DNA of 64,000 nucleotides from a virus, in IMG/VR virus record IMGVR_UViG_3300027754_000045, positions 62,001 to 126,000 of that record. One strand, written 5' to 3'. The position numbers and the translations under genes were made by a program. This document shows, piece by piece, positions 1 through 64,000 of this stretch. The notes below the pieces were generated by a model. That model did no database searches. It was not told where the DNA came from and saw only the letters and a list, made by a program, of their open reading frames with translations. Within the stretch, counting starts at the first letter, position 1; each line of letters opens with the position of its first letter.

Positions 1-1096
1 CTTTGCAATGCGCAGCCGTTATGACGGTACTACTCTTGGCGGAGAAGCTCTCTTCCAAGAACCATACGCAGCATTCTCTGGTTCAGGTAACGGTGCTACT
101 GGTGCCGCTTCTGGTGTTACAGGTGCTTGCCAAGGCGTAGATCCTTCTTACGGTGGCACAGGTTCACAAGCTGGTGGTAGTGTACTTCGTGCTGACGGTT
201 TAACCTTTGGTATTCGCAACGCTTCATTTAACATGGGTGCCTTTAGAGGCATGTTAACGGGAGAAGGCGAATCTCTTGGTGGCTCTGGTGCTAGCAAGGT
301 TTTCCGAGAAATGGGTTTCAGCATTGAACGTATCGCTGTCGAAGCAAAGACACGTGCTCTCAAGGCAGAATACACAACTGAATTGGCTCAAGACTTGAAG
401 GCTGTTCACGGCTTAGACGCTGAGAGCGAACTTGCTAATATTCTTAGCACTGAAATTCTCAACGAAATCAATCGTGAATTGATCTACACTCTTTATCGTG
501 TAGCCAAGACTGGTTGTGGTCAAGGTGATCTTTCTACTGCTGGTGTTTACGATCTCAATACGGATTCAGATGGTCGCTGGAGCGCAGAACGCTTCCGTGG
601 TCTGATGTTCCAAATTGAACGTGAAGCCAACGTCATTGCAAAGGAAACTCGTCGTGGTAAGGGTAACTTTATTGTTTGCTCTTCAGACGTTGCTTCTGCT
701 CTTGCAATGGGTGGTTTCCTTAATGTCAGCCCAGCACTAAACGTGCAACTTGAAGTTGATGATACTGGCAATACGTTTGCTGGTATTCTTAACGGCAAGT
801 TCAAGGTTTACATCGATCCTTATGCCAAGACCAATGCCAACTTCGTAATGGTTGGTTATCGTGGAGCAAGTCCATACGATGCTGGCGTGTTCTACTGCCC
901 ATACGTTCCTCTCCAAATGGTGAGAGCCGTTGATCAGTCAACATTCCAACCAAAGATTGGATTTAAGACTCGTTACGGTATGGTTCAAAATCCTTTTGCT
1001 GATAATGCAGCGGGTATTGATACTGTTGGTTCAAATCAGTACTATCGTATCTTTGCAGTAAGTAACTTGCATGGTAACACAGGTTTCGGACTTTAA
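1..1096 (+). CDS. 23: Major capsid protein gp23, C-terminal part (5' end outside window)
   Basis: This is the T4-family major capsid protein that forms the head hexamers. The frame is open from base 2 and the residues before the first visible Met (F-A-M-R-S-R-Y) match the conserved T4 segment I-F-A-(L/M)-R, so the Met at 8 is internal and the gene starts left of the window. About 364 residues remain, against 521 in T4 gp23. The family core is clear: the helix around V-E-A-K-T-R-A-L-K-A-E-Y-T and a C-terminal P-F region with Y-Y-R-I. The 5' portion is glycine-rich. A strong terminator follows directly, as expected for an abundant late mRNA. Confidence 0.95.
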   Translation, partial: FAMRSRYDGTTLGGEALFQEPYAAFSGSGNGATGAASGVTGACQGVDPSYGGTGSQAGGSVLRADGLTFGIRNASFNMGAFRGMLTGEGESLGGSGASKVFREMGFSIERIAVEAKTRALKAEYTTELAQDLKAVHGLDAESELANILSTEILNEINRELIYTLYRVAKTGCGQGDLSTAGVYDLNTDSDGRWSAERFRGLMFQIEREANVIAKETRRGKGNFIVCSSDVASALAMGGFLNVSPALNVQLEVDDTGNTFAGILNGKFKVYIDPYAKTNANFVMVGYRGASPYDAGVFYCPYVPLQMVRAVDQSTFQPKIGFKTRYGMVQNPFADNAAGIDTVGSNQYYRIFAVSNLHGNTGFGL

Positions 1097-1123
1097 TCCA
1101 AAACTTAAGTAAATAACGAATAT

Positions 1124-1152
1124 GGGGAGGCCTTAAAAAGCCTCCCCTTTTT
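1124..1152 (+). terminator. Rho-independent terminator after the capsid gene
   Basis: An 8-bp GC-rich perfect stem (GGGGAGGC / GCCTCCCC) with an A-rich loop is followed by TTTTT. It lies 27 bases past the gp23 stop and just before the next late promoter, so it isolates the capsid transcript. Confidence 0.92.
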
Positions 1153-1156
1153 GTTA

Positions 1157-1164
1157 TATAAATA
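1157..1164 (+). promoter_or_regulatory. T4-type late promoter TATAAATA
   Basis: This is an exact match to the T4 late -10 element read by the gp55 sigma factor. Only four bases separate it from the ATG at 1169. With T4 geometry (the last A at -6) transcription would start at about 1170, inside the start codon, and no Shine-Dalgarno is present. It is one of several such sites in the window. Confidence 0.8.
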
Positions 1165-1168
1165 CTAT

Positions 1169-1669
1169 ATGGCAACAATCCCAGCAACACATAATGCACT
1201 TATAGTCAATTATTTTCAATTTGTTTTGGATAGAGTTCCTAATATGTCATATTTTTGTCAAAGTGCAAACCTTCCAGGAATAGCATTTGGATCAGCAGAA
1301 CAACCAACTGTTTTGGGTCATCCAGTCAAAGTTCCTACAGGAGCATTTCGGTTTGAAGATCTTGAACTGACTTTTCGTGTTGACGAGAATTTAACAAATT
1401 GGAGAGAGATACATAACTGGATTAAAAGTATTGGAAATTATGATTCTGATGAAGACACTCTTCCGTATGATAAAAAAACATCAGATGCTGATTTGTCGAT
1501 AACCAACAGTTCTTATCGTCCAAAAATTAATATACATTTCAAGCACGTATTTCCCATTTCTTTAAGTGGTTTAAATTTTAATACTACTGCTATAGACTCT
1601 ATGGAAATGACTGCTACTGTAAAATTTGCATTTACTGGTTATGAAATTAAAAATTTAGTTACTCCTTAA
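1169..1669 (+). CDS. Tail-tube-fold protein (gp19-like)
   Basis: This 166-residue protein has the look of the phage tail-tube family: an N-terminal N-Y-F-Q-F-V-L-D strand, a conserved L-P-G-I near residue 40, and an F-R-F-E-D-L-E-L-T-F core before a W-x-x-I-H-N-W helix. T4 gp19 is 163 residues. Position right after gene 23 is where related phages carry a tail completion gene, so it could be a tube terminator or a second tube protein rather than the main tube. The Met at 1169 is chosen because an upstream in-frame Met at 1151 falls inside the terminator and promoter. It is followed closely by uvsY. Confidence 0.6.
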   Translation: MATIPATHNALIVNYFQFVLDRVPNMSYFCQSANLPGIAFGSAEQPTVLGHPVKVPTGAFRFEDLELTFRVDENLTNWREIHNWIKSIGNYDSDEDTLPYDKKTSDADLSITNSSYRPKINIHFKHVFPISLSGLNFNTTAIDSMEMTATVKFAFTGYEIKNLVTP

Positions 1670-1686
1670 TAACAGGAATTTATATT

Positions 1687-2121
1687 ATGAATTTAAATGA
1701 TATTAAAAATATGGTTAAAACTGACCTGAGTATTGATCAAACTGTTTTAGATACGGAATCTAGTAGAACTCCACAACTCCATAATAAATATTTGGTTTTA
1801 TTTATGGACGAACGTTTAAAATTAAAACGTATAGAAAATGAATTATTAGTTTTACGAAGAAATAAATGGTTATACTATACTGGTCGTATGAGTAAAGAAG
1901 AACTTACACAATTTGGATGGGAACCATTCGAATTAAATGTACTAAAAACAGAATCTAATGATCTGATAGACTCTGATAATGATTACATTAAAATGTCTGA
2001 AAAAACAGATTTTCAAAAAGAAATTGTTCTTTATCTAGAAGGTGTTGTTAAAATAGTTCAGAACCGTCAATGGCAAATAAGAGCGATGATAGACTGGATC
2101 AAGTTTACTCAAGGAGCTTAA
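1687..2121 (+). CDS. uvsY: UvsY recombination mediator
   Basis: UvsY loads the UvsX recombinase onto single-stranded DNA covered by gp32. The 144-residue protein aligns along its length with T4 UvsY (137 residues): the S/F-I-D-x-T-x-L start, a central helix with R-I-E and the Y-Y-T/S-G motif, then a C-terminal helix of the I-x-N/S-R type. Its stop shares an A with the ATG of uvsW (TAATG), so the two are translationally coupled. Partners in this window are UvsX and UvsW. Confidence 0.88.
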   Translation: MNLNDIKNMVKTDLSIDQTVLDTESSRTPQLHNKYLVLFMDERLKLKRIENELLVLRRNKWLYYTGRMSKEELTQFGWEPFELNVLKTESNDLIDSDNDYIKMSEKTDFQKEIVLYLEGVVKIVQNRQWQIRAMIDWIKFTQGA

Positions 2122-3629
2122 TGGCAGATTTAGATATTACACAACCAGATGCAGTTATGGTCAAGGTTGATTGTGATCGGTCTTTAGCCAAAGAACTAAA
2201 TTCCTACTTTACTTTCACTATGCCTAATTTCAAGTATACTCCAGCCTATAAGAATAAAATTTGGGATGGTAAAATACGTCTTTTTAATCTATTTACCCAG
2301 TCCATGTACGCTGGACTAGTAGAACCTTTGATCAAGTTTGCCAAGGATAGAGGGTATTCCTACTCCTTTACTCCAAGAACGTACCAGAAACCATCTAATG
2401 CCCTTATAAGCGATTTTATAGAGAACCTACCCATCCAGGCTAACGGCTCCACAATCAAACCCCACGATTACCAGGTTGAAGCCGTCCTACACAGCCTGGG
2501 GCATTCTAGGGCCCTTCTCGTGAGTCCTACAGGCAGCGGTAAGTCTCTAATCCTGTATCTTTTGTGTCGTTGGATACTAGAAACTCATAATACAGGTAAA
2601 TTGCTCATAATCGTTCCCACCACCAGTCTAGTTTCCCAGATGTTGGCAGATTTCCGAGAATACGCCAAATTAGACACTTGGAAGGCGGATCGTAACATTC
2701 ATACGATTATGGCAGGCAAGGATAAGGATACAAATAAACGTATCATTATATCTACATGGCAAAGCATCTATAAACAACCAGAAACTTGGTTTAATGACTT
2801 TGTGGGTGTGTTTGGAGACGAGTGTCATTTATTTTCCGCTAAATCCCTAACTGGTATTCTAACTAAAGCTAAGAATACAGATTATCGAATAGGTACTACT
2901 GGAACCCTAAGCGGAATGCAAATTCATCAGTTTGTTATTGAAGGCTTATTCGGACCTGTTTATAACACCACAACCACTAAAAAGTTAATTGATAAAGACC
3001 TATTGTCTAGTATTAATATTGATTGTTTAACACTACAATATACTCCAGAAGAAATCCAGAAAACAAAACGAATGGAATATCAGGACGAGATTCGATTTGT
3101 GGTTACTCATAAAGGACGAAATAAATTTATTAAAAATTTATGTAACAGTCTAACAGGTAATACTCTAGTTCTTTTTAATTTTGTGGAACTTCAAGGAAAG
3201 CCATTATACGAGTTGATAGTAAACGATTCCGATAAATCTATTTATTTTATTCACGGAGAAACTGATGTGGAAACTCGTGAAGAGATACGAAAAATTGTAG
3301 ATAAAGGAACAGATTCTATTTTAATTGCTTCTTACGGAACTTGTTCTACAGGAATTAATATACGAAATATTAATAATATTGTGTTTGCTTCTCCTTCAAA
3401 GTCTGTTATTCGTGTACTACAGTCTATTGGACGAGGTTTGCGTAAAACAGAAACAAAATCTAAAATGAAATTGTTTGATATTGCAGATGATCTGTCTTAT
3501 AAGAGTTACGAGAACCACGGAATGAAACATCTAGAACAACGATTTAAAATATATACTAGTGAAGGATTTCCTTTTAAGATTGTTCCTATTCAGTTGCCCA
3601 AGGAGACTAATGATGAGAACCCCCTATAA
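2121..3629 (+). CDS. uvsW: UvsW RNA-DNA / branched-DNA helicase
   Basis: This is a superfamily 2 helicase which in T4 unwinds R-loops and branched recombination intermediates and so shuts off origin-dependent replication. In the 502-residue product the N-terminal W-D-G-K-I-R-L motif, the Walker A P-T-G-S-G-K-S (residues 136-142), the D-E-C-H box (233-236) and the C-terminal I-G-R-G-L-R-K motif VI all match T4 UvsW. The start at 2121 has an AAGGAG ribosome site at 2111 and overlaps the uvsY stop by one base. Confidence 0.95.
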   Translation: MADLDITQPDAVMVKVDCDRSLAKELNSYFTFTMPNFKYTPAYKNKIWDGKIRLFNLFTQSMYAGLVEPLIKFAKDRGYSYSFTPRTYQKPSNALISDFIENLPIQANGSTIKPHDYQVEAVLHSLGHSRALLVSPTGSGKSLILYLLCRWILETHNTGKLLIIVPTTSLVSQMLADFREYAKLDTWKADRNIHTIMAGKDKDTNKRIIISTWQSIYKQPETWFNDFVGVFGDECHLFSAKSLTGILTKAKNTDYRIGTTGTLSGMQIHQFVIEGLFGPVYNTTTTKKLIDKDLLSSINIDCLTLQYTPEEIQKTKRMEYQDEIRFVVTHKGRNKFIKNLCNSLTGNTLVLFNFVELQGKPLYELIVNDSDKSIYFIHGETDVETREEIRKIVDKGTDSILIASYGTCSTGINIRNINNIVFASPSKSVIRVLQSIGRGLRKTETKSKMKLFDIADDLSYKSYENHGMKHLEQRFKIYTSEGFPFKIVPIQLPKETNDENPL

Positions 3630-4365
3630 ATTAATTAAGATGATGTCTGGTGAAGAATTAATTGCTACTATTCGTAAAGGCAGAAATGGTAGACTTATAC
3701 TAACCAGACCTATGATGTTTGAGTCTACACTATCTGCTGATATGATGGGCAGAGTAAAGGAAATATTTACCTTAAGAAACTGGATTATTCTTTCTTCTGA
3801 TACCACGGTAACTATTTCAGAAGCATCTGTAGTTTCTATTAGTACACCTAGCAATGATATTGAACTTTTATACGATGCAGAAAAAGGTAAAGAAGATGCT
3901 CAAAAACTTAATCCTAAGTCATTAAAGCCACCAACAACAAAACTTCCATCAGTAATGGATTTATTTGGTGATCTTCCAGAAATTCCTACAGATTATCCAC
4001 ACAAATTAACAACTCCTATTTCTAAAAAAGAAGAAGATGCTTTATTTAAAAAAATGGATCAAATGATGAAAGATATTGGAATGGATTTTAATACAGAAAA
4101 ACCAAAGAAAAACCTTGCAAAACCTGATTTTGATGATACAATAGTGTATATGAATTTAGTTTTTTCACCCAATGTTCTTCTTAAACTTTTAAAGAATGGA
4201 ATGCTCAAGCGTTCCGATCTGGGTAAAATAATAAATGAATTAACTGATGGTAATGGTGAAGGTATGAGCGTTGATAAATTTACAAGTAAGAATAAGAAAA
4301 AAGAAGACTTTGGTAATAAGTGGACTGATTGGAATCCAGATCCAAAGTCTAATGATTATCAGTAA
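3613..4365 (+). CDS. Conserved phage protein with a possible Sm-like N-terminal domain
   Basis: A 250-residue protein of unknown function. Its first 80 residues (Y-K-L-I-K-M-M-S-G-E-E-L-I-A-T-I ... N-W-I-I-L ... I-S-E-A-S-V-V-S-I) have the strand pattern of a small Sm/LSm-like beta-barrel; this is inference from pattern only. The rest is charged and probably flexible, with a conserved-looking V-Y-M-N-L-V-F-S-P-N-V-L-L segment near residue 180. AGGAG at 3601 is best spaced for the ATG at 3613; the ATG at 3610 is the alternative. It overlaps the uvsW end by 17 bases. Confidence 0.7.
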   Translation: MRTPYKLIKMMSGEELIATIRKGRNGRLILTRPMMFESTLSADMMGRVKEIFTLRNWIILSSDTTVTISEASVVSISTPSNDIELLYDAEKGKEDAQKLNPKSLKPPTTKLPSVMDLFGDLPEIPTDYPHKLTTPISKKEEDALFKKMDQMMKDIGMDFNTEKPKKNLAKPDFDDTIVYMNLVFSPNVLLKLLKNGMLKRSDLGKIINELTDGNGEGMSVDKFTSKNKKKEDFGNKWTDWNPDPKSNDYQ

Positions 4366-4436
4366 TATCTAATATTATTTGATTCTCTATTTTCTCATTC
4401 ATACCAGACACACAAGTATACACGATAATATTAATT

Positions 4437-5018
4437 ATGTCAAGTGAAAAATCTAAAAAATCTAAAAATATTGTAGACCCCCCGATTGTAGCCCAAAAAC
4501 GGCTTACCAAGGATAGTGACCACTATGTGGATAACAAGAAGTTCCTTGCTGAGATGGTTATTTGGAAACGTCAAATACGAGAAGCAGAAGAAGTAGAAGA
4601 CGATAAGCCACCAGTATCCACATATATTGGCGAATGCTTTATGAAGATTGCTGAAAGGCTTTCTTCCAAGCATAATTTTGCCAATTATCCGTATCGAGAA
4701 GAGATGGTGGGAGATGCTATCGAGAACTGTCTCATGTATGCACACAACTTTAATCCTAAGAAATCCAAGAATCCGTTCTCGTATTTCACTCAAATAATCT
4801 ACTATGCCTTCCTTAGACGCATAGAAAAAGAAAAAAAGCAAAATTATATCAAGTTTAAGTTGACCGAGCACCTAGATGATGGTACAATGCATAAGTGGTG
4901 TAAAACTAATTACTTTGAAAAAGCTGATCCACGAGAAGCACTAAGTGAACATTTCTCTATTACAGAAAAGGATATAGAGAAGTATGAACCAAAGGTACGT
5001 AAAAAGCGCAAAATATAA
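4437..5018 (+). CDS. 55: Late sigma factor gp55
   Basis: gp55 is the small phage sigma factor that directs host RNA polymerase to TATAAATA late promoters. The 193-residue product aligns with T4 gp55 (185 residues) through Y-V-D/N-N-K, I-A-E-x-L-S-x-x-x-N-F, the region-2-like M-V-G-D-A-I-E and H-N-F-N-P/E segments, K-N-P-F-S-Y-F-T-Q, and R-I-E/K-K-E-K/R-K. The T4 protein ends in a clamp-binding L-D-F-L-Y-E peptide; here the end is basic (K-V-R-K-K-R-K-I) and no such peptide is visible. Late promoters in this window are its expected targets. Confidence 0.9.
   Translation: MSSEKSKKSKNIVDPPIVAQKRLTKDSDHYVDNKKFLAEMVIWKRQIREAEEVEDDKPPVSTYIGECFMKIAERLSSKHNFANYPYREEMVGDAIENCLMYAHNFNPKKSKNPFSYFTQIIYYAFLRRIEKEKKQNYIKFKLTEHLDDGTMHKWCKTNYFEKADPREALSEHFSITEKDIEKYEPKVRKKRKI
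4860..4888 (+). promoter_or_regulatory. Possible internal sigma-70 promoter before gene 47
   Basis: TTGACC, 17 bases, then TACAAT inside the 3' part of gene 55; the predicted start is about 130 bases before gene 47. Both boxes match at five of six positions. It lies in coding sequence and could be chance. Confidence 0.35.
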
Positions 5019-5021
5019 ATT

Positions 5022-6065
5022 ATGAAAATATGCATTATTGGTGACTCGCATTTCGGAGCAAGATCCGATTCGCCATTATTTTTAAATTATTTCTTTAAGT
5101 TTTTTGATAATGAATTATTTCCTTATCTAAAAGCAAACGATATCAATACAGTCATTCATTTAGGTGACATGTTTGATCGTCGTAAGTTTATAAATTTTCA
5201 TACTCTAAAACACGTAAGAGAACGATTCATGAATTGGTTTGAAGACAACAATGTGGATCTTCACTGTATTCTTGGAAATCATGATGTGTTCTATAAGAAT
5301 ACGAATCATCTAAACTCTCCAAAGGAACTATTTGTTGATTGTTATTCTAAATTTCACCTATACGAACACACCACAGAACTAGTAGTGGCAGACGGTACCA
5401 AGTTCTTAATGGTTCCTTGGATTAATGAGGAAAACAAATTAGCCGTAATCAAGGCTATTGAAGCCAGCACAGCACCAGTAGTATGCGGTCATTTTGAATT
5501 GAATGGTTATGAGATGATATCTAATATTAAATGCTCTAGCGGAATGGAAGATAAATTCCTACAAAAGTTTGAATTGGTTCTTTCTGGTCACTTTCATACA
5601 AAGAGTTCTAAAGGAAACATTCATTATCTTGGAACTCAATATGAAATGACTACAGCAGATCTTCATCAAGATAAAGGCTTTCATGTATACGACACAGAAA
5701 CTCGTGAACTAACATTCATTAAGAATCCACATAAAATGTACTATAGTATTGAATGGACGGATAAACGAGATTTTAGTGATCTAGATCCTACCGTATACAA
5801 AAACACTTATGTTCGTGTATTAGTATTAAACAAAAAGAATGAAAGAAAATTTGACGAGTTCATAGATTTGTTGTATACTGGAGAGCCAGCAAGTATTACA
5901 ATTATTGAAGACATAGTAACCAAGGACGATGAAAATAGTCCAGAGTTTGATATCAGTGAGGACACTTTGAGTCTGATTAATCGAGAAATTGAATTTTTAG
6001 AATCTGATAACACAGAACAATTAAAAGAAATTATGCGTCAAGTCTATATGGAAACTCTTTCATGA
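5022..6065 (+). CDS. 47: Recombination endonuclease subunit gp47 (SbcD/Mre11-like)
   Basis: The nuclease subunit of the gp46/gp47 complex, which resects DNA ends for recombination-dependent replication. The 347-residue protein shows the calcineurin-like phosphoesterase motifs in order: G-D-S-H-F-G near residue 7, G-D-M-F-D-R near 49, G-N-H-D near 86, G-H-F near 157 and G-H-F-H near 190. T4 gp47 is 339 residues. The stop overlaps the gene 46 start as ATGA, as expected for a stoichiometric complex. Confidence 0.95.
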   Translation: MKICIIGDSHFGARSDSPLFLNYFFKFFDNELFPYLKANDINTVIHLGDMFDRRKFINFHTLKHVRERFMNWFEDNNVDLHCILGNHDVFYKNTNHLNSPKELFVDCYSKFHLYEHTTELVVADGTKFLMVPWINEENKLAVIKAIEASTAPVVCGHFELNGYEMISNIKCSSGMEDKFLQKFELVLSGHFHTKSSKGNIHYLGTQYEMTTADLHQDKGFHVYDTETRELTFIKNPHKMYYSIEWTDKRDFSDLDPTVYKNTYVRVLVLNKKNERKFDEFIDLLYTGEPASITIIEDIVTKDDENSPEFDISEDTLSLINREIEFLESDNTEQLKEIMRQVYMETLS

Positions 6066-7777
6066 TCCTATTCAAGACTGTTCGATTTAAAAATTTTGGT
6101 TCATTTGGAAACAGCTTTACGGAAGTTAAGTTAGGCGAGAAATCTACAACTCTAGTATGTGGTAGTAATGGCAACGGTAAATCTTTTGCTTTATTGGATT
6201 CTATTGCTTTTGGGTTATACGGAAGACCGTTTCGTAATATAAACATTCCTCAACTAGTCAATTCGGTTAACAAAAAGAATTGCGTGGTAGAGATCAATTT
6301 TAATATTGGAAAGAATGAGTTCAAGGTGGTTCGTGGTCTAGTCCCAAAATTATTTGAAATCTATAAAGACGGCAATCTACTTAATCAGGACGCAAAGATT
6401 AAAGATTATCAGGAAGTATTGGAATCGCAGATATTAGGAATGAATTTCAAGACGTTCTCTCAGGTTGTTGTGTTGGGAAGTTCCTCATTTGTTCCGTTCA
6501 TGCAATTAACTCCTACTGATCGCCGTCAGGTTATAGAGAACATATTAGATATTAGCATATTCTCGCAAATGAATGTTGTAGTTAAAGACAAGGTGAATGG
6601 TGTTAAGTCTGAACTAGACGCAACCAATACTCAAATAGAAGTATCTAAAGCACAAATTGCAGACACCAAAGAAACCATACAATCCCTAGTAAAGAACACA
6701 CAACAGATCATAGAAGAACGCAAGGCAGCACAGGCTCAACTAGAAGCCCAGATGGTTGCTGTGAATGGGGACATAGAAGAATTATCTGAGCCGTTAAAGA
6801 TTTCTAGTACATCAATACAGACCGAATTAAAGGAAGTTCAGAAGAAACGAACAGATGCACAAAAGATTCTTGGCAAAATTGAACAGGCTAAAGAGAGTAT
6901 CAACGAAGATATTGAATTCTTTAATAATAATGAAACGTGCTCTTTATGCAAACAAGGAATTGCTCATGATCACAAGGATACCCTACTAACACAAAGAAAA
7001 ACAAAATTAGAAGAGTATCAGCAAGGCACTCAGGATATAAACACACAAATTACAAAGACTGAGAAACAAATAGCAGAAATTCAGAGTCGTTTAGACGAGC
7101 ACCAAACTAATGTTATTCGTTTGGCTAATAAACAAGAAACCTTAAAGAGTCTGAATACTAGTCACGCAAATCTTGAATTGAATAATGCCAAGACATACTC
7201 TCAAGAAGAGATTGCCAAGTTTGAGATTAAACTTACAGAATTAGAAAATAAAGAAGTTGATCTGATTGATAAAAAGTATAAAGTCCTCAAGACTCTGAAA
7301 TGCTACGACCAACTTATAAATTTATTTAAAGATAGTGGCATTAAATCAAAAATTATTAAGTATTATATTCCTTTAATCAATAAACATGTAAACAAGTACT
7401 TGACAAGCATGGATTTCTATGCTATATTTAATCTGGACGAAGAGTTCAAGGAAATCATCAAGAGTCGTCATAGAGACATATTTACGTATGAATCATTCAG
7501 CGAAGGCGAAAAAATGCGTATAGATTTAGCACTACTTCTTACTTGGCGAGAAATTGCTCGATTAAAGAATAGTGTTTCCACAAACCTACTGATTCTAGAT
7601 GAAGTATTTGATTCTAGTTTAGACGGTACTGGAACTGATGAGTTTATGAAACTGATATCTTCGTTTGGATCTAAGGTTAATGTATTTGTTATCAGTCATA
7701 AAACTGATCAATTACTAGATAGATTCGGTTCAATAATTCAATTCGAAAAGAAACGAAACTTCAGCAGACTAGTATGA
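6062..7777 (+). CDS. 46: Recombination endonuclease subunit gp46 (SbcC/Rad50-like)
   Basis: The SMC-like ATPase partner of gp47. In 571 residues (T4: 560) it has the Walker A G-S-N-G-N-G-K-S at 34-41, a Q-loop region, two long coiled-coil arms flanking a zinc hook C-S-L-C at 293-296, the ABC signature S-F-S-E-G-E, and a Walker B L-L-I-L-D-E-V-F. All parts of a functional Rad50-type protein are present. It overlaps gene 47 and the next gene by ATGA. Confidence 0.95.
   Translation: MILFKTVRFKNFGSFGNSFTEVKLGEKSTTLVCGSNGNGKSFALLDSIAFGLYGRPFRNINIPQLVNSVNKKNCVVEINFNIGKNEFKVVRGLVPKLFEIYKDGNLLNQDAKIKDYQEVLESQILGMNFKTFSQVVVLGSSSFVPFMQLTPTDRRQVIENILDISIFSQMNVVVKDKVNGVKSELDATNTQIEVSKAQIADTKETIQSLVKNTQQIIEERKAAQAQLEAQMVAVNGDIEELSEPLKISSTSIQTELKEVQKKRTDAQKILGKIEQAKESINEDIEFFNNNETCSLCKQGIAHDHKDTLLTQRKTKLEEYQQGTQDINTQITKTEKQIAEIQSRLDEHQTNVIRLANKQETLKSLNTSHANLELNNAKTYSQEEIAKFEIKLTELENKEVDLIDKKYKVLKTLKCYDQLINLFKDSGIKSKIIKYYIPLINKHVNKYLTSMDFYAIFNLDEEFKEIIKSRHRDIFTYESFSEGEKMRIDLALLLTWREIARLKNSVSTNLLILDEVFDSSLDGTGTDEFMKLISSFGSKVNVFVISHKTDQLLDRFGSIIQFEKKRNFSRLV
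7400..7428 (+). promoter_or_regulatory. Possible internal sigma-70 promoter in gene 46
   Basis: TTGACA, 17 bases, then TATATT within the 3' third of gene 46, about 350 bases before the next gene. The match is good, but the distance to a gene start and the coding context make it uncertain. Confidence 0.35.
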
Positions 7778-8502
7778 AACGAAAACAAACAAAACACAAA
7801 CGTATCAAGCGTGGCGATTCTGTAGATTCTCTACTCATCAAGAACGAGCCTTCTTGGGAGGATGTGGCTACTCTGACCCCAGAACAAATTGATGCCAGAA
7901 TTCTCAAGGCAACTAGTTGGTATAGTTACAGTTGCAAAAATGAGGTTTATAAGCCTTGGGTGATTGATTGGATGCAAAGAAACAAATACTCCAAATCAGA
8001 TGTTCGTGATGCCGTTAAAGTACCAGACACTCATCCATTTATAATGAGTATAGGCAAATACTGCAGAATTATGAATCTTGGCGGAAAGTTTGTTGATAAA
8101 GTTCTAGACAATATCAAATCAGAAGTAGAACACATTATTAAACTTGGTCGGGTAGTTAAGCCAAAGGTAGTAAAAGAACAAGTTTCAATTCAAGAGCATA
8201 TTCGAAAGAAAACCGAAGGATATCTGTGCACAATGAACGAAAGAATTGATGAATTATATCTTGCAGTATGTGAAGATGAAGCATGTAAATTTGACCACGA
8301 AGGTTGGTTAGAGGTTGAAGACATAAATCATATTCACTGGAAAAAGATGTCTAAAATACTTGATCCGTTTATTACTGAATTAAAAGTGGCACACACAGGA
8401 AAAGATTTAGAACTAAAAGAAGCCTATGAATATCTTGGTAAAAAAAAGATTAAAGTTATGATAAATACCCTAGAGGATTTCAAAGAGATACTTAATGGCT
8501 AA
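7774..8502 (+). CDS. Unrecognised protein between gp46 and RNase H
   Basis: A 242-residue soluble protein that I do not recognise. It begins with a strongly basic stretch (K-R-K-Q-T-K-H-K-R-I-K-R), continues with W-Y-S-Y-S-C-K-N-E and helical segments, and ends in a mixed charged region with H-W-K-K-M near residue 190. The start overlaps gene 46 as ATGA, so it is made with the recombination proteins. A basic N-terminus suggests nucleic-acid contact, but no catalytic motif is visible. Confidence 0.75.
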   Translation: MKRKQTKHKRIKRGDSVDSLLIKNEPSWEDVATLTPEQIDARILKATSWYSYSCKNEVYKPWVIDWMQRNKYSKSDVRDAVKVPDTHPFIMSIGKYCRIMNLGGKFVDKVLDNIKSEVEHIIKLGRVVKPKVVKEQVSIQEHIRKKTEGYLCTMNERIDELYLAVCEDEACKFDHEGWLEVEDINHIHWKKMSKILDPFITELKVAHTGKDLELKEAYEYLGKKKIKVMINTLEDFKEILNG

Positions 8503-8818
8503 TTTCAAAGGAATATTCAAAGTTAGTGGAATTGATGGGCAATGTATACAATATGCTCAAGGAGATATTGTATACAAAAACGGAGAAGCGTATATTGCAT
8601 CACGTGCTCCAGATCTTTGTAAATCTCCAGAACATAAATTGTCGGGATGGGAACCTTTAGTATCAGAAAGAGCAGGAAACCCAGTAACATTCTTTAGTTC
8701 TACTACTCCTCCAAGTCGAGTTTCTCAGGGAGACGAATGGTGGGATCCAAACACTGGCAAATTATACAAATATTATATAATTGGAACAAATAGTGAACAA
8801 TGGGTAGAAATTTATTGA
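8495..8818 (+). CDS. Small tail-fibre-like protein
   Basis: A 107-residue protein. Its C-terminal motif G-D-E-W-W-D-P-N-T-G-K-L-Y-K ... W-V-E-I closely resembles the end of the collagen-like tail protein at 35446-36711 (G-D-R-W-W-N-T-N-T-G-R-L-Y-T ... W-V-E-I). The N-terminal half (G-D-I-V-Y-K-N-G-E-A-Y-I-A) has the feel of a small carbohydrate-binding or fibre module. Its place among replication genes is unexpected for a virion protein. It overlaps the previous gene by eight bases. Confidence 0.7.
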   Translation: MANFKGIFKVSGIDGQCIQYAQGDIVYKNGEAYIASRAPDLCKSPEHKLSGWEPLVSERAGNPVTFFSSTTPPSRVSQGDEWWDPNTGKLYKYYIIGTNSEQWVEIY

Positions 8819-8842
8819 CTTTTGTTTTTTACATGATATAAT
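8815..8842 (+). promoter_or_regulatory. Sigma-70 promoter for rnh
   Basis: TTGACT, 16 bases, then a perfect TATAAT. The expected start, seven bases past the -10 box, is 8849, which is exactly the A of the rnh ATG, and there is no Shine-Dalgarno. The transcript would be leaderless. The -35 box overlaps the stop of the previous gene. Confidence 0.8.
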
Positions 8843-8848
8843 TACATT

Positions 8849-9685
8849 ATGCTTCTTATTGACAATAATCAAATAATTTTAGCAAACATATTTCAGGCTG
8901 CTAAAGACACAGATAACTTTAACGAAGATTATATTCGTCATACTGTGCTTAATTCGTATCGTAAATACCGAATGATGTTTCGTGAATACGGCGAGTTAGT
9001 TGTGTGTAATGACAGTTCTAATTATTGGAGGAAACAATGGTTTCCTCATTACAAGCAGAATCGTAAGAAGACACAAGATGCAGCACCAGACCAATGGAAA
9101 GAAGTGTATTCTATTCTAGATGTTATTCGAGACGAAATCAAAGAGATCTTCCCGTATCCTAACATTCGTATTCAGGGAGCAGAAGCAGACGACATTATCT
9201 TTGCCTTAACCAAGCGGTTTGCTCAACAAGAAAAGATTATGATTTTGTCTAACGATAAAGACTTTCAGCAACTTCAGATTTTTCCTAACGTAAAGCAATA
9301 CAGCACAAACAAAAAAGAACTTATGGAGTGTGCAGATCCTCGTGGTTATTTACTAGAACATATTATTAAAGGGGATTCCTCTGACGGTGTTCCTAACATG
9401 CTGTCTGATGATGACACCTTTATGAATGATGGTAAACGTCAGACCGTAATGACAGCCAAACGATTAGAAGCACTAAAGAAACAATCAGGAGAATCTTCTT
9501 TTTGTGAATTACCTAACTATATAAGGAATAAGATGATGATTGATTTGTCTTCTATTCCAATGGCATTAGAAGAGAGTATTTTAGATTCATACCAAGAACA
9601 ACAAGGAAAAGGTCGAGAAAAATTGTTTAATTATTTTATTGATCACAAGTTAAAGGAGCTCCTTCCAAGTATTGAGGAATTTTGA
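8849..9685 (+). CDS. rnh: RNase H (5'-3' exonuclease of the FEN family)
   Basis: Removes RNA primers from lagging-strand fragments. The 278-residue protein (T4: 305) shows an N-terminal L-L-I-D-N-N acidic site, Y-K-Q-N-R-K-K near 66, G-A-E-A-D-D-I-I near 108 and S-N-D-K-D-F-Q-Q-L near 137, followed by G-D-S-S-D-G-V-P-N, the helix-hairpin-helix entry with its metal-binding aspartates. This is the classical FEN/T4 RNase H order. A strong promoter lies directly on the start codon. Confidence 0.93.
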   Translation: MLLIDNNQIILANIFQAAKDTDNFNEDYIRHTVLNSYRKYRMMFREYGELVVCNDSSNYWRKQWFPHYKQNRKKTQDAAPDQWKEVYSILDVIRDEIKEIFPYPNIRIQGAEADDIIFALTKRFAQQEKIMILSNDKDFQQLQIFPNVKQYSTNKKELMECADPRGYLLEHIIKGDSSDGVPNMLSDDDTFMNDGKRQTVMTAKRLEALKKQSGESSFCELPNYIRNKMMIDLSSIPMALEESILDSYQEQQGKGREKLFNYFIDHKLKELLPSIEEF

Positions 9686-9865
9686 ATGGCAAACGAACAA
9701 GAACCAGAATCGGAGTATGAAAAATTCAAACGCTTGCAGAAGGAACAAAAGAAAGCGAAGAAAACCAAACATCGTCCAGACGCAAGAAAGTGGCTGAACG
9801 ATTTACGACATGGACACAATAGTGATGATGAAGATTACCAAAGTTTTGAAAGATTTAACAAGTAA
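9686..9865 (+). CDS. Small charged protein after rnh
   Basis: A 59-residue highly charged protein, too short for routine gene calls. It starts directly after the rnh stop (TGAATG) and ends 14 bases before gene 45. Lysine-rich in the middle (K-E-Q-K-K-A-K-K-T-K-H-R), with P-D-A-R-K-W-L-N-D-L and an acidic end. In T4, small transcription genes (dsbA and gene 33) follow rnh, so a role in late transcription is possible, but there is no clear sequence match to gp33. Confidence 0.65.
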   Translation: MANEQEPESEYEKFKRLQKEQKKAKKTKHRPDARKWLNDLRHGHNSDDEDYQSFERFNK

Positions 9866-9879
9866 AGGATGACTATATT

Positions 9880-10566
9880 ATGACAAGTACAACAACCAGT
9901 ATTTCTAAGCAGACGTTTAACATTTTAAAGAATTTCAGCAGTATTAACTCTAACTTGTTTGTGAAGGCGGGAAATAAAATTTCCACTATTTCACCAAGCA
10001 AGAATGTGATGGCAGAAGCCATCGTAGAGGAAACATTTGATTCCCAGTTTGGTCTCTGGGATCTGAACAAGTTTCTTGGTATTGTTTCTCTTCTCGAAGA
10101 TCCTGAATTTATGTTTGAAGAGAAATGTGTGGTAGTAACAGGAGTTAATGGTTCCTCGGTAAAGTATTACTTTGCGGATCCAGCACTTCTGACGTATCCA
10201 ACCAAGCAAGTGAAGACTCCAGCCGTCGCCATTACCTTTGATCTGATGGCGGATCAATTCCGTGAACTTCAACGATCAGGTGCTGCTCTTCAACTTTCCG
10301 ATCTCTGCATTATCTCTAAGGGCAGTGAAGTATTAGCAGTAGTCAAGGATCTAAAGGATCCTACCACTAATGTGTTCACCTTGCCAGTAGGCAGCAATCC
10401 AGAAGAAGCAACTTTCTCGTTCAACTTTAAGTTAGATAATCTGAAGTTGTTTGAAGGAGACTATAGCGTGGAAATTAGCAAGACTGTGATCTCGCAATTC
10501 ACGCATAAGAACCTGGATCTAAAGTATTGGATTGCCATGGAAAACACCAGCACATACAGCGAGTAA
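9880..10566 (+). CDS. 45: Sliding clamp gp45
   Basis: The trimeric DNA clamp that gives the polymerase processivity and, in T4, activates late transcription. At 228 residues it has the same length as T4 gp45. Matching segments include L-K-N-F-(A/S)-(T/S)-I-N-S at the N-terminus, D-L-N-x-F-L-G-I-(L/V)-S-L, A-D-P-(S/A) and a C-terminal P/E-G-(N/D)-Y strand. AAGGATG before the ATG serves as ribosome site. Confidence 0.93.
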   Translation: MTSTTTSISKQTFNILKNFSSINSNLFVKAGNKISTISPSKNVMAEAIVEETFDSQFGLWDLNKFLGIVSLLEDPEFMFEEKCVVVTGVNGSSVKYYFADPALLTYPTKQVKTPAVAITFDLMADQFRELQRSGAALQLSDLCIISKGSEVLAVVKDLKDPTTNVFTLPVGSNPEEATFSFNFKLDNLKLFEGDYSVEISKTVISQFTHKNLDLKYWIAMENTSTYSE

Positions 10567-10569
10567 TAG

Positions 10570-11532
10570 ATGACAATAACCGCAAATAATGCGATTGGTT
10601 TGTTGGTCGAGAAGTATAGACCACAAACCATTCGGGACTGTGTACTTCCTGCAAATATTAAAAAGATTTTTCAGGATATAGTAAACTCAAAGGATTGTCC
10701 TAATCTTATGCTATCAGGCAAGCCAGGTCTAGGTAAAACTAGCGTGGCTAAAGCCCTTTGCAACGAACTAGGAGCAGACTTTATTATTATCAATTGTTCT
10801 GAAGATGGAAACATTGATACTCTGCGAACAAAGATTCGTCAGTTTGCAAGCACGGTATCTCTGTCAGAAGACGCAAACCAGAAGATTGTTATTCTGGATG
10901 AGTTTGATTATTCTAATGTGAACAGTATTCAGCCTGCCCTTCGTGGAGCCATTGAAGAGTTCTCTAAGACTTGTCGGTTTATTATTACCTGCAACTACAA
11001 GAATCGTATCATTGAGCCTATTCATTCTCGTTGCACAGGTATCGACTTTAACTTTGCACACAAAGACCGACCAGAACTAGCCAAGCAGTTTCTAGAACGA
11101 TGTCAGGGTATTCTGGAAGCAGAAGAGATTACCTACGATGTAAAGATTCTATCTAAAGTCATTGTAAAATTCTTTCCAGATTTTCGTCGTGTTCTGAACG
11201 AACTTCAACGATACTCTGCGGCAGGAACCATTGATGTAGGTATTCTGAGCACGGCAGGGGAATTAGATGTGAAGCAACTGATGGGGTTCATGAAAGAGAA
11301 GAACTTCAACGAGGTCAGAAAATGGGTGGCAAACAATACGAACCATGTTCCACAGGATCTGTTCAGGAAGGTCTACGATAGCCTATACGACTTCCTAGAG
11401 CCTTCCACCATACCACAGGCGGTTTTGATCATTGCAGAGTATCAATACAAGGCTAGTTTTGTGAGCGATCAGGAGATCAATATGTGTGCTTTTATGGTGG
11501 AAGTCATGATGACTTGTGGGTTCAAGAAGTAA
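10570..11532 (+). CDS. 44: Clamp loader large subunit gp44
   Basis: An AAA+ ATPase that opens and loads gp45 together with gp62. In 320 residues (T4: 319) it has W/Y-x-x-K-Y-R-P near residue 15, Walker A S-G-K-P-G-L-G-K-T-S (49-58), Walker B I-L-D-E-F-D (108-113), an S-R-C-T/x motif with the arginine finger near residue 156, and the lid domain. Its stop overlaps the gene 62 start as TAATG. Confidence 0.95.
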   Translation: MTITANNAIGLLVEKYRPQTIRDCVLPANIKKIFQDIVNSKDCPNLMLSGKPGLGKTSVAKALCNELGADFIIINCSEDGNIDTLRTKIRQFASTVSLSEDANQKIVILDEFDYSNVNSIQPALRGAIEEFSKTCRFIITCNYKNRIIEPIHSRCTGIDFNFAHKDRPELAKQFLERCQGILEAEEITYDVKILSKVIVKFFPDFRRVLNELQRYSAAGTIDVGILSTAGELDVKQLMGFMKEKNFNEVRKWVANNTNHVPQDLFRKVYDSLYDFLEPSTIPQAVLIIAEYQYKASFVSDQEINMCAFMVEVMMTCGFKK

Positions 11533-11915
11533 TGGATCCATTCGTTTTCCTCAATTCTATAAACCAATCCAAGGTTCCCCTGATGGACGAGGATCATCTA
11601 TGCGAAAAAGAGTATGTTCCGTACATGACTAATCGTGGATTATCCTACTTCTCAGACACCATTTTCTACGCAAATACCATGAACCGTCACGGTAATATTG
11701 ATAAGAAGCTTCAGTTTGATTATCTTCGTATTTCGGTTCGTCCACGAAAGCGGTTTAGTAAGTGGCTAAAGCCTGAACAAGATGATCGTATTGATGCCCT
11801 AAAAGCATTGTACGGGTATTCGGATACCAGAGCCAGAGAAGTGGTGGATTTGCTGTCCGAAGAGGATTGGAAACAGATTCGTAGCCTTTTGGATCAGGGT
11901 GGAGCCAAACTTTAA
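11532..11915 (+). CDS. 62: Clamp loader small subunit gp62
   Basis: Non-ATPase subunit of the clamp loader. Start at 11532 is set by the TAATG overlap with gene 44. The 127-residue product is shorter than T4 gp62 (187) but keeps the conserved core F-D/N-Y-L ... P-R-K/G-K-R-F/Y-x-K-W and the following helix. The missing length is mostly N-terminal. Confidence 0.85.
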   Translation: MDPFVFLNSINQSKVPLMDEDHLCEKEYVPYMTNRGLSYFSDTIFYANTMNRHGNIDKKLQFDYLRISVRPRKRFSKWLKPEQDDRIDALKALYGYSDTRAREVVDLLSEEDWKQIRSLLDQGGAKL

Positions 11916-11919
11916 TTTA

Positions 11920-11927
11920 TATAAATA
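11920..11927 (+). promoter_or_regulatory. TATAAATA element before regA
   Basis: An exact late-promoter octamer in the 56-base gap between gene 62 and regA. Predicted start is near 11933, giving a leader of about 40 bases to the regA ATG. A seven-codon ORF begins at 11931. Confidence 0.6.
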
Positions 11928-11971
11928 CTTATGTTATTGTATGAATTAATTTAACGTAAAGCGAATTTGAT

Positions 11972-12382
11972 ATGGAAACTGATGATAATGATATATTTGA
12001 TGGGCTAGGTGTGGAAATTACACTCAAAAGCAAAGACGATTTTCTTAAGGTTCGAGAAACCTTGACTCGTATGGGCGTTTCCTCTAAAAAAGAAAAGAAA
12101 TTATTTCAAAGTTGCCATATTCTACACAAGCGTGGCAGATATGCTATCATGCACTTTAAAGAATTATTAGATCTGGATGGTCTGGAAACAGATATATCAG
12201 ATTCAGATATTGGTCGTAGAAATCTTATAGTGAAGCTTTTAGTGGAATGGGGACTAGTAATCGCTGTAGATCCAGACGAATACAAAGAACCTCAACTTAC
12301 TCTGGCTCAATTAAAGATTATTCCTCACAAGGAAAAAAAAGATTGGGAGTTGTGTGTGAAGTATCATATAGGAAATGGATAA
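11972..12382 (+). CDS. regA: RegA translational repressor
   Basis: RegA binds start regions of early phage mRNAs and blocks their translation, including its own in T4. Residues 14 onward (V-E-I-T-L-K ... D-F-L-K-V-R-E-T-L-T-R-M-G) match T4 RegA from its second residue, and S-C-H-I-L-H/Q-K and the H-F-K-E-(L/M)-L core are intact. The first 13 residues are an acidic extension absent from T4; an in-frame GTG at 12011 would give a T4-length protein. In T4 gene 43 follows directly; here it is 30 kb away. Confidence 0.92.
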   Translation: METDDNDIFDGLGVEITLKSKDDFLKVRETLTRMGVSSKKEKKLFQSCHILHKRGRYAIMHFKELLDLDGLETDISDSDIGRRNLIVKLLVEWGLVIAVDPDEYKEPQLTLAQLKIIPHKEKKDWELCVKYHIGNG

Positions 12383-12384
12383 TT

Positions 12385-13023
12385 ATGCAAACACAAGTGA
12401 TTAGTTTTTATAGTGATTTAGAAGGATCGACATATTACAGCGATCATGCAAAGCGGTTAAAAGAAGAGTTGGCACACTTTAGAGTGCCAGCCGATATACG
12501 AGAAAAGCCGTCTCTAGGATCATATCAAAAGAATTGTTTGAGCAAACCTCAATTTATCTACCAAATGCTAGTAGAAAAACAAGAGCCAGTAGTATGGCTA
12601 GACATTGATTCTTATATTCGAAAAACACCAGATATATTTGATCTGTTTACTGGAACAACCGATGTTGCCGTTTCTTGCTCAACAACCAAACTTCATGCAG
12701 CAAAAGCATCTCCAATATATTTGGCATTCAATAGCAAAGTATTAGATTTTCTTCAGCATTGGATGTTTATGGCTCGTCAAATAGAAGCTGGAGGACAATG
12801 GTTTGATCATGAAGCACTAATTGGTATTCTTCAAAAATTTCATGGACAGGAAAACTTTCATATGAAATTTATTGGTCCAGAGTATTGTGTTTGGCCTGGA
12901 GATGAAAACGAAAATACGATAATTCTTATGGGATTAGCGGATGTGGAATCAAAGAAACAATCTTTACGTGAATTAGGATATAATGAGGAACTTATAGCAT
13001 GGCAGAGTCCAGGAACAAAGTAA
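12385..13023 (+). CDS. Glycosyltransferase-like protein (GT-A fold)
   Basis: First gene of the accessory carbohydrate block, 212 residues. A W-L-D-I-D-S motif near residue 71 is the D-x-D metal-sugar site expected of GT-A nucleotide-sugar transferases, followed by a Y-L-A-F-N acceptor-like segment and F-D-H-E-A-L near residue 145. The sugar and acceptor cannot be told. Start is the ATG at 12385, two bases after the regA stop; an upstream in-frame ATG lies within regA. It overlaps the next gene by 25 bases. Confidence 0.65.
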   Translation: MQTQVISFYSDLEGSTYYSDHAKRLKEELAHFRVPADIREKPSLGSYQKNCLSKPQFIYQMLVEKQEPVVWLDIDSYIRKTPDIFDLFTGTTDVAVSCSTTKLHAAKASPIYLAFNSKVLDFLQHWMFMARQIEAGGQWFDHEALIGILQKFHGQENFHMKFIGPEYCVWPGDENENTIILMGLADVESKKQSLRELGYNEELIAWQSPGTK

Positions 13024-13862
13024 GAGGCATAGGATTACCGTTTGACCCACAATACTCGTCTTGCTCTAATATAAAACCAAAAGATTTTGATTGGGTTATT
13101 ACAGCAGGCGACTGGAATGTGCATATAGACCAAGGTTTATTAATGCAACCAGATAGTACCCCAAAAGAAAAACGGTTTGGGTGGGTATGCGAATCCAAGT
13201 ATATTGTTCCAGATGTATATTGGCTTTTGACCCATAAACACAAAGAGATGTTTGAAGAATATTATACAAAAATATTCACATGCGATCAAGAATTATTGAA
13301 GTTAGATGAACGATTTGTTTATTGCCCAAACGGAAGTAATTATCCTTGGGTTCCTAAAAACAAATGGGAAGTATACACAAAAACTAAGTTATGTTCTATG
13401 TTTTGTTCTCCCAAACTAATGACCGAAGGGCATGTTTATCGACATCAAATTGCTAGACTAGCTCTACATACTGGGTTTGATGTATTTGGTGGAGCACACG
13501 GAACACCAAGAACCGTAATAGATCCTCAAAATCCATGGAACACTAAAATTGATGGGGTAAAAGATTACAGATTTAGTATTGTTATGGAGAATGGAGTTTA
13601 TGATTCTTACTGGACAGAAAAAGTCACAGATTGTTTTGCTACAGGAACTATACCAATTTACTGGGGAACAAAGAAATTACTTGACTTTTTCAAATCTGAT
13701 GGTATAATACTACTAGAAATTGGAAAAGAACAAGAAATTATGGAATCATTAACTACTGAATTATACGAATCTAAATTAAAAGCAGTAAATGCTAATTTAG
13801 AATTAGTTAAAGATATGAAACTTGCTGATGATATTTTATGGAATCATATTCATGAAAGTTGA
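12999..13862 (+). CDS. GT10 fucosyltransferase-like glycosyltransferase
   Basis: A 287-residue protein whose residues from about 188 to 222 (Y-R-F-S-I-V-M-E-N-G ... Y-W-T-E-K-V-T-D-C-F-A-T-G-T-I-P-I-Y-W-G) carry the C-terminal signature of family 10 alpha-1,3-fucosyltransferases, which bind GDP-fucose. An H-G-T-P segment precedes it. Members act on LPS or glycoprotein glycans in bacteria. GAGGA before the ATG is a good ribosome site. A promoter-like sequence lies within its 3' part. Confidence 0.8.
   Translation: MAESRNKVRGIGLPFDPQYSSCSNIKPKDFDWVITAGDWNVHIDQGLLMQPDSTPKEKRFGWVCESKYIVPDVYWLLTHKHKEMFEEYYTKIFTCDQELLKLDERFVYCPNGSNYPWVPKNKWEVYTKTKLCSMFCSPKLMTEGHVYRHQIARLALHTGFDVFGGAHGTPRTVIDPQNPWNTKIDGVKDYRFSIVMENGVYDSYWTEKVTDCFATGTIPIYWGTKKLLDFFKSDGIILLEIGKEQEIMESLTTELYESKLKAVNANLELVKDMKLADDILWNHIHES
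13681..13708 (+). promoter_or_regulatory. Sigma-70-type promoter inside the GT10 gene
   Basis: TTGACT, 16 bases, perfect TATAAT; predicted start near 13715, about 140 bases before the next gene. Spacing and boxes are identical to the rnh promoter, which argues against chance. It could drive the AT-rich part of the sugar block separately from regA. Confidence 0.6.
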
Positions 13863-14211
13863 AGTATCAAATGGAGAACTTGTAGATAAATATACTATTT
13901 TATTAATTAAATCAAATAAAATATTAGATTTAATAAAACAAAAAAATATACAATTAGAATTAAAAGAAATAGCTCCACTAATAGAATCTTTAAATTTATC
14001 AAAAACTATTATTGATGAATTATTAGAAACGAATAATATATTATGGGAAATTGAAGAAGTTATTCGTGTAAAAGAAAAAAAACAAGAATTTGATGTGGAA
14101 TTTATTGAATTAGCAAGAAACGTATATAAGACAAATACAATCAGATTTAATCAAAAAACTAAAATTAACATATTAACAGAATCTAAAATAATTGAAGAAA
14201 AATCACATTGA
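13852..14211 (+). CDS. DUF6165-like small helical protein
   Basis: A 119-residue, largely helical protein starting K-V-E-V-S-N-G-E-L-V-D-K-Y-T-I-L-L-I-K, a start typical of the small DUF6165 family found beside glycan genes. Function is unknown. The ATG at 13852 overlaps the GT10 stop by 11 bases. Codons are extremely AT-rich (AAA, ATA, TTA), a change from the genes before. Confidence 0.65.
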   Translation: MKVEVSNGELVDKYTILLIKSNKILDLIKQKNIQLELKEIAPLIESLNLSKTIIDELLETNNILWEIEEVIRVKEKKQEFDVEFIELARNVYKTNTIRFNQKTKINILTESKIIEEKSH

Positions 14212-14951
14212 CAAAATACATTTTAATAGATCAGCCAGCAGGATTAGGTGATATATTTTTTTTACAAAAAGCAGTAAAAAATTTAATAGATTTGGGAAAT
14301 ACAGCTATTTGGCCAGTAATATCCAATTTTAGTTATATCAAAGATTATATACAATATGAAAATTTAATTTTTGTTAATAAAGAAGAAAATTTTTCTTATA
14401 AAGAAATATTTACGGAATGTGAAATTAAACATATACAAAAACCTTTGCTTATAGAAAATTTAAAAGAATCATTAATTTATATTCCATTTATTAGAGCAGA
14501 ATCTCCCCATATGCATGGGATGAAATGTAAATATCCATTAGTACAAAATTCAAGTGATAATTGGCAAAATTATTTTAAATTTGAACGAAATATTAAAAGA
14601 GAATTAGAATTAAAAGAAAAATATAATATTCAAAATGGAGAAGAATTTATTTTTGTAAATGATTTATTTGCTTCTCCACCAGATATGCTAAGAAGAAATA
14701 TAGATATAAAAACAAACAAAAAAATAATATACAATGACGGAGAACCTTGTCATATTTTTGATTATTGTTGGTTATTTGAAAATGCTTCTGAAATTCATAC
14801 AATAGAATCTGCTTTTTGTTATCTAGCTGAAGTGTTAGATACTAATGCAAAACTTTTTATGTATTCCAGAATAATTAATGGACGACCCCAACATAATAAT
14901 TTTGATTATATAGATCACGTTTACAAAAAGAATTGGTTTAAAATACTATGA
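14208..14951 (+). CDS. Putative GT9-like (heptosyltransferase-type) glycosyltransferase
   Basis: A 247-residue protein beginning with Y-I-L-I-D-Q-P-A-G-L-G-D-I-F-F-L-Q, like the start of GT-B heptosyltransferases (GT9), and ending with an I-H-T-I-E-S-A-F-C-Y-L-A-E segment that resembles their C-terminal donor-site helix. It is shorter than typical GT9 enzymes (about 330). The only start in reach is TTG at 14208, overlapping the previous stop (TTGA). Next gene overlaps by ATGA. Confidence 0.55.
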   Translation: MTKYILIDQPAGLGDIFFLQKAVKNLIDLGNTAIWPVISNFSYIKDYIQYENLIFVNKEENFSYKEIFTECEIKHIQKPLLIENLKESLIYIPFIRAESPHMHGMKCKYPLVQNSSDNWQNYFKFERNIKRELELKEKYNIQNGEEFIFVNDLFASPPDMLRRNIDIKTNKKIIYNDGEPCHIFDYCWLFENASEIHTIESAFCYLAEVLDTNAKLFMYSRIINGRPQHNNFDYIDHVYKKNWFKIL

Positions 14952-15652
14952 TAAAGTTTAATGACATTACTCTTATTGGTATTGACGGTACTGGAAATGA
15001 TTTTAATATATTAAAATCATTAAAATACAGTAAACAAATATTTCCAAATGCAAAGATTAAATTTTTAACATCTGGTGAACACAAACAAATTGACGAAACA
15101 ATAGAACATATAAAAATTAAAAATTTGAATTATCATGATTTTAGTAAATTTTGTTTAACAGAATGGCACGAACATATTGATACTAAATTTAGTATTAATT
15201 GTCATAATGATGGTTTTGCTGTGAATATACATGCATGGACTGATGAATTTTTAAATTATGATTATATTGGAGCTCCTTGGCCAAGACATAATTTAGAACA
15301 AAGTTCTCAAAGGTGGGAATTAGTCAAAACTGCATATAACAATTCAAATAAATTGTATTGTATTGGAAATGGTGGATTTTCTTTAAGAACAAAAAAATTA
15401 ATGCAGGCAGTAAGTAAATTATATGTAGATGAATATTACGGTATACCAGAAGATTTGGTAATTTGCGTTATATTACGAAAACAATTAGAGGAACAAGGAT
15501 TTAAATTTCCTAATAGTATAGAATTTGCTGGTAAATTTTCTTGCGAAGCACAATTTGTTGATGAATATATATTATCATCGGATAATAGTTTGGGTTTTCA
15601 TTGTGGAGGAACTCATCCTCAAAAAGTAAAATTATTGGAGTCTATATTATGA
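14948..15652 (+). CDS. DUF5672 glycosyltransferase-like protein (copy 1)
   Basis: 234 residues with the DUF5672 hallmarks: an early L-I-G-I-D-G-T-G segment, N-Y-D-Y-I-G-A-P-W near residue 98, the G-N-G-G-F-S-L-R-T-K loop, P-E-D-L-V-I-C, and a closing G-F-H-C-G. The family is thought to be glycosyltransferases of GT-A type. A second member lies at 19213-19941 in the same block. ATGA overlaps on both sides. Confidence 0.8.
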   Translation: MIKFNDITLIGIDGTGNDFNILKSLKYSKQIFPNAKIKFLTSGEHKQIDETIEHIKIKNLNYHDFSKFCLTEWHEHIDTKFSINCHNDGFAVNIHAWTDEFLNYDYIGAPWPRHNLEQSSQRWELVKTAYNNSNKLYCIGNGGFSLRTKKLMQAVSKLYVDEYYGIPEDLVICVILRKQLEEQGFKFPNSIEFAGKFSCEAQFVDEYILSSDNSLGFHCGGTHPQKVKLLESIL

Positions 15653-16644
15653 ATGTTTTAATTACAGGTGTTGCTGGTCTATTGGGTTCTCGTCTTGCTG
15701 ACTGGCTAATAGAAAACAATAAAGCAACTGTTTACGGTATTGATGATCTTTCGGGGGGGTTTATTGAAAATATAAACCCAAAGATAAACTTTTATAAAAT
15801 TAATCTGGTAACCAATAGTGAAAAATTAGAATATATTTTTAAAGAACATAATTTTGATTATATATTTCATTTTGCTGCATATGCTGCAGAAGGTCTAAGT
15901 CCATTTATTCGACAATATAATTACGAAAATAATCTTATTGCAACAACAAAATTAATTAATCTTAGTATTAAATATAATATAAAAAGATTTATATTCACCT
16001 CAACTATGGCAGTATATGGTAATGGAGAAGTTCCATTTAAAGAAACACAACAACAAGCACCTATAGATCCATATGGTATTGCAAAATATGCATGTGAAAT
16101 GGATCTTCGTGTGGCTGGCGAACAACATGGTCTTGATTGGTGTATTTTTAGACCGCATAATGTGTATGGGGCAAAACAGAATATATGGGATAAATATAGA
16201 AATGTTTTAGGTATTTGGATGTATCAACACCTTAATGGTATGCCGTTATCAATTTATGGTGATGGAGAACAAACTAGAGCATTTAGTTATATTGATGATT
16301 GTGTTCCTTATTTTTGGTTAGGTGCAATAGATGATCTTTCCTCAAAACAAATATTTAATATTGGTGGAGACGATCATATTTCTATAAACAATGCTTGTAA
16401 TTTATTATTAGATGTGATAGGATCTGGTAATAAAATTCACTTAGAGCAAAGGCACGAAGTGAAACATGCCTGGGCTACCCACGACAAGATTAAATCTATT
16501 TTGAATTTTAAATCAACTACTCCATTACAGGAGGGTCTTAGTAAAATGTGGGAATGGGCAAAAATACAACCATCCAGAGAAAGAATATTGTGGTCTAAGT
16601 ATGAATTGGAAAAAGGAATTTATAATTATTGGAGATTGAAATAA
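15649..16644 (+). CDS. NAD-dependent nucleotide-sugar epimerase/dehydratase
   Basis: An extended short-chain dehydrogenase of 331 residues. It has the Rossmann T-G-V-A-G-L-L-G-S (6-14), a T-S-T-M-A-V-Y-G active-site segment and the catalytic Y142-G-I-A-K146, then R-P-H-N-V-Y-G and Y-G-D-G-E-Q-T-R-A-F-S-Y-I-D, all typical of UDP-glucose 4-epimerase relatives. The exact substrate cannot be told. The start at 15649 overlaps the previous stop as ATGA. Confidence 0.88.
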   Translation: MNVLITGVAGLLGSRLADWLIENNKATVYGIDDLSGGFIENINPKINFYKINLVTNSEKLEYIFKEHNFDYIFHFAAYAAEGLSPFIRQYNYENNLIATTKLINLSIKYNIKRFIFTSTMAVYGNGEVPFKETQQQAPIDPYGIAKYACEMDLRVAGEQHGLDWCIFRPHNVYGAKQNIWDKYRNVLGIWMYQHLNGMPLSIYGDGEQTRAFSYIDDCVPYFWLGAIDDLSSKQIFNIGGDDHISINNACNLLLDVIGSGNKIHLEQRHEVKHAWATHDKIKSILNFKSTTPLQEGLSKMWEWAKIQPSRERILWSKYELEKGIYNYWRLK

Positions 16645-16645
16645 T

Positions 16646-17275
16646 ATGGCACAAGGTGTATACAAAATTACAGAAGAATTTGAAGAAAAAGTAGCAAAAT
16701 ACACAGGTTCTCCTTATGCCATTGCTCTTGATAATATGAGTAATGCTTTATTTCTTGCATTATATTACGAAAAGGTTCAAGGTTTAGAGATAACAATACC
16801 ATCAAGAACATATATGTCAGTTCCTTGTGAAATAATTCATGCTGGAGCAAAAGTAAAATTTGAACCAGTAGAAGGAACTAAAATTAAAGGTGCATATCAA
16901 CTTAAACCAACTAAAGTTTGGGATTGTGCTTTACGTTTTACTTCTAAGATGTATGTTCCTAATACACACATGTGTTTATCCTTTACTGGTCCGTATAAGC
17001 ATTTAAAATTAAGTAAGGGTGGAATGATACTTACAGATGACGAAAAGGCATATAATTGGTTTAAACGTGCCAGATTTAGTGGAAGAAACGAGACTTCTTA
17101 TCACGAAGACGCATTTGATATGCTTGGGTGGAACTTTTATATGATGCCAGAAATTGCTGCACGTGGTCTTCTTTTTATGACTCAATTTTATGATATCAAT
17201 GGAACACCAAAGGAAAATGAAGATATTGAATTAGGATATCCAGATTTGTCACAATACAAGATCTATACAAAATGA
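16646..17275 (+). CDS. Short DegT/DnrJ-type sugar aminotransferase
   Basis: PLP-dependent sugar aminotransferases of this family add an amino group to keto-sugars. The N-terminal half (T-G-S-P-Y-A-I-A-L-D-N ... S-N-A-L), the P-S-R-T-Y core and the S-F-T-G-P-Y-K-x-x-K-L-S-K-G-G loop around the PLP lysine are present. At 209 residues it is little more than half the usual 370-400; the C-terminal small domain is lacking, with no sign of a frameshifted remainder because the next gene overlaps by ATGA. It may be a remodelled or inactive form. Confidence 0.7.
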   Translation: MAQGVYKITEEFEEKVAKYTGSPYAIALDNMSNALFLALYYEKVQGLEITIPSRTYMSVPCEIIHAGAKVKFEPVEGTKIKGAYQLKPTKVWDCALRFTSKMYVPNTHMCLSFTGPYKHLKLSKGGMILTDDEKAYNWFKRARFSGRNETSYHEDAFDMLGWNFYMMPEIAARGLLFMTQFYDINGTPKENEDIELGYPDLSQYKIYTK

Positions 17276-17865
17276 AAAAGGCAATAATAGGAAATGGATC
17301 GTTTGCAAAAGAGATTTATTGTTATATTCGAGATAATGGGGATATGTCTGATATAGTTTTTTTTGTAGACGACCAGTATAAAACTGAAAATTGTAAAGGA
17401 TTATCTGAATTTGATCCTGAAAATTATGAAGTGGTTGTAGCAATTGCTAATCCTATAGTAAGAGAACAATTTGTCAATAAGCTTCCAAAAAATACAAAAT
17501 ATTTTACTATGATTCACAAGTCAGCACAATTATTAGATTCAAATATTAAAATTGGAGAAGGAAGTATAATATGTGCAAATGTTGTTTTAACTACCAATAT
17601 AAATTTAGGAAAACATACTCAATTAAATTTATTATCATCAATTGGTCATGATTGTGTAGTTGGTGACTACTTCACTACAGCACCAGGAGCAAAAATATCA
17701 GGGAATTGTTGTATAGGAAATAGAGTGTACATCGGAACAAATGGATCAGTTAAAGAAAAAACAAAAATTTGTGATGATGTAATCGTTGGGTTAAATGGTG
17801 GTGTTGTTAAAGATATAGAAATTCCAGGAACATATGTGGGATGTCCCACCAAAAGGATAAAATGA
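17272..17865 (+). CDS. PglD-like sugar acyltransferase (left-handed beta-helix)
   Basis: 197 residues. The N-terminus (K-A-I-I-G-N-G-S-F-A-K-E-I) is the small nucleotide-sugar-binding Rossmann part of PglD-type enzymes. From about residue 90, hexapeptide repeats (I-G-E-G-S-I, L-G-K-H-T-Q, C-I-G-N-R-V, V-I-V-G-L-N-G) form the trimeric acyltransferase helix, with catalytic His in S-I-G-H-D-C. Such enzymes N- or O-acylate amino sugars, which fits the aminotransferase upstream. Confidence 0.85.
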   Translation: MKKAIIGNGSFAKEIYCYIRDNGDMSDIVFFVDDQYKTENCKGLSEFDPENYEVVVAIANPIVREQFVNKLPKNTKYFTMIHKSAQLLDSNIKIGEGSIICANVVLTTNINLGKHTQLNLLSSIGHDCVVGDYFTTAPGAKISGNCCIGNRVYIGTNGSVKEKTKICDDVIVGLNGGVVKDIEIPGTYVGCPTKRIK

Positions 17866-18608
17866 TACATATATATTTTCGTCATTATAATGTTGGGGGA
17901 GATGATAATTCTTCTAGGCAAGATGGTCGTTATAAAGCACGATCTGCTCGTCGTTGGGGAAACGTGGATAGTTGGTTTAGTTATGAAAAGGTATTTCTTA
18001 ATCTACTCAGTACTACTGCTGGAACTAATGTAAAAATTAATGTTATGATGGATGGTGTTATTGAGGAAAATTGGATAGCAAAATATAAAGATAAATTTAC
18101 AGGATATCAATTTGAAGGTGGAACTGATGGATTATCGTTTCATTCAACTTTGAGTATTATTAAAAACGATACATCAATTCAACCTAATGATATAGTCTAT
18201 CTTTTGGAAAATGATTATCTTCATGTAGATGGGTGGGTTCGTAAAGTAGAAGAATTATTTGAAATGTATAATAATAATGTAAGCTATGTTTCTCTGTACG
18301 ATCATCTTGATAAATACATCTATGATCATTATTCGCATTTAAGAGAAAAAATTATTATAAGCAAAACTCACCACTGGAGAACTACTCCCAGCACAACAGG
18401 AACATTTATGTTAACTAAAAAGATTTTTGATGAAGATTATGATACACATTCAACACGAATGGATGATCATGCTAAGTTTGTATGGTTACAAGAAAACAGA
18501 CAAAGATTTTTATTAACACCTATTCCTGGATTATCAACACATTGTGTTGGAGAATGTTCTCCTACTATAGATTGGCAAGCAATTAGTGATAAAGAAATAA
18601 TATTATGA
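17862..18608 (+). CDS. Glycosyltransferase-like protein, unassigned family
   Basis: 248 residues. Y-L-L-E-N-D-Y-L-H near residue 113 resembles a GT-A acidic metal site, and T-P-S-T-T-G-T-F-M-L near 175 resembles the loop after it. The first lines (I-H-I-Y-F-R-H-Y-N-V-G-G-D-D) and H-C-V-G-E-C-S near the end are distinctive, but I cannot place the family. Start overlaps the acyltransferase stop (ATGA). Confidence 0.6.
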   Translation: MIHIYFRHYNVGGDDNSSRQDGRYKARSARRWGNVDSWFSYEKVFLNLLSTTAGTNVKINVMMDGVIEENWIAKYKDKFTGYQFEGGTDGLSFHSTLSIIKNDTSIQPNDIVYLLENDYLHVDGWVRKVEELFEMYNNNVSYVSLYDHLDKYIYDHYSHLREKIIISKTHHWRTTPSTTGTFMLTKKIFDEDYDTHSTRMDDHAKFVWLQENRQRFLLTPIPGLSTHCVGECSPTIDWQAISDKEIIL

Positions 18609-19216
18609 ATTCAGTTGAACAATCATATCAGTTGTTAGTGGAAAGTTCATCGGATATAAATGAACATTTGCCGACATTAAAACGATATGCAGAGGAATGT
18701 GATCATATTACTGAAATGGGTGTAAGGTGGGTTGTTTCTACATTTGCCTTTGCTGTTGCAAAACCAAAGACATTTGTGTCTATTGATATCATAGATCCTC
18801 GTAGTGATTTTGAAAATTGGAATTCTGTTTGGGGATCTGGAGAACGGCTGAATAACATAATTAAATATTGTGCTGAAAATAATGTAAATTATTCATTTTT
18901 GTTAAGTGATACCACAAAAATCACTATTGATGAAACTGATTTGTTGTTTATTGATACATTACATGAATATAATCAAATTAAAACAGAATTAAAATTACAC
19001 GGAAACAAGGCAAAAAAATATCTAATATTTCATGATACTGAAAATTTTAAATTTAGAGACGAAAGAACCCCAGACGTATATGGGTTATCAAGCAAAGATA
19101 AACTTGGAATATGGTCTGCCATTGAGGAATTTTTAATAGAAAATCCACATTGGAAGATTCATGAATTATTTACTAATTGTAATGGTCTTACTATCCTGAA
19201 ACGAGTTAATGTATGA
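18605..19216 (+). CDS. SAM-dependent methyltransferase-like protein
   Basis: 203 residues. I-T-E-M-G-V-R-W-V-V-S-T-F near 37 followed by V-S-I-D-I-I-D near 57 is a SAM-binding motif I/II pair, D-L-L-F-I-D-T-L-H-E-Y near 116 is motif IV, and Y-L-I-F-H-D-T is the strand 5 segment. It resembles the Methyltransf_24 group near glycan genes. It is a likely sugar or glycan O-methyltransferase. Overlaps by ATGA on both sides. Confidence 0.7.
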   Translation: MNSVEQSYQLLVESSSDINEHLPTLKRYAEECDHITEMGVRWVVSTFAFAVAKPKTFVSIDIIDPRSDFENWNSVWGSGERLNNIIKYCAENNVNYSFLLSDTTKITIDETDLLFIDTLHEYNQIKTELKLHGNKAKKYLIFHDTENFKFRDERTPDVYGLSSKDKLGIWSAIEEFLIENPHWKIHELFTNCNGLTILKRVNV

Positions 19217-19941
19217 TAGATTTATCAAGAGTTACTCTTGTGACTATAGATGGTAGTGGAAAAGATACTACTAAACTTCTTGAAGTTATTGATATATGTA
19301 CTCGTAAAATAAATTTTGGATCTGTTATTTTAATTACAGCAGATCCAGATATTGAATCAAACGATAAAGTTACAATTCACAGAATTCAAAAAATGACATA
19401 TCCAGAATATAATGCATTCTGTATAACTGATTTAAATGAATATATAAATACAGAGTTTTGTTTGATTGCACAAACTGATGGATTCATTTGTAAACCAACA
19501 AATTGGATGGATGAATTTTATAACTATGATTATATTGGGGCTCCTTGGATGGATGCTGAGCCTGGTTATTTTCCTTGGGTGACTGAACCAAAATATCAAG
19601 TAGGTTGTGGTGGTTTTTGTTTCCGTAGCAAGAAACTTTTACAGGCAGGAGCAGATATAAACAAAGTAGGTATAAATAAAGGATACATCACTAGGATGAC
19701 AGAGGCAGGAATGGGCGAAGATGTAATTATATGTGTATCTCTCAGAAATTATTTTGAAAAAATGGATTGTAAATTTCCTACAGGAGAATTTGCAAAAAAG
19801 TTTGCACTCGGAAGTGCTCCTTTAAAGGAAAATCAGTTAGAAACTACATTTGGATTTCATAGTAATGAATATATGCCAGAAGTGAGAAAAATGATTGAAA
19901 GGTGGGATGATTATGAAACTACAAGAAATATTAATAAATAA
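19213..19941 (+). CDS. DUF5672 glycosyltransferase-like protein (copy 2)
   Basis: 242 residues, paralogous to 14948-15652: L-V-T-I-D-G-S-G-K-D, Y-N-Y-D-Y-I-G-A-P-W-M-D, G-C-G-G-F-C-F-R-S-K-K-L, G-E-D-V-I-I-C and G-F-H-S occur in the same order. Overall divergence is high, so the duplication is old or the two were acquired separately. It overlaps the following methyltransferase by 29 bases. Confidence 0.8.
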   Translation: MIDLSRVTLVTIDGSGKDTTKLLEVIDICTRKINFGSVILITADPDIESNDKVTIHRIQKMTYPEYNAFCITDLNEYINTEFCLIAQTDGFICKPTNWMDEFYNYDYIGAPWMDAEPGYFPWVTEPKYQVGCGGFCFRSKKLLQAGADINKVGINKGYITRMTEAGMGEDVIICVSLRNYFEKMDCKFPTGEFAKKFALGSAPLKENQLETTFGFHSNEYMPEVRKMIERWDDYETTRNINK

Positions 19942-20494
19942 TAAACACTGGAATTCTCCAATAGAAGGAGGACCAGGAACGGACAAAAATACAGGACATA
20001 GTTATATTTCTGGATTTTATGAAGAAGCATTTTTTCCTTATAAAACTAAACATATCTCTATTCTTGAAATAGGAATAGCAAGAGGTGATTCATTATTATT
20101 ATGGAATGAATATTTCAAAAATAGTAAATTAATTTATGGTTTAGATAACCACAATCAATTATCATCAGAAGTTAAATCACATTCAAATTTAAATATAATA
20201 TTCAATAATGCATACACAGAACAAATTGCAAACACACTTCCAACATTTGATATTGTAATTGACGATGGTCCACATAGTTTAGATTCTCAATGTATTGCTA
20301 TCTCTTTATATCTTCCAAAAGTAAATCCTGGTGGTATTTTTATAATTGAAGATGTTCAATCTGAAAGTTATATTGAAACATTTAAAAACTTAGTTCCAGA
20401 AAAATATAGAAAATATTGTGAATTTATTGATCTTCGTAAGATTAAAAATAGAGTAGATGATATGATGTTTGTTGTAAGAATTCCTGAGGAATAA
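19913..20494 (+). CDS. SAM-dependent methyltransferase (class I)
   Basis: 193 residues. S-I-L-E-I-G-I-A-R-G-D-S near 51 is SAM motif I, G-L-D-N follows, F-D-I-V-I-D-D-G-P-H-S near 110 is motif IV, and G-G-I-F-I-I-E-D-V marks strand 5. The D-D-G-x-H motif is typical of enzymes annotated beside rare-sugar clusters. AGGTGG at 19900 is well spaced for the ATG at 19913, so this start is preferred over the upstream ATG at 19907 and TTG at 19895. Confidence 0.78.
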   Translation: MKLQEILINNKHWNSPIEGGPGTDKNTGHSYISGFYEEAFFPYKTKHISILEIGIARGDSLLLWNEYFKNSKLIYGLDNHNQLSSEVKSHSNLNIIFNNAYTEQIANTLPTFDIVIDDGPHSLDSQCIAISLYLPKVNPGGIFIIEDVQSESYIETFKNLVPEKYRKYCEFIDLRKIKNRVDDMMFVVRIPEE

Positions 20495-20495
20495 A

Positions 20496-21299
20496 ATGCC
20501 AAAAATATATGACTGTTTTCAATTTTTTAATGAATTGGATATTTTAGAAATACGATTAAACGAACTTAATTCTGAAGTTGATTATTTTGTTATTGTTGAA
20601 GCAGAAACTAGCCATCAACTTAAACCAAAACCATTATATTTTGAAGAAAATAAAAAAAGATATAGTGAGTTTTTAGATAAAATTATTCATGTTGTTGTTC
20701 CAGCTAATAAATTTGTAACCCCAGATATTTTTAATTTTGCTCATCGTAATGACCAAATCCAAAGAGATTATTTAAGAAATGGAATAAAAGATGCAAATGA
20801 TACAGATTTTATTATTATTTCTGATTTAGATGAAATTGTTTCTAGTAAAAAATTAAACGAATATAAACATTCATCATATGGCGAACAAGGAATACCTGTT
20901 ATTTTTGAACAAAATTTTTATATGTGGTATTTAAATACTAGAGTATCTAATTATATGTGGCATAATTCTGGTATTGTAAGAAAACAAGATTTAGATAAAG
21001 TTGGTACTAGGGGATTTAAAGATAATAAAACTTGTTTAATGTATCCTAGAATAAAAAATGGTGGATGGCATTTTTCTTATATTGGCTCACCTAATCAGGT
21101 TAAAACTAAATTAGATAATTTTGCACATACAGAATTTTCACATATAAGTATAGAAAATTTAACTCAAAATAAAGAAAATTTAACCGATCCTTTGTGTAGA
21201 TCAGACGAAGGAATTAATTTTATAATTGATTCTATAGATACTATGCCAGAATATGTACAAAATAATATTGAAAAATTTAAAGAATTTATAAAACAATAA
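20496..21299 (+). CDS. GT17 glycosyltransferase
   Basis: 267 residues with the family 17 (beta-1,4-GlcNAc-transferase-like) sequence: Y-D-C-F-Q-F-F-N-E-L-D-I-L-E-I-R-L at the start, V-D-Y-F-V-I-V-E-A, I-I-S-D-L-D-E-I near 107 as the acidic site, and G-W-H-F-S-Y near 190. Known members transfer GlcNAc to protein-linked or surface glycans; the acceptor here is unknown. It is the last gene before a fresh promoter. Confidence 0.85.
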   Translation: MPKIYDCFQFFNELDILEIRLNELNSEVDYFVIVEAETSHQLKPKPLYFEENKKRYSEFLDKIIHVVVPANKFVTPDIFNFAHRNDQIQRDYLRNGIKDANDTDFIIISDLDEIVSSKKLNEYKHSSYGEQGIPVIFEQNFYMWYLNTRVSNYMWHNSGIVRKQDLDKVGTRGFKDNKTCLMYPRIKNGGWHFSYIGSPNQVKTKLDNFAHTEFSHISIENLTQNKENLTDPLCRSDEGINFIIDSIDTMPEYVQNNIEKFKEFIKQ

Positions 21300-21300
21300 A

Positions 21301-21328
21301 TTGACATTTATATTATATCGTGTATAAT
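21301..21328 (+). promoter_or_regulatory. Consensus sigma-70 promoter in the sugar block
   Basis: Perfect TTGACA, 16 bases, perfect TATAAT in the 55-base gap before 21355; predicted start near 21335. This is the strongest host-type promoter in the window. Confidence 0.88.
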
Positions 21329-21354
21329 ATTAAAACAGAAAGAAGATTTATGTT

Positions 21355-22473
21355 ATGAAAAAAATATTAGTATTAGGTGGTGGCGGATTTATAGGTTCTC
21401 ATTTAGTTAAAAGACTAAAAAACGAAGGGCATTTTGTACGAGTTTGTGATTTAAAACATCCAGAGTATTCATATACTACAGCAGATGAATTTATTATTGG
21501 AGATTTAAGAAATCAAATAGTCTGTGATAGAGTATTTGATATGCAATTTGACGAAGTATATCAATTAGCAGCAGATATGGGTGGTGCTGGATATATCTTT
21601 ACTGGAGAAAATGATGCAAACGTTATGCATAATTCTGCATTAATCAATTTAAATGTAGTTGAACGATGTGTTAAAACTAAAGTAGGTCGAGTATTTTATT
21701 CTTCCTCGGCTTGTATATATCCTGCATACAATCAGCAAGATCCAAATAACCCAAAATGTTCAGAAGATAGTGCATATCCTGCTGCTCCAGATAGTGAATA
21801 TGGTTGGGAAAAATTATTCAGTGAACGATTATATCTTTCATTTAGTCGTAACTACAAATTAGATGTACGTATTGCAAGATATCATAATATTTTTGGTCCA
21901 GAAGGAACATGGAAGGGTGGTAAGGAAAAGGCTCCAGCGGCTCTTTGTCGTAAAGTATCAGAAGCAAATAATAATTCTTCTATTGAGGTATGGGGCCCTG
22001 GACAACAGACACGTTCTTTTTTATATATCGATGAATGTATAGAAGCAACCATAAGACTTATGAGATCTGATTTTACAGGACCAGTAAATATTGGTTCAGA
22101 AGAAATGATAAATATTAATGATCTTGCAAAAACTATTATTAATATTTCTAATAAAAACATTATAATTAATAATGTGAAAGGACCAGTTGGAGTTATGGGA
22201 AGAAATTCAGATAATAAATTATATAAAGAACAAATTGGTTGGGAACCATCACAACCATTAGTAGAAGGTCTTAAAATTACATATAAATGGATCGAAACAC
22301 AACACATGAGTTGTTTGTCTTTTACTAGTATTGCTCAATTAGATATTGAAGATAAAACTGGAAAAGATACAAGAGATAATCCATCAATCATAAAACCAGA
22401 ATATATTAATAATGGAAAATCAGAAAAAGTTAGTGTTGCTCAATTAGACATTGAAGATAGATTTAGGAGTTAA
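21355..22473 (+). CDS. GDP-mannose 3,5-epimerase-like enzyme with C-terminal extension
   Basis: An extended SDR of 372 residues. L-G-G-G-G-F-I-G-S-H (7-16) binds NAD; A-A-D-M-G-G-A-G-Y, V-M-H-N-S-A, S-S-S-A-C-I-Y-P, Y149-G-W-E-K153 and K-A-P-A-A-L-C-R-K follow GDP-mannose 3,5-epimerase (GDP-L-galactose route) closely. The enzyme body ends near residue 315; the remaining 55 residues hold two copies of A-Q-L-D-I-E-D. Read from a consensus promoter. Confidence 0.85.
   Translation: MKKILVLGGGGFIGSHLVKRLKNEGHFVRVCDLKHPEYSYTTADEFIIGDLRNQIVCDRVFDMQFDEVYQLAADMGGAGYIFTGENDANVMHNSALINLNVVERCVKTKVGRVFYSSSACIYPAYNQQDPNNPKCSEDSAYPAAPDSEYGWEKLFSERLYLSFSRNYKLDVRIARYHNIFGPEGTWKGGKEKAPAALCRKVSEANNNSSIEVWGPGQQTRSFLYIDECIEATIRLMRSDFTGPVNIGSEEMININDLAKTIINISNKNIIINNVKGPVGVMGRNSDNKLYKEQIGWEPSQPLVEGLKITYKWIETQHMSCLSFTSIAQLDIEDKTGKDTRDNPSIIKPEYINNGKSEKVSVAQLDIEDRFRS
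22331..22459 (+). repeat. Two 24-bp direct repeats at the 3' end of the epimerase gene
   Basis: Copies at 22331-22354 and 22436-22459 differ at one base and encode A-Q-L-D-I-E-D twice in the C-terminal extension. The phase is the same, so the repeat adds a peptide motif. Confidence 0.9.
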
Positions 22474-23348
22474 TGATGAAAATAGTATTTTTTAATCATC
22501 ACTCTGATGAAATGTATTGGCACATCAAAACCTTTCAATCTCTTGGGCACGAATGTTGTGTAGCCACTCGTAGACTTACTTTAGAATGCGGAGAAGATTA
22601 CTGCACATTTAATGAATCTGGACTTGTGCAAAAAGGTCCAGTATTTTATAAGTGGGAACACCTTCACCCCGACATGGATTTAACCTTTACAGATACACTT
22701 GAAGGCTTTGATGCAGCAGCAACAATAAGTAAAAAAATTCCACATGTTTTGGCACCAAAAATGAAAGTATTTGCGTGTATAGTAGTAAAATACGATATTA
22801 ATAATTTTAATAATATACAAAATGTTACTAAAATAATAGCACATCCAGATGCAAAACAATGGAATGGACATTTTGTTCCTAAGTATGTTCCACCTTATGG
22901 AAAAATTGGTGATAATATCTACATAAGTCAATTAATGGAAAGATATTACACAAAATACTTAAAAGATTTAATAGAATTAAAAAAACAAGGATATCCAGTT
23001 ATTGTTGCTGGAGCAAACGAAGCACCAGATGGTGTTGTTGGTGATTTAGATTTATTACAAAATACTAGATTTTTAGTTCATGATAAAGATTATGGAATAT
23101 CTTGTGGTGCAGTATTAAAGGCTTTAGATTCAGGTTGTATGGTATACATTAGTAAAATTAATAGAATTGAAATTGGATTATCTGATGTTCCAGATAAGTG
23201 TTTTATATTTAACGATGATATTTCTATCAAAGATGCATATCATAAATATAAAAAATATGATAAATGTGATATTCAGACAACATACCGCAACGTAAGAAAC
23301 ATAAATAATGCAGTGGAGCGATTGAAAGATATTCTTTGTATGATGTAA
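22473..23348 (+). CDS. Putative GT-B-like glycosyltransferase
   Basis: 291 residues. The start K-I-V-F-F-N-H-H-S-D-E-M-Y-W-H-I looks like the first Rossmann strand of a GT-B enzyme, and the second half (Y-P-V-I-V-A-G-A-N-E ... V-L-K-A-L-D-S-G-C-M-V-Y-I) like a donor-side domain. No family signature is conclusive. AGGAG lies five bases before the ATG; the start overlaps the preceding stop (TAATG). Confidence 0.5.
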   Translation: MMKIVFFNHHSDEMYWHIKTFQSLGHECCVATRRLTLECGEDYCTFNESGLVQKGPVFYKWEHLHPDMDLTFTDTLEGFDAAATISKKIPHVLAPKMKVFACIVVKYDINNFNNIQNVTKIIAHPDAKQWNGHFVPKYVPPYGKIGDNIYISQLMERYYTKYLKDLIELKKQGYPVIVAGANEAPDGVVGDLDLLQNTRFLVHDKDYGISCGAVLKALDSGCMVYISKINRIEIGLSDVPDKCFIFNDDISIKDAYHKYKKYDKCDIQTTYRNVRNINNAVERLKDILCMM

Positions 23349-23351
23349 ACC

Positions 23352-25967
23352 ATGGAAAAAATAATAATAACAGGCGGTCTTGGTTATATTGGTTCTGAAT
23401 TATGTAAATTATATTCAGGCGAAGCTCGTTTCAAAAACATAACGGTAATTGATTCTCGTTTTATTTCTGAAAGAGTTAAACAACTCAGAGATTGGGGTAT
23501 TAATTTTGTTCAAGGATCGATTTTAGACGAATCTTTTATTTCTAGTCTTATCAAAGATGCAGATGTTGTTATTCATCTTGCTGGTATAACCGATGTAGCA
23601 TATACTAAAACCGAAGCAAATGAAGAAAAAGATATTCAAATACGCCAAATAGGAATTAATGGTACTAGAAATATTATTAAATATACTAAAAAGAATTGCA
23701 AAATTATATTTCCTTCAACACACGTTGTATTTGAGGGATTTTCTGAAACTAAAATTAATATTGAAGAAACAGAACAGCCATGTCCAATTTTGACATATTC
23801 TATTGGAAAAGCACAATCAGAAATTGATATTATTCAATCTAATAAAAATTATATTATTCTTCGTTTAGCCTCAGTATACGGTTATTCTACCGATACTACA
23901 AGAATGAATATAATGCCTAATTTATTTTCTAAAATTGCATCACAGAATGGAACAATTAGTCTTTTTTCTGGTGGAATTCAATTAAAAAGTCTGGTTCCTT
24001 TAATTGATGTGGCTAGATGTATGAAATTTATGGCAGAAAATAATATAAAGAAAGAAATATTTCATCTTTCAAAAGAAACTATGACCGTTAAAGAAGTTGC
24101 AAATATCTGTAAAGAATTTAATCCTAAATTAACTATAATAGAAACAAAAGACGAAATTCCAAATCTTGGTTATACATTATCTAATAAAAAATTATTATCT
24201 ACTGGTTTTCAATTTTTATATGATATTAGACAATGTATTAAAGAAATGATTAATAATTGGTCAATCAAAGATATAAATTTAGAATTAGAATATTTAGATA
24301 AGGGTGGTAAAGAATTTGTTGATTCTCGTGGTAAAATTTTAAATTATGAACTCACAGAACCAATTAATATGATTGGTTATATTGAATCTAAAAAAGGAAC
24401 AGTAAGAGCAAATCATTATCATCCAATTCAAGAACAAAAATGTTTACTTGTTAAGGGTCAATATATTAGTGTAATAAAAGATCTTTCAATAGAAAATGGT
24501 CAAATTGAAACTAAACTAGTAAATGAAGGTGATATTGCTATTATCAAACCAAATGTTGCTCATACAATGATATTTACAGAAGATTCAATTTTCTTAAATT
24601 TGGTTCGGGGAGAGAGAGAACATTCAAATTATGGTATTACGCATACCATTCCATATATTCTTGTAGATGAAGAAACAAAAAATAGACTTCTTTTATCATA
24701 TAAAACTTCATGTAAATCGTGTGGTAATAAACATTTAGATAGAGTTATCTCTTTAGGCAATTCACCTCTAGCAAATAATCTTAAAAATTCTATAAATGAA
24801 AATACTGAAGTATATCCACTAGAAGTTAATTACTGTTCAAAGTGTCAAAATTGTCAACTTTCTGTTGTTGTACCACCAGAAAAAATGTTTGATAATTATC
24901 TTTATGTTTCTTCTACAACATCAGTTTTCAGAAACCATTTTGAAAATGTAGCTTTACAATATATTGATGAATTTAATTTAGATAATACTTCTTTAGTTGT
25001 TGATATTGGAAGTAATGATGGTGTAGGTATTAAACCATTTATGGACAGAGGAATAAAAGTAGTTGGAGTAGATCCTGCTAAAAATATTGCAAATATTGCA
25101 AATGATAAAAATATTCCAACTATAAATGAATATTTTGATCATAGCACTGCAATTAAAATTATTGAAAAATATGGAAAAGCAAAATTAGTAACTGCGTCTA
25201 ATGTTTTTGCACATTCAGATAAGTTAGTAGATATTGCTAATAGTGCTTTTGAATTATTGGATGATGATGGTGTATTTATTGTTGAAGTTCAGTATTTATT
25301 AGATACTATAAATGATTTAACTTTTGATAATATTTATCACGAACATGTAAATTATTGGAGTATTACTTCTATTAATAATTTTTTTAATAATTTAAATTTG
25401 ATAGTTTATAAAGTAGAGCACATAGATACTCATGGTGGTTCTGTAAGAGTTTATGTAAAAAGAAATGGATGCTTAATAGAGCCTAGCGTTAATATTTATC
25501 TGGAAAATGAAAATAATTTTGGTATTAAAACCTTAAAAACATATAAAGAATTTGAAAAAAATATAATTAATATTAAAAAAATTGTAAATGAAAATTTTAA
25601 AAAATTAAAAGAAAAATACGGCACAATTGCTGCATATGGTTCACCAGCAAAAGCAACAACTTCTTTAAATTATTTTGGTATTAATAATAATTATATTGAT
25701 TATACTATAGAAGATAATCAGATGAAAGATGGTAAATATATTCCTGGAGTAAATATTCCTATTAAAAATAAAGAATATTGTATATCTAATCCACCAAAAA
25801 TTATTGTTGTTCTTGCTTGGAACTTTTTTGAACATATTAAAAATAGTAACAAAATATTATTAGACATGGGAATAAGGTTTATAAATATAAAAGAGTTACA
25901 AGATATTAATTTTAAATTAGATGATAAACCACAAATAGATACTAAGAATTTTATATATTACATGTAA
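23352..25967 (+). CDS. Trimodular fusion: SDR epimerase/reductase + cupin + C-methyltransferase
   Basis: An 871-residue protein joining three enzymes of deoxysugar synthesis. Residues 1-315 are an extended SDR with T-G-G-L-G-Y-I-G-S (7-15) and Y149-x3-K153. Residues about 325-445 are a cupin of the RmlC/FdtA type with R-A-N-H-Y-H-P (H355, H357), V-K-G and P-N-V-A-H-T. From 454 comes a C-methyltransferase of the NovU/TylCIII type: zinc module C454-K-S-C ... Y-C-S-K-C-Q-N-C, SAM motif D551-I-G-S-N-D-G, H-E-H-V-N-Y, and the C-terminal Y762-G-S-P-A-K-A-T-T module. No stop or frameshift interrupts it. Confidence 0.88.
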   Translation: MEKIIITGGLGYIGSELCKLYSGEARFKNITVIDSRFISERVKQLRDWGINFVQGSILDESFISSLIKDADVVIHLAGITDVAYTKTEANEEKDIQIRQIGINGTRNIIKYTKKNCKIIFPSTHVVFEGFSETKINIEETEQPCPILTYSIGKAQSEIDIIQSNKNYIILRLASVYGYSTDTTRMNIMPNLFSKIASQNGTISLFSGGIQLKSLVPLIDVARCMKFMAENNIKKEIFHLSKETMTVKEVANICKEFNPKLTIIETKDEIPNLGYTLSNKKLLSTGFQFLYDIRQCIKEMINNWSIKDINLELEYLDKGGKEFVDSRGKILNYELTEPINMIGYIESKKGTVRANHYHPIQEQKCLLVKGQYISVIKDLSIENGQIETKLVNEGDIAIIKPNVAHTMIFTEDSIFLNLVRGEREHSNYGITHTIPYILVDEETKNRLLLSYKTSCKSCGNKHLDRVISLGNSPLANNLKNSINENTEVYPLEVNYCSKCQNCQLSVVVPPEKMFDNYLYVSSTTSVFRNHFENVALQYIDEFNLDNTSLVVDIGSNDGVGIKPFMDRGIKVVGVDPAKNIANIANDKNIPTINEYFDHSTAIKIIEKYGKAKLVTASNVFAHSDKLVDIANSAFELLDDDGVFIVEVQYLLDTINDLTFDNIYHEHVNYWSITSINNFFNNLNLIVYKVEHIDTHGGSVRVYVKRNGCLIEPSVNIYLENENNFGIKTLKTYKEFEKNIINIKKIVNENFKKLKEKYGTIAAYGSPAKATTSLNYFGINNNYIDYTIEDNQMKDGKYIPGVNIPIKNKEYCISNPPKIIVVLAWNFFEHIKNSNKILLDMGIRFINIKELQDINFKLDDKPQIDTKNFIYYM

Positions 25968-25982
25968 AGAGAAAGTTAAATT

Positions 25983-27227
25983 ATGCCTAAATTATGCCTA
26001 TCGATGATTGTTAAAAATGAAACTCACATTATCAAAGAATGCCTGGATTCAATCTACAAGTATGTGGATTACTGGGTCATTGTGGATACTGGTTCCACAG
26101 ACGGAACTCAAGAGTTAATTAAAAACTTCTTTGCCGAGAAGGGTATTCCTGGAGAACTTCATGAACGCCCATGGGTAGGATTCGGTGATAACCGCACAGA
26201 GGCTCTACAACTCTGCGACGGCAAGGCAGACTGGGCATGGATGATTGATGCCGACGACTATGTGGAAGGAGAGTTTCAGTTTCCGTTTAATGTGGGAGAA
26301 GTTGAAGCATTTGCTCTTGCGTTTGGTCGTGGCGAGTTCAGTTGGTGGAGAACTCAGATTTTCCGCACAGGTATTGGCTGGAGATACGAAGGCATTCTTC
26401 ACGAGTACCCAACAAAGCCAAATGTGGAAACTACTCCTCCAAAGATTGCAAAGCTGGAAGGAAAATATAAAATTGTTGCTCGCACCGTTGGAGCACGTAA
26501 TGTAGGCATTGATCCTATCGAGAAGTATAAACGGGATGCCATCATGTTGGAAGAAGTTCTGGTTAAGGAACCAAACAATGTAAGATACCAGTTCTATCTG
26601 GCTCAAAGCTATTTTGACTCTCAGCAATGGGAAAAGGCAGAAGCCGCCTACAAGAAGCGTGTAGAGATGGGTGGCTGGGAAGAAGAGCAATACTATTCAG
26701 CTTTTCGTATCGCCATGTGCCGTGGTCTTGCCAACAAGCCTTGGATCGAAATTCAGCAAGGATTCCTAGAATCCTGGGAACTTCGACCACACCGAGCAGA
26801 GCCTCTTCATCAGATTGCACGAGTCTACCGAATGATGGGTCATCCACGACTAGCCTTCTTATACGCAAAGATGGCTCTTGATATTCCGTATCCAAAGGAT
26901 GATATCTTGTTCGTCTCCGAAGATGTCTACAAGCATGCTGTTCTAGACGAAATTGCTTCCACTGCTTTCTATGCAGGAAAGCCTCATATGGGATACTCTG
27001 CCTGCAAGAAACTATTACTGGAAAACCTGCTTCCTCCAGATCAGGTTGAGCGTGTGCAAACCAATCTGAGTCAATACTTAAAGTTCTTTGAACAAAGTAA
27101 TCAAATGGAGATTATCAAGCAGTTAGATGAACAAGCCTCAAAACAAGCCGAAAAACGAGACCATAAACCTGCCCTATTTCCAGCACAAAAAAAGAACTTT
27201 AAAACTAGAAAACCAGTACATCGATAA
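25983..27227 (+). CDS. GT2 glycosyltransferase with C-terminal helical (TPR-like) repeats
   Basis: 414 residues. Residues 1-110 are a GT2 domain: L-C-L-S-M-I-V-K-N-E, V-D-T-G-S-T-D-G-T and the catalytic-metal I-D-A-D-D near 90. Residues about 180-370 form paired helices (R-Y-Q-F-Y-L-A-Q-S-Y-F-D ... A-E-A-A-Y-K-K-R), as in SunS-type glycosyltransferases with TPR tails that act on proteins. The C-terminus is basic. By eye the codons are clearly less AT-rich than the preceding 12 kb, so it has a different history. Confidence 0.85.
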   Translation: MPKLCLSMIVKNETHIIKECLDSIYKYVDYWVIVDTGSTDGTQELIKNFFAEKGIPGELHERPWVGFGDNRTEALQLCDGKADWAWMIDADDYVEGEFQFPFNVGEVEAFALAFGRGEFSWWRTQIFRTGIGWRYEGILHEYPTKPNVETTPPKIAKLEGKYKIVARTVGARNVGIDPIEKYKRDAIMLEEVLVKEPNNVRYQFYLAQSYFDSQQWEKAEAAYKKRVEMGGWEEEQYYSAFRIAMCRGLANKPWIEIQQGFLESWELRPHRAEPLHQIARVYRMMGHPRLAFLYAKMALDIPYPKDDILFVSEDVYKHAVLDEIASTAFYAGKPHMGYSACKKLLLENLLPPDQVERVQTNLSQYLKFFEQSNQMEIIKQLDEQASKQAEKRDHKPALFPAQKKNFKTRKPVHR

Positions 27228-27229
27228 AG

Positions 27230-27237
27230 CCTAAATA
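27230..27237 (+). promoter_or_regulatory. Late promoter variant CCTAAATA
   Basis: The octamer ends six bases before the ATG at 27243; T4 geometry puts the transcript start exactly on that A. No Shine-Dalgarno is present. The same CCTAAATA variant recurs at 53859, 54739 and 57411. Confidence 0.65.
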
Positions 27238-27242
27238 CACGT

Positions 27243-27653
27243 ATGACCGCAAAATACGACTTAACAATCAATAAAGGTTCTAATTTTGAGTTTTGGCTTC
27301 AGTATCAAAGAGAAGACAACACTCCAGTCGATTTAAGTGCGTATACTGCCGCACTGGTAGTTAAACGATTTAAAGGACAAGAATATCCTATTTTGTCTAT
27401 GAATAATTCTGGCTTGACTTATGGGTATAGTTCTGGAAATACTCTTGGTCTTTCTGGTTCGGGCAATATAAGTCTTAATACAGATTATGACGGAACAGGA
27501 ATTACTGGAGGAATTTCTGTAAATATCACAGCAAACACAACAAAAAAACTAACTTCAGGAAGTCATTTTTATGATTTAAATTTGATGATAGGAATTACGT
27601 ATTCTCAAAAACTTCTTGAAGGAAAGATTTTCATACAAGACGGATCACGTTAA
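27243..27653 (+). CDS. Small virion protein, probably baseplate or fibre-linked
   Basis: 136 residues, mostly beta. Y-D-L-T-I-N-K-G-S-N-F-E-F-W-L at the start and V-D-L-S-A-Y-T-A-A-L-V-V-K resemble the N-terminal attachment domain of phage baseplate or receptor-binding proteins. Gly/Ser-rich middle, then S-G-S-H-F-Y-D-L-N. It directly precedes and overlaps (TAATG) the giant tail protein, so the two are co-translated and may interact. Confidence 0.65.
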   Translation: MTAKYDLTINKGSNFEFWLQYQREDNTPVDLSAYTAALVVKRFKGQEYPILSMNNSGLTYGYSSGNTLGLSGSGNISLNTDYDGTGITGGISVNITANTTKKLTSGSHFYDLNLMIGITYSQKLLEGKIFIQDGSR

Positions 27654-30600
27654 TGAAACTCAAAATTCGTGAACTTTTAAATAAGGTTTTGTTTTTTAAT
27701 AAACCTCAGGAAAATATAACTAAACTTAAAATAATTGAGCAAGTTAAGTTTAATACTGTTTCAGTCAATACTGATTTTTTTGCTAATGATTTTTTTAATT
27801 TTCTTCCTACAATAACAAGTATTGCTCCAACTTCTGGTTTAGTAGCTGGAGGAACGTCATTTACTATAACAGGTACTAATCTTACTGGTACTTCTAGCGT
27901 AACTGTTGGCGGTGTTGCAGCAACCAGCGTTGCTGTTGTTTCTGGGACTTCTGTTACGGCTGTTACTCCAGCAGGAACAGCAGGCGTAAAGAGTGTTGTT
28001 CTTACTACTCCTGGAGGAACAGCCACTGCATCAAGTGCATTTACCTATATTGGCGTACCTACAATAACAACAATAAATCCTAGTACTGGTGTATTAGCTG
28101 GAGGAACACCATTTACTATAGGAGGAACTAATTTATTAAATACTTCTAGTGTAACTGTTGGCGGTGTTGCGGCAACCAGCGTTACTATTGTTTCTAGTAC
28201 TTCTGTTACCGCTGTTACTCCAGTAGGAACAGCAGGCGTAAAGAATATTGTTCTTACTACTCCAGGAGGAACAGTAACATTCTCAAGTGCTTTTGAATAC
28301 ACAGATATTGCTGTATTCCCTACAATAACAATTATTGCTCCAATTTCTGGAGTATTAGCAGGAGGAACAACCTTTGGCATAACAGGAACTAATTTATCAG
28401 ATACTTCTAGCGTAACTATTGGTGGTGTTACCGCTACTAGCCTTACTAATGTTTCTAGTGTTTTTGTTACTGCACGTACTCCAGCAGGAGCAACAATAGG
28501 CTTAAAGAATATTGCTTTAACAACTCCTATAGGAACAGCAATATCAGCAAATGCATTCACGTATATTGGCCTACCTACAATAACAAGTATTGCTCCAACT
28601 TCTGGTGTATTAGCAGGAGGAACAACCTTTGGTATAACAGGAACTAATTTATCAAATACTTCTAGCGTAACTGTTGGTGGTGTTACGGCTACTAGTCTTA
28701 CTAATGTTTCTGATACTTCTGTTACTGCACGTACTCCAGCAGGAGTAACAACAGGATTAAAGAATATCACTTTAATAACTCCAGGAGGAACAACTACTGC
28801 ACCAAATGCATTTACGTATATTGGCCTACCTACAATAACAGAAATTACTCCAAATTCTGGTCCAGTAAGCACCGAAACAACTGTAAATATAGATGGCACT
28901 AATTTATCAGGTACTTCTAGTGTAACTGTTGGCGGTGTTGCGGCAACTAATTTAAATATATTTAGCCCATTTAGCGTAGGGTGTGATTTTCCAGTAGGAA
29001 CAATAGGTGCAAAGAATGTTGTTCTTACTACTCCAGGAGGAATAACTACTGCACTAAATGCATTCACGTATATTGGCGTACCTACAATAACAAGTATTTC
29101 TCCTACTTCTGGTGTAGTAGCAGGAGGAACAACTATTACTATAACAGGTACTAATTTATCAGATACTACTATCGTAACTATTGATGGTGTTGAGGTAACT
29201 AGCTTTACTAATGTTTCTAGTACTTCTGTCACGGTTGTTACTCCAGCAGGAGCAACAATAGGCGCAAAAAATATTGTTCTTACTAATTTCGGAGGAACAG
29301 TTACTGCACCAAACGTATTTACGTATATTGGGCTACCTACAATAACAAGTATTGCTCCAGCTTCTGGCGTATTAGCAGGAGGAACGACTTTAGGAATAAC
29401 AGGAACTAATTTATCAGGTACTTCTAGCGTAACTGTTGGTGGTGTTACGGCTACTAGTCTTACTAATGTTTCTAGTGTTTTTGTTACTGCACGTACTCCA
29501 ACAGGAGCAATAATAGGAGTAAAGAATATTGTTCTTACTACTCCAGGAGGAATAACTACTGCACTAAACGCATTTACCTATATTGGCGTACCTACAATAA
29601 CAACAATAAATCCTAATACTGGTATATTAGCTGGAGGAACATCATTTACTATAGCAGGAACTAATTTATCAAATACTTCTAGCGTAACTGTTGGCGGTGT
29701 TGCGGCAACGAACGTTACTACTCTTTCTGGGACTTCTGTTACTGCAGTTACTCCAGCAGGATCAGCAGGCCTAAAGAATATTGTTCTTACTAATCCAGGA
29801 GGAACAGTTACTGCATCAAATGCTTTTGAATACACAGATATTACTATAATACCTACAATAACAAGTATTTCTCCAACTTCTGGCGTATTAGCAGGAGGAA
29901 CAACTTTAGGCATAACAGGAACTAATTTATCAAATACTACTAGCGTAAAGGTTGATGGTGTTACCGCTACTAGTCTTACTAATGTTTCTAGTGTTTTTGT
30001 TACTGCAGTAACTCCAGCAGGAGCAACAATAGGCCTAAAGAATATTACTCTAAATACTACTCTTGGAGGAGTAACATCAGTAAATGCATTTACTTATATT
30101 GGCCTACCTACAATAACAAGTATTGCTCCAATTTCTGGCGTATTAACAGGAGGAACAACCTTTGGCATAACAGGAACTAATTTATCAGATACTTCTAGCG
30201 TAACTGTTGGTGGTGTTACTGCTACTAGCCTTACTAATGTTTCTAGTGTTTTTGTTACTGCAGTAACTCCAGCAGGAGCAACAACAGGCGCAAAGAATAT
30301 TGTTCTTACTACTCCAGGAGGAATAACTACTGCACTAAACGCATTTACTTATACGGATTTTAATCTTGATTTTGCAAGAATACAAGTATTAGCAGATACT
30401 CGTATAAGTGATTTGTGGGTATTAGATACTACAAAAGCAAAACCTGTTGGTGTTGTTGCTGGGAAGTTTTATGCTCAAAGTGGCATTGATCGTTCTCAAG
30501 GAGGTTACACATCTGCTCCTAATGGAAGATTGACAAAATGGGCACAACCATTATTTTATACTCCCAGATCTATGGCAGATGTTATTAAAGGAACAACTGC

Positions 30601-33600
30601 AATTTCTGGCTTATGTGCAAGCCTAACTTATAATAAATTTGGCATTTTAAAAAATTTAAATTATTTTTATGGTGGACAGACCTCTGGTAGTGAAGGATCG
30701 GTTAATATGTCACGCCTATTGAGACTCAAAGAAGGAATAACTGGAGGAAAAAATGTAATCAAAAGACCGTATTCTTTTAATGATATTAAAACTTTTGGTT
30801 TAAGTGCAGGTCATACACTTTTTGGTAATATTAATAGTGATAAAACAGTAACTGCTGTAGCAATAGCATACAATAATCCAAACTCTTGGTCTCTAAAAAG
30901 AAATATGTTACTAAGTAGTTTAAGTCAAATTGATGAATGGCAATCTTATAGAGTTTTAAATTATTTAACACCTCTTGCTATTTCCTGGAGATTTCAAAAA
31001 GAAATCAGACAAAATAGTATAGGATTTTCAAATAATGTTTCACAAATATCTGAATCAGAACTTAACGCAGTAAATACAGATACTCTAAATCATCTTAAAA
31101 TATTATTAGACGAATATAAAGACCATTATCCGCTAGCAAGACCGAATAACGGAGTGAATAATACTCTAGGTAGTAACCAAACTTGGCGTGGAGAGGCAAC
31201 TAGTGGCTATCCTATGGGTCTGTGTGGTTCTTTTGGTGTTCGAACATCTCCATATCCGTTAGGAGCAACTCTTGATTTTATTCCTGCACTAGGAGTAAAC
31301 GGAACAACCTTAGATACTTGGTCTCCTCAAGGATGGACAGCAGATACAGGAATGTATTTATTTGACGGTTGGGGTATGAGATATATTTTAGAAAATATGA
31401 TATATTTGGACGGAGTAACATCAGTAATAGAACCAGTTACAACAACAACTCAACTTAAAGCAGATTCTTCGTGGAATAATATTCTTATAGAAGTAAAAAA
31501 ATTAATGCTTAAAGAAATTTTTGATTATGTGATACACACAGAAGAAGGAAGAGCCTGGTATGCTAAAAGAAAGTATTGGCCAGACGGTTCAGAGCGAGAC
31601 TCACTGATTTATGCAGACTCAAACCCAAATCGAATATGGACAGAACAAGCAACTGGTTTAACAGGAATTAAGTATTATTATAATCATTATTTTAATGGAA
31701 CTGGTTATTGGTATCCAGAACCAGATAATAAAGGATATGTAGGAACCAATCAAAATATTACTCCTATGGCATATCGTATGTTAGCCACAATGTATTTGTA
31801 TCCTTATATGACACTAGACAAAGAAAGAACTGCTCTTTTATCTGCGTATAATATGATGGCAGAAGAATGTGCTTCGGTGTTAGAACGATTTTTAATGGGA
31901 GTTACTTCTTCTCAAGAAAATAGTGCTGGATATTGGACGGAAGGTTGGGGATATGCTGCACAATCTATGCCAGATTTTTTGAAAATATTAACCTCTATGA
32001 AAACTATGGGAGACAGGAGACTATGGGACAAAAAGTCAACTCCAGACTATTTCAATAAAACAATACCAGGAATTTCTTATAGTTCTTGGACAAACAATAC
32101 TTGGAAATGGATCGTTAGTAGAATAATGCCAAATAATTTAATTATTAATTCTGGATCATGCAATAGTTCTGGATGGGAAACTATAGGCAACTCTTATCAA
32201 TTTACACCGTGGGGAGTGTATTTAACTGCTGTGAATGCAAGCGAAAGTCCTACTCCAGGAACCACGGGATCTGCAATTAGCGAACTTCATGATTGGTTTG
32301 ATAATAACGCAGGATACGAAGAAGAAATTGAATATTTTTACAATGTTAGAAAATATCAAGAACGTAATACATATAACGAAAAAATTAACACTCCTTGGTT
32401 TTACTCTCCAGGGGACTGTATAGTTACTTGGAAGTCGGAACACGTAATACCAAAATTTCAAAGTGATTGGACTTACGGAAATAATACAGAAAGACCTGAT
32501 GGTAAACCAGGATACGTTGTTAATAATTTTAATAAACCTTTAATTTTTGGTCTTTGGGCTAAGGGCGTAGGAGTTAGTGACGAAAAAACTAATGTTGATT
32601 GCGGTCACATTTCTGCTTATTTGGGCGACGCTGCATTACTAATAGAGACTGGTGAACCTAGACAGTTACTGGAATTTGATAATGATAAAACAAATAACTA
32701 TTTTTACGAAAGAGAAACTTTCAGGGTAAAAGGACATAATGTTATGCAATTGGGAGAAAGACTTGATTACAAGAATCCCAAATATGCTCCTTGGACTGGA
32801 GTAACATTTACCGCAACTGGTGGTAGTGCATTTTTAAATGCAACTTCAAATTATAATGTTAGACCATTAAAAATAAGTACTCCTCAACCATTGGGTGATA
32901 ATCGACCTAATCCAAAAGATGGAGGTTTTCCAACATGGGCAGAAAGTGATCCTGCCTGGGATAATGTATCTGACGGATTTTTATATCTTGCAGGAACAAC
33001 ACAAATAGCGAATACACGAGGAGGAGATACTGCACAATATTTGGCTCAATCCAGTAATATTCTTGGTGGATCAGAAACTATAGACGGAAGAGCTGGTCAA
33101 TACGTATTTGAGCCGTATCAATACCAAATAAAAACCTGCACAAGAGGTATTACCTGGGAATATTCTGCTGGTGTTGCAAAAATTAGAATTCAGGATATTG
33201 TGGGAATAAGTGCATTCAACAACAATCCATCGTTCTGGTCAGCAACTGGTCCGTATGCAACAGGACCAGACACAAGAGTATATTATCGTTTTCATACTGG
33301 ATATACTGGAGCAAACGATATAGCAGGAAATCCAAGTTCAACTAGTTGGCCATTCTTTACCACCACAGACGCAGGATTAACTTTCTTTTCAGTTTCTGGC
33401 ACAAACAACAAGACTTGGCAAGCAGCGTGGACACAACCAATACCGTATAATACAATGGCATATGATGGTGTTGTGAGCAGATTAGATTCTGTTGGTGTCA
33501 CAATGACCTTTGTTGGAAGTCAGCCAATTAAATTAACAAAAGAATTATCAGTAAATCATTCTTTTAAATATTCTTCAGTAACTAAACCAGGAATAGGAAT

Positions 33601-35194
33601 TACTGCTCCTAGTCGCCATTACGCAATTAATATTTTGTTAGGACTATCTGGTGGAGCGTTTCACGACGAGAAAAACCTTACTCTTAATACCACTATTGAT
33701 GCGGCAGTTAAAAAGAGAGATAACTTTACTATATTATTTCAAGAGGACGTTACAGTACAACAAGAAAATAAATTTAATGCACTAGGAGCAAAGAAATATT
33801 ACATAAACTCTAGAGGACTTTCTGCAGGTAGTTGGAATTTATCCCAATCAAACATAGATGCAGCTGTTGCATATTTAAAAGGAGATCTTAATGAACAAGG
33901 AAGTATGGTATTTGGTAGAGGCATAACTGCAACCAGTAAATCTTTTATATTTTTAGATTTTGAATCAACGTATGATCCTATGACTAAATCAGGAGGACCT
34001 ACTGTAGATGTCATGTTAGTTGATGGTCATACAGGACCAAATGGTTTTACAGGACCAGACGATCTTAGTTTTGATCAAACTTTACTAGATGGTCGAATAT
34101 TTGGTCAAACCTGTGCAAATAAATATTTTTATGAATGGATTGAAGGTGGAACGTCAAATAACGGCACAACATTCCACGGATTACGACATTATTTTCCAGG
34201 ATGCAGTTTTGGTAATTACGGACCACATTGGTGGTGGGGAAATAGCCAATGGTTTGGAAAAACTGATGCACAAATTGACGCACAACTAGAAATAGCCGCA
34301 AATACTCTTGTGGCTGGTTGTTCTGCTGCTTTTAAGGCATTTGATATATTTTCTCCTAGTGTTTATTCTAATGTTAATACCAGAAAATTAACCAGATGGA
34401 ATAATGCACAAAATGTAAGATTGTATAAAAAAATTAATACAATAATGGGTACCAATAAACCAATTATGCCTTGGGTTACTCCAACGTATTGGCATAATGG
34501 TACTGGTACTCCTTATACCACAGGCAACGCACCAGATGGTTATACAGGTTTCGAAGCTCAATATACTCCACCATGGACAATACTTCTAGATACTGACATT
34601 GTTTATGAAAATGCAGAACCTCTGATAGCCGAAGGAGCCGATGGAGTAATGATTTGGGGTAGTCCAGAATATAGAAGCATTCAAATACTTGGTCGTCCTG
34701 GTTGTTCGGATTGTAGTGAATTTTCGTTAATTGGTTTCGAGGGACGTACTGCGCAAGCTGTTGACGGAAAATATCAACAATGGCCATTAGATAAAGCAAC
34801 AACTCCAGGTGCAAGTCCTACTGGAATAACATTAAACGAATGGTCTTTCTTTACAGGTCAACGCCAAGCAATTTCTGCTCACGAGAACTATATAAAAGGC
34901 AGAGATATGGGTGTTACTGGTAATCGTTGGTGGTGGAAAGAAATTTCAGGTTCTACAGCGTATACACCACCAGAATGGGGAAATTTAAACACCAATCTTC
35001 AATGGAATGATGCAAATATTACTACTGGTACTACTGGTGCAGAAATAATTACAAGAACCTATAGAGATACTTTTTATAATATGGCAAAAGTAATTAAAGA
35101 ATCATACGGAACAAAAGATCAATGGATCTCTGGAATGACTGGACCAATTAAAGGTCTTACTGGTAACAGAAGAGTTAATGGAGTACAACAATAA
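27653..35194 (+). CDS. Giant tail protein: ten IPT/TIG-like repeats, polysaccharide-lyase-like region, second enzyme-like region
   Basis: 2513 residues. After about 50 residues come ten tandem repeats of about 85 residues (52-901) of IPT/TIG type (P-T-I-T-S-I-x-P-x-S-G-x-x-A-G-G-T ... G-T-N-L ... V-T-V-G-G-V). Residues about 903-2000 look like a helical toroid plus beta-sandwich of the heparinase II/III or alginate/hyaluronate lyase type, with D1649-C-G-H-I-S-A-Y-L-G-D near the usual catalytic-His/sandwich entry. Residues about 2030-2513 look like a second, TIM-barrel-like domain with L-D2102-F-E2104, similar to the D-x-E pair of hyaluronidases. The domain naming of the C-terminal parts is inference. 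It is probably a capsule or exopolysaccharide depolymerase spike. Confidence 0.8.
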   Translation: MKLKIRELLNKVLFFNKPQENITKLKIIEQVKFNTVSVNTDFFANDFFNFLPTITSIAPTSGLVAGGTSFTITGTNLTGTSSVTVGGVAATSVAVVSGTSVTAVTPAGTAGVKSVVLTTPGGTATASSAFTYIGVPTITTINPSTGVLAGGTPFTIGGTNLLNTSSVTVGGVAATSVTIVSSTSVTAVTPVGTAGVKNIVLTTPGGTVTFSSAFEYTDIAVFPTITIIAPISGVLAGGTTFGITGTNLSDTSSVTIGGVTATSLTNVSSVFVTARTPAGATIGLKNIALTTPIGTAISANAFTYIGLPTITSIAPTSGVLAGGTTFGITGTNLSNTSSVTVGGVTATSLTNVSDTSVTARTPAGVTTGLKNITLITPGGTTTAPNAFTYIGLPTITEITPNSGPVSTETTVNIDGTNLSGTSSVTVGGVAATNLNIFSPFSVGCDFPVGTIGAKNVVLTTPGGITTALNAFTYIGVPTITSISPTSGVVAGGTTITITGTNLSDTTIVTIDGVEVTSFTNVSSTSVTVVTPAGATIGAKNIVLTNFGGTVTAPNVFTYIGLPTITSIAPASGVLAGGTTLGITGTNLSGTSSVTVGGVTATSLTNVSSVFVTARTPTGAIIGVKNIVLTTPGGITTALNAFTYIGVPTITTINPNTGILAGGTSFTIAGTNLSNTSSVTVGGVAATNVTTLSGTSVTAVTPAGSAGLKNIVLTNPGGTVTASNAFEYTDITIIPTITSISPTSGVLAGGTTLGITGTNLSNTTSVKVDGVTATSLTNVSSVFVTAVTPAGATIGLKNITLNTTLGGVTSVNAFTYIGLPTITSIAPISGVLTGGTTFGITGTNLSDTSSVTVGGVTATSLTNVSSVFVTAVTPAGATTGAKNIVLTTPGGITTALNAFTYTDFNLDFARIQVLADTRISDLWVLDTTKAKPVGVVAGKFYAQSGIDRSQGGYTSAPNGRLTKWAQPLFYTPRSMADVIKGTTAISGLCASLTYNKFGILKNLNYFYGGQTSGSEGSVNMSRLLRLKEGITGGKNVIKRPYSFNDIKTFGLSAGHTLFGNINSDKTVTAVAIAYNNPNSWSLKRNMLLSSLSQIDEWQSYRVLNYLTPLAISWRFQKEIRQNSIGFSNNVSQISESELNAVNTDTLNHLKILLDEYKDHYPLARPNNGVNNTLGSNQTWRGEATSGYPMGLCGSFGVRTSPYPLGATLDFIPALGVNGTTLDTWSPQGWTADTGMYLFDGWGMRYILENMIYLDGVTSVIEPVTTTTQLKADSSWNNILIEVKKLMLKEIFDYVIHTEEGRAWYAKRKYWPDGSERDSLIYADSNPNRIWTEQATGLTGIKYYYNHYFNGTGYWYPEPDNKGYVGTNQNITPMAYRMLATMYLYPYMTLDKERTALLSAYNMMAEECASVLERFLMGVTSSQENSAGYWTEGWGYAAQSMPDFLKILTSMKTMGDRRLWDKKSTPDYFNKTIPGISYSSWTNNTWKWIVSRIMPNNLIINSGSCNSSGWETIGNSYQFTPWGVYLTAVNASESPTPGTTGSAISELHDWFDNNAGYEEEIEYFYNVRKYQERNTYNEKINTPWFYSPGDCIVTWKSEHVIPKFQSDWTYGNNTERPDGKPGYVVNNFNKPLIFGLWAKGVGVSDEKTNVDCGHISAYLGDAALLIETGEPRQLLEFDNDKTNNYFYERETFRVKGHNVMQLGERLDYKNPKYAPWTGVTFTATGGSAFLNATSNYNVRPLKISTPQPLGDNRPNPKDGGFPTWAESDPAWDNVSDGFLYLAGTTQIANTRGGDTAQYLAQSSNILGGSETIDGRAGQYVFEPYQYQIKTCTRGITWEYSAGVAKIRIQDIVGISAFNNNPSFWSATGPYATGPDTRVYYRFHTGYTGANDIAGNPSSTSWPFFTTTDAGLTFFSVSGTNNKTWQAAWTQPIPYNTMAYDGVVSRLDSVGVTMTFVGSQPIKLTKELSVNHSFKYSSVTKPGIGITAPSRHYAINILLGLSGGAFHDEKNLTLNTTIDAAVKKRDNFTILFQEDVTVQQENKFNALGAKKYYINSRGLSAGSWNLSQSNIDAAVAYLKGDLNEQGSMVFGRGITATSKSFIFLDFESTYDPMTKSGGPTVDVMLVDGHTGPNGFTGPDDLSFDQTLLDGRIFGQTCANKYFYEWIEGGTSNNGTTFHGLRHYFPGCSFGNYGPHWWWGNSQWFGKTDAQIDAQLEIAANTLVAGCSAAFKAFDIFSPSVYSNVNTRKLTRWNNAQNVRLYKKINTIMGTNKPIMPWVTPTYWHNGTGTPYTTGNAPDGYTGFEAQYTPPWTILLDTDIVYENAEPLIAEGADGVMIWGSPEYRSIQILGRPGCSDCSEFSLIGFEGRTAQAVDGKYQQWPLDKATTPGASPTGITLNEWSFFTGQRQAISAHENYIKGRDMGVTGNRWWWKEISGSTAYTPPEWGNLNTNLQWNDANITTGTTGAEIITRTYRDTFYNMAKVIKESYGTKDQWISGMTGPIKGLTGNRRVNGVQQ
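27806..30357 (+). repeat. Ten tandem coding repeats of about 255 bp (IPT/TIG units)
   Basis: Units begin with CCTACAATAACA at about 27806, 28068, 28320, 28573, 28829, 29082, 29337, 29590, 29850 and 30108. Similarity between units is high at DNA level in places (for example the segment encoding V-T-V-G-G-V), so copy number could vary by recombination. Unit 5 is the most diverged. Confidence 0.9.
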
Positions 35195-35195
35195 T

Positions 35196-35438
35196 ATGAA
35201 AGTTAAAATAAAAGAAAAATATGAAAATATATCATTTATTAATATAACTAATGTATATAATTATTCTATACTAAAAATAACAGATAAATCTAAATATATT
35301 GTTTTAATTTCTGAAATAAAAGAACCTGTATTTTTTGAAGGAGAACCAGAGGCTAATTTTATTCCAGATATTCCAGGAGGACGAGAGGATACTGATAATG
35401 CATTTACAGACGCACCTTTTCCTGCAATATTATTATAA
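35196..35438 (+). CDS. Small unrecognised protein after the giant tail protein
   Basis: 80 residues. A lysine-rich start leads to a beta-rich first half (I-L-K-I-T-D-K-S-K-Y-I-V-L-I-S), then an acidic, proline-rich tail (P-E-A-N-F-I-P-D-I-P-G-G-R-E-D). Start at 35196 sits one base after the previous stop. It may be a fibre-linked peptide; no family recognised. Confidence 0.6.
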   Translation: MKVKIKEKYENISFINITNVYNYSILKITDKSKYIVLISEIKEPVFFEGEPEANFIPDIPGGREDTDNAFTDAPFPAILL

Positions 35439-35441
35439 ATA
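35434..35441 (+). promoter_or_regulatory. Late promoter TATAAATA before the collagen-like gene
   Basis: Exact octamer overlapping the previous stop; predicted start 35447, within one base of the ATG at 35446. No Shine-Dalgarno. Confidence 0.75.
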
Positions 35442-35445
35442 TTAA

Positions 35446-36711
35446 ATGAAACGTTTTTATAATTATTTTCAGTCTACTGAAACTCCTCCAGGATATGTGG
35501 AAGGACAGTATTCTTACGGATCTAGTTTTGTACTGAGTGAATCTTGGCATGATTACGCTCAAGGATCCGAATTTACTCTAACAGACAATGATGTTCCTGA
35601 TCGTGTTTATCGCCACGGAGTCGGTGTGGCTGCAGGACAGTTTCGTGACAGCAAAGGAAACGTGGTAGCGGTTACAGGAAACAGAAACGAATTACATAAT
35701 TTGTTTCAGTATCGCCCTCAAGAACAAACCCAATACCCAGAACCACAAACCAGAATAGAACGAGAGATTGTTCGAGAAACTGGTATTCCTGGACCCAAAG
35801 GAGAGAAGGGTGAAGACGGATGGGCTGGTCCCCAAGGAGAGCGAGGTCCTCGTGGAGATGATGGCCTTCAGGGTGTTCGGGGTCTACAGGGCATTCAGGG
35901 AGATCAGGGTCCTCAAGGGCTAGGCGGAGAACAGGGTGATATTGGTCCTCAAGGAATACAAGGCGACCAGGGTTCTCAAGGAATACAAGGACCACAGGGT
36001 GTTCAGGGAGATCAGGGTCCTCAGGGGCTGGGAGGAGAACAGGGTGCTATTGGACCTCAAGGCGAACAGGGTACACAGGGAGAACGGGGTATTCCAGGCA
36101 TTCAGGGCAAGGACGGCTCACAGGGCATTCAGGGGCTTCCTGGAGCCTCTGGCAAGGATGGTAAGGACGGCAAAACAGGTAAATCTGGACCTCGTGGAGC
36201 CCAAGGAACTCAAGGCAAGGCAGGTCCAAAAGGTGATCAGGGAGTAAAGGGAGATCAGGGTCCGATTGGTCCAGAAGGTGCTCAAGGAGCCATAGGAGAA
36301 TCGCCAATATTAACTGCCCAGTATCCTTTGGTATTAGAGGATAATGAACTAACCTTTGATCCCAAGAAAATACAAGAATTTTTATCTGGTTTAATTAAGA
36401 GCAAAAGTGACGCTGATCGAGTCTCCCATAACATGGGACTGATGGCTAGTTCTGGTGGTGGTGCAGTCGGCATCTATAAGGATAAAGCCAGAATTATTAA
36501 ATCAGTAAATGATATTAATTTTATTGGTAATAATATTGTGGTAACTCGCAAAGGCAAACAAGTTGATGTGAGTGTTACTGGAGGAGCAGCAGGAGGAGCA
36601 TTCTACGAATCCGCTACTAGTCCTATAGCTACTTTAATAGACGGAGATCGTTGGTGGAATACTAATACAGGTAGACTATATACTTGGATTGGAATTTGGG
36701 TTGAAATTTAA
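35446..36711 (+). CDS. Collagen-like tail protein
   Basis: 421 residues. Residues 113-285 are about 57 uninterrupted Gly-X-Y triplets (G-P-Q-G, G-I-Q-G, G-D-Q-G), expected to form a trimeric collagen helix. The N-terminal part probably anchors to the baseplate or another fibre. The C-terminus ends with G-D-R-W-W-N-T-N-T-G-R-L-Y-T-W ... W-V-E-I, a motif shared with 8495-8818. Triplets are rich in Gln and Asp rather than Pro, as in many phage collagen-like fibres. Confidence 0.9.
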   Translation: MKRFYNYFQSTETPPGYVEGQYSYGSSFVLSESWHDYAQGSEFTLTDNDVPDRVYRHGVGVAAGQFRDSKGNVVAVTGNRNELHNLFQYRPQEQTQYPEPQTRIEREIVRETGIPGPKGEKGEDGWAGPQGERGPRGDDGLQGVRGLQGIQGDQGPQGLGGEQGDIGPQGIQGDQGSQGIQGPQGVQGDQGPQGLGGEQGAIGPQGEQGTQGERGIPGIQGKDGSQGIQGLPGASGKDGKDGKTGKSGPRGAQGTQGKAGPKGDQGVKGDQGPIGPEGAQGAIGESPILTAQYPLVLEDNELTFDPKKIQEFLSGLIKSKSDADRVSHNMGLMASSGGGAVGIYKDKARIIKSVNDINFIGNNIVVTRKGKQVDVSVTGGAAGGAFYESATSPIATLIDGDRWWNTNTGRLYTWIGIWVEI

Positions 36712-36713
36712 CT

Positions 36714-36721
36714 TATAAATA
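36714..36721 (+). promoter_or_regulatory. Late promoter TATAAATA before the long fibre gene
   Basis: Exact octamer; predicted start 36727 is precisely the A of the fibre ATG. No Shine-Dalgarno, so a leaderless mRNA is predicted. Confidence 0.78.
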
Positions 36722-36726
36722 CTGTA

Positions 36727-39700
36727 ATGCCAATAGAATTTACTCCTAATCCTAACGAAGGCGACCTCTACAACTACCTTGATTCAACGTGGTTTTGGAA
36801 CGGTGTTGCTTGGGATAAGGTAGATGCCACGATTACTGCGGGTGGTGCAAATGTATTCACCGCACTCAACAGATTCAGTGCAGGTATCTCTGCTTCGGGT
36901 GCAACATTCTCAGGAAACATCTCAGCACCATGTTTCAAAACCTTCACATCGGGAGTTAATGTTGATTTGAATCTGAATGTACAAGATTTGGTTGGTCTTG
37001 AAGGCGCAAAGATATCCTTTTATGGAGTAGACAGTGGTGATCCTGGTGCTACAGGGTATGGAGTTGTATTTGGTGCAAACGGAACATCGGCTATTCCATT
37101 TAGAATAACTGATTATATTGATGGCACTAATTATTTTCAGATTGATGCTAACAAAATCATTACAATAGGAGATGTTGATGGTGTTTATGGTGGCACTAAT
37201 TTATCAATAAATAATACGACTCAAACTATCGCCGTTACTGGTAGACTGACTGCATCGGGTGCAACATTCTCAGGAAATATCTCTGCACCAAACATTGTAA
37301 ACTCATGGAATGGTGCAACAGGTGCAGTGACATTCACCAACTATGTGACATCATTCAACGGCAAGACAGGTGCGGTGAGTGGTGCATCTCTTGGCGCAAA
37401 CACATTCACTGGACTCAACACATTCAATGCGGGTATTGGTGCATCAGGTGCTTCTTTTACTGGAACTGTTACTGTTCCTACACCAACCAATCTTACAGAT
37501 GCAGCAAATAAAAGTTATGTGGATTCTCTAGCATCAGGAATTAATTGGCATCAAGCAGTAACTGCATTGAGTGATGTTCAATCTGCAAGCACATATGTTG
37601 CAGGAACTGTGGGTTATGATGGAGGAACAGGTGTTGGTGCGTATATTGAAGCAAACGCAAACGGAGCATTGACTGCTGTGGATAGTGTGAATGTTGTAGT
37701 TGGCAATCGTCTTTTAATGATAGGCAGAACAAATACAATAGAAAATGGAATCTACACAATTACAAGTGTAGGTAGTGTTGGAACTAAATGGAGAATTACT
37801 CGTGCCACCGATATGGATGGTCATGATGCTGCATCTGCAATTATTGCAGGTGATGCTGTGTATGTTACAAGCGGAACAGATCATGGTGGATTGGCATGGA
37901 TTGAAACAGGCACAGGCACAGGCACAGGCGGTATTCACATCATTGGAACTGATGGAATTGTATGGACACAATTCACAGGAACAGCAACATTCACTGCGGG
38001 TGCGGGTCTCACCGCAAACGGCAGAATCATTGATGTGAATGTGGACAACTCAACCGTTGAAATTTCATCTGATATATTGCGAGTAAAAGACAGCGGAATA
38101 ACAAACGCAAAACTTGCAAACTCTAATATCACAGTCACTGCAGGAAACGGACTAGCAGGTGGCGGTTCGGTGGCATTAGGCAGTAGTGTGACCTTGACCA
38201 ACGCAGGAGTCACTGCTGCTGTGGCAGGAACAGGTATTTCGGTTAGTGGAGCCACTGGTTCTGTTACAATTACGAACACAGGCGTTCAATCATTCAACGG
38301 CAGGACAGGTGCGGTTCAAGGCGTGTCTGCTGCTGTGGCAGGAACAGGGATTTCTATCTCTGGTGCAACAGGCTCGGTTACAATTACAAACACAGGCGTT
38401 CAATCATTCAACGGTCTTACAGGTGCGGTGACAGGAGTAGCATCCGTGAACGGCAGCACAGGCGCAGTGGTTACCTATGTGGGAACAACAGGCAATATTC
38501 CTTACCGATACGGCGCAGGAGTTGGAATCACTGCAAACAGTTACTTTACTCTACAGAATACTGATATTGGTATGCCCACAGACATATTGATTCTTTCTGG
38601 TGCAACAACTGATGGTATAGAATATAGTATAGCATATGGAAACCAAGAAGCGATGGGACTAGAATTTCATCGAGCATATGCTGGACTAGGACTAGACGAA
38701 AGCGGTGGAGCCGCCATTGTGGCAAAGGGTATCTTTAATGATGGTGGTCCATTTAACTATGGAAGTAGTTTGTGGTTAGTGACTCCTTCTATTGGTGGTG
38801 GTACAATACGCCTTGCTCCTCAAGGATATGAAGTTGTTCAGGTTAGTGCGGGTAATATGAATATTAATGGATCATTAACCACCTCCTCAACAGCAACTAT
38901 CGCAGACACACTCACGGTAAGCAGTGGTGGTGGTGGTGCAGTGTTGGAGTGGGACGGCAGTCTACCTATACCAACAGTTCTCACTGTTTACGACAGCGGA
39001 ACCCCAGCAAACACCTTGACCTTGAAAGGTGATGGCACATTCTCCCAACTTACCACAAGCGGAACAATTAGTGGTGCAACAGGCGCATTCTCAAAACTGT
39101 TGACTTTGAGTGGCGGTCTTTCTGCTTCTGGCGCAACATTCGCTGGCGATATAGCCGTGAACGGTGTTCTTATTGGTCGTGGTGCAGGCAGTGTGACAAC
39201 AAATACGGTTCTTGGCGCAGGTGCTGGAGCAGCCAATACGACTGGAGCAAACAATATTTTTGTGGGATCTGCAGCAGGTGATGCGGTCACGACAGGCGCA
39301 AGAAATATTGCGATTGGATCTGATGCATTGGGTGCAGGTGTCACAACTGATTCTTGCGTTGCGATTGGATACAATGCTCTTCTGTTAAACAGAGGCAATT
39401 ATAATATTGCTATTGGTGATTCTGCATTAGATGCAAGCACCACGGGGTTTAGTAATCTTGCTATTGGAAATGATGCTTTGGGCTCATTAAACTCTGGTTC
39501 GTACAACATGTCACTTGGTTCTTCTTTACGAGCAGTAACAACTGGTCAAAATAATGTTGCAGTAGGACAATCAGCAGCAGTAACTATAACAACTGGAGTT
39601 AACAACATTGCCATTGGAACATTTGCTTTATATCAAGCAAATACATCTTCGAGTAGTAATACTGCAATCGGAAATCAAGCAGGCGGCGCAGCAAATGCTT

Positions 39701-40149
39701 CTGCAACCGTTCAAAATAATAATACATTTATTGGTGCGTCATCAGCACGAAGCATTACAACAGGCAGTCAGAATGTTGGAATCGGAATGGAATCAATTTA
39801 CGGTATTACTGGTTCTTCTAACAACACAGCACTTGGATATCAGGCTGGCAGATACACAGCCAATGGCACAACCGAACTGACCGTAACTGCTAACTCTCTA
39901 TATCTTGGATACGGAGTTCGTGGATCTACTAATTCTGTAACCAACGAAACGGCTATTGGTTATCAAGCCGTTGGTCTTGGATCCAACACCACGGTGATTG
40001 GAAACTCTAGCACAACAGCCACCACGATCTACGGAGTCTTGAATGCTCCTGGTGGTATCTCATTGTCTGCTGGTATCACATTCACAGACGGAACATATCA
40101 AACATCAAAAACACCAGACTTTTTACTTTTCAGTATGGGAATCATCTAA
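36727..40149 (+). CDS. Long tail fibre with repeat modules
   Basis: 1140 residues. It starts with P-N-P-N-E-G-D-L-Y-N-Y, followed by fibre modules with recurring S-A-S-G-A-T-F-S-G-N-I-S-A-P and the pair A-V-A-G-T-G-I-S-x-S-G-A-T-G-S-V-T-I-T with V-Q-S-F-N-G-x-T-G-A-V. Residues about 818-1085 carry repeated A-I-G-x-x-A-L units with N-N and T-G turns, as in YadA-like or trimeric fibre stalks. The end, G-I-S-L-S-A-G-I-T-F-T-D-G-T-Y-Q-T-S-K, is a typical fibre terminus. It very likely forms a trimer and contacts the host. Confidence 0.88.
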   Translation: MPIEFTPNPNEGDLYNYLDSTWFWNGVAWDKVDATITAGGANVFTALNRFSAGISASGATFSGNISAPCFKTFTSGVNVDLNLNVQDLVGLEGAKISFYGVDSGDPGATGYGVVFGANGTSAIPFRITDYIDGTNYFQIDANKIITIGDVDGVYGGTNLSINNTTQTIAVTGRLTASGATFSGNISAPNIVNSWNGATGAVTFTNYVTSFNGKTGAVSGASLGANTFTGLNTFNAGIGASGASFTGTVTVPTPTNLTDAANKSYVDSLASGINWHQAVTALSDVQSASTYVAGTVGYDGGTGVGAYIEANANGALTAVDSVNVVVGNRLLMIGRTNTIENGIYTITSVGSVGTKWRITRATDMDGHDAASAIIAGDAVYVTSGTDHGGLAWIETGTGTGTGGIHIIGTDGIVWTQFTGTATFTAGAGLTANGRIIDVNVDNSTVEISSDILRVKDSGITNAKLANSNITVTAGNGLAGGGSVALGSSVTLTNAGVTAAVAGTGISVSGATGSVTITNTGVQSFNGRTGAVQGVSAAVAGTGISISGATGSVTITNTGVQSFNGLTGAVTGVASVNGSTGAVVTYVGTTGNIPYRYGAGVGITANSYFTLQNTDIGMPTDILILSGATTDGIEYSIAYGNQEAMGLEFHRAYAGLGLDESGGAAIVAKGIFNDGGPFNYGSSLWLVTPSIGGGTIRLAPQGYEVVQVSAGNMNINGSLTTSSTATIADTLTVSSGGGGAVLEWDGSLPIPTVLTVYDSGTPANTLTLKGDGTFSQLTTSGTISGATGAFSKLLTLSGGLSASGATFAGDIAVNGVLIGRGAGSVTTNTVLGAGAGAANTTGANNIFVGSAAGDAVTTGARNIAIGSDALGAGVTTDSCVAIGYNALLLNRGNYNIAIGDSALDASTTGFSNLAIGNDALGSLNSGSYNMSLGSSLRAVTTGQNNVAVGQSAAVTITTGVNNIAIGTFALYQANTSSSSNTAIGNQAGGAANASATVQNNNTFIGASSARSITTGSQNVGIGMESIYGITGSSNNTALGYQAGRYTANGTTELTVTANSLYLGYGVRGSTNSVTNETAIGYQAVGLGSNTTVIGNSSTTATTIYGVLNAPGGISLSAGITFTDGTYQTSKTPDFLLFSMGII

Positions 40150-40155
40150 TAAATA
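40148..40155 (+). promoter_or_regulatory. Late-promoter-like AATAAATA
   Basis: One mismatch to TATAAATA, overlapping the fibre stop. Here the next ATG is 18 bases away and has a good AGGAG site, unlike the leaderless genes upstream. Confidence 0.5.
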
Positions 40156-40173
40156 CAATAGGAGAATAACAAA

Positions 40174-40602
40174 ATGGCAACTTCAGCACAATATGTCACA
40201 ACACCAGTTTTAGAAATCATGCAGGGTATAACCGCAGACACATCCAGAACTGCACCTACTGCAGCAAACACTTACTTGGTTTGTCAGGGTCCAGCAACCG
40301 CTTCGGGTTCAGGTGTTGGAAAACGAATCACAAGAGTCACTGTTTCTGCCACAGGAACCACCACTGCAGGCGTTATTCGGTTTTGGATCAGTGTGGACAC
40401 AGGAACAACAAAGCGATTAATTCTAGAAAAAATTGTTGCCGCCAATACTCCAAGTACAAGCAATCCCGTTGTTCGTTTTGATGTACCTGAATTGGTTGGT
40501 CTTGTGCTTCCAGGAACAGTTGCTTCGGCGGTGACAAGTCTTTACGCAACCACAAACAACACAGAAACATTCAACTTTTTAGTTGAAAGTGGAACTCTAT
40601 GA
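40174..40602 (+). CDS. Small beta-rich virion protein after the fibre
   Basis: 142 residues, Ala/Thr-rich, beta-sandwich-like pattern (I-T-R-V-T-V-S-A-T-G ... A-G-V-I-R-F-W-I-S ... F-D-V-P-E-L). AGGAGAATAACAAA precedes the ATG. The stop overlaps the next gene as ATGA. Probably a fibre tip, adhesin or decoration protein, judged by neighbours and composition only. Confidence 0.65.
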   Translation: MATSAQYVTTPVLEIMQGITADTSRTAPTAANTYLVCQGPATASGSGVGKRITRVTVSATGTTTAGVIRFWISVDTGTTKRLILEKIVAANTPSTSNPVVRFDVPELVGLVLPGTVASAVTSLYATTNNTETFNFLVESGTL

Positions 40603-41273
40603 ATCAAGGTATATTTGGATTACCTCCAAACAATAAGATTGGTTACGATACTCCCGCTCTTTTGCATCCGTTAGCATATGTGGATGTTATGAATAGTTCT
40701 GCAAATGGAACAAGTCAGACTCTTTATTATATGCCGTATGGGTTTCAAGCAACAGGATCCACAGTAACTATTGCTGCAAATACCCTATATTTCAATGCAT
40801 TTTGGATTGGTAAACCTGCCGTTGTAAAATATATTTCAATACGAAGTGCTGTCCCAACCGTCGCAGGTAACTTAAAATTTTCTTTTTATGATTCCGAGTC
40901 TACCACAGGACTACCAAACAAATTATTATTTTCCTCTGTTAGCGTTGCTCGTGCTGCTGGTTACGGATACACCACAGTATATACTGCTCATGTGTTAAAA
41001 ATAGATAAGCCTGGATTTTATTGGACAGGTATTGTTTTTGATGCAGCAATAGATAATTTGGAAAGATTCAGTGGAAGTGGAGCAAATCCATTCCCTTCAT
41101 CAGGAACACTTGGAAATTATCAAGGCTACGGAGTGTCTACTCCTCTAACATTTGGTGATCCTCCATCTTCTTGCGAAGGAGTAAAATTTAGTTTATTAGA
41201 TAGTGGCTCAACACCATTGACTCAATTAGTCATGACCTCACAACTTCAAAATATCACAGTTCTGAAAGGATAA
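40599..41273 (+). CDS. Putative fibre-associated or receptor-binding protein
   Basis: 224 residues, beta-rich, with F-G-L-P-P-N-N-K-I-G-Y-D near the start and alternating aromatic strands (L-Y-F-N-A-F-W-I-G, L-K-F-S-F-Y-D-S, F-Y-W-T-G-I-V-F). No family recognised. Its place at the end of the fibre block suggests a tip or adhesin role. Coupled to the previous gene by ATGA. Confidence 0.6.
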   Translation: MNQGIFGLPPNNKIGYDTPALLHPLAYVDVMNSSANGTSQTLYYMPYGFQATGSTVTIAANTLYFNAFWIGKPAVVKYISIRSAVPTVAGNLKFSFYDSESTTGLPNKLLFSSVSVARAAGYGYTTVYTAHVLKIDKPGFYWTGIVFDAAIDNLERFSGSGANPFPSSGTLGNYQGYGVSTPLTFGDPPSSCEGVKFSLLDSGSTPLTQLVMTSQLQNITVLKG

Positions 41274-41276
41274 TAT

Positions 41277-41609
41277 ATGAAATTTTCCACACAACACATT
41301 TATTATCCTGACGGAACTCTAGAAATCATTGATGATCGTGTTTTTGAAGACTGCAAAACATTTCATCTGGAACGAATCAAAAAATCAGCCACGGAGCGAA
41401 TACTTGAATTGGCACCTGAATATAAACAAAGAAACGCCGCTCTTGGTTTACTAACGCAAGGAGAAACAGATGCCATAAAGTCCACAATTCAAACCATAAG
41501 GAATGCTGTAAACTCTGCAGAACAACAGATTCTTTCCGTGGTTTGGAATGGCACAGAACAAACTCGTGCTGCCGCCTGTGACGCTGTGCAGGCAGTTCGT
41601 TGCGAATAA
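41277..41609 (+). CDS. Small helical protein, possibly fibre assembly
   Basis: 110 residues. A short beta start (Y-Y-P-D-G-T-L-E-I-I-D-D) leads into helices with Y-K-Q-R-N-A-A-L-G-L-L-T and I-x-x-I-R-N-A-V-N. The R-N-A-A-L-G motif recurs in small phage proteins coded after tail fibres, some of them assembly chaperones; this is a resemblance, not an assignment. AAAGGAT precedes the ATG. Confidence 0.55.
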   Translation: MKFSTQHIYYPDGTLEIIDDRVFEDCKTFHLERIKKSATERILELAPEYKQRNAALGLLTQGETDAIKSTIQTIRNAVNSAEQQILSVVWNGTEQTRAAACDAVQAVRCE

Positions 41610-41626
41610 GTCTCCTATATACTACC

Positions 41627-41887
41627 ATGAGCACAGAATACACAGCAGAAGATACAGCAGGACACATTCAAGGATTACAGGATGTGGCGAATCTGATTCA
41701 GATCATTATTGCAGGAAACTATCCTGCGAATACTATTAATCCTGAATCGCCCACCACTCTTATGGGGCGACAGACTGGACATATTCGCATCATGCTTGCG
41801 ATGCCCCATATTCAAGCATCGGGTGTGGATCTGAGCTCATTTGAAACCGCTGCCGATGACGGTGAAGCCTGGGCAAATTCTCAATAA
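41627..41887 (+). CDS. Small unrecognised protein
   Basis: 86 residues, mainly helical, acidic. T-A-E-D-T-A-G-H-I-Q-G-L at the start, R-Q-T-G-H-I-R-I-M-L-A-M in the middle. Start at 41627 chosen because an upstream in-frame ATG lies within the previous gene. It ends just before a sigma-70 promoter. Confidence 0.6.
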   Translation: MSTEYTAEDTAGHIQGLQDVANLIQIIIAGNYPANTINPESPTTLMGRQTGHIRIMLAMPHIQASGVDLSSFETAADDGEAWANSQ

Positions 41888-41894
41888 TTTTTAC

Positions 41895-41922
41895 TTGACT
41901 TTTCCTTTTCCTGGGGTATATT
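41895..41922 (+). promoter_or_regulatory. Sigma-70 promoter before the nucleotide-metabolism/replication block
   Basis: TTGACT, 16 bases, TATATT in the 80-base gap before 41968; predicted start near 41929. AAAGGA at 41957 is the ribosome site of the first gene. It marks the restart of early-type genes after the late fibre block. Confidence 0.8.
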
Positions 41923-41967
41923 TGATTTAGTGTTTGCTAGACATTAAACCAACCAAAGGAAAATACT

Positions 41968-42450
41968 ATGAATCGTGAAGATCTGCTCAATATCCATGAA
42001 ACCCTTACTCGCCGTGCTCGTGAACTAATGGACAAGAAAAATCGTGACTATGCAGGAAAAGGAGGAATTGAACCATTTGCTAATTTTACAAGAGTAGAAT
42101 CGATGGGTATTTGTAGCACCGAACAAGGATTTCTTTGTAGACTTACTGATAAGATGAGTCGTCTTTCTTCGTTTGCAGAAAGCGGTAAACTTGCAGTGGA
42201 AAATGAATCATTTGAGGACACAATTATTGATGTTATCAATTACATGGTTCTGTTCTATGCCTATCTTCAAGACAAGACAAGCAAGGGAAATTCTTCAGAA
42301 TATAATCCTACACAATTAATTCCCCAACAACTATTAAACGAAGCAGTAAAGAAATTCAACCGAGAATACCAAATGGAAATTGAAAAAACTATTAATGATA
42401 ATGCCGCTATGTTCGGAGATGTACGCCTTCCAACTACCAATCATAAATGA
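41968..42450 (+). CDS. DUF1599/Nmad1-like nucleotide-related protein
   Basis: 160 residues. K-N-R-D-Y-A near residue 25, F-A-N-F, L-T-D-K-M-S-R-L near 65 and E-S-F-E-D-T-I-I-D-V-I-N-Y-M near 84 follow the pattern of the DUF1599 (Nmad1) family of all-alpha, MazG-like proteins tied to nucleotide pools or base modification in phages. Function is unproven. Overlaps gene 43 by ATGA. Confidence 0.65.
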   Translation: MNREDLLNIHETLTRRARELMDKKNRDYAGKGGIEPFANFTRVESMGICSTEQGFLCRLTDKMSRLSSFAESGKLAVENESFEDTIIDVINYMVLFYAYLQDKTSKGNSSEYNPTQLIPQQLLNEAVKKFNREYQMEIEKTINDNAAMFGDVRLPTTNHK

Positions 42451-45020
42451 GTGAATTCTATACCTCGGTTCATCTTGTCGGAAACGACATTAAAGAAATC
42501 TATTACTGTAACGGAAAGCGAAGCACGAGAAGTATTCGATTCCAGCCCACACTATTCACTCCTTCCCTGAAGCGTGACGTAGAGTGGCATACACTAGAAG
42601 GAATTCCGCTTGAATCCTATAAACCTGGAGATGTGGCTGACTGTAGAGAGGTGTTTACCACATACGAGAATGTTGAAAACTTTCAGATATACGGCAACGA
42701 GGATTATGTTGCCCAGTATATTGCGGAACGATACTCTGGAGAAATTCCTTATAATTATTCAGATCTGCGTGTTGCATTTCTAGACATTGAAACTGAGTGT
42801 GAAAACGGATTTCCTTCTCTAACCGAGTACAATGAGCGAGTGAGTGCTATTACTGTGGAGATGGACGGTGTTCGCCATTCGTTTGCCATTCACGACTTCA
42901 GTATTCCTGATGTAGAATGTCATGTGTTTGGGGACGAACAAGATATGCTTGAAAGTTTTGTGGAGTACTGGGAACAGAATTATCCTGACATTGTGACTGG
43001 ATGGAATATTCGATTCTTTGATATTCCGTATCTCTATGGTCGCATCGCCAAAATCATAGACCAAAAGACTGCGAAGCGATTGTCTCCGTTTCGTCAAGTG
43101 CGTGAGCGAATAATTAATCGCAAGGGCAAGGATCATAACGTATACGACTTGGTTGGTGTTGCCACCATGGATTACTATGAGTTGTACATTAAATTTACCT
43201 ACACGAATCAAGAGTCGTACAGCCTGAATAATATTGCCAGCGTGGAACTGGGAGAAGCCAAGACCAATTACGAAGAGTATGATGGTATCAAGGATTTCTA
43301 CACCAAGGATTGGCAGAAGTTCATGGAGTACAACAACCAAGACGTTGTGTTGGTGCAGCGACTGGACAAGAAATTAAAATTGATGGAACTGGTTGTGGCA
43401 ATGGCATACAACGCCAAGGTTAATTTCATGGACATCTTTTCTCAGGTTAAGACTTGGGACTCTATTATCTACCACCATCTGAACGATAAAAAGATTGCGA
43501 TTCCTCTAAAAGTTTCAGGAGAAGAACAAGACACGCAGTTTCAGGGAGCGTATGTTAAAGAACCTATAGTGGGTCTGCACGAATGGGTAGTGGCATTCGA
43601 TTTGGATAGTCTGTATCCTCACTTAATTATTAATTATAATATGTCTCCAGAGACCAAGCACAAGATGGGTAAACGAAATACCCTGAAGCCTGAAGACATT
43701 CTACACCCAGAATCGTATGATGCCCAAACAAACTTTATTCGCCTAGAAGATCACCAGAAGTTTGCCAAAGAAAATAACATTGCTATTACTTCTAACGGCA
43801 TCTATTTCAAAAGAGAGAAGCAAGGCTTTCTTCCTGAACTGATGGAAACCATGTATTCAGAGCGAAAGATGTACAAGGAAAAGATGTTGGACTGCAAGGC
43901 AGAACTTAAAAGTCTGCCTAGCACAGCAACTAAGAAGGAACGAGAACTTCTAGAGTACAAGATCTCCAAGTATAATAATTTTCAGTTGTGTCGCAAGATT
44001 CAACTTAACTCCGCTTACGGTGCTGTTGGAAACCGATGGTTTCGCTATTACGATCTAGATATCGCAGAAGCAATCACCATTTCTGGGCAGTTAAGTATTC
44101 GTTGGATCGAGAAAGCCCTGAACGAGTTTGTCAACAAGATGGTTGGCACCACAGGAAAAGACTACGTGGTAGCATCAGATACCGATTCCATCTATCTGTG
44201 TCTTGATAAGGTGGTGCAGAAAGTTTTTGCTGGCAAAAAACCATCCCAAGAACGAATTGCAGAAGTAATACAAAAGATTTGCGAAGACAAGATTGAGCCT
44301 TATATTGAAGCCAAATATCAAGAACTTGCCAATACCATGAATGCCTACAAGCAAAAGATGCACATGAAGCGAGAGTCTATCTCAACCAAGGGTATTTGGA
44401 CTGCCAAGAAACGATACATGCTGAACAACATCATGGGCGAAGACGGAGTATTATTAAAGATTTCTGAACTAAAGATGGTTGGTATCGAGACGGCAAGGAG
44501 TTCTACACCACTAATGGTGCGTACAGCACTGAAGACTGCTATTAGTATTATTATGAACAAGACGGAATTAGATGTTCAGGAATTTGCAGAAGATTTCAGA
44601 AATAAATTTAATAAGGCTTCCATACAGGATATTGCGTTTCCTCGCAGCGTGTCTGGACTAGATCGATACGAATGTACTACCGCAGTATACAAGAAGGGAA
44701 CTCCTATTGCGGTAAAGGCATCCCTGTTATTTAATGATTATTTGGAAAAGAATAATCTAGAGAAAAAATACAGAAAAATTGCGGAAGCAGATAAAATTAA
44801 ATTTATCTACTTGAAGGAACCTAATCCGTTCTCTATAGTAAGCGGAAAAGAACAAGTAATTGCATTTATGCAGCATATTCCTAAGGAACTCCACCTAGAT
44901 AAGTATGTGAATCGAGACCTACAATTCGAGAAATCTTTCAAAGATCCCTTGACAAGGATTCTAGATGTGATACAATGGAGTGTAGAGAAAATTAGTACCT
45001 TGGAGAGTTGTTTTGAATGA
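42447..45020 (+). CDS. 43: DNA polymerase gp43 (family B)
   Basis: Replicative polymerase with proofreading, 857 residues (T4: 898). Exo I is F-L-D113-I-E115; motif A D-L-D387-S-L-Y-P near 385-391; motif B K-x-x-L/Q-N-S-A-Y-G near residue 525; motif C D578-T-D580-S. The C-terminus ends E-S-C-F-E; a clamp-binding end is expected but not obvious. In T4 this gene follows regA; here the sugar and fibre blocks separate them. Confidence 0.97.
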   Translation: MSEFYTSVHLVGNDIKEIYYCNGKRSTRSIRFQPTLFTPSLKRDVEWHTLEGIPLESYKPGDVADCREVFTTYENVENFQIYGNEDYVAQYIAERYSGEIPYNYSDLRVAFLDIETECENGFPSLTEYNERVSAITVEMDGVRHSFAIHDFSIPDVECHVFGDEQDMLESFVEYWEQNYPDIVTGWNIRFFDIPYLYGRIAKIIDQKTAKRLSPFRQVRERIINRKGKDHNVYDLVGVATMDYYELYIKFTYTNQESYSLNNIASVELGEAKTNYEEYDGIKDFYTKDWQKFMEYNNQDVVLVQRLDKKLKLMELVVAMAYNAKVNFMDIFSQVKTWDSIIYHHLNDKKIAIPLKVSGEEQDTQFQGAYVKEPIVGLHEWVVAFDLDSLYPHLIINYNMSPETKHKMGKRNTLKPEDILHPESYDAQTNFIRLEDHQKFAKENNIAITSNGIYFKREKQGFLPELMETMYSERKMYKEKMLDCKAELKSLPSTATKKERELLEYKISKYNNFQLCRKIQLNSAYGAVGNRWFRYYDLDIAEAITISGQLSIRWIEKALNEFVNKMVGTTGKDYVVASDTDSIYLCLDKVVQKVFAGKKPSQERIAEVIQKICEDKIEPYIEAKYQELANTMNAYKQKMHMKRESISTKGIWTAKKRYMLNNIMGEDGVLLKISELKMVGIETARSSTPLMVRTALKTAISIIMNKTELDVQEFAEDFRNKFNKASIQDIAFPRSVSGLDRYECTTAVYKKGTPIAVKASLLFNDYLEKNNLEKKYRKIAEADKIKFIYLKEPNPFSIVSGKEQVIAFMQHIPKELHLDKYVNRDLQFEKSFKDPLTRILDVIQWSVEKISTLESCFE
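44949..44976 (+). promoter_or_regulatory. Sigma-70 promoter inside the end of gene 43
   Basis: Perfect TTGACA, 16 bases, TACAAT; predicted start near 44983, about 35 bases before the small membrane gene and 150 before uvsX. Spacing matches other promoters of this phage. Confidence 0.72.
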
Positions 45021-45136
45021 TAACAACAGAGTTTGTTTGTGCCACAATTATTTTTGTTTTATTCTGTTGTTTGGCTATTATTGGATTTTGTGAAACGGTT
45101 GAAGAAATTAAAAGAGAAATAAAAGGAAAAAAATGA
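45017..45136 (+). CDS. 39-residue membrane peptide between gene 43 and uvsX
   Basis: The ORF starts as ATGA over the gene 43 stop and ends as ATGA over the uvsX start, so it is translationally linked to both. Residues about 6-24 form a single hydrophobic helix rich in I, F, V and C; the tail ([14 protein letters not shown]) is charged. AAAAGGA near its end is the uvsX ribosome site. Function unknown. Confidence 0.7.
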
Positions 45137-46149
45137 GCTTTTTAAACGATATTATTAAAAATTCAGGTAATGAATACGCTTGCACGGTGGAAGACGGTAT
45201 TGACGGCAGTGATGTTAAGGGTTTTATTGATACAGGCAGTTACGCATTTAATGCTTTGGTGAGCGGTTCCCTATACGGAGGAATCCCAAACAATAAGATT
45301 ATTGCTTTGGCTGGTGAGTCTGCCACAGGCAAGACCTACTTTGCTATTGGCATGGTGAAGCGATTCCTGGAAAATAATAAAGATGCTGTGGTTCTTTACT
45401 TTGATACGGAACAAGCCGTAACTTCAGACATGTTTATCAGTCGTGGTATTGATGCTAAGCGTGTGGCTATCTTTCCTGTAGCGACTGTGGAAGAGTTTCG
45501 CAAGCAACTTATCACTATTGCCGACAAGTACCTAGAGCAAGATATCGCCAAACGAAAGCCTATGATGGTTGTGTTAGACTCTCTGGGAATGTTGTCTACA
45601 AGCAAGGAAATCAACGACACAACAGAAGGCAAGGAAGTGCGAGATATGACTCGTGCTCAAGTTATCAAGAGTACATTCCGTGTGCTTACCTTGAAACTGG
45701 GTAAGGCAGGAATTCCTCTTATCATGACTAATCACACCTACGATGTTATTGGATCTTATGTTCCAATGAAGGAAATGGGCGGAGGTTCAGGTCTCAAGTA
45801 TGCTGCATCCACCATTGTATTCTTGTCAAAGAAGAAGGACAAGGATTCAGAAGGTCAGGTTATTGGCAACATTATTCACTGCAAGTTATACAAGAGTCGC
45901 CTAACCAAAGAGAATCAAATGATTGATGTTCGACTAAATTACGACAGCGGCTTAAATCTTTATTACGGATTACTTGACTTAGCTCTAAAGCATGGTATAT
46001 TTAAGAAGGTCTCAACTCGCATTGAACTTCCTAACGGAGACAAGACTTTCGAGAAGACCATTAACGATGATCCAGAGAAGTTTTTTACCCCAGACGTAAT
46101 GGCACAATTAGAACTTGCAGCAGCAAAAGAATTTAAATACGGTCAATAA
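45133..46149 (+). CDS. uvsX: UvsX recombinase (RecA-like)
   Basis: Strand-exchange protein for recombination-dependent replication, loaded by UvsY. 338 residues (T4: 391). Walker A G-E-S-A-T-G-K-T (61-68), the F-D-T-E-Q-A segment near 95, Walker B M-V-V-L-D-S-L-G near 145 and the T-N-H-T-Y loop near 200 are in RecA/UvsX order. The shorter C-terminus lacks part of the T4 tail. Confidence 0.95.
45974..46001 (+). promoter_or_regulatory. Sigma-70-like promoter inside the end of uvsX
   Basis: TTGACT, 16 bases, TATATT, the same boxes and spacing as at 41895. Predicted start near 46008, about 145 bases before gene 41. Confidence 0.55.
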
Positions 46150-46152
46150 AAT

Positions 46153-47556
46153 ATGAAAGATTTTGAGCATGTCCTTTTAGAAGGACTTCTCTTTCGAGAA
46201 GACTTCTACAAGAAAGTTATTCCATTCATTAGTTTGGAATACTTTCATCGAAACCCAGTGCAGATGTTGTACACCTGCATTCACGACTTTGTTATTCAGT
46301 ATAACAGTTGTCCTTCAAAAGAGGCAATCAGTATCTGTCTAGAAAAGCATAAGGGTATCAGTCAGGCAGACTATGATATCTGCATTGAGATGCTAGAGTC
46401 GTTTCAAAAAGAAGAAGCAGACAAACACAACATTGATTGGTTGGTGGAAGAAACCGAGAAGTTTTGTAAGGAGAAGGCTCTCTACAACGGCATCATGGAA
46501 TCTATTCACATCATTGACGGCAAGAGCAAGGACAAGACCAAGACGGCTATTCCTGACATCTTGAGCAAGGCTTTGTCTGTATCTTTTGACACACATATCG
46601 GACACGACTACCTAGAGGATACTGAACTTCGATACGATTTCTATCACAAGGTAGAGCAACGAGTTCCGTTTGATCTAGAGTACTTGAATACGATTACTGC
46701 GGGTGGAACACCAAACAAGACGCTTAATATTGTCATGGCTGGAACTGGTGTAGGTAAGTCTTTGTTCTTGTGTCATCATGCGGCTAACTGTATCTCGCAG
46801 GGCAAGAATGTTCTCTACATTACTTGTGAAATGGCAGAAGAAAGAATTGCAGAACGCATTGACGCAAATCTATTGGATACTACACTTGATTCCTTGCGTG
46901 ATCTCAGCAAAGAGGTCTACGACAAAAGAATTGATAACATGAAGCAAACGGTCAAGGGTAAACTTATTATCAAAGAGTATCCTACTGCAAGTTCTAGTGT
47001 GAATCATTTTCGTGTCCTGTTGGATGAGTTGTGGCTGAAGAAGAAGTTTAAGCCTGATGTAATTTTTATAGATTATTTAAACATCTGTGCATCCTCTAGA
47101 ATGAAGCAGGGCGCAAATGTAAACTCATACACCTACATCAAAGCCATTGCAGAAGAACTACGAGGATTAGCCACAGAACGAAACGTTCCTATCTGGTCAG
47201 CCACGCAGGTTAATCGTATTGGCTTTGGTAATTCAGATTTTGGTCTGGAAGACACCAGCGAATCGTTTGGTCTTCCTGCTACTGCTGACTTTATGATTGC
47301 CTTGATTGCCACAGAACGCCTAGATGAGATCAATCAAATTATGGTTAAACAGTTAAAGAATCGATACAACGACACCGTGGCTAATCGTAAGTTTGTGCTT
47401 GGTATCAATCGATCCAAGATGAAGTTGTACGACATTCCAAAGTCGGAACAGCCTCAGTTATCGGACAGCAATCCACAAGATGCTCCTGATAATGATGAAG
47501 ATCGATTTAACAGTAAGTTCAAGAAATCAAGTAAGTTTACAGGATGGAAAGTATGA
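46153..47556 (+). CDS. 41: Replicative helicase gp41 (DnaB-like)
   Basis: Hexameric 5'-3' helicase of the phage primosome, 467 residues (T4: 475). Walker A G-T-G-V-G-K-S (197-203), then Y-I-T-C-E-M-A-E-E-R-I near 226, Walker B V-I-F-I-D-Y-L-N-I near 298, and S/T-Q-V-N-R near 355 are DnaB-family motifs. It interacts with the primase encoded next, whose start overlaps its stop. Confidence 0.95.
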   Translation: MKDFEHVLLEGLLFREDFYKKVIPFISLEYFHRNPVQMLYTCIHDFVIQYNSCPSKEAISICLEKHKGISQADYDICIEMLESFQKEEADKHNIDWLVEETEKFCKEKALYNGIMESIHIIDGKSKDKTKTAIPDILSKALSVSFDTHIGHDYLEDTELRYDFYHKVEQRVPFDLEYLNTITAGGTPNKTLNIVMAGTGVGKSLFLCHHAANCISQGKNVLYITCEMAEERIAERIDANLLDTTLDSLRDLSKEVYDKRIDNMKQTVKGKLIIKEYPTASSSVNHFRVLLDELWLKKKFKPDVIFIDYLNICASSRMKQGANVNSYTYIKAIAEELRGLATERNVPIWSATQVNRIGFGNSDFGLEDTSESFGLPATADFMIALIATERLDEINQIMVKQLKNRYNDTVANRKFVLGINRSKMKLYDIPKSEQPQLSDSNPQDAPDNDEDRFNSKFKKSSKFTGWKV

Positions 47557-48584
47557 GTATATACATCGACAAAAAGTTTGTTAATTTTGTAGGAGCAAGC
47601 CTAGAAAAGTTTGCTTGGAAGAAGGATACTCTTGCTTCTTGTCGCTGTCCTATCTGCGGAGACTCCTCTAAAAATAAAAACAAAACTAGAGGATTCTTCT
47701 TTGTTAACAAGAATAAATACTTCTACAAGTGTCACAATTGTGGTGTTTCGTGTAACTTGTACGGATTCCTAGAGAAAGTTTCTCCTTCTTTGTGTAAGGA
47801 GTATTCGCTAGAAGTCTGGAAGGATGGAGACGGACTAAAACCAAAAAAGAAAACAGAACCAGTAGTGGCTATTAAAAAAATAAAGAAAAAGTATACAATA
47901 GAGTTGCCTTCAGTATCAGAACTTCCACCAAACCACCCATGCAGAACATTTGTGGAACTTAGAAAGATTCCTAGAACCGCATGGAAGTATCTGTACTATG
48001 CAGAAGACTTTGGAACATGGGCAAGAACAATTAACTCGGAATCTGCAGAGGCACTAGAGCAGAGTTCTCGTCTAGTTATTCCTATTGTGAACGAAAAGGG
48101 TGAAATGGTTGGAGCACAAGGCAGAGCCCTTAGTGTTACTGGTGATCGCAATGCTCGTAAGACTGCTCGATACATCACCATCAAGACAGAAGGTCAGGAA
48201 CACAAGGGATGGTTTGGTTTGGATCGTGTAGATACTGGAACCATCTATGTGGTAGAAGGTCCGCTGGATTCTCTATTCATTCCTAATTGTGTTGCAATGA
48301 TTGGTCTTAGTGATGCCCTAAATGTTCCAAGTCATTTGAAATCTAGATCTCTTGTGTATCTTATAGATAATGAACCAAGGAACGAGGCAGTAGTGATAAC
48401 GATAGGAAAACTATTAGATCAAGACAAGAAAGTTTGTATTTGGCCTGATCATATCAAACATAAGGATTTAAATGATATGATCATGGCTGGTATGTCTGAA
48501 AAAGAATTAATAAAAACTATTAAGGAAAATACTGTGTCTGGTCTATCAGGAAAAATCAAATTCAACAACTGGAAAAAAATATGA
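47553..48584 (+). CDS. 61: Primase gp61 (DnaG-like)
   Basis: Makes RNA primers together with gp41. 343 residues (T4: 342). N-terminal zinc finger C-R-C-P-I-C-G-D-S ... Y-K-C-H-N-C-G, R-G-F-F/W motif, then the TOPRIM domain with V-V-E-G-P-L-D-S near 230 and the Y-L-I-D-N-E segment near 265. The ATG at 47553 overlaps the gene 41 stop (ATGA) and has AGGA eight bases before; the ATG at 47544 is a less likely start. Confidence 0.93.
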   Translation: MSIYIDKKFVNFVGASLEKFAWKKDTLASCRCPICGDSSKNKNKTRGFFFVNKNKYFYKCHNCGVSCNLYGFLEKVSPSLCKEYSLEVWKDGDGLKPKKKTEPVVAIKKIKKKYTIELPSVSELPPNHPCRTFVELRKIPRTAWKYLYYAEDFGTWARTINSESAEALEQSSRLVIPIVNEKGEMVGAQGRALSVTGDRNARKTARYITIKTEGQEHKGWFGLDRVDTGTIYVVEGPLDSLFIPNCVAMIGLSDALNVPSHLKSRSLVYLIDNEPRNEAVVITIGKLLDQDKKVCIWPDHIKHKDLNDMIMAGMSEKELIKTIKENTVSGLSGKIKFNNWKKI

Positions 48585-48817
48585 AAGAAATAGATTTCGA
48601 ATCAGAAGATGCTGCTTTAATTTTTTGTTTTCTTTTAATAGAATATGTAAAAGGAACTGACCCAGAATTATTTAAAAAAGCTCATGCCTATGCTAAAGAT
48701 AATACTGGCATTGATATAACAAATTTTGAAATTGATCTTGATGATATTGACGACGACGAAGACAACGACGACGATGAAGAAGAAGATTTTGAGGACGACG
48801 ATGAAGAAGAAGATTAA
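48581..48817 (+). CDS. Small protein with a poly-acidic tail
   Basis: 78 residues. A folded-looking first part (D-A-A-L-I-F-C-F-L-L-I-E-Y-V-K-G-T-D-P-E-L) is followed by about 28 residues almost entirely D and E. Start overlaps the primase stop (ATGA). The acidic tail overlaps the ThyX start by 17 bases. Acidic tails of this kind can mimic DNA or mediate clamp/SSB contacts; here it is only a composition feature. Confidence 0.7.
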   Translation: MKEIDFESEDAALIFCFLLIEYVKGTDPELFKKAHAYAKDNTGIDITNFEIDLDDIDDDEDNDDDEEEDFEDDDEEED

Positions 48818-49535
48818 AGTTTTAGACTACGGACATGTTGAGTATGTCGAGCACATGGGAAGTGACCTTACTGTGGTTAATGCTGCTCGTGTATCATTCA
48901 ACAAAGAAAGTGAATGGGACATAGACGAACAGGCAAAACAAAGGTTAACCGCTAGTGAATCCGCATACTATGAAAGCGATCTTCATGTTTTGTCTAGTAA
49001 AGATATAAAATTAATTAGTTACCTAGCAAAGCATCAACACTGGACACCATTTGCTCATCCTCAAATCACACTAAGAGTCAAGGCACCTATCTTTATAAGA
49101 ACACAATTGTTTAAGCATAAAGTAGGAATGGTAGAGAACGAAATGTCACGACGATACGTTACAGATACACCAGAGTTCTATACTCCTACTTGGAGAAACG
49201 CTCCAATCAACGGAGCAAAGCAGGGAAGTTATGAGTTTGTTGATCCAGTATTGAGTATGGAACTAGATCATATGAACGAACGTATCATTGAAAGTGCACT
49301 ACACACATACAAATATTTACTGGAGAATGGTGTGGCACCAGAACAAGCACGTGCCATTCTTCCACAAAGCACGTACACCGAATGGTGGTGGACTGGATCG
49401 CTGTCTGCATATGCTCGTATATTTAAACAACGATCAGATGCTCATTCGCAATGGGAAGTTCAACAATATGCTTCTGCTATTGGAGAAATAATTGAACCAT
49501 TGTTTACTAACTCTTGGAACGTTCTCACTAAATAA
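48801..49535 (+). CDS. thyX: Flavin-dependent thymidylate synthase ThyX
   Basis: Makes dTMP from dUMP using FAD and methylene-tetrahydrofolate. 244 residues. The substrate motif appears as K-H-K-V-G-M-V-E-N-E-M-S-R-R-Y rather than the textbook R-H-R-x7-S, a spacing and wording common in phage ThyX. H-W-T-P-F-A-H near 75, and A-R-x-x-L-P-Q-S near 190 (the usual dUMP-binding arginine region) are also present. Start at 48801 (M-K-K-K-I-K-V) is preferred; the frame upstream is the antisense-free shadow of the acidic tail. Confidence 0.92.
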   Translation: MKKKIKVLDYGHVEYVEHMGSDLTVVNAARVSFNKESEWDIDEQAKQRLTASESAYYESDLHVLSSKDIKLISYLAKHQHWTPFAHPQITLRVKAPIFIRTQLFKHKVGMVENEMSRRYVTDTPEFYTPTWRNAPINGAKQGSYEFVDPVLSMELDHMNERIIESALHTYKYLLENGVAPEQARAILPQSTYTEWWWTGSLSAYARIFKQRSDAHSQWEVQQYASAIGEIIEPLFTNSWNVLTK

Positions 49536-49560
49536 TTTATAAATTAAAAGGAAACTTATC

Positions 49561-51486
49561 ATGCATTTACCAACACAATTTCAACAATTCATTCACCTTT
49601 CTCGCTACAGCCGCTGGCTAGAAGAGGAGAATCGTCGTGAAACCTGGGAAGAAACTGTGAATCGTTATTTTCATTTCTTTGACGGTCATCTGAAAGAAAA
49701 TACTAAATGCAAGTTGGATAAAGCAACAAGAGAAGAGTTGCGCCAAGCAATTCTTAATCTAGAGATCATGCCTTCCATGCGTTCTCTGATGACGGCAGGA
49801 GAAGCACTAGAGCGAGACCATACAGCAGGATACAATTGCTCGTATGTGGCAGTTAATCGAGTAAGAGCATTTGATGAAATTTTATATATTTTAATGTGTG
49901 GCACAGGAGTTGGATTCTCCGTAGAAAGGCAATACGTTGACAAATTACCAACAATTGCAGAGCAATTTACTGATTCGGACACTACAATTATTGTACAGGA
50001 TTCAAAGGCTGGTTGGGCTAAGGCTTACAAGGAATTGGTCTCCTTACTTATTGGAGGTCAAGTTCCAAAATGGGATGTCTCTAAAGTACGGGCTTCTGGG
50101 GCGAGGCTTAAAACTTTCGGAGGTAGAGCCAGTGGACCTCAACCATTGGTTGATCTCTTTAGGTTCACTGTGGATACTTTTAAACGTTCCGCTGGACGCA
50201 AACTCACAAGTATCGAATGCCATGATATTGTCTGTAAGGTTGCAGAGGTTGTGGTGGTGGGAGGAGTGCGTCGATCTGCTCTTATCAGTCTATCGAACCT
50301 CACCGATGAACGTATGCGTGATGCAAAAACTGGAGCATGGTGGGAAGCCAATCCACAACGGGCACTTGCGAATAATAGCGTAGTGTATAGCGAACGACCA
50401 GAGATTGGTACGTTTATGGAGGAATGGGTCTCTCTTTATAAATCAAAGAGTGGTGAGCGTGGTATTTTCAATCGTGCTGCCGCACAAAAACAAACAGCAA
50501 CATTAGGTGATCGTCGTGATGCCACCTATCAGTTTGGAACAAATCCATGCAGTGAAATTATTCTTCGTGACCGACAATTCTGTAATCTTACAGAGGTGGT
50601 TGTTCGTGCAGATGATACTGTTGAAACATTGACACGCAAGTGTCGTCTTGCCGCTATTCTTGGTACATGGCAAGCGTCCCTGACTCACTTCCCATACTTG
50701 TCTAGCGAATTTACAAAAAATTGTGAAGAAGAAGCCTTGTTGGGAGTGTCTCTTACAGGTATTCTAGATAATCATATTATGCGTGGCGAGTCTCAAGATG
50801 ATATTGCTGAATTGCTCGGAGACCTTAAGAAGATGGCAATAACAACAAATGTGGAATGGGCAAAGAAGTTAGGTATCAATGCAGCGGCTGCTATTACTTG
50901 TGTGAAACCGAGTGGAACAGTATCACAACTAGTTGACGCAGCCAGTGGTATTCATGCTCGTCACAACGAATATTATGTTCGTACTGTTCGTGCAGATCGC
51001 AAAGATCCTCTGTGCCAGATGATGACCGACAAGGGATTTCCTGCAGAGCCTGATGTAACCAAGCCTGATCATGTTATGGTGTTTTCGTTTCCCATGAAAG
51101 CAGAAGGATCAGTGACACGCAATGATATGTCTGCTCTAGATCATCTAGAGTTGTGGTTGACGTATCAAAAGTATTGGTGTGAACACAAGCCGTCTATCAC
51201 AGTAACAGTTCGTGAAGAAGAGTGGATGGAAGTTGGTGCCTGGGTGTACAAGCACTTTGATGAAGTTAGTGGTATTAGTTTCTTGCCACACAGCGACCAT
51301 TCATATCGTCAGGCACCATACCAAGACTGCACCAAGGAAGAGTACGAAGCTCTATTGCTAAAGATTCCTGGGAACGTGGACTGGTCAGAACTCAAGAACT
51401 ACGAAAAGGTAGATACAACTACGGGCACACAAACATTTGCGTGTACTGGCGATAAGTGTGAAGTGGTAGATTTAATTACCAGTTAA
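49561..51486 (+). CDS. nrdJ: Class II (B12-dependent) ribonucleotide reductase
   Basis: Reduces ribonucleotides with adenosylcobalamin, so it depends on host or scavenged B12 and works with or without oxygen. 641 residues, close to monomeric NrdJ enzymes (Lactobacillus type about 740). N-C-S near 96, G-T-G-V-G-F-S near 119, the active-site N-P-C-S-E-I near 331, C-V-K-P-S-G-T near 449 and a C-terminal C-x4-C pair (A-C-T-G-D-K-C) are visible. Preceded by AAAGGAAA. Its stop shares TTAA with the stop of the minus-strand gene. Confidence 0.92.
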   Translation: MHLPTQFQQFIHLSRYSRWLEEENRRETWEETVNRYFHFFDGHLKENTKCKLDKATREELRQAILNLEIMPSMRSLMTAGEALERDHTAGYNCSYVAVNRVRAFDEILYILMCGTGVGFSVERQYVDKLPTIAEQFTDSDTTIIVQDSKAGWAKAYKELVSLLIGGQVPKWDVSKVRASGARLKTFGGRASGPQPLVDLFRFTVDTFKRSAGRKLTSIECHDIVCKVAEVVVVGGVRRSALISLSNLTDERMRDAKTGAWWEANPQRALANNSVVYSERPEIGTFMEEWVSLYKSKSGERGIFNRAAAQKQTATLGDRRDATYQFGTNPCSEIILRDRQFCNLTEVVVRADDTVETLTRKCRLAAILGTWQASLTHFPYLSSEFTKNCEEEALLGVSLTGILDNHIMRGESQDDIAELLGDLKKMAITTNVEWAKKLGINAAAAITCVKPSGTVSQLVDAASGIHARHNEYYVRTVRADRKDPLCQMMTDKGFPAEPDVTKPDHVMVFSFPMKAEGSVTRNDMSALDHLELWLTYQKYWCEHKPSITVTVREEEWMEVGAWVYKHFDEVSGISFLPHSDHSYRQAPYQDCTKEEYEALLLKIPGNVDWSELKNYEKVDTTTGTQTFACTGDKCEVVDLITS

Positions 51487-53837
51487 AATCTACTAATATT
51501 CTTAAGAAGAGTTGATGTATTATTTACAGGGGTTTCTACGTCTCTTGCAGAATTCTTTGCCAAATAATCCATATGTTGTTGTAGTCTAGTCTTTGTTGCG
51601 TCATCTACATGAGGAAGAAGAGCACTAAATGTTTGTGGTTCGTGTAATTTGACTTGACTCAATGCATTCAATGCTGGATGTCTTGGTTTTTGTAAGTAAG
51701 AATCTTTAAATGGCACTTTTGCTTTTCCCCAATTTGGAGCTAATTGCTGTGCTACTAATTGTGGCCAAGAAGTAGTAGTTGAAACACCAGTTCCTCCTGT
51801 AGATACTGGTTCAACAGGCAAGTTTTCTGATTTAGGAGTAGCAACGTCAGGAGCATGTTGTGCAAAAAGATCACTATAAATATTGTGCAATGCAGCATGA
51901 CTTTTTCTTTGTTTTGCTGCTTTTGTGTCTATCTTTAATTGAGAAAGGGACATGTTACTAGGAGGATTTTCTGCAGAAATAGGCGCAATATCTCCAACAG
52001 GACTGACACGAGAAGATGCTGGATATAATTTTTCTAATACTCCGTACTTTCTAGTTGGTGATGCATCTTCTCTTTTTGCGTGACTCGCAATGCTAGGTAA
52101 TTTAGTATCAATTGCAGTATCGTCATCAATATCGTCACCTGCGTGTGATTTAGGTTCTTCTATAGAACCATGTGCTCTATCAAGTTCTCTTTCAAGATTA
52201 ATACCTATTTGTGATTGTCTTGAACCTGAAATCTTAGGAAGATTTGGAACTTCCACAGTCATATCAACACCTTCGGCATCAAATGTTTCTTTTGCTGCTT
52301 GAGTTGTTGGCTGTGCTCTTCTTGACTTCATTGCTATTAATTTCTTTTTTATTTCAGTAGCAGCAATTCTATCAGATAATGGAAGAGGTGCTCCTATTTT
52401 TACTGTTTTTACTTTTTTATTTGAAGTACTTGATACATCTTTATCAGCACCATCTGAATAATCATCAGAGGAATCAAGAACTTCCTTAGTTTCTCCTGCC
52501 AACCACTGTCCAGCAGCCTTCATTCTGCCTTCTAATCCCTGTAGCATACTAGACGGAATCAAAGGTTGTTGTATCTTTGGTCCTGACGGCGCAGAAGTTG
52601 CAGTTGCCATTCTACCTAATGTAAATTCGTTTCGTGTTACTGGATCATTTGGAAATTGAAAACGATCTTCTCTTTTTAGAGGCTCTGATTCAACTTTTTC
52701 CTTTTTATCTTTTACTGGCATATTTTTTACTGGATACTTATTTGGTTCCATGGCTTTAAAAGGAAGTAATATATTAAATCTTTCGGATGCTTCAGCAGCT
52801 TCTACTTCTTGTCGTGTAGCTCCTGCTCTAGGTCCTCCAGTTGCTGGGTTGTAAGCCCAGAATGCAGCAGAAGCTTCTTCTAATCTCTGCGCTAATACTT
52901 GGCGATAATGTTCAGTAATTTCTTGTTGTTCGTTAACAGGAGAAACTCTGTTTGGGTTTGTAAAATAATTATAAGGAGTCCATTTACGTTGACCTGGATC
53001 TGGTGGAGCTTCAAATTGCAAACTAGTATCTGGTGTATCAGATTGTGTGGTAGTTGATGTAATCGATTTATTAGCTGGCATTTGTTGATTCATGCCAACT
53101 CCTCTACTACCTAAAATACCTAGACCTAACATACCAGCACCAAGAACGGTAGCTATTGTTTTTGGACTAGTAAGAGTATTTCTTAATCCTTGACCAAATT
53201 TATAAGATGTTGACGGTGTAGTAACTGGAGTAGGAATGGAGGCAGGAGCCGAAGCAGGAGCCGAGGCAGGAACTAATTCAGTTTCTGCTTTAGAAACCAT
53301 ACCATCATTGTTCAAATCCCCATATTTTGTGGTAGCAGTAGAAATTGTTGAACCAACAGGTTGTTGTCTATTAACAATATCACTTGCAGTCTGAACAGAA
53401 CTTAATCGTTTTGGATTTATTCTGAAACCAGGATTAATTATCTCACCTGGTTCTCCGAGAGCTGGATTTGAAATAGAAGAAATGCCAGACGAAACAGGAG
53501 TTTTTGATTTACCAAAAATTGCAGTTCCTTGCTTTTTAGTTATAGGATCAACATTTACACTTTGGGTAATAGTTGTTTCTGGTTCGGGTTTTGGTTCAGG
53601 TTTGGCTTTAACTACAGGTTTACTTTTAGTAGTCTTAGGTTTACCTTTAGTTTTTGTTGCTACGACAGGAGCAGCCACAGGAGCAGCCACAGGAGCAGCC
53701 ACAGGAGCAGGAGCACCACTAAACAAATCAGGTTCTCTAGGAGCCAACTTCTTAGCCTTGGCTTCTAGCAATAAATCGTTACTTTTGGTATAAATCGCTC
53801 TAATCAAATCAATTTCACTATTTACTGGTTTTTGCAT
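51483..53837 (-). CDS. Long low-complexity Pro/Ala/Lys-rich protein, probably virion
   Basis: 784 residues with no enzyme motif. Near the N-terminus lie A-P-V-A repeats (four short copies) and a K-P-K-T-T-K / K-P-E-P-K-P-E-P spacer. D-L-N-N-D-G-M-V-S-K-A-E near 175 fits a single EF-hand-like calcium loop (dockerin-like). A hydrophobic segment T-I-A-T-V-L-G-A-G-M-L-G-L near 240 could span a membrane. The rest is disordered-looking with H-A-A-L/H-P-A-L segments at the end. It has its own late-type promoter and AAAGGA site. Confidence 0.75.
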   Translation of the reverse strand: MQKPVNSEIDLIRAIYTKSNDLLLEAKAKKLAPREPDLFSGAPAPVAAPVAAPVAAPVVATKTKGKPKTTKSKPVVKAKPEPKPEPETTITQSVNVDPITKKQGTAIFGKSKTPVSSGISSISNPALGEPGEIINPGFRINPKRLSSVQTASDIVNRQQPVGSTISTATTKYGDLNNDGMVSKAETELVPASAPASAPASIPTPVTTPSTSYKFGQGLRNTLTSPKTIATVLGAGMLGLGILGSRGVGMNQQMPANKSITSTTTQSDTPDTSLQFEAPPDPGQRKWTPYNYFTNPNRVSPVNEQQEITEHYRQVLAQRLEEASAAFWAYNPATGGPRAGATRQEVEAAEASERFNILLPFKAMEPNKYPVKNMPVKDKKEKVESEPLKREDRFQFPNDPVTRNEFTLGRMATATSAPSGPKIQQPLIPSSMLQGLEGRMKAAGQWLAGETKEVLDSSDDYSDGADKDVSSTSNKKVKTVKIGAPLPLSDRIAATEIKKKLIAMKSRRAQPTTQAAKETFDAEGVDMTVEVPNLPKISGSRQSQIGINLERELDRAHGSIEEPKSHAGDDIDDDTAIDTKLPSIASHAKREDASPTRKYGVLEKLYPASSRVSPVGDIAPISAENPPSNMSLSQLKIDTKAAKQRKSHAALHNIYSDLFAQHAPDVATPKSENLPVEPVSTGGTGVSTTTSWPQLVAQQLAPNWGKAKVPFKDSYLQKPRHPALNALSQVKLHEPQTFSALLPHVDDATKTRLQQHMDYLAKNSARDVETPVNNTSTLLKNISRF

Positions 53838-53858
53838 AAGGGGTTCCTTTTTCTACTT

Positions 53859-53866
53859 TATTTAGG
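53859..53866 (-). promoter_or_regulatory. Late promoter variant CCTAAATA (minus strand)
   Basis: Lies 21 bases before the minus-strand ATG at 53837, with AAAGGAAC between them as ribosome site. The 62-base region also separates the divergent protease gene, for which no clear promoter is seen. Confidence 0.6.
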
Positions 53867-53899
53867 CTTTTTATACTTTGTCTGTATACATACTAATGT

Positions 53900-54664
53900 A
53901 TGAAATACCTCAGGCTTGCTGCAATAAGTTTCGCAGTAGTCTTCGTGGTGCTCCTCTTGAGGCACAAAGAAGCAAAGCCTATACTACCTAAAATCAATCT
54001 TCCTGATCCAGCAACCATGATTGATGACATTCTAGAGATAGACAGTTATCCAGGTTTTACTGTGGTAACTGACGACTGTGCAGATACCTATAAATGTGTT
54101 GGAGAAATATTCACTGCTGATGGTCCGTTCATTGGTAGTGGAACATTGATTGCTCCTAAAGTAGTGGTTACTGCGGCACACGTAATTAAAGGTTCCGATT
54201 TAGAATATTTCCGAACAAACAACAAGTGCTACAAGATTAAAAAATCTGTGGTACACCCAGATTATACAGAGGAAGGAAGTGGTAAAAATGATATCGGTTT
54301 ACTTTTCTTAGAGGAAGCGTGTTTGGAAACTCCTGCAGTGTTACAGACAGATCCCCAAGAACTAAAACGAGGAGAATTATTAACAACAGTTGGATTCTCT
54401 CATAAAATTAAAAAAATTAGTAATGAACACACCTTCTGGTATTACGGAACCATTGTGGAGCAACCGACGTATATTCGTTTTCTTGCCTACAAAGGAAACA
54501 TCTGGCTTGGTGATTCTGGAGGTGCCGTATTCGAGGACGGCGGTAAGCTGGCAGGAGTAATATCTGCGCTTATGATTATGGAGTATGATGTAGTGGATCA
54601 GATTGCTGCACGAGTAGACCTGTACGTTCCTTGGATCAGACAGATGGAGAAGATCAATGAGTAG
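53900..54664 (+). CDS. Membrane-anchored trypsin-like serine protease
   Basis: 254 residues. Residues 4-21 are a hydrophobic signal-anchor after M-K-Y-L-R. The chymotrypsin-fold triad is complete: T-A-A-H94, N-D131-I-G and G-D-S206-G-G. V-G-x-I-F/x-G-S-G-T-L-I before His fits the family. It would act in the periplasm or at the envelope. This is not the T4 prohead protease gp21, which has another fold. Its stop overlaps a 26-codon membrane ORF. Confidence 0.88.
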   Translation: MKYLRLAAISFAVVFVVLLLRHKEAKPILPKINLPDPATMIDDILEIDSYPGFTVVTDDCADTYKCVGEIFTADGPFIGSGTLIAPKVVVTAAHVIKGSDLEYFRTNNKCYKIKKSVVHPDYTEEGSGKNDIGLLFLEEACLETPAVLQTDPQELKRGELLTTVGFSHKIKKISNEHTFWYYGTIVEQPTYIRFLAYKGNIWLGDSGGAVFEDGGKLAGVISALMIMEYDVVDQIAARVDLYVPWIRQMEKINE

Positions 54665-54737
54665 GGTTCAACGATGTTTAGTTGCAGCCTGTAGCTTTCT
54701 AGTCGGAATTATTCTGGCTAGACTGTTTGGGTTTTAA
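54657..54737 (+). CDS. 26-residue membrane peptide
   Basis: ATGAGTAG overlaps the protease stop by eight bases. The product is R-V-Q-R-C at the start, then a hydrophobic helix ([14 protein letters not shown]) and R-L-F-G-F. A small transmembrane peptide coupled to the protease is likely but unproven; without homologues the call rests on overlap and hydrophobicity. Confidence 0.45.
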
Positions 54738-54738
54738 G

Positions 54739-54746
54739 CCTAAATA
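54739..54746 (+). promoter_or_regulatory. Late promoter variant CCTAAATA before the GIY-YIG gene
   Basis: Predicted start 54752 coincides with an in-frame GTG of the downstream ORF. The 80-base stretch up to the ATG at 54833 carries the hairpin described next. Confidence 0.6.
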
Positions 54747-54781
54747 CCTATGTGAATATCACAAAAAGCATAAATAAAAGT

Positions 54782-54811
54782 GGTCGAGTGAGGTTCGAAG
54801 CCTCCCCGACC
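54782..54811 (+). other. Hairpin with a tRNA T-arm-like core
   Basis: GGTCG pairs with CGACC and, inside, GAGG-TTCGAAG-CCTC looks like a tRNA T-stem and loop. No anticodon or D arm is found upstream, so it is not a tRNA gene. It lies in the leader between the late promoter and the endonuclease ATG. Confidence 0.65.
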
Positions 54812-54832
54812 TACACAGAAAGGTTAGTTTCC

Positions 54833-55525
54833 ATGCATTCTATTTATATTATCTACCTTGTTCGACTTAACGGAAAACCTGTTTATGTTGGTTTTACTTC
54901 CAAAACATTAGAAGAGCGTTGGAATAAACATTGTACAGATGCAACAAAATATATGTCGCCATATGTTTTTCATAAAGCAATCCGCAAATATGGAATTGAA
55001 TCCTTTTCAGTAGAAACTATTTATACAGGAGATGATTGGAAATATACTTTACAAGTAATGGAGCCCCAGTTTATCACTGAATATAATACTTATATTCGTA
55101 ATGAAGGTTATAACATGACTATGGGAGGAGAGGGAAGTGTTGGCTTCCGTCATAGCCTCGAAACTATAACGAAGATGTCAGAAGATAAGCAAGGAATGGG
55201 AAAGGGAAGAATCCACTCAGAAGAAACTAAAGAAAAGATACGGCAATCTCATATGGGAAAGAAACGAAAGCCATTCTCCGAAGAGTGGCGACAAAATATG
55301 GGAAAAGCATCTAAGGGCAAGAAACGAAAGCCTTTTTCGGAAGAACATAAACAAAAAATTTCACAGGCAAATAAGGGCAAGAAACGTGGACCTCCCTCTG
55401 AAGAAACACGCAAAAAATTATCAGAAGCAAATAAAGGTCAAAATAAAGGTATTCCGTTATCTGCTGAAACCAAAGCAAAGATATCAGCCTCTCATCTTGC
55501 TCGTAAAGAAAGTAGGCTTGTATGA
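54833..55525 (+). CDS. GIY-YIG homing endonuclease with NUMOD3 repeats
   Basis: 230 residues. The first 100 are a GIY-YIG nuclease: S-I-Y-I-I-Y-L-V ... P-V-Y-V-G-F-T, then R-W-N-K-H and E-P-Q-F-I-T-E-Y with the catalytic Glu. The C-terminal half has four to five NUMOD3 DNA-binding repeats ([13 protein letters not shown]-x-G and variants). Free-standing enzymes of this type (Seg) spread between T4-like phages. A GTG at 54752 would add 27 residues. Overlaps the next gene by ATGA. Confidence 0.9.
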
Positions 55526-56079
55526 TCATTAGTGGCATAGACTACTCAATGACTTCGCCTGCAATTTGCGTATTTAACTCCGCAGAACCTTTCAAGTTTC
55601 AGAGATGTTCGTTCTATTTTTTAACTGATGTGAAAAAATATCAAAAATTATTCCTAACCAATATTCGTGGAGATCCATTCGACGACTGGAACTCTGATTT
55701 TGCCCGTTTTGAAAGCATATCAGACTGGGCACTACAGATGTGCATAGGATGCGACCAGATAGCCCTGGAAGGGTATGCATACGGCGCAAAGGGTAAAGTG
55801 TTTCATATTGCAGAGAATACTGGCGTTCTCAAATATCGTCTGCACCAGCTGAGTATTCCAGTAGAAGTGATTCCTCCGAGTGCTGTGAAGAAGCAGGCTG
55901 CTGGCAAGGGCAACGCAAACAAAGAAGAGATGTATCAGGCATTTCTAATGGAGACTGGAATAGATCTTAAGGGAACTATTAGTCCAGATAAGAAAGATGT
56001 CGGAAACCCAGTTTCCGACATCGTGGATTCTTATTATATCTGTAAGAGTCTGTATACGAAACTTAAGAGTTTGGGTTAG
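55522..56079 (+). CDS. RuvC-like Holliday junction resolvase
   Basis: 185 residues, RNase H fold. I-S-G-I-D7-Y-S-M-T-S supplies the first catalytic Asp, A-L-E-G-Y-A-Y-G near 81 the Glu, and V-S-D-I-V-D-S-Y-Y near 165 the last acidic residues. P-S-A-V-K-K followed by K-G-N-A-N-K-E-E fits phage RuvC-like proteins. It may replace T4 endonuclease VII (gp49), which is not in the window. Its 3' end overlaps a minus-strand gene by 17 bases. Confidence 0.8.
55996..56022. terminator. Perfect 12-bp hairpin inside the resolvase gene, possible terminator of the leftward operon
   Basis: GATGTCGGAAAC and GTTTCCGACATC pair perfectly around a 3-base loop. Read leftward it is followed by TTTCTTATCT, so it could end transcripts of the minus-strand operon whose last stop is at 56063. 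Read rightward no T-run follows. Confidence 0.55.
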
Positions 56080-56302
56080 TATTCTTTTTTCCTGAAATGT
56101 ATTTTACAGCCATATCTACCCAACTATTCTTTTCATTTAATTGAGTTTCTATAGGCTCTGCTTTTGATTCAATTGTTGTATCTTTTACAACATTTTGTTC
56201 GTATACTGGCAATCGATTACCGTTCACCCAAAGACCTGGGTTTTGTGCCCCTTGGCTCTTGGTTTGCATACTCTTTAAAAAAGATAGAAACATTGAGTTC
56301 AT
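56063..56302 (-). CDS. Small unrecognised protein, last gene of leftward block
   Basis: 79 residues. It begins with N-S-M-F-L-S-F-L-K-S-M and ends with W-V-D-M-A-V-K-Y-I-S-G-K-K; the middle is polar. ATG at 56302 has AAAGGA upstream; the ATG at 56293 is the alternative. It has its own late-type promoter. The end lies within the convergent resolvase gene. Confidence 0.65.
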   Translation of the reverse strand: MNSMFLSFLKSMQTKSQGAQNPGLWVNGNRLPVYEQNVVKDTTIESKAEPIETQLNEKNSWVDMAVKYISGKKNTNPNS

Positions 56303-56323
56303 TTTATTCCTTTGGTTATACTG

Positions 56324-56331
56324 TATTTAGT
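56324..56331 (-). promoter_or_regulatory. Late promoter variant ACTAAATA (minus strand)
   Basis: Lies 21 bases before the ATG at 56302 with AAAGGA between, the same layout as at 53859, 57411, 58907 and 63401. Confidence 0.55.
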
Positions 56332-56334
56332 GTT

Positions 56335-56709
56335 TTAGCAATTCCACTTGCGAAGAGACAGGGCTTTACGAGTAGGCTCTCCATTTGGTTTTTTCATGGC
56401 TCCAGGCATTCCGCCCATTCTTGCACAAAAAGATTTTCTTCTCTTTGCTGCTTTAGAGCCAGGCTTTAGTTTAGAAGGAGGTGTTGTTACTGCGGTCTTT
56501 AATTTACTTCCAGGATGTTCCATTCTGTAAGAATCAATACCCGCTGCATTCAGACCACCTTCAGGATTCTTTCCCTCTTTGCGTGTCCATGCCGCAGTTT
56601 CGTTTACTGGTACACAGTTAGGAACTTGACGTTTACCTTTACGTTTTGTGCCTACAGCCTTGTATCCAGTCCAACAAGCTTCTTTTAAGTATTCTCGAAA
56701 CGATTTCAT
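56335..56709 (-). CDS. Basic conserved phage protein (DUF6321-like)
   Basis: 124 residues, strongly basic. P-E-G-G-L-N-A-A-G ... P-G-S-K-L-K-T-A-V, then P-G-S-K-A-A-K-R-R-K-S-F-C-A-R-M, and K-P-N-G-E-P-T-R-K-A-L-x-L-R-K-W-N-C at the end. This wording recurs in many large phages, annotated as DUF6321 or structural; the name is from memory and uncertain. Cysteines near both ends could bind metal. Start overlaps the preceding stop (ATGA). Confidence 0.7.
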   Translation of the reverse strand: MKSFREYLKEACWTGYKAVGTKRKGKRQVPNCVPVNETAAWTRKEGKNPEGGLNAAGIDSYRMEHPGSKLKTAVTTPPSKLKPGSKAAKRRKSFCARMGGMPGAMKKPNGEPTRKALSLRKWNC

Positions 56710-56948
56710 GATTCTGCATTAATCTTTTTTCGTTTAACCAGCACAGTCCATCCCCACGCCACTGCCAAGAACAGCACAGGAAGATACCACAAAATCCATC
56801 CCCAACCGTTTCGTTGAGAAATATTATCTGCGTGTTGTGCCGCATTAGTAGAAGTATCAGGAATAATCATAGGGGTTGTGTTGCAAGCAGTAAAAAAACA
56901 AAAAATCGTCAACGCCAATACTAAACGAGCCTTTGTGATAAGTTTCAT
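56706..56948 (-). CDS. Lipoprotein with C-terminal membrane helix (possible spanin)
   Basis: 80 residues. N-terminal signal with a lipobox F-F-T-A-C22, so the mature protein would be lipidated at Cys22. Residues about 49-71 form a second hydrophobic helix (W-I-L-W-Y-L-P-V-L-F-L-A-V-A) followed by K-R-K-K. Outer-membrane lipid plus inner-membrane helix is the plan of unimolecular spanins, but the linker of about 27 residues is short. It sits next to the holin-like gene. Confidence 0.6.
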   Translation of the reverse strand: MKLITKARLVLALTIFCFFTACNTTPMIIPDTSTNAAQHADNISQRNGWGWILWYLPVLFLAVAWGWTVLVKRKKINAES

Positions 56949-56957
56949 ATAATCTCC

Positions 56958-57395
56958 TTAAGATTTATTGCTGGCTGCAGCTGATCCAAAATAGAATCCT
57001 ACAATTGAAAGTAGAATCTGTCGGTTTTCACTAGTAAACAAGTACCCATTTATTTCCACAAAGAATTTTCTGGTAGAAGAAGGAATTAAACCAAACAGTC
57101 CCTCTGGTGTAGTTGCATCAACTTCCACAAATGTTGGTGTGCCAAAGAACGGCAGTATGAATGGAGCAAGTAGTGTGGCAAACAGAACACCCAGCACAAT
57201 AACTTGGCGCACAACACGTCCAGCATCCACTGAGACACGCTGCACGGCTTTATCTTGATTCTCGGTGGTCTGCTTGTTAGCAGCCATGAGTTGGTTAAAC
57301 ATCTCTTTTTGGTCCTGACTCTTCTGAGCCATGTAACGAAAAAGGAATCCAGTGAATCCGCCACCAATGAGTGAAATTAGTTCAGTTGGTATCAT
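56958..57395 (-). CDS. Holin-like multi-helix membrane protein
   Basis: 145 residues with three hydrophobic segments: L-I-S-L-I-G-G-G-F-T-G-F near 10, V-I-V-L-G-V-L-F-A-T-L-L-A-P-F near 68, and I-L-L-S-I-V-G-F-Y-F-G near 130. The final F-G-S-A-A-A-S-N-K resembles phage 3-TM holin-type proteins. It has its own promoter and a CAGGAGA ribosome site and overlaps the previous gene by 14 bases. No endolysin gene was identified next to it. Confidence 0.6.
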   Translation of the reverse strand: MIPTELISLIGGGFTGFLFRYMAQKSQDQKEMFNQLMAANKQTTENQDKAVQRVSVDAGRVVRQVIVLGVLFATLLAPFILPFFGTPTFVEVDATTPEGLFGLIPSSTRKFFVEINGYLFTSENRQILLSIVGFYFGSAAASNKS

Positions 57396-57945
57396 TTGAT
57401 TCTCCTGTAATATTTAGGCTATTCTTCTTTCGACGTGCCATATACCGTCCTTTGCTCTGTTGTATACGTTTTTGAACTGAAACAGGCACTCCAATGTCAT
57501 CAGGCTTCATTCCAGCTACGCCACCTGCTGCCACACTATTAGCAATAGGAGCAGCAACGGCAGCTTCTCCGTCTTCCTGTAAAACACCACAAGCCCGCAG
57601 TTCACGCATTGCTCCTTCTAGAAACAGTTTTCCATTACCTCCTGCTGCTTCACATTGTTCAGAAAACAAAGCAAGAGCTGCAGGAACATTAGTGAGATGA
57701 GCACGAACATAAGGATCAGGAACTTTCACAATAATTCTTTTCAAAGAAACAATCATCTGATCAAATGGTGTAAACTGTTGTAGTTCTCTTTGTGATAATT
57801 TGCCAATATCTTTTAGTTGTCTGCCATTAGCATCAATAATACCTAGACTATATGCGGCAAGTCTTGTGAATGGTGTAGTCAGGGCATCAATAAATTTATA
57901 CATTGTAAAACTGGTAACAATTTGACTTAATGTATTTGCGTTCAT
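57382..57945 (-). CDS. Conserved phage protein, function unknown
   Basis: 187 residues. A helical N-terminal half (F-I-D-A-L-T-T-P-F-T-R-L-A-A-Y-S-L-G-I-I) is followed by Q-F-T-P-F-D-Q-M, then a Gly/Ala-rich stretch and a basic tail (K-G-R-Y-M-A-R-R-K-K). I do not recognise it. The promoter for the holin-like gene lies in its 3' end. ATGA overlap with the gene upstream. Confidence 0.7.
   Translation of the reverse strand: MNANTLSQIVTSFTMYKFIDALTTPFTRLAAYSLGIIDANGRQLKDIGKLSQRELQQFTPFDQMIVSLKRIIVKVPDPYVRAHLTNVPAALALFSEQCEAAGGNGKLFLEGAMRELRACGVLQEDGEAAVAAPIANSVAAGGVAGMKPDDIGVPVSVQKRIQQSKGRYMARRKKNSLNITGESNDTN
57411..57418 (-). promoter_or_regulatory. Late promoter variant CCTAAATA (minus strand)
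   Basis: Lies 15 bases before the holin-like ATG at 57395, with CAGGAGA between them. Confidence 0.6.
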
Positions 57946-58322
57946 GTGATTTCTTTTAAAACTTTCATTATTCTGTGATCTAGTGGAATGTCGTCTATTT
58001 TAACTTCTGGTACTCTTTTAGGTAGTATTTGAAGAAAATACAAAAATGTTTTTAAATATGAGTGATATCTGGGTTCAGTCTTAAAGAATAGAATTCGTGA
58101 GCAAGCTTCAACCCCAAACACATTATTAAGTATTAATATGTGGTTGAGAAGTAAACGATCCTTTAGTGTCTTTTTTAAATCATACTTGTTAAACAACCTC
58201 TTAATGTACTTAATTCTGTTGAGATCGTCATAAAACTCTGAAATACCAATACAACTGGGATTATCATACATTTTAATCGAATACAACAGAAAATTGTCTT
58301 CACTTAGAGGTTCATAAAGCAT
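57942..58322 (-). CDS. Small conserved phage protein, function unknown
   Basis: 126 residues, helical, with aromatic-rich start (Y-E-P-L-S-E-D-N-F-L-L-Y-S-I-K-M-Y), then F-Y-D-D-L-N-R-I-K-Y-I-K-R-L and L-N-H-I-L-I-L-N-N-V-F-G. Proteins of this kind are seen in the late regions of T4-like phages without assigned role. Stop overlaps the next start (ATGA). Confidence 0.7.
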   Translation of the reverse strand: MLYEPLSEDNFLLYSIKMYDNPSCIGISEFYDDLNRIKYIKRLFNKYDLKKTLKDRLLLNHILILNNVFGVEACSRILFFKTEPRYHSYLKTFLYFLQILPKRVPEVKIDDIPLDHRIMKVLKEIT

Positions 58323-58325
58323 AAT

Positions 58326-58892
58326 TTATTTTTGATTATTAAATCCAGAACTATTCAAAGGAGTATCAATAGCAGCAGGAGTATGTTGACCTTGTTCTGG
58401 ACTATCTCCAGAGTATCGCATAACACTAGCAGTCATTTTGTACAATCCAGATGCTGCTTCTTCTACACCAAGAGCAATAGCCAAATGATCTCCGTCAAGA
58501 GTATCTTCTACGCCATCGGTTACTTTAAAACCATCCTTCATTAAATTATGCTCTGGAGTAGTACCAAAAGTACCACCAAAACGAGTAAGCTTCAGGTAAT
58601 TTACAACACCAACATTAATCGGAGTCTTACCATTAAACTCAAAATCCAAACCAGCCAAGTTAATCTTGACTCGCATCAAAGATAAAGCTGCACGAGGATC
58701 TAGGTACTCACGACCAGTGAATGCGCTCAGGAAAGCTTGAATTCTTTGTACTTGTTCTGTGCTTTCGATACGGTGAATACCAAAGTCAGATGTTGCAGAT
58801 CGAACATTCTGTGCTGGGTAACCACCAAGAGCTCCGCCTTCAGTATTTTCGGCTTCGTTTAATTGTAATCGTAAATCTTTGTACTTTTTCAT
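58326..58892 (-). CDS. Probable virion protein
   Basis: 188 residues. L-R-L-Q-L-N-E-A-E-N at the start, G-R-E-Y-L-D-P-R-A-A-L-S-L-M-R-V-K-I-N-L-A-G-L-D-F in the middle, and a Gly/Thr-rich end. A late promoter with CAAAGGAGA ribosome site precedes it, so it is expressed late and probably strongly. No family recognised. Confidence 0.7.
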   Translation of the reverse strand: MKKYKDLRLQLNEAENTEGGALGGYPAQNVRSATSDFGIHRIESTEQVQRIQAFLSAFTGREYLDPRAALSLMRVKINLAGLDFEFNGKTPINVGVVNYLKLTRFGGTFGTTPEHNLMKDGFKVTDGVEDTLDGDHLAIALGVEEAASGLYKMTASVMRYSGDSPEQGQHTPAAIDTPLNSSGFNNQK

Positions 58893-58906
58893 TTTTGTCT
58901 CCTTTG

Positions 58907-58914
58907 TATTTATA
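58907..58914 (-). promoter_or_regulatory. Late promoter TATAAATA (minus strand)
   Basis: Exact octamer, 14 bases before the ATG at 58892, with a strong Shine-Dalgarno in between. Confidence 0.82.
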
Positions 58915-58919
58915 TGAAA

Positions 58920-59807
58920 TTATTTGCCAGCAAAATATGGACTATTTTTGAGATTTGCAGCAAGTCGTCTCTTTCGATTTGCAGCCATGGTTAATCGATC
59001 CGAACCTTTAGCGTTGGCCCAGGTTTTTCGATCAGTAACTGTTTTTTTACTAGCCTTTTGTCTTTCTGCTTTTTGACGATTCTTGGGAACATTCTTACTA
59101 GATCCAGAAAGACCTGTTGTTCGGTTAGTATTTGGAATTTTCTTTTGAGTAGACTTCAACAGTTTTTTATTATATTTCTTTTCACCATCATCGTCCATCG
59201 TTATGCGAGCATCATTTCGTTTTTGTTTTCTGGTTCGCTTAGGAGCACTATCGTCTCTTCCGTGACTATACAATGAAGGTTCATAACCATGTTTATTTCT
59301 ACCACCACCCATTACTTGAAAAGTAGCAATACGATGAGCAGCATTTTCCTTAGTATCTTTACCCTTTAATTTTGGTTTAAAATTAGGACTATTTAACATG
59401 GCATCTGCCATTCTGTCTCGTTTTGCTATTTCTGGATCAGTCATAGTAAATTCATTTTCTGGATTCACTACTTCTTCTGAGATAACACCAAAGAATCTGG
59501 ATTTTAAACGATCACGAAGCAAAACTTTAAAATTTTCGTGAATCAATTCACCATCACTATTATCAACAATTGTGTGATCATGTTTTCTTTTTTTCTCAGG
59601 TTTATCAATTTTCTTTATATTAGTTTTAATATTTTCACACAATATACTAATAACATTTTCTGGAATAATTATATTCTTAACATAATCTGCTTCATAAAGA
59701 GCCAACTTATTTTTAAATGTTCCTAATATACCAAAATACACACCATTTGTGGTTTCTACAAGAATACGTTTGTTCATAAAATCAGTTATATTTTTATTAA
59801 TTGTCAT
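58920..59807 (-). CDS. Basic protein with a possible Sm-like N-terminus
   Basis: 295 residues. Residues 10-56 (N-K-R-I-L-V-E-T-T-N-G-V-Y-F-G-I-L ... N-K-L-A-L-Y-E-A ... I-I-I-P-E-N-V-I-S-I-L) show the strand and turn pattern of an Sm fold. The remaining 200 residues are Lys/Arg-rich (R-K-Q-K-R-N-D-A-R, K-N-R-Q-K-A-E-R-Q-K-A-S-K-K), expected to be disordered and able to bind nucleic acid. It lies directly after the sheath-like gene. Function unknown. Confidence 0.65.
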   Translation of the reverse strand: MTINKNITDFMNKRILVETTNGVYFGILGTFKNKLALYEADYVKNIIIPENVISILCENIKTNIKKIDKPEKKRKHDHTIVDNSDGELIHENFKVLLRDRLKSRFFGVISEEVVNPENEFTMTDPEIAKRDRMADAMLNSPNFKPKLKGKDTKENAAHRIATFQVMGGGRNKHGYEPSLYSHGRDDSAPKRTRKQKRNDARITMDDDGEKKYNKKLLKSTQKKIPNTNRTTGLSGSSKNVPKNRQKAERQKASKKTVTDRKTWANAKGSDRLTMAANRKRRLAANLKNSPYFAGK

Positions 59808-59816
59808 ATGTTTGCT

Positions 59817-62800
59817 TTATATTGTTATTTCATTACCATCGATTATACAATTTAATACTACATTATCTATAATACTTGGAATTTTTAGTGTTATGTCTAT
59901 AAATAAGCTTCCTGTTTTTGTTTTCAAGGGAGTATTATTAGTTTCGTCACAAACCACAGTATACGAAGAAATACCATTGTAAGATAAAATTATATTTAGT
60001 TCAGAAACAATGTTCAATTTCAATTTAGATCTAGTAATTTCGTTATTTAATTCGAAAGCATAAGTTTTAAATATATTTTTTATAGTTTTTCTCAACAGGG
60101 TTAAAAAGTATACTTCGTTTATTTTATCGTAATTATCAAAAGAAAATAAGTGTGTAGCTAATTTATTTCCGTTTAAAAACACAACATCATTATTATTTTT
60201 TGTTTTGTTGTATACTGCACTTAAATAGTTTTCGTCGTCATTACTAGAAAATTCATTAATAGGAGTAGGTAGAGTATTTAATAAAGACCCACGAGAAATA
60301 CCTGAAAATGGTCTCCATCTATCCTTTGTTGTTGATAATCGAGCAATACATCCTGCAGCATCGGTATTTGTTGATATATTTACTATAGTATTTGTCCAAG
60401 GACTAATAATTTGTTTTTTATCTGAAAAAAAACAAAGATTATTATCGTTTGTATAATAATTACTGCCTTCTGTGGTACTATAATCAGGTTTATTCACAAA
60501 TCTATAGTCTTGATTATTTAGAAAATTTTTATAATAATCAAGTATTCTAAATTTATCATTTTTGGTTGTGGCTATTATATAATGACTATGAGCATAAACT
60601 TTATCAAAAGATAAGTAATTTTCATTTTCTAGTTTTAAATAATTGTCTGTAGAATAAAGAACTTCTATATCACCCTTCATATTTACAGCGAAAGGTCCAT
60701 CAAAATTCGTGCTTACGGAGGTATACGGACCAGGATAATGCAAATAATTATCATTACCATTAGACATTAACCAAGATACTACACTTCCGTCTGTTTTAAG
60801 AGCAACATATCTGGTGTCTATTGCTGTACTAATTTCTGGATCGGTGCAAATATGGTTATCTATAAGATTTACTGCACTCTCTAAATATACAACACTATTA
60901 TTTGCAATTTGTGGAATATTTTTATTACTACTATTTCCCCAATGTACCACACTTCCGTCTGTTTTAAGAGCTAATATTTGATTCTGTATTACGATTTGAG
61001 AAGTACTATTAAGGGTAGTTAGAAGACCACAACAAGTTTGTGTTACGTCACTAAGTGTTTGTCCTAAAATTTTTATAACACTACCATAAGTAGTACCACC
61101 AGAAAGTGTAATTCCGTTTCCGTTAGAATTTGTTCCTAAATATTGATTATGAAATTCAGTTTCACCAACATTATTCACGTCTGTGTATGAATTTAAATCA
61201 TTACTATTACCAATAGAGGATCTATAAACCGCACCAGACGGTATAACTACAACATTTCTGTTTTTTAGAATTGCCACTATAAAGGTAAAATAGTTATAGT
61301 TGTCGGCAGCTCCGCCAGAGTTCTCACAGTTTAGTCGAACCATACTGTAACTTGTTTTTGCATCAATAACATTTGTTAGTGTGGTTCCTAATGGCCACTG
61401 AATTGGTTCGTACCATTTTTGTTGTTGATTTATTACAATATCCGCCATAGTATTTGTATAATAAATTTTATTATCTGATATTGCAATAAATGAATGATCA
61501 CTAGTGTAAACGTTAGTATAGGTTAATCCTCCACTATTCGTTTGATTATTATATACATTAAAATCTAAAGTAGCTCCCCCAACATGTAAAAATTTATTTT
61601 GTAGACCTTTTTGAACTATAAAGTTGTTGGTTGAAGAACACAACCCCGCTAGTGATCCAAAAGCATCAATACGCCCATTATTATATAAAGAAATACCACC
61701 TTTATAATAAGACACATAATTCTCCCCAGGTAAACTATTCTTAACGCTTTTGTCTATAACTATTTTGTCTATAATATTACTGTGTAAATTTTTTATAGAT
61801 TTTACTTTTTTATCTTTAAACACCATCATATAATCTTCATAAAATTTCCAATCCTGCGTAATTCCTGTATTTTTTGAAGATGTTGTGTTGGAAAGGTTTA
61901 TATAATCAATATCATTATTGTCTAAACCAGGTATGTTGTTTAATGGTGTTATGCTGTTCGATAGACTATGTGCTGGTGTTTTTTGAAAAGAAGGATATGC
62001 TGTTTTATAGTTATTTACATAACTAGTCAAATAAGAACTTTGATAAGTAGCAGAACCTTGGGAATATATGGTTATTGGAAAATTTAAATTTTCGCCAATT
62101 CCCCATCCATAATATGTTCCTCCAGCACTAATAGCAAAATTTGAAAATCCAGATCGACCTAATTTGATTCCATCAAAATTATAACTTGTGGGACAAAATA
62201 CCTGAATAATATCAGTAAGAGTAATGCCATTTATTCGAACAGGAACTAAAGGTGGAGGAATATTTGTGGTAGTATTATTGTTATTTCCTGCATTAGTTAG
62301 AGATATACCATAAGGAGTATCAAGTGCTGTTAAAGGATGGGATTGTGGAGTTCCTGTTCCGTATATTAAACCTATGGGCACAGAACTACAAACTCCTGAG
62401 ATATTATACCCAGTTTGAGAATATGCTTTATTTCTATCTTCCTGGCCCCAACACACCACATTTCCTCCAGCTGTTACAACACAAGTATGATGGTATCCTA
62501 CTGCTACAGATTTAATTCCAGTTAAACCTGAAGGAGGAGTTGTTCGAAATTTGGTTTCTGTATTAAAAGAGGATTCAAAAGCAGTATATCCGCCTGTAGA
62601 AGTTACTACCGCTATATGATTTGGTCCAATACTTATATTTCCTGCACTAATTCCAGTTACCCCGCTCAAAACATTTTTAGAAAATCCCTTTTTTACTAGA
62701 GAAGGATTTATAATAAATCCTTTTGTGTCTGAATTATAGTAAATTTCTGTTTTATTATGTTTTGATCTGTCTAACCAGTCTGAAGACGTAGAATAATCTA

Positions 62801-63380
62801 AAAAAGGCACTAAATATGAAATTTCTGTTTCAGGAAGATATGCGTCTTTTTTGTCGCCTGCTAAATTTGCACTTGATTGTATGCTAGAACGTCCATTAGT
62901 GCCTATTGGTGTGGTTAATACTATGTCATCTGTTCTTGTGACATCAGTAAAATCTTTAAATTTTACTGATTTATTGTAAATATTTGTTGTGAATGATTTT
63001 AGATTTTTTTGAGTTCCTAAAAAACCTAAACAATCTTTTCTTGTTTTAGTTAACTCTATAGTATCCAAAAACATAGTATCACTTAAACCATCATTAAAAA
63101 TAATATCTAAATCAACTAAATTATTGTTTCCGAGCGATCCAGTACTTCCAACAACGCAAATACCTCCATATTGAAGGTAATTGTAGATACTCCACCACTC
63201 TCCAGCCCAAGCACCAGTAGGACCAGAGGTTTTATACGAACTATCGTTTAGTCTACCCAACCAACTATTATAAGAAGGAATCGTCATAAGACCTATTTCT
63301 TTTTCAGAAACAGTACCAAACAAATTCAATAAAGTAGGTGATGGTATTCCAGCAATAATTATGTCATCTATAGTTGGCAT
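59817..63380 (-). CDS. Tail-sheath homologue (gp18-like) with a large RCC1-like propeller insertion
   Basis: 1187 residues. Residues about 1-235 resemble sheath N-terminal parts (S-I-Y-N-Y-L-Q-Y-G-G-I-C-V-V; T-R-K-D-C-L-G-F-L), and residues about 960-1187 match the C-terminal domain of T4 gp18 (Y-A-F-E-L-N-N-E-I-T-R-S; Y-T-V-V-C-D-E-T-N-N-T-P; then an I-D-I-T-L-K-I-P strand). Between them, about 720 residues are RCC1-type repeats (V-A-V-G-Y-H-H-T-C-V-V-T ... V-C-W-G; L-A-L-K-T-D-G-S-V-V-H-W-G; V-A-L-K-T-D-G-S-V-V-S-W). Late promoter and AAAGGAA lie upstream. A standard gp18 would lie left of the window, so this may be a second sheath. Confidence 0.85.
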   Translation of the reverse strand: MPTIDDIIIAGIPSPTLLNLFGTVSEKEIGLMTIPSYNSWLGRLNDSSYKTSGPTGAWAGEWWSIYNYLQYGGICVVGSTGSLGNNNLVDLDIIFNDGLSDTMFLDTIELTKTRKDCLGFLGTQKNLKSFTTNIYNKSVKFKDFTDVTRTDDIVLTTPIGTNGRSSIQSSANLAGDKKDAYLPETEISYLVPFLDYSTSSDWLDRSKHNKTEIYYNSDTKGFIINPSLVKKGFSKNVLSGVTGISAGNISIGPNHIAVVTSTGGYTAFESSFNTETKFRTTPPSGLTGIKSVAVGYHHTCVVTAGGNVVCWGQEDRNKAYSQTGYNISGVCSSVPIGLIYGTGTPQSHPLTALDTPYGISLTNAGNNNNTTTNIPPPLVPVRINGITLTDIIQVFCPTSYNFDGIKLGRSGFSNFAISAGGTYYGWGIGENLNFPITIYSQGSATYQSSYLTSYVNNYKTAYPSFQKTPAHSLSNSITPLNNIPGLDNNDIDYINLSNTTSSKNTGITQDWKFYEDYMMVFKDKKVKSIKNLHSNIIDKIVIDKSVKNSLPGENYVSYYKGGISLYNNGRIDAFGSLAGLCSSTNNFIVQKGLQNKFLHVGGATLDFNVYNNQTNSGGLTYTNVYTSDHSFIAISDNKIYYTNTMADIVINQQQKWYEPIQWPLGTTLTNVIDAKTSYSMVRLNCENSGGAADNYNYFTFIVAILKNRNVVVIPSGAVYRSSIGNSNDLNSYTDVNNVGETEFHNQYLGTNSNGNGITLSGGTTYGSVIKILGQTLSDVTQTCCGLLTTLNSTSQIVIQNQILALKTDGSVVHWGNSSNKNIPQIANNSVVYLESAVNLIDNHICTDPEISTAIDTRYVALKTDGSVVSWLMSNGNDNYLHYPGPYTSVSTNFDGPFAVNMKGDIEVLYSTDNYLKLENENYLSFDKVYAHSHYIIATTKNDKFRILDYYKNFLNNQDYRFVNKPDYSTTEGSNYYTNDNNLCFFSDKKQIISPWTNTIVNISTNTDAAGCIARLSTTKDRWRPFSGISRGSLLNTLPTPINEFSSNDDENYLSAVYNKTKNNNDVVFLNGNKLATHLFSFDNYDKINEVYFLTLLRKTIKNIFKTYAFELNNEITRSKLKLNIVSELNIILSYNGISSYTVVCDETNNTPLKTKTGSLFIDITLKIPSIIDNVVLNCIIDGNEITI

Positions 63381-63400
63381 TAGTTTTTGTTCCTTTTACA

Positions 63401-63408
63401 TATTTATA
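63401..63408 (-). promoter_or_regulatory. Late promoter TATAAATA (minus strand)
   Basis: Exact octamer, 20 bases before the sheath-like ATG at 63380, with AAAGGAA between them. Confidence 0.82.
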
Positions 63409-63426
63409 AATAAAAATTATATGTTT

Positions 63427-64000
63427 TTATTTTGACTGTAATCCTAGTTGTATGGCAACAGAATTACGAATTTTTGTAATTTCATGAACAGCTAAAGTTT
63501 TATCCACAATCTCAGCTTTTACCGAACTACACCACTGAATCATTAAAAAACCAGTTATTTCGTTTTGTATCCAAATAGGAATTACTGAAAATGCTTCAAC
63601 ATTCCTAGATTCTAAATATTGCTTAAAATAACTATCTTTAAGGTCCTGAGAATAGTGTAATTTTGCGTTATCTTCTACCACAAGATTTAATAGAGGAATA
63701 AACATTGAACACAAAAAACCACGTATTCTTGAGCCATCAGAAGCAATACCTTTTTCAAGAGATTCGTGGGTAAGACTAAATTTCCTCATTGATACACCAT
63801 CCATAAAATATTCGCCATTATGGAGTTGTATGATTTGAGCACGAGCAGAATCTGTTACTAATCTGAGTTCTGTGAGAAGTTCATGTATTTCACTGTGAAC
63901 TATGAAAAAGTTGTCCATTTTCAGGTAACTCTTCAATTTAGACCAACTTTTCATGAAACCTATTATTACACCAATAAAAATTGCTGTATAAATTGCCCAA
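63427..64000 (-). CDS. Membrane-anchored GAF-like protein (5' end outside window)
   Basis: The frame is open to the right edge. Upstream of the first Met (63954) it reads W-A-I-Y-T-A-I-F-I-G-V-I-I-G-F, a membrane helix, so the true start is beyond 64000. The visible 190 residues end in a GAF-like domain: I-I-Q-L-H-N-G-E-Y-F near 40, a mid-helix, F-S-V-I-P-I-W-I-Q-N-E-I-T-G-F-L-M-I-Q-W. It may sense a small ligand at the membrane or be a host-derived regulatory fragment; no effector domain is visible. Confidence 0.6.
   Translation of the reverse strand, partial: WAIYTAIFIGVIIGFMKSWSKLKSYLKMDNFFIVHSEIHELLTELRLVTDSARAQIIQLHNGEYFMDGVSMRKFSLTHESLEKGIASDGSRIRGFLCSMFIPLLNLVVEDNAKLHYSQDLKDSYFKQYLESRNVEAFSVIPIWIQNEITGFLMIQWCSSVKAEIVDKTLAVHEITKIRNSVAIQLGLQSK

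Follow-up and report, generated by a model that had tools for sequence, protein, structure and literature searches.

The window, the whole stretch of 64,000 nucleotides that was analysed, belongs to a phage record of 153,850 bases and contains, in single copy within that record, one intact open reading frame for a protein of 871 residues; the opposite strand over this gene is full of stops. As the earlier note had proposed, three sugar-enzyme domains are joined in the one polypeptide: an SDR, a cupin and a sugar C-methyltransferase, all of which were recovered by structure prediction and, in the case of the cupin below threshold, by domain search (Table 1). The full-chain AlphaFold model (mean pLDDT 83) shows three compact regions, and confidence is lowest near residues 320–333, in the cupin loop at 421–429 and in the C-terminal tail.

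Table 1. Coordinates of the fusion gene, its domains and motifs, and the surrounding features of the window
Feature	Position	Strand	Evidence or remarks
Swappable low-GC sugar/glycosyltransferase cassette, ~12 kb	13770–25975	+	Comparison with L138, GC; fusion is the last gene
DUF5672 protein	14948–15652		
DegT-type aminotransferase, 209 aa	16646–17275		Two-stretch match to 360-position profile
DUF5672 protein	19213–19941		
Family 17 glycosyltransferase (GT17)	20496–21299	+	PF04724, E = 2.6e-23
GDP-mannose 3,5-epimerase homologue	21355–22473	+	E = 9e-95 to 2c59
Whole fusion gene	23352–25967	+	871 aa plus stop
SDR domain, residues 1–305	23352–24266	+	Pfam PF01370, profile, Foldseek, conservation
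Cupin domain, residues 306–447	24267–24692	+	Weak PF14667/Cupin_2, weak CapF match, jelly-roll model, fold matches
Sugar C-methyltransferase domain, residues 450–856	24699–25919	+	PF08421, PF13489, PF08484; 4rv9/TcaB9 profile; Foldseek
Zinc-site cysteines C454, C457, C495, C498	24711–24845	+	Aligned with N-terminal Cys pairs of MtmC/TcaB9
Catalytic motif Y662-H663-E664-H665 (TcaB9 Y222, E224, H225)	25335–25346	+	Alignment; invariant in 121 sequences
GT2-type glycosyltransferase with TPR	25983–27227	+	PF00535, E = 1e-12; directly downstream of the fusion, just outside the swapped cassette
Protein of 2513 aa with choice-of-anchor Z repeats	27653–35194		At least eight NF058597 repeats
Tail sheath-like protein, 1187 aa	59817–63380	-	Similarity to known sheath families confined to the last 205 residues

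An assembly join, or the chance read-through of separate genes, is of negligible probability. Three viral homologues are indeed broken or split (L019, L025 and L028), but at least 121 full-length, collinear copies exist, including that of the window, in approximately 40 viral contigs and 80 bacterial genomes (the best 80 of 408 relatives), and they come from many independent assemblies, single-cell genomes among them. Purifying selection acts on all three domains (dN/dS 0.02–0.25 where measurable) and on the gene as a whole (0.05–0.18 between close pairs), the values being generally lowest in the cupin. Moreover, the catalytic positions of the SDR and methyltransferase, and the histidines of the cupin, are invariant or nearly so among the 121 homologues. 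Thus, the fusion is no sequencing join and none of the three domains has lost its set of key residues, so that neither of the objections anticipated by the earlier note applies. Of the broken copies, those of L019 (7983–10571) and L025 (7953–10495) run through two or three frames, owing to either sequencing error or decay. At a further locus (L023, 7992–11363), an open frame of 1139 codons gives the fusion an extra C-terminal extension of ~250 aa that, by reading, resembles an FkbM-type methyltransferase.

The SDR matches the NAD-dependent epimerase family over residues 4–237 (PF01370, E = 3.6e-24) and has the signatures of its class: a Rossmann GxxGxxG motif (GGLGYIG, residues 8–14), the Ser/Thr-Tyr-Lys set (S122/T123 and Y149xxxK153) and, after β2, an NAD-type aspartate, D34. 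An Asp at this position confers a preference for NAD, and it is retained in all 120 sequences that cover it, as it is in Cj1427. The latter is the nearest solved relative (6vo6/6vo8; profile E = 6e-31 to 6vo6, Foldseek TMt 0.85), and it shares the conserved Asp, Tyr and Lys. Cj1427 oxidises C4 of GDP-D-glycero-D-manno-heptose, with the NADH remaining bound and being re-oxidised by α-ketoglutarate (PMC10680097). Since its nearest relative is a C4-dehydrogenase, the window SDR may form a 4-keto sugar rather than reduce one; similarity of sequence between SDRs cannot, of itself, separate an oxidase from a reductase or an epimerase. Cj1427 is, however, a stand-alone enzyme with about 23% identity to the window SDR, and its substrate specificity cannot be carried over.

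The Pfam match of the cupin is sub-threshold (PF14667, residues 324–404, E = 0.004; Cupin_2 when the cupin is scanned alone), and all 28 sampled cupins of the family match PF14667 weakly. Its structure is predicted with confidence to be a jelly roll (mean pLDDT 86.6), for which Foldseek finds RmlC-like and FdtA-like keto-sugar cupins in the PDB (E about 1e-7, TM about 0.65). The residues presented by the fold include R352, H355xH357, E361, Q362 and H404, forming an HxHx4Q motif. All three histidines are invariant in 121 sequences, and the position of the canonical Glu of the motif is taken by Q362, which is likewise invariant. That Q362, rather than E361, occupies the metal-glutamate position is indicated by the spacing and by the presence of His or Gln at position 362 in distant cupins; E361 itself is replaced by Gln in four viruses.

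The description of this domain as a cupin epimerase in the earlier note survives in part. The cupin fold, of the NDP-keto-sugar type, is upheld; membership of the RmlC family was rejected, as PF00908 (dTDP_sugar_isom) is not matched by the window cupin and is matched weakly by five of the 28 family members (best E = 0.0076). Of the sugar enzymes in the PDB, CapF alone can be linked to the window cupin by sequence, and then weakly, through its own cupin (E = 0.036); membership of the CapF family was also rejected: NF047837 hits the cupin part only, with 15–17 bits against a cut-off of 500. An epimerase is plausible. It is unlikely, in our estimation, that the cupin is instead a sugar 3,4-ketoisomerase of the FdtA/QdtA type, or some other metal cupin. 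Such an enzyme would be compatible with the HxHx4Q motif, with the DegT aminotransferase genes that adjoin the cupin and methyltransferase genes in several distant genomes, and with the presence of 3,4-ketoisomerases, of similar length, among the best fold matches; yet the RmlC-type 3,5-epimerases fit the fold equally well, and the window cupin gives no match to the FdtA family (PF05523). Were the ketone moved by a 3,4-ketoisomerase, the methyl group may land on a different carbon.

In the C-terminal domain, Pfam recognizes, in order, the Methyltransf_13 zinc domain (residues 454–513; 57.4 bits versus a gathering score of 31.3), Methyltransf_23 (residues 543–685; 49.5 versus 27) and Methyltransf_14 (residues 693–844; E = 2.3e-39, 135.2 versus 23.5). 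The domain, of 407 residues, can be aligned over its full length with MtmC (4rv9, E = 7e-69), KijD1 (5t64) and TcaB9 (3ndi, E = 4.5e-49), and it superposes on all three with a Foldseek TMt of 0.90–0.93. Five residues, Y516, H621, Y662, E664 and H665, correspond in the alignment to Y76, H181, Y222, E224 and H225 of TcaB9, each of which has been mutated in structural work on that enzyme, and all five are invariant in 121 sequences. Homology therefore argues strongly that the domain would catalyse the SAM-dependent C3 methylation of a keto sugar. Whereas MtmC, TcaB9 and KijD1 are stand-alone enzymes of antibiotic pathways that act on dTDP-deoxysugars, the window methyltransferase is fused to an SDR and a cupin. 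The N-terminal zinc Cys pairs are shared with these enzymes, and the window protein has all four cysteines; between one and four are missing in one bacterial and 11 viral homologues, so that some members of the family can do without the zinc site. The catalytic residues are kept in the viral homologues concerned (L015, L016, L018, L021, L022, L120, L121, L127, L128, L130 and L131).

Counterparts in which the cupin is not fused were sought with a cupin profile in 398 Pseudomonadota, 101 SAR86-order genomes and 287 Patescibacteria-phylum genomes. In every one of the 20 genomes followed up (nine Pseudomonadota, 10 Patescibacteria and one of the SAR86 order), the cupin is a separate gene lying directly beside a C-methyltransferase gene, the product of which is 32–43% identical to the window methyltransferase domain; this bears out the view of the earlier note that the parts are normally encoded separately. 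Additionally, an SDR of the UXS (UDP-glucuronate decarboxylase) type is present in the same cluster in 12 of the 20, usually next in line (L157, L159, L160, L162, L164, L171 and L173–L178). The fusion thus condenses a widespread operon, in which the same three functions stand side by side but as separate genes (except for the methyltransferase and SDR of L178), and with an SDR of the UXS subfamily. In L178, from a member of the Patescibacteria, the methyltransferase and a UXS-type SDR form an independent fusion of 763 aa (3386–5674) next to a stand-alone cupin. Reshuffled modules are also found in viruses, as SDR–cupin plus methyltransferase (L028), as SDR plus cupin–methyltransferase (L144), and as SDR plus methyltransferase with no cupin (L030, L035 and L138). 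Nothing argues more strongly for a common pathway of the three parts than this recurrent association, in which the points of fusion shift and even the SDR subfamily can change. UXS enzymes begin by oxidizing C4 with NAD; as the UXS-type operon partner would also start in this way, C4 oxidation may well be the common denominator. Moreover, a cupin that is always adjacent suggests an unrecognized standard partner enzyme of sugar C3-methyltransferases.

The search for the same fusion elsewhere, as advised in the earlier note, was successful in both viruses and bacteria. Thirty-five relatives were found in a scan of IMG/VR, 61 loci in a second scan with alignment, and 408 relatives in a scan of prokaryote genomes. 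The best 80 of these 408 are all full-length and derive almost entirely from Pelagibacteraceae, the remainder being one SAR86, one Patescibacteria MAG and one unplaced proteobacterial contig. Among the genomes sampled, the full-length fusion is present in 18 of 60 of the SAR11 family and absent from 298 other Pseudomonadota. The SAR11 locus is often chromosomal, typically between lon and a zinc-ribbon gene that is followed by nuoABCDEF, and a GT17 gene directly adjoins the fusion in 52 of the best 80 bacterial loci (upstream and on the opposite strand in 51). The fusion is, therefore, mainly a SAR11 trait that T4-like viruses share, and not the phage peculiarity that it had first seemed; its frequency on SAR11 chromosomes means that it tells us more about SAR11 than about the window phage. 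Few cells in the ocean are as abundant as SAR11 bacteria, the surface-sugar chemistry of which is poorly known. In a tree calculated with no outgroup, the SAR11 copies split from the viral copies with 100% SH-aLRT support, and the SAR86 and Patescibacteria copies fall on the viral side. The fusion also occurs, at 67% identity, in a 642-kb record of an uncultured huge phage.

The phage itself has replication genes of the T4 type (clamp, clamp loader, gp43, gp46/47 types and replicative helicase) as well as a tail sheath. Its gp43 is 47% identical to that of a cyanophage, although psbA, sought as a mark of a cyanobacterial host, is absent, and hardly anything came up when GenBank phages were searched for near matches at the DNA level. 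The cassette that ends with the fusion has a GC content of 24–32%, versus 33–45% in its flanks. A near-identical phage (L138) shares those flanks, with 90.5% DNA identity over 8200–13769 and 81.6% over 25976–27287, but between them its cassette is another one altogether, in which an SDR and a methyltransferase are encoded unfused. On the downstream side, the breakpoint of this exchange is a few bases at most from where the fusion gene stops. Besides the genes for the GT17 enzyme and the GDP-mannose 3,5-epimerase homologue, which points to GDP-sugars, the cassette encodes a UDP-glucose 4-epimerase-like SDR, a PglD-like protein, two DUF5672 proteins and others. The GDP-mannose 3,5-epimerase homologue is of the plant type and is also present in a few related viral loci. 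Homologues of the downstream GT2-type glycosyltransferase were found in 12 related viral loci, of the DUF5672 proteins, which are probably glycan-related, in 13, and of the DegT-type aminotransferase, a degenerate or reduced enzyme, in 11.

As the methyltransferase is clearly homologous to structurally characterized sugar C3-methyltransferases, the evidence favours a C3-methyl branched sugar over other classes of product, in agreement with the C-methylated, branched sugar suggested by the earlier note. For the course of the reaction, we give an even chance to a trifunctional nucleotide-sugar branching enzyme, in which a bacterial SDR/cupin/C-methyltransferase trio has been fused and the SDR acts first, as an oxidase. 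By analogy with Cj1427, the NAD-type SDR would oxidize C4 of an NDP-sugar to give the 4-keto sugar; the cupin would then carry out an epimerization or isomerization at a carbon adjacent to the ketone; the C-terminal domain would use SAM to methylate the enolate at C3; and the final reduction of the ketone would fall either to the SDR again, through the NADH that it has kept bound, or to a further enzyme. The resultant C3-methyl branched NDP-sugar could be used by the GT17 and GT2 enzymes in and beside the cassette, for a host surface glycan or for the virion. That the fusion channels the intermediate is a reasonable guess.

The deoxysugar envisaged in the earlier note is less well favoured, given that neither an RmlB nor a Gmd 4,6-dehydratase is encoded in the 153,850-base phage record (which may be incomplete), and that the closest relative of the SDR oxidizes an intact GDP-heptose. 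Both dehydratases are also missing from viral contig G008. By contrast, among 20 SAR11 genomes with the fusion, 15 have RmlB and 17 have either RmlB or Gmd, such that a dehydratase-made 4-keto-6-deoxy substrate would be available to most SAR11 hosts; this counts against the C4-oxidase reading, as does the different subfamily of the operon SDR in distant bacteria. It is possible, although we think it less probable, that the SDR is a C4-ketoreductase: the 4,6-dehydratase of the host would supply an NDP-4-keto-6-deoxyhexose, the methyltransferase would methylate C3, the cupin would epimerize and the SDR would finally reduce C4. Such an order has parallels in the final stages of L-mycarose synthesis and in CapF, an SDR–cupin fusion that performs C3 epimerization and then C4 reduction (PMC3699295). 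CapF/Cap5F of Staphylococcus aureus (2zkl, 3st7) has the two domains on one chain in the same order, and to it leads the weak cupin link noted above, alongside the weak PF14667 matches of the 28 cupins; but it lacks a methyltransferase, and its SDR belongs to another subfamily. Set against a ketoreductase are the NAD-type Asp, the greater proximity of the window SDR to Cj1427 and GalE than to RmlD or CapF, and the lack of RmlB and Gmd in the two viral records. Returning to the C4-oxidase reading, we would extend it only tentatively, and with some doubt, to a single, self-contained polypeptide that would branch an ordinary NDP-hexose or NDP-heptose in a redox-neutral manner and with no need of a 4,6-dehydratase: bound NAD would oxidize C4, the cupin would make its adjustment, C3 would be methylated, and the NADH still bound would bring about the reduction. 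If true, non-deoxy C-methyl sugars would be present both at the surface of SAR11 cells and in glycans directed by phages.

No description of the fusion was found in the literature searched (a coverage that excludes most subscription journals and bioRxiv preprints), so the trifunctional enzyme is apparently undescribed; it is built from known families, and is not a new kind of enzyme. The multifunctional rhamnose enzymes RmlC-RmlD, NRS/ER and RHM (PMC6556577) similarly fuse successive keto-sugar steps, but they lack a methyltransferase, use a different epimerase family and yield L-rhamnose. The predicted pathway to virenose, a 3-C-methyl sugar of the Coxiella burnetii LPS, likewise employs a TylCIII-type C3-methyltransferase on an NDP-4-keto sugar destined for a surface glycan (PMC3539893), although its genes are separate and it starts with a 4,6-dehydratase.

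In pelagimyophages, variable regions rich in glycosyltransferases have been read as a means to alter the O-chain of the host (PMC7029224); alternatively, it may be the virion that is decorated. The fusion would be a conserved route to a branched sugar within one gene, common to SAR11 and to large T4-like viruses that swap it in and out of a cassette, and so provides a concrete target for work on the alteration, or imitation, of SAR11-type surface glycans by phages. Close downstream of the GT2-type gene, the protein with choice-of-anchor Z repeats is a possible tail adhesin. Towards the end of the window, the tail sheath-like protein resembles known sheath families solely in its C-terminal part.
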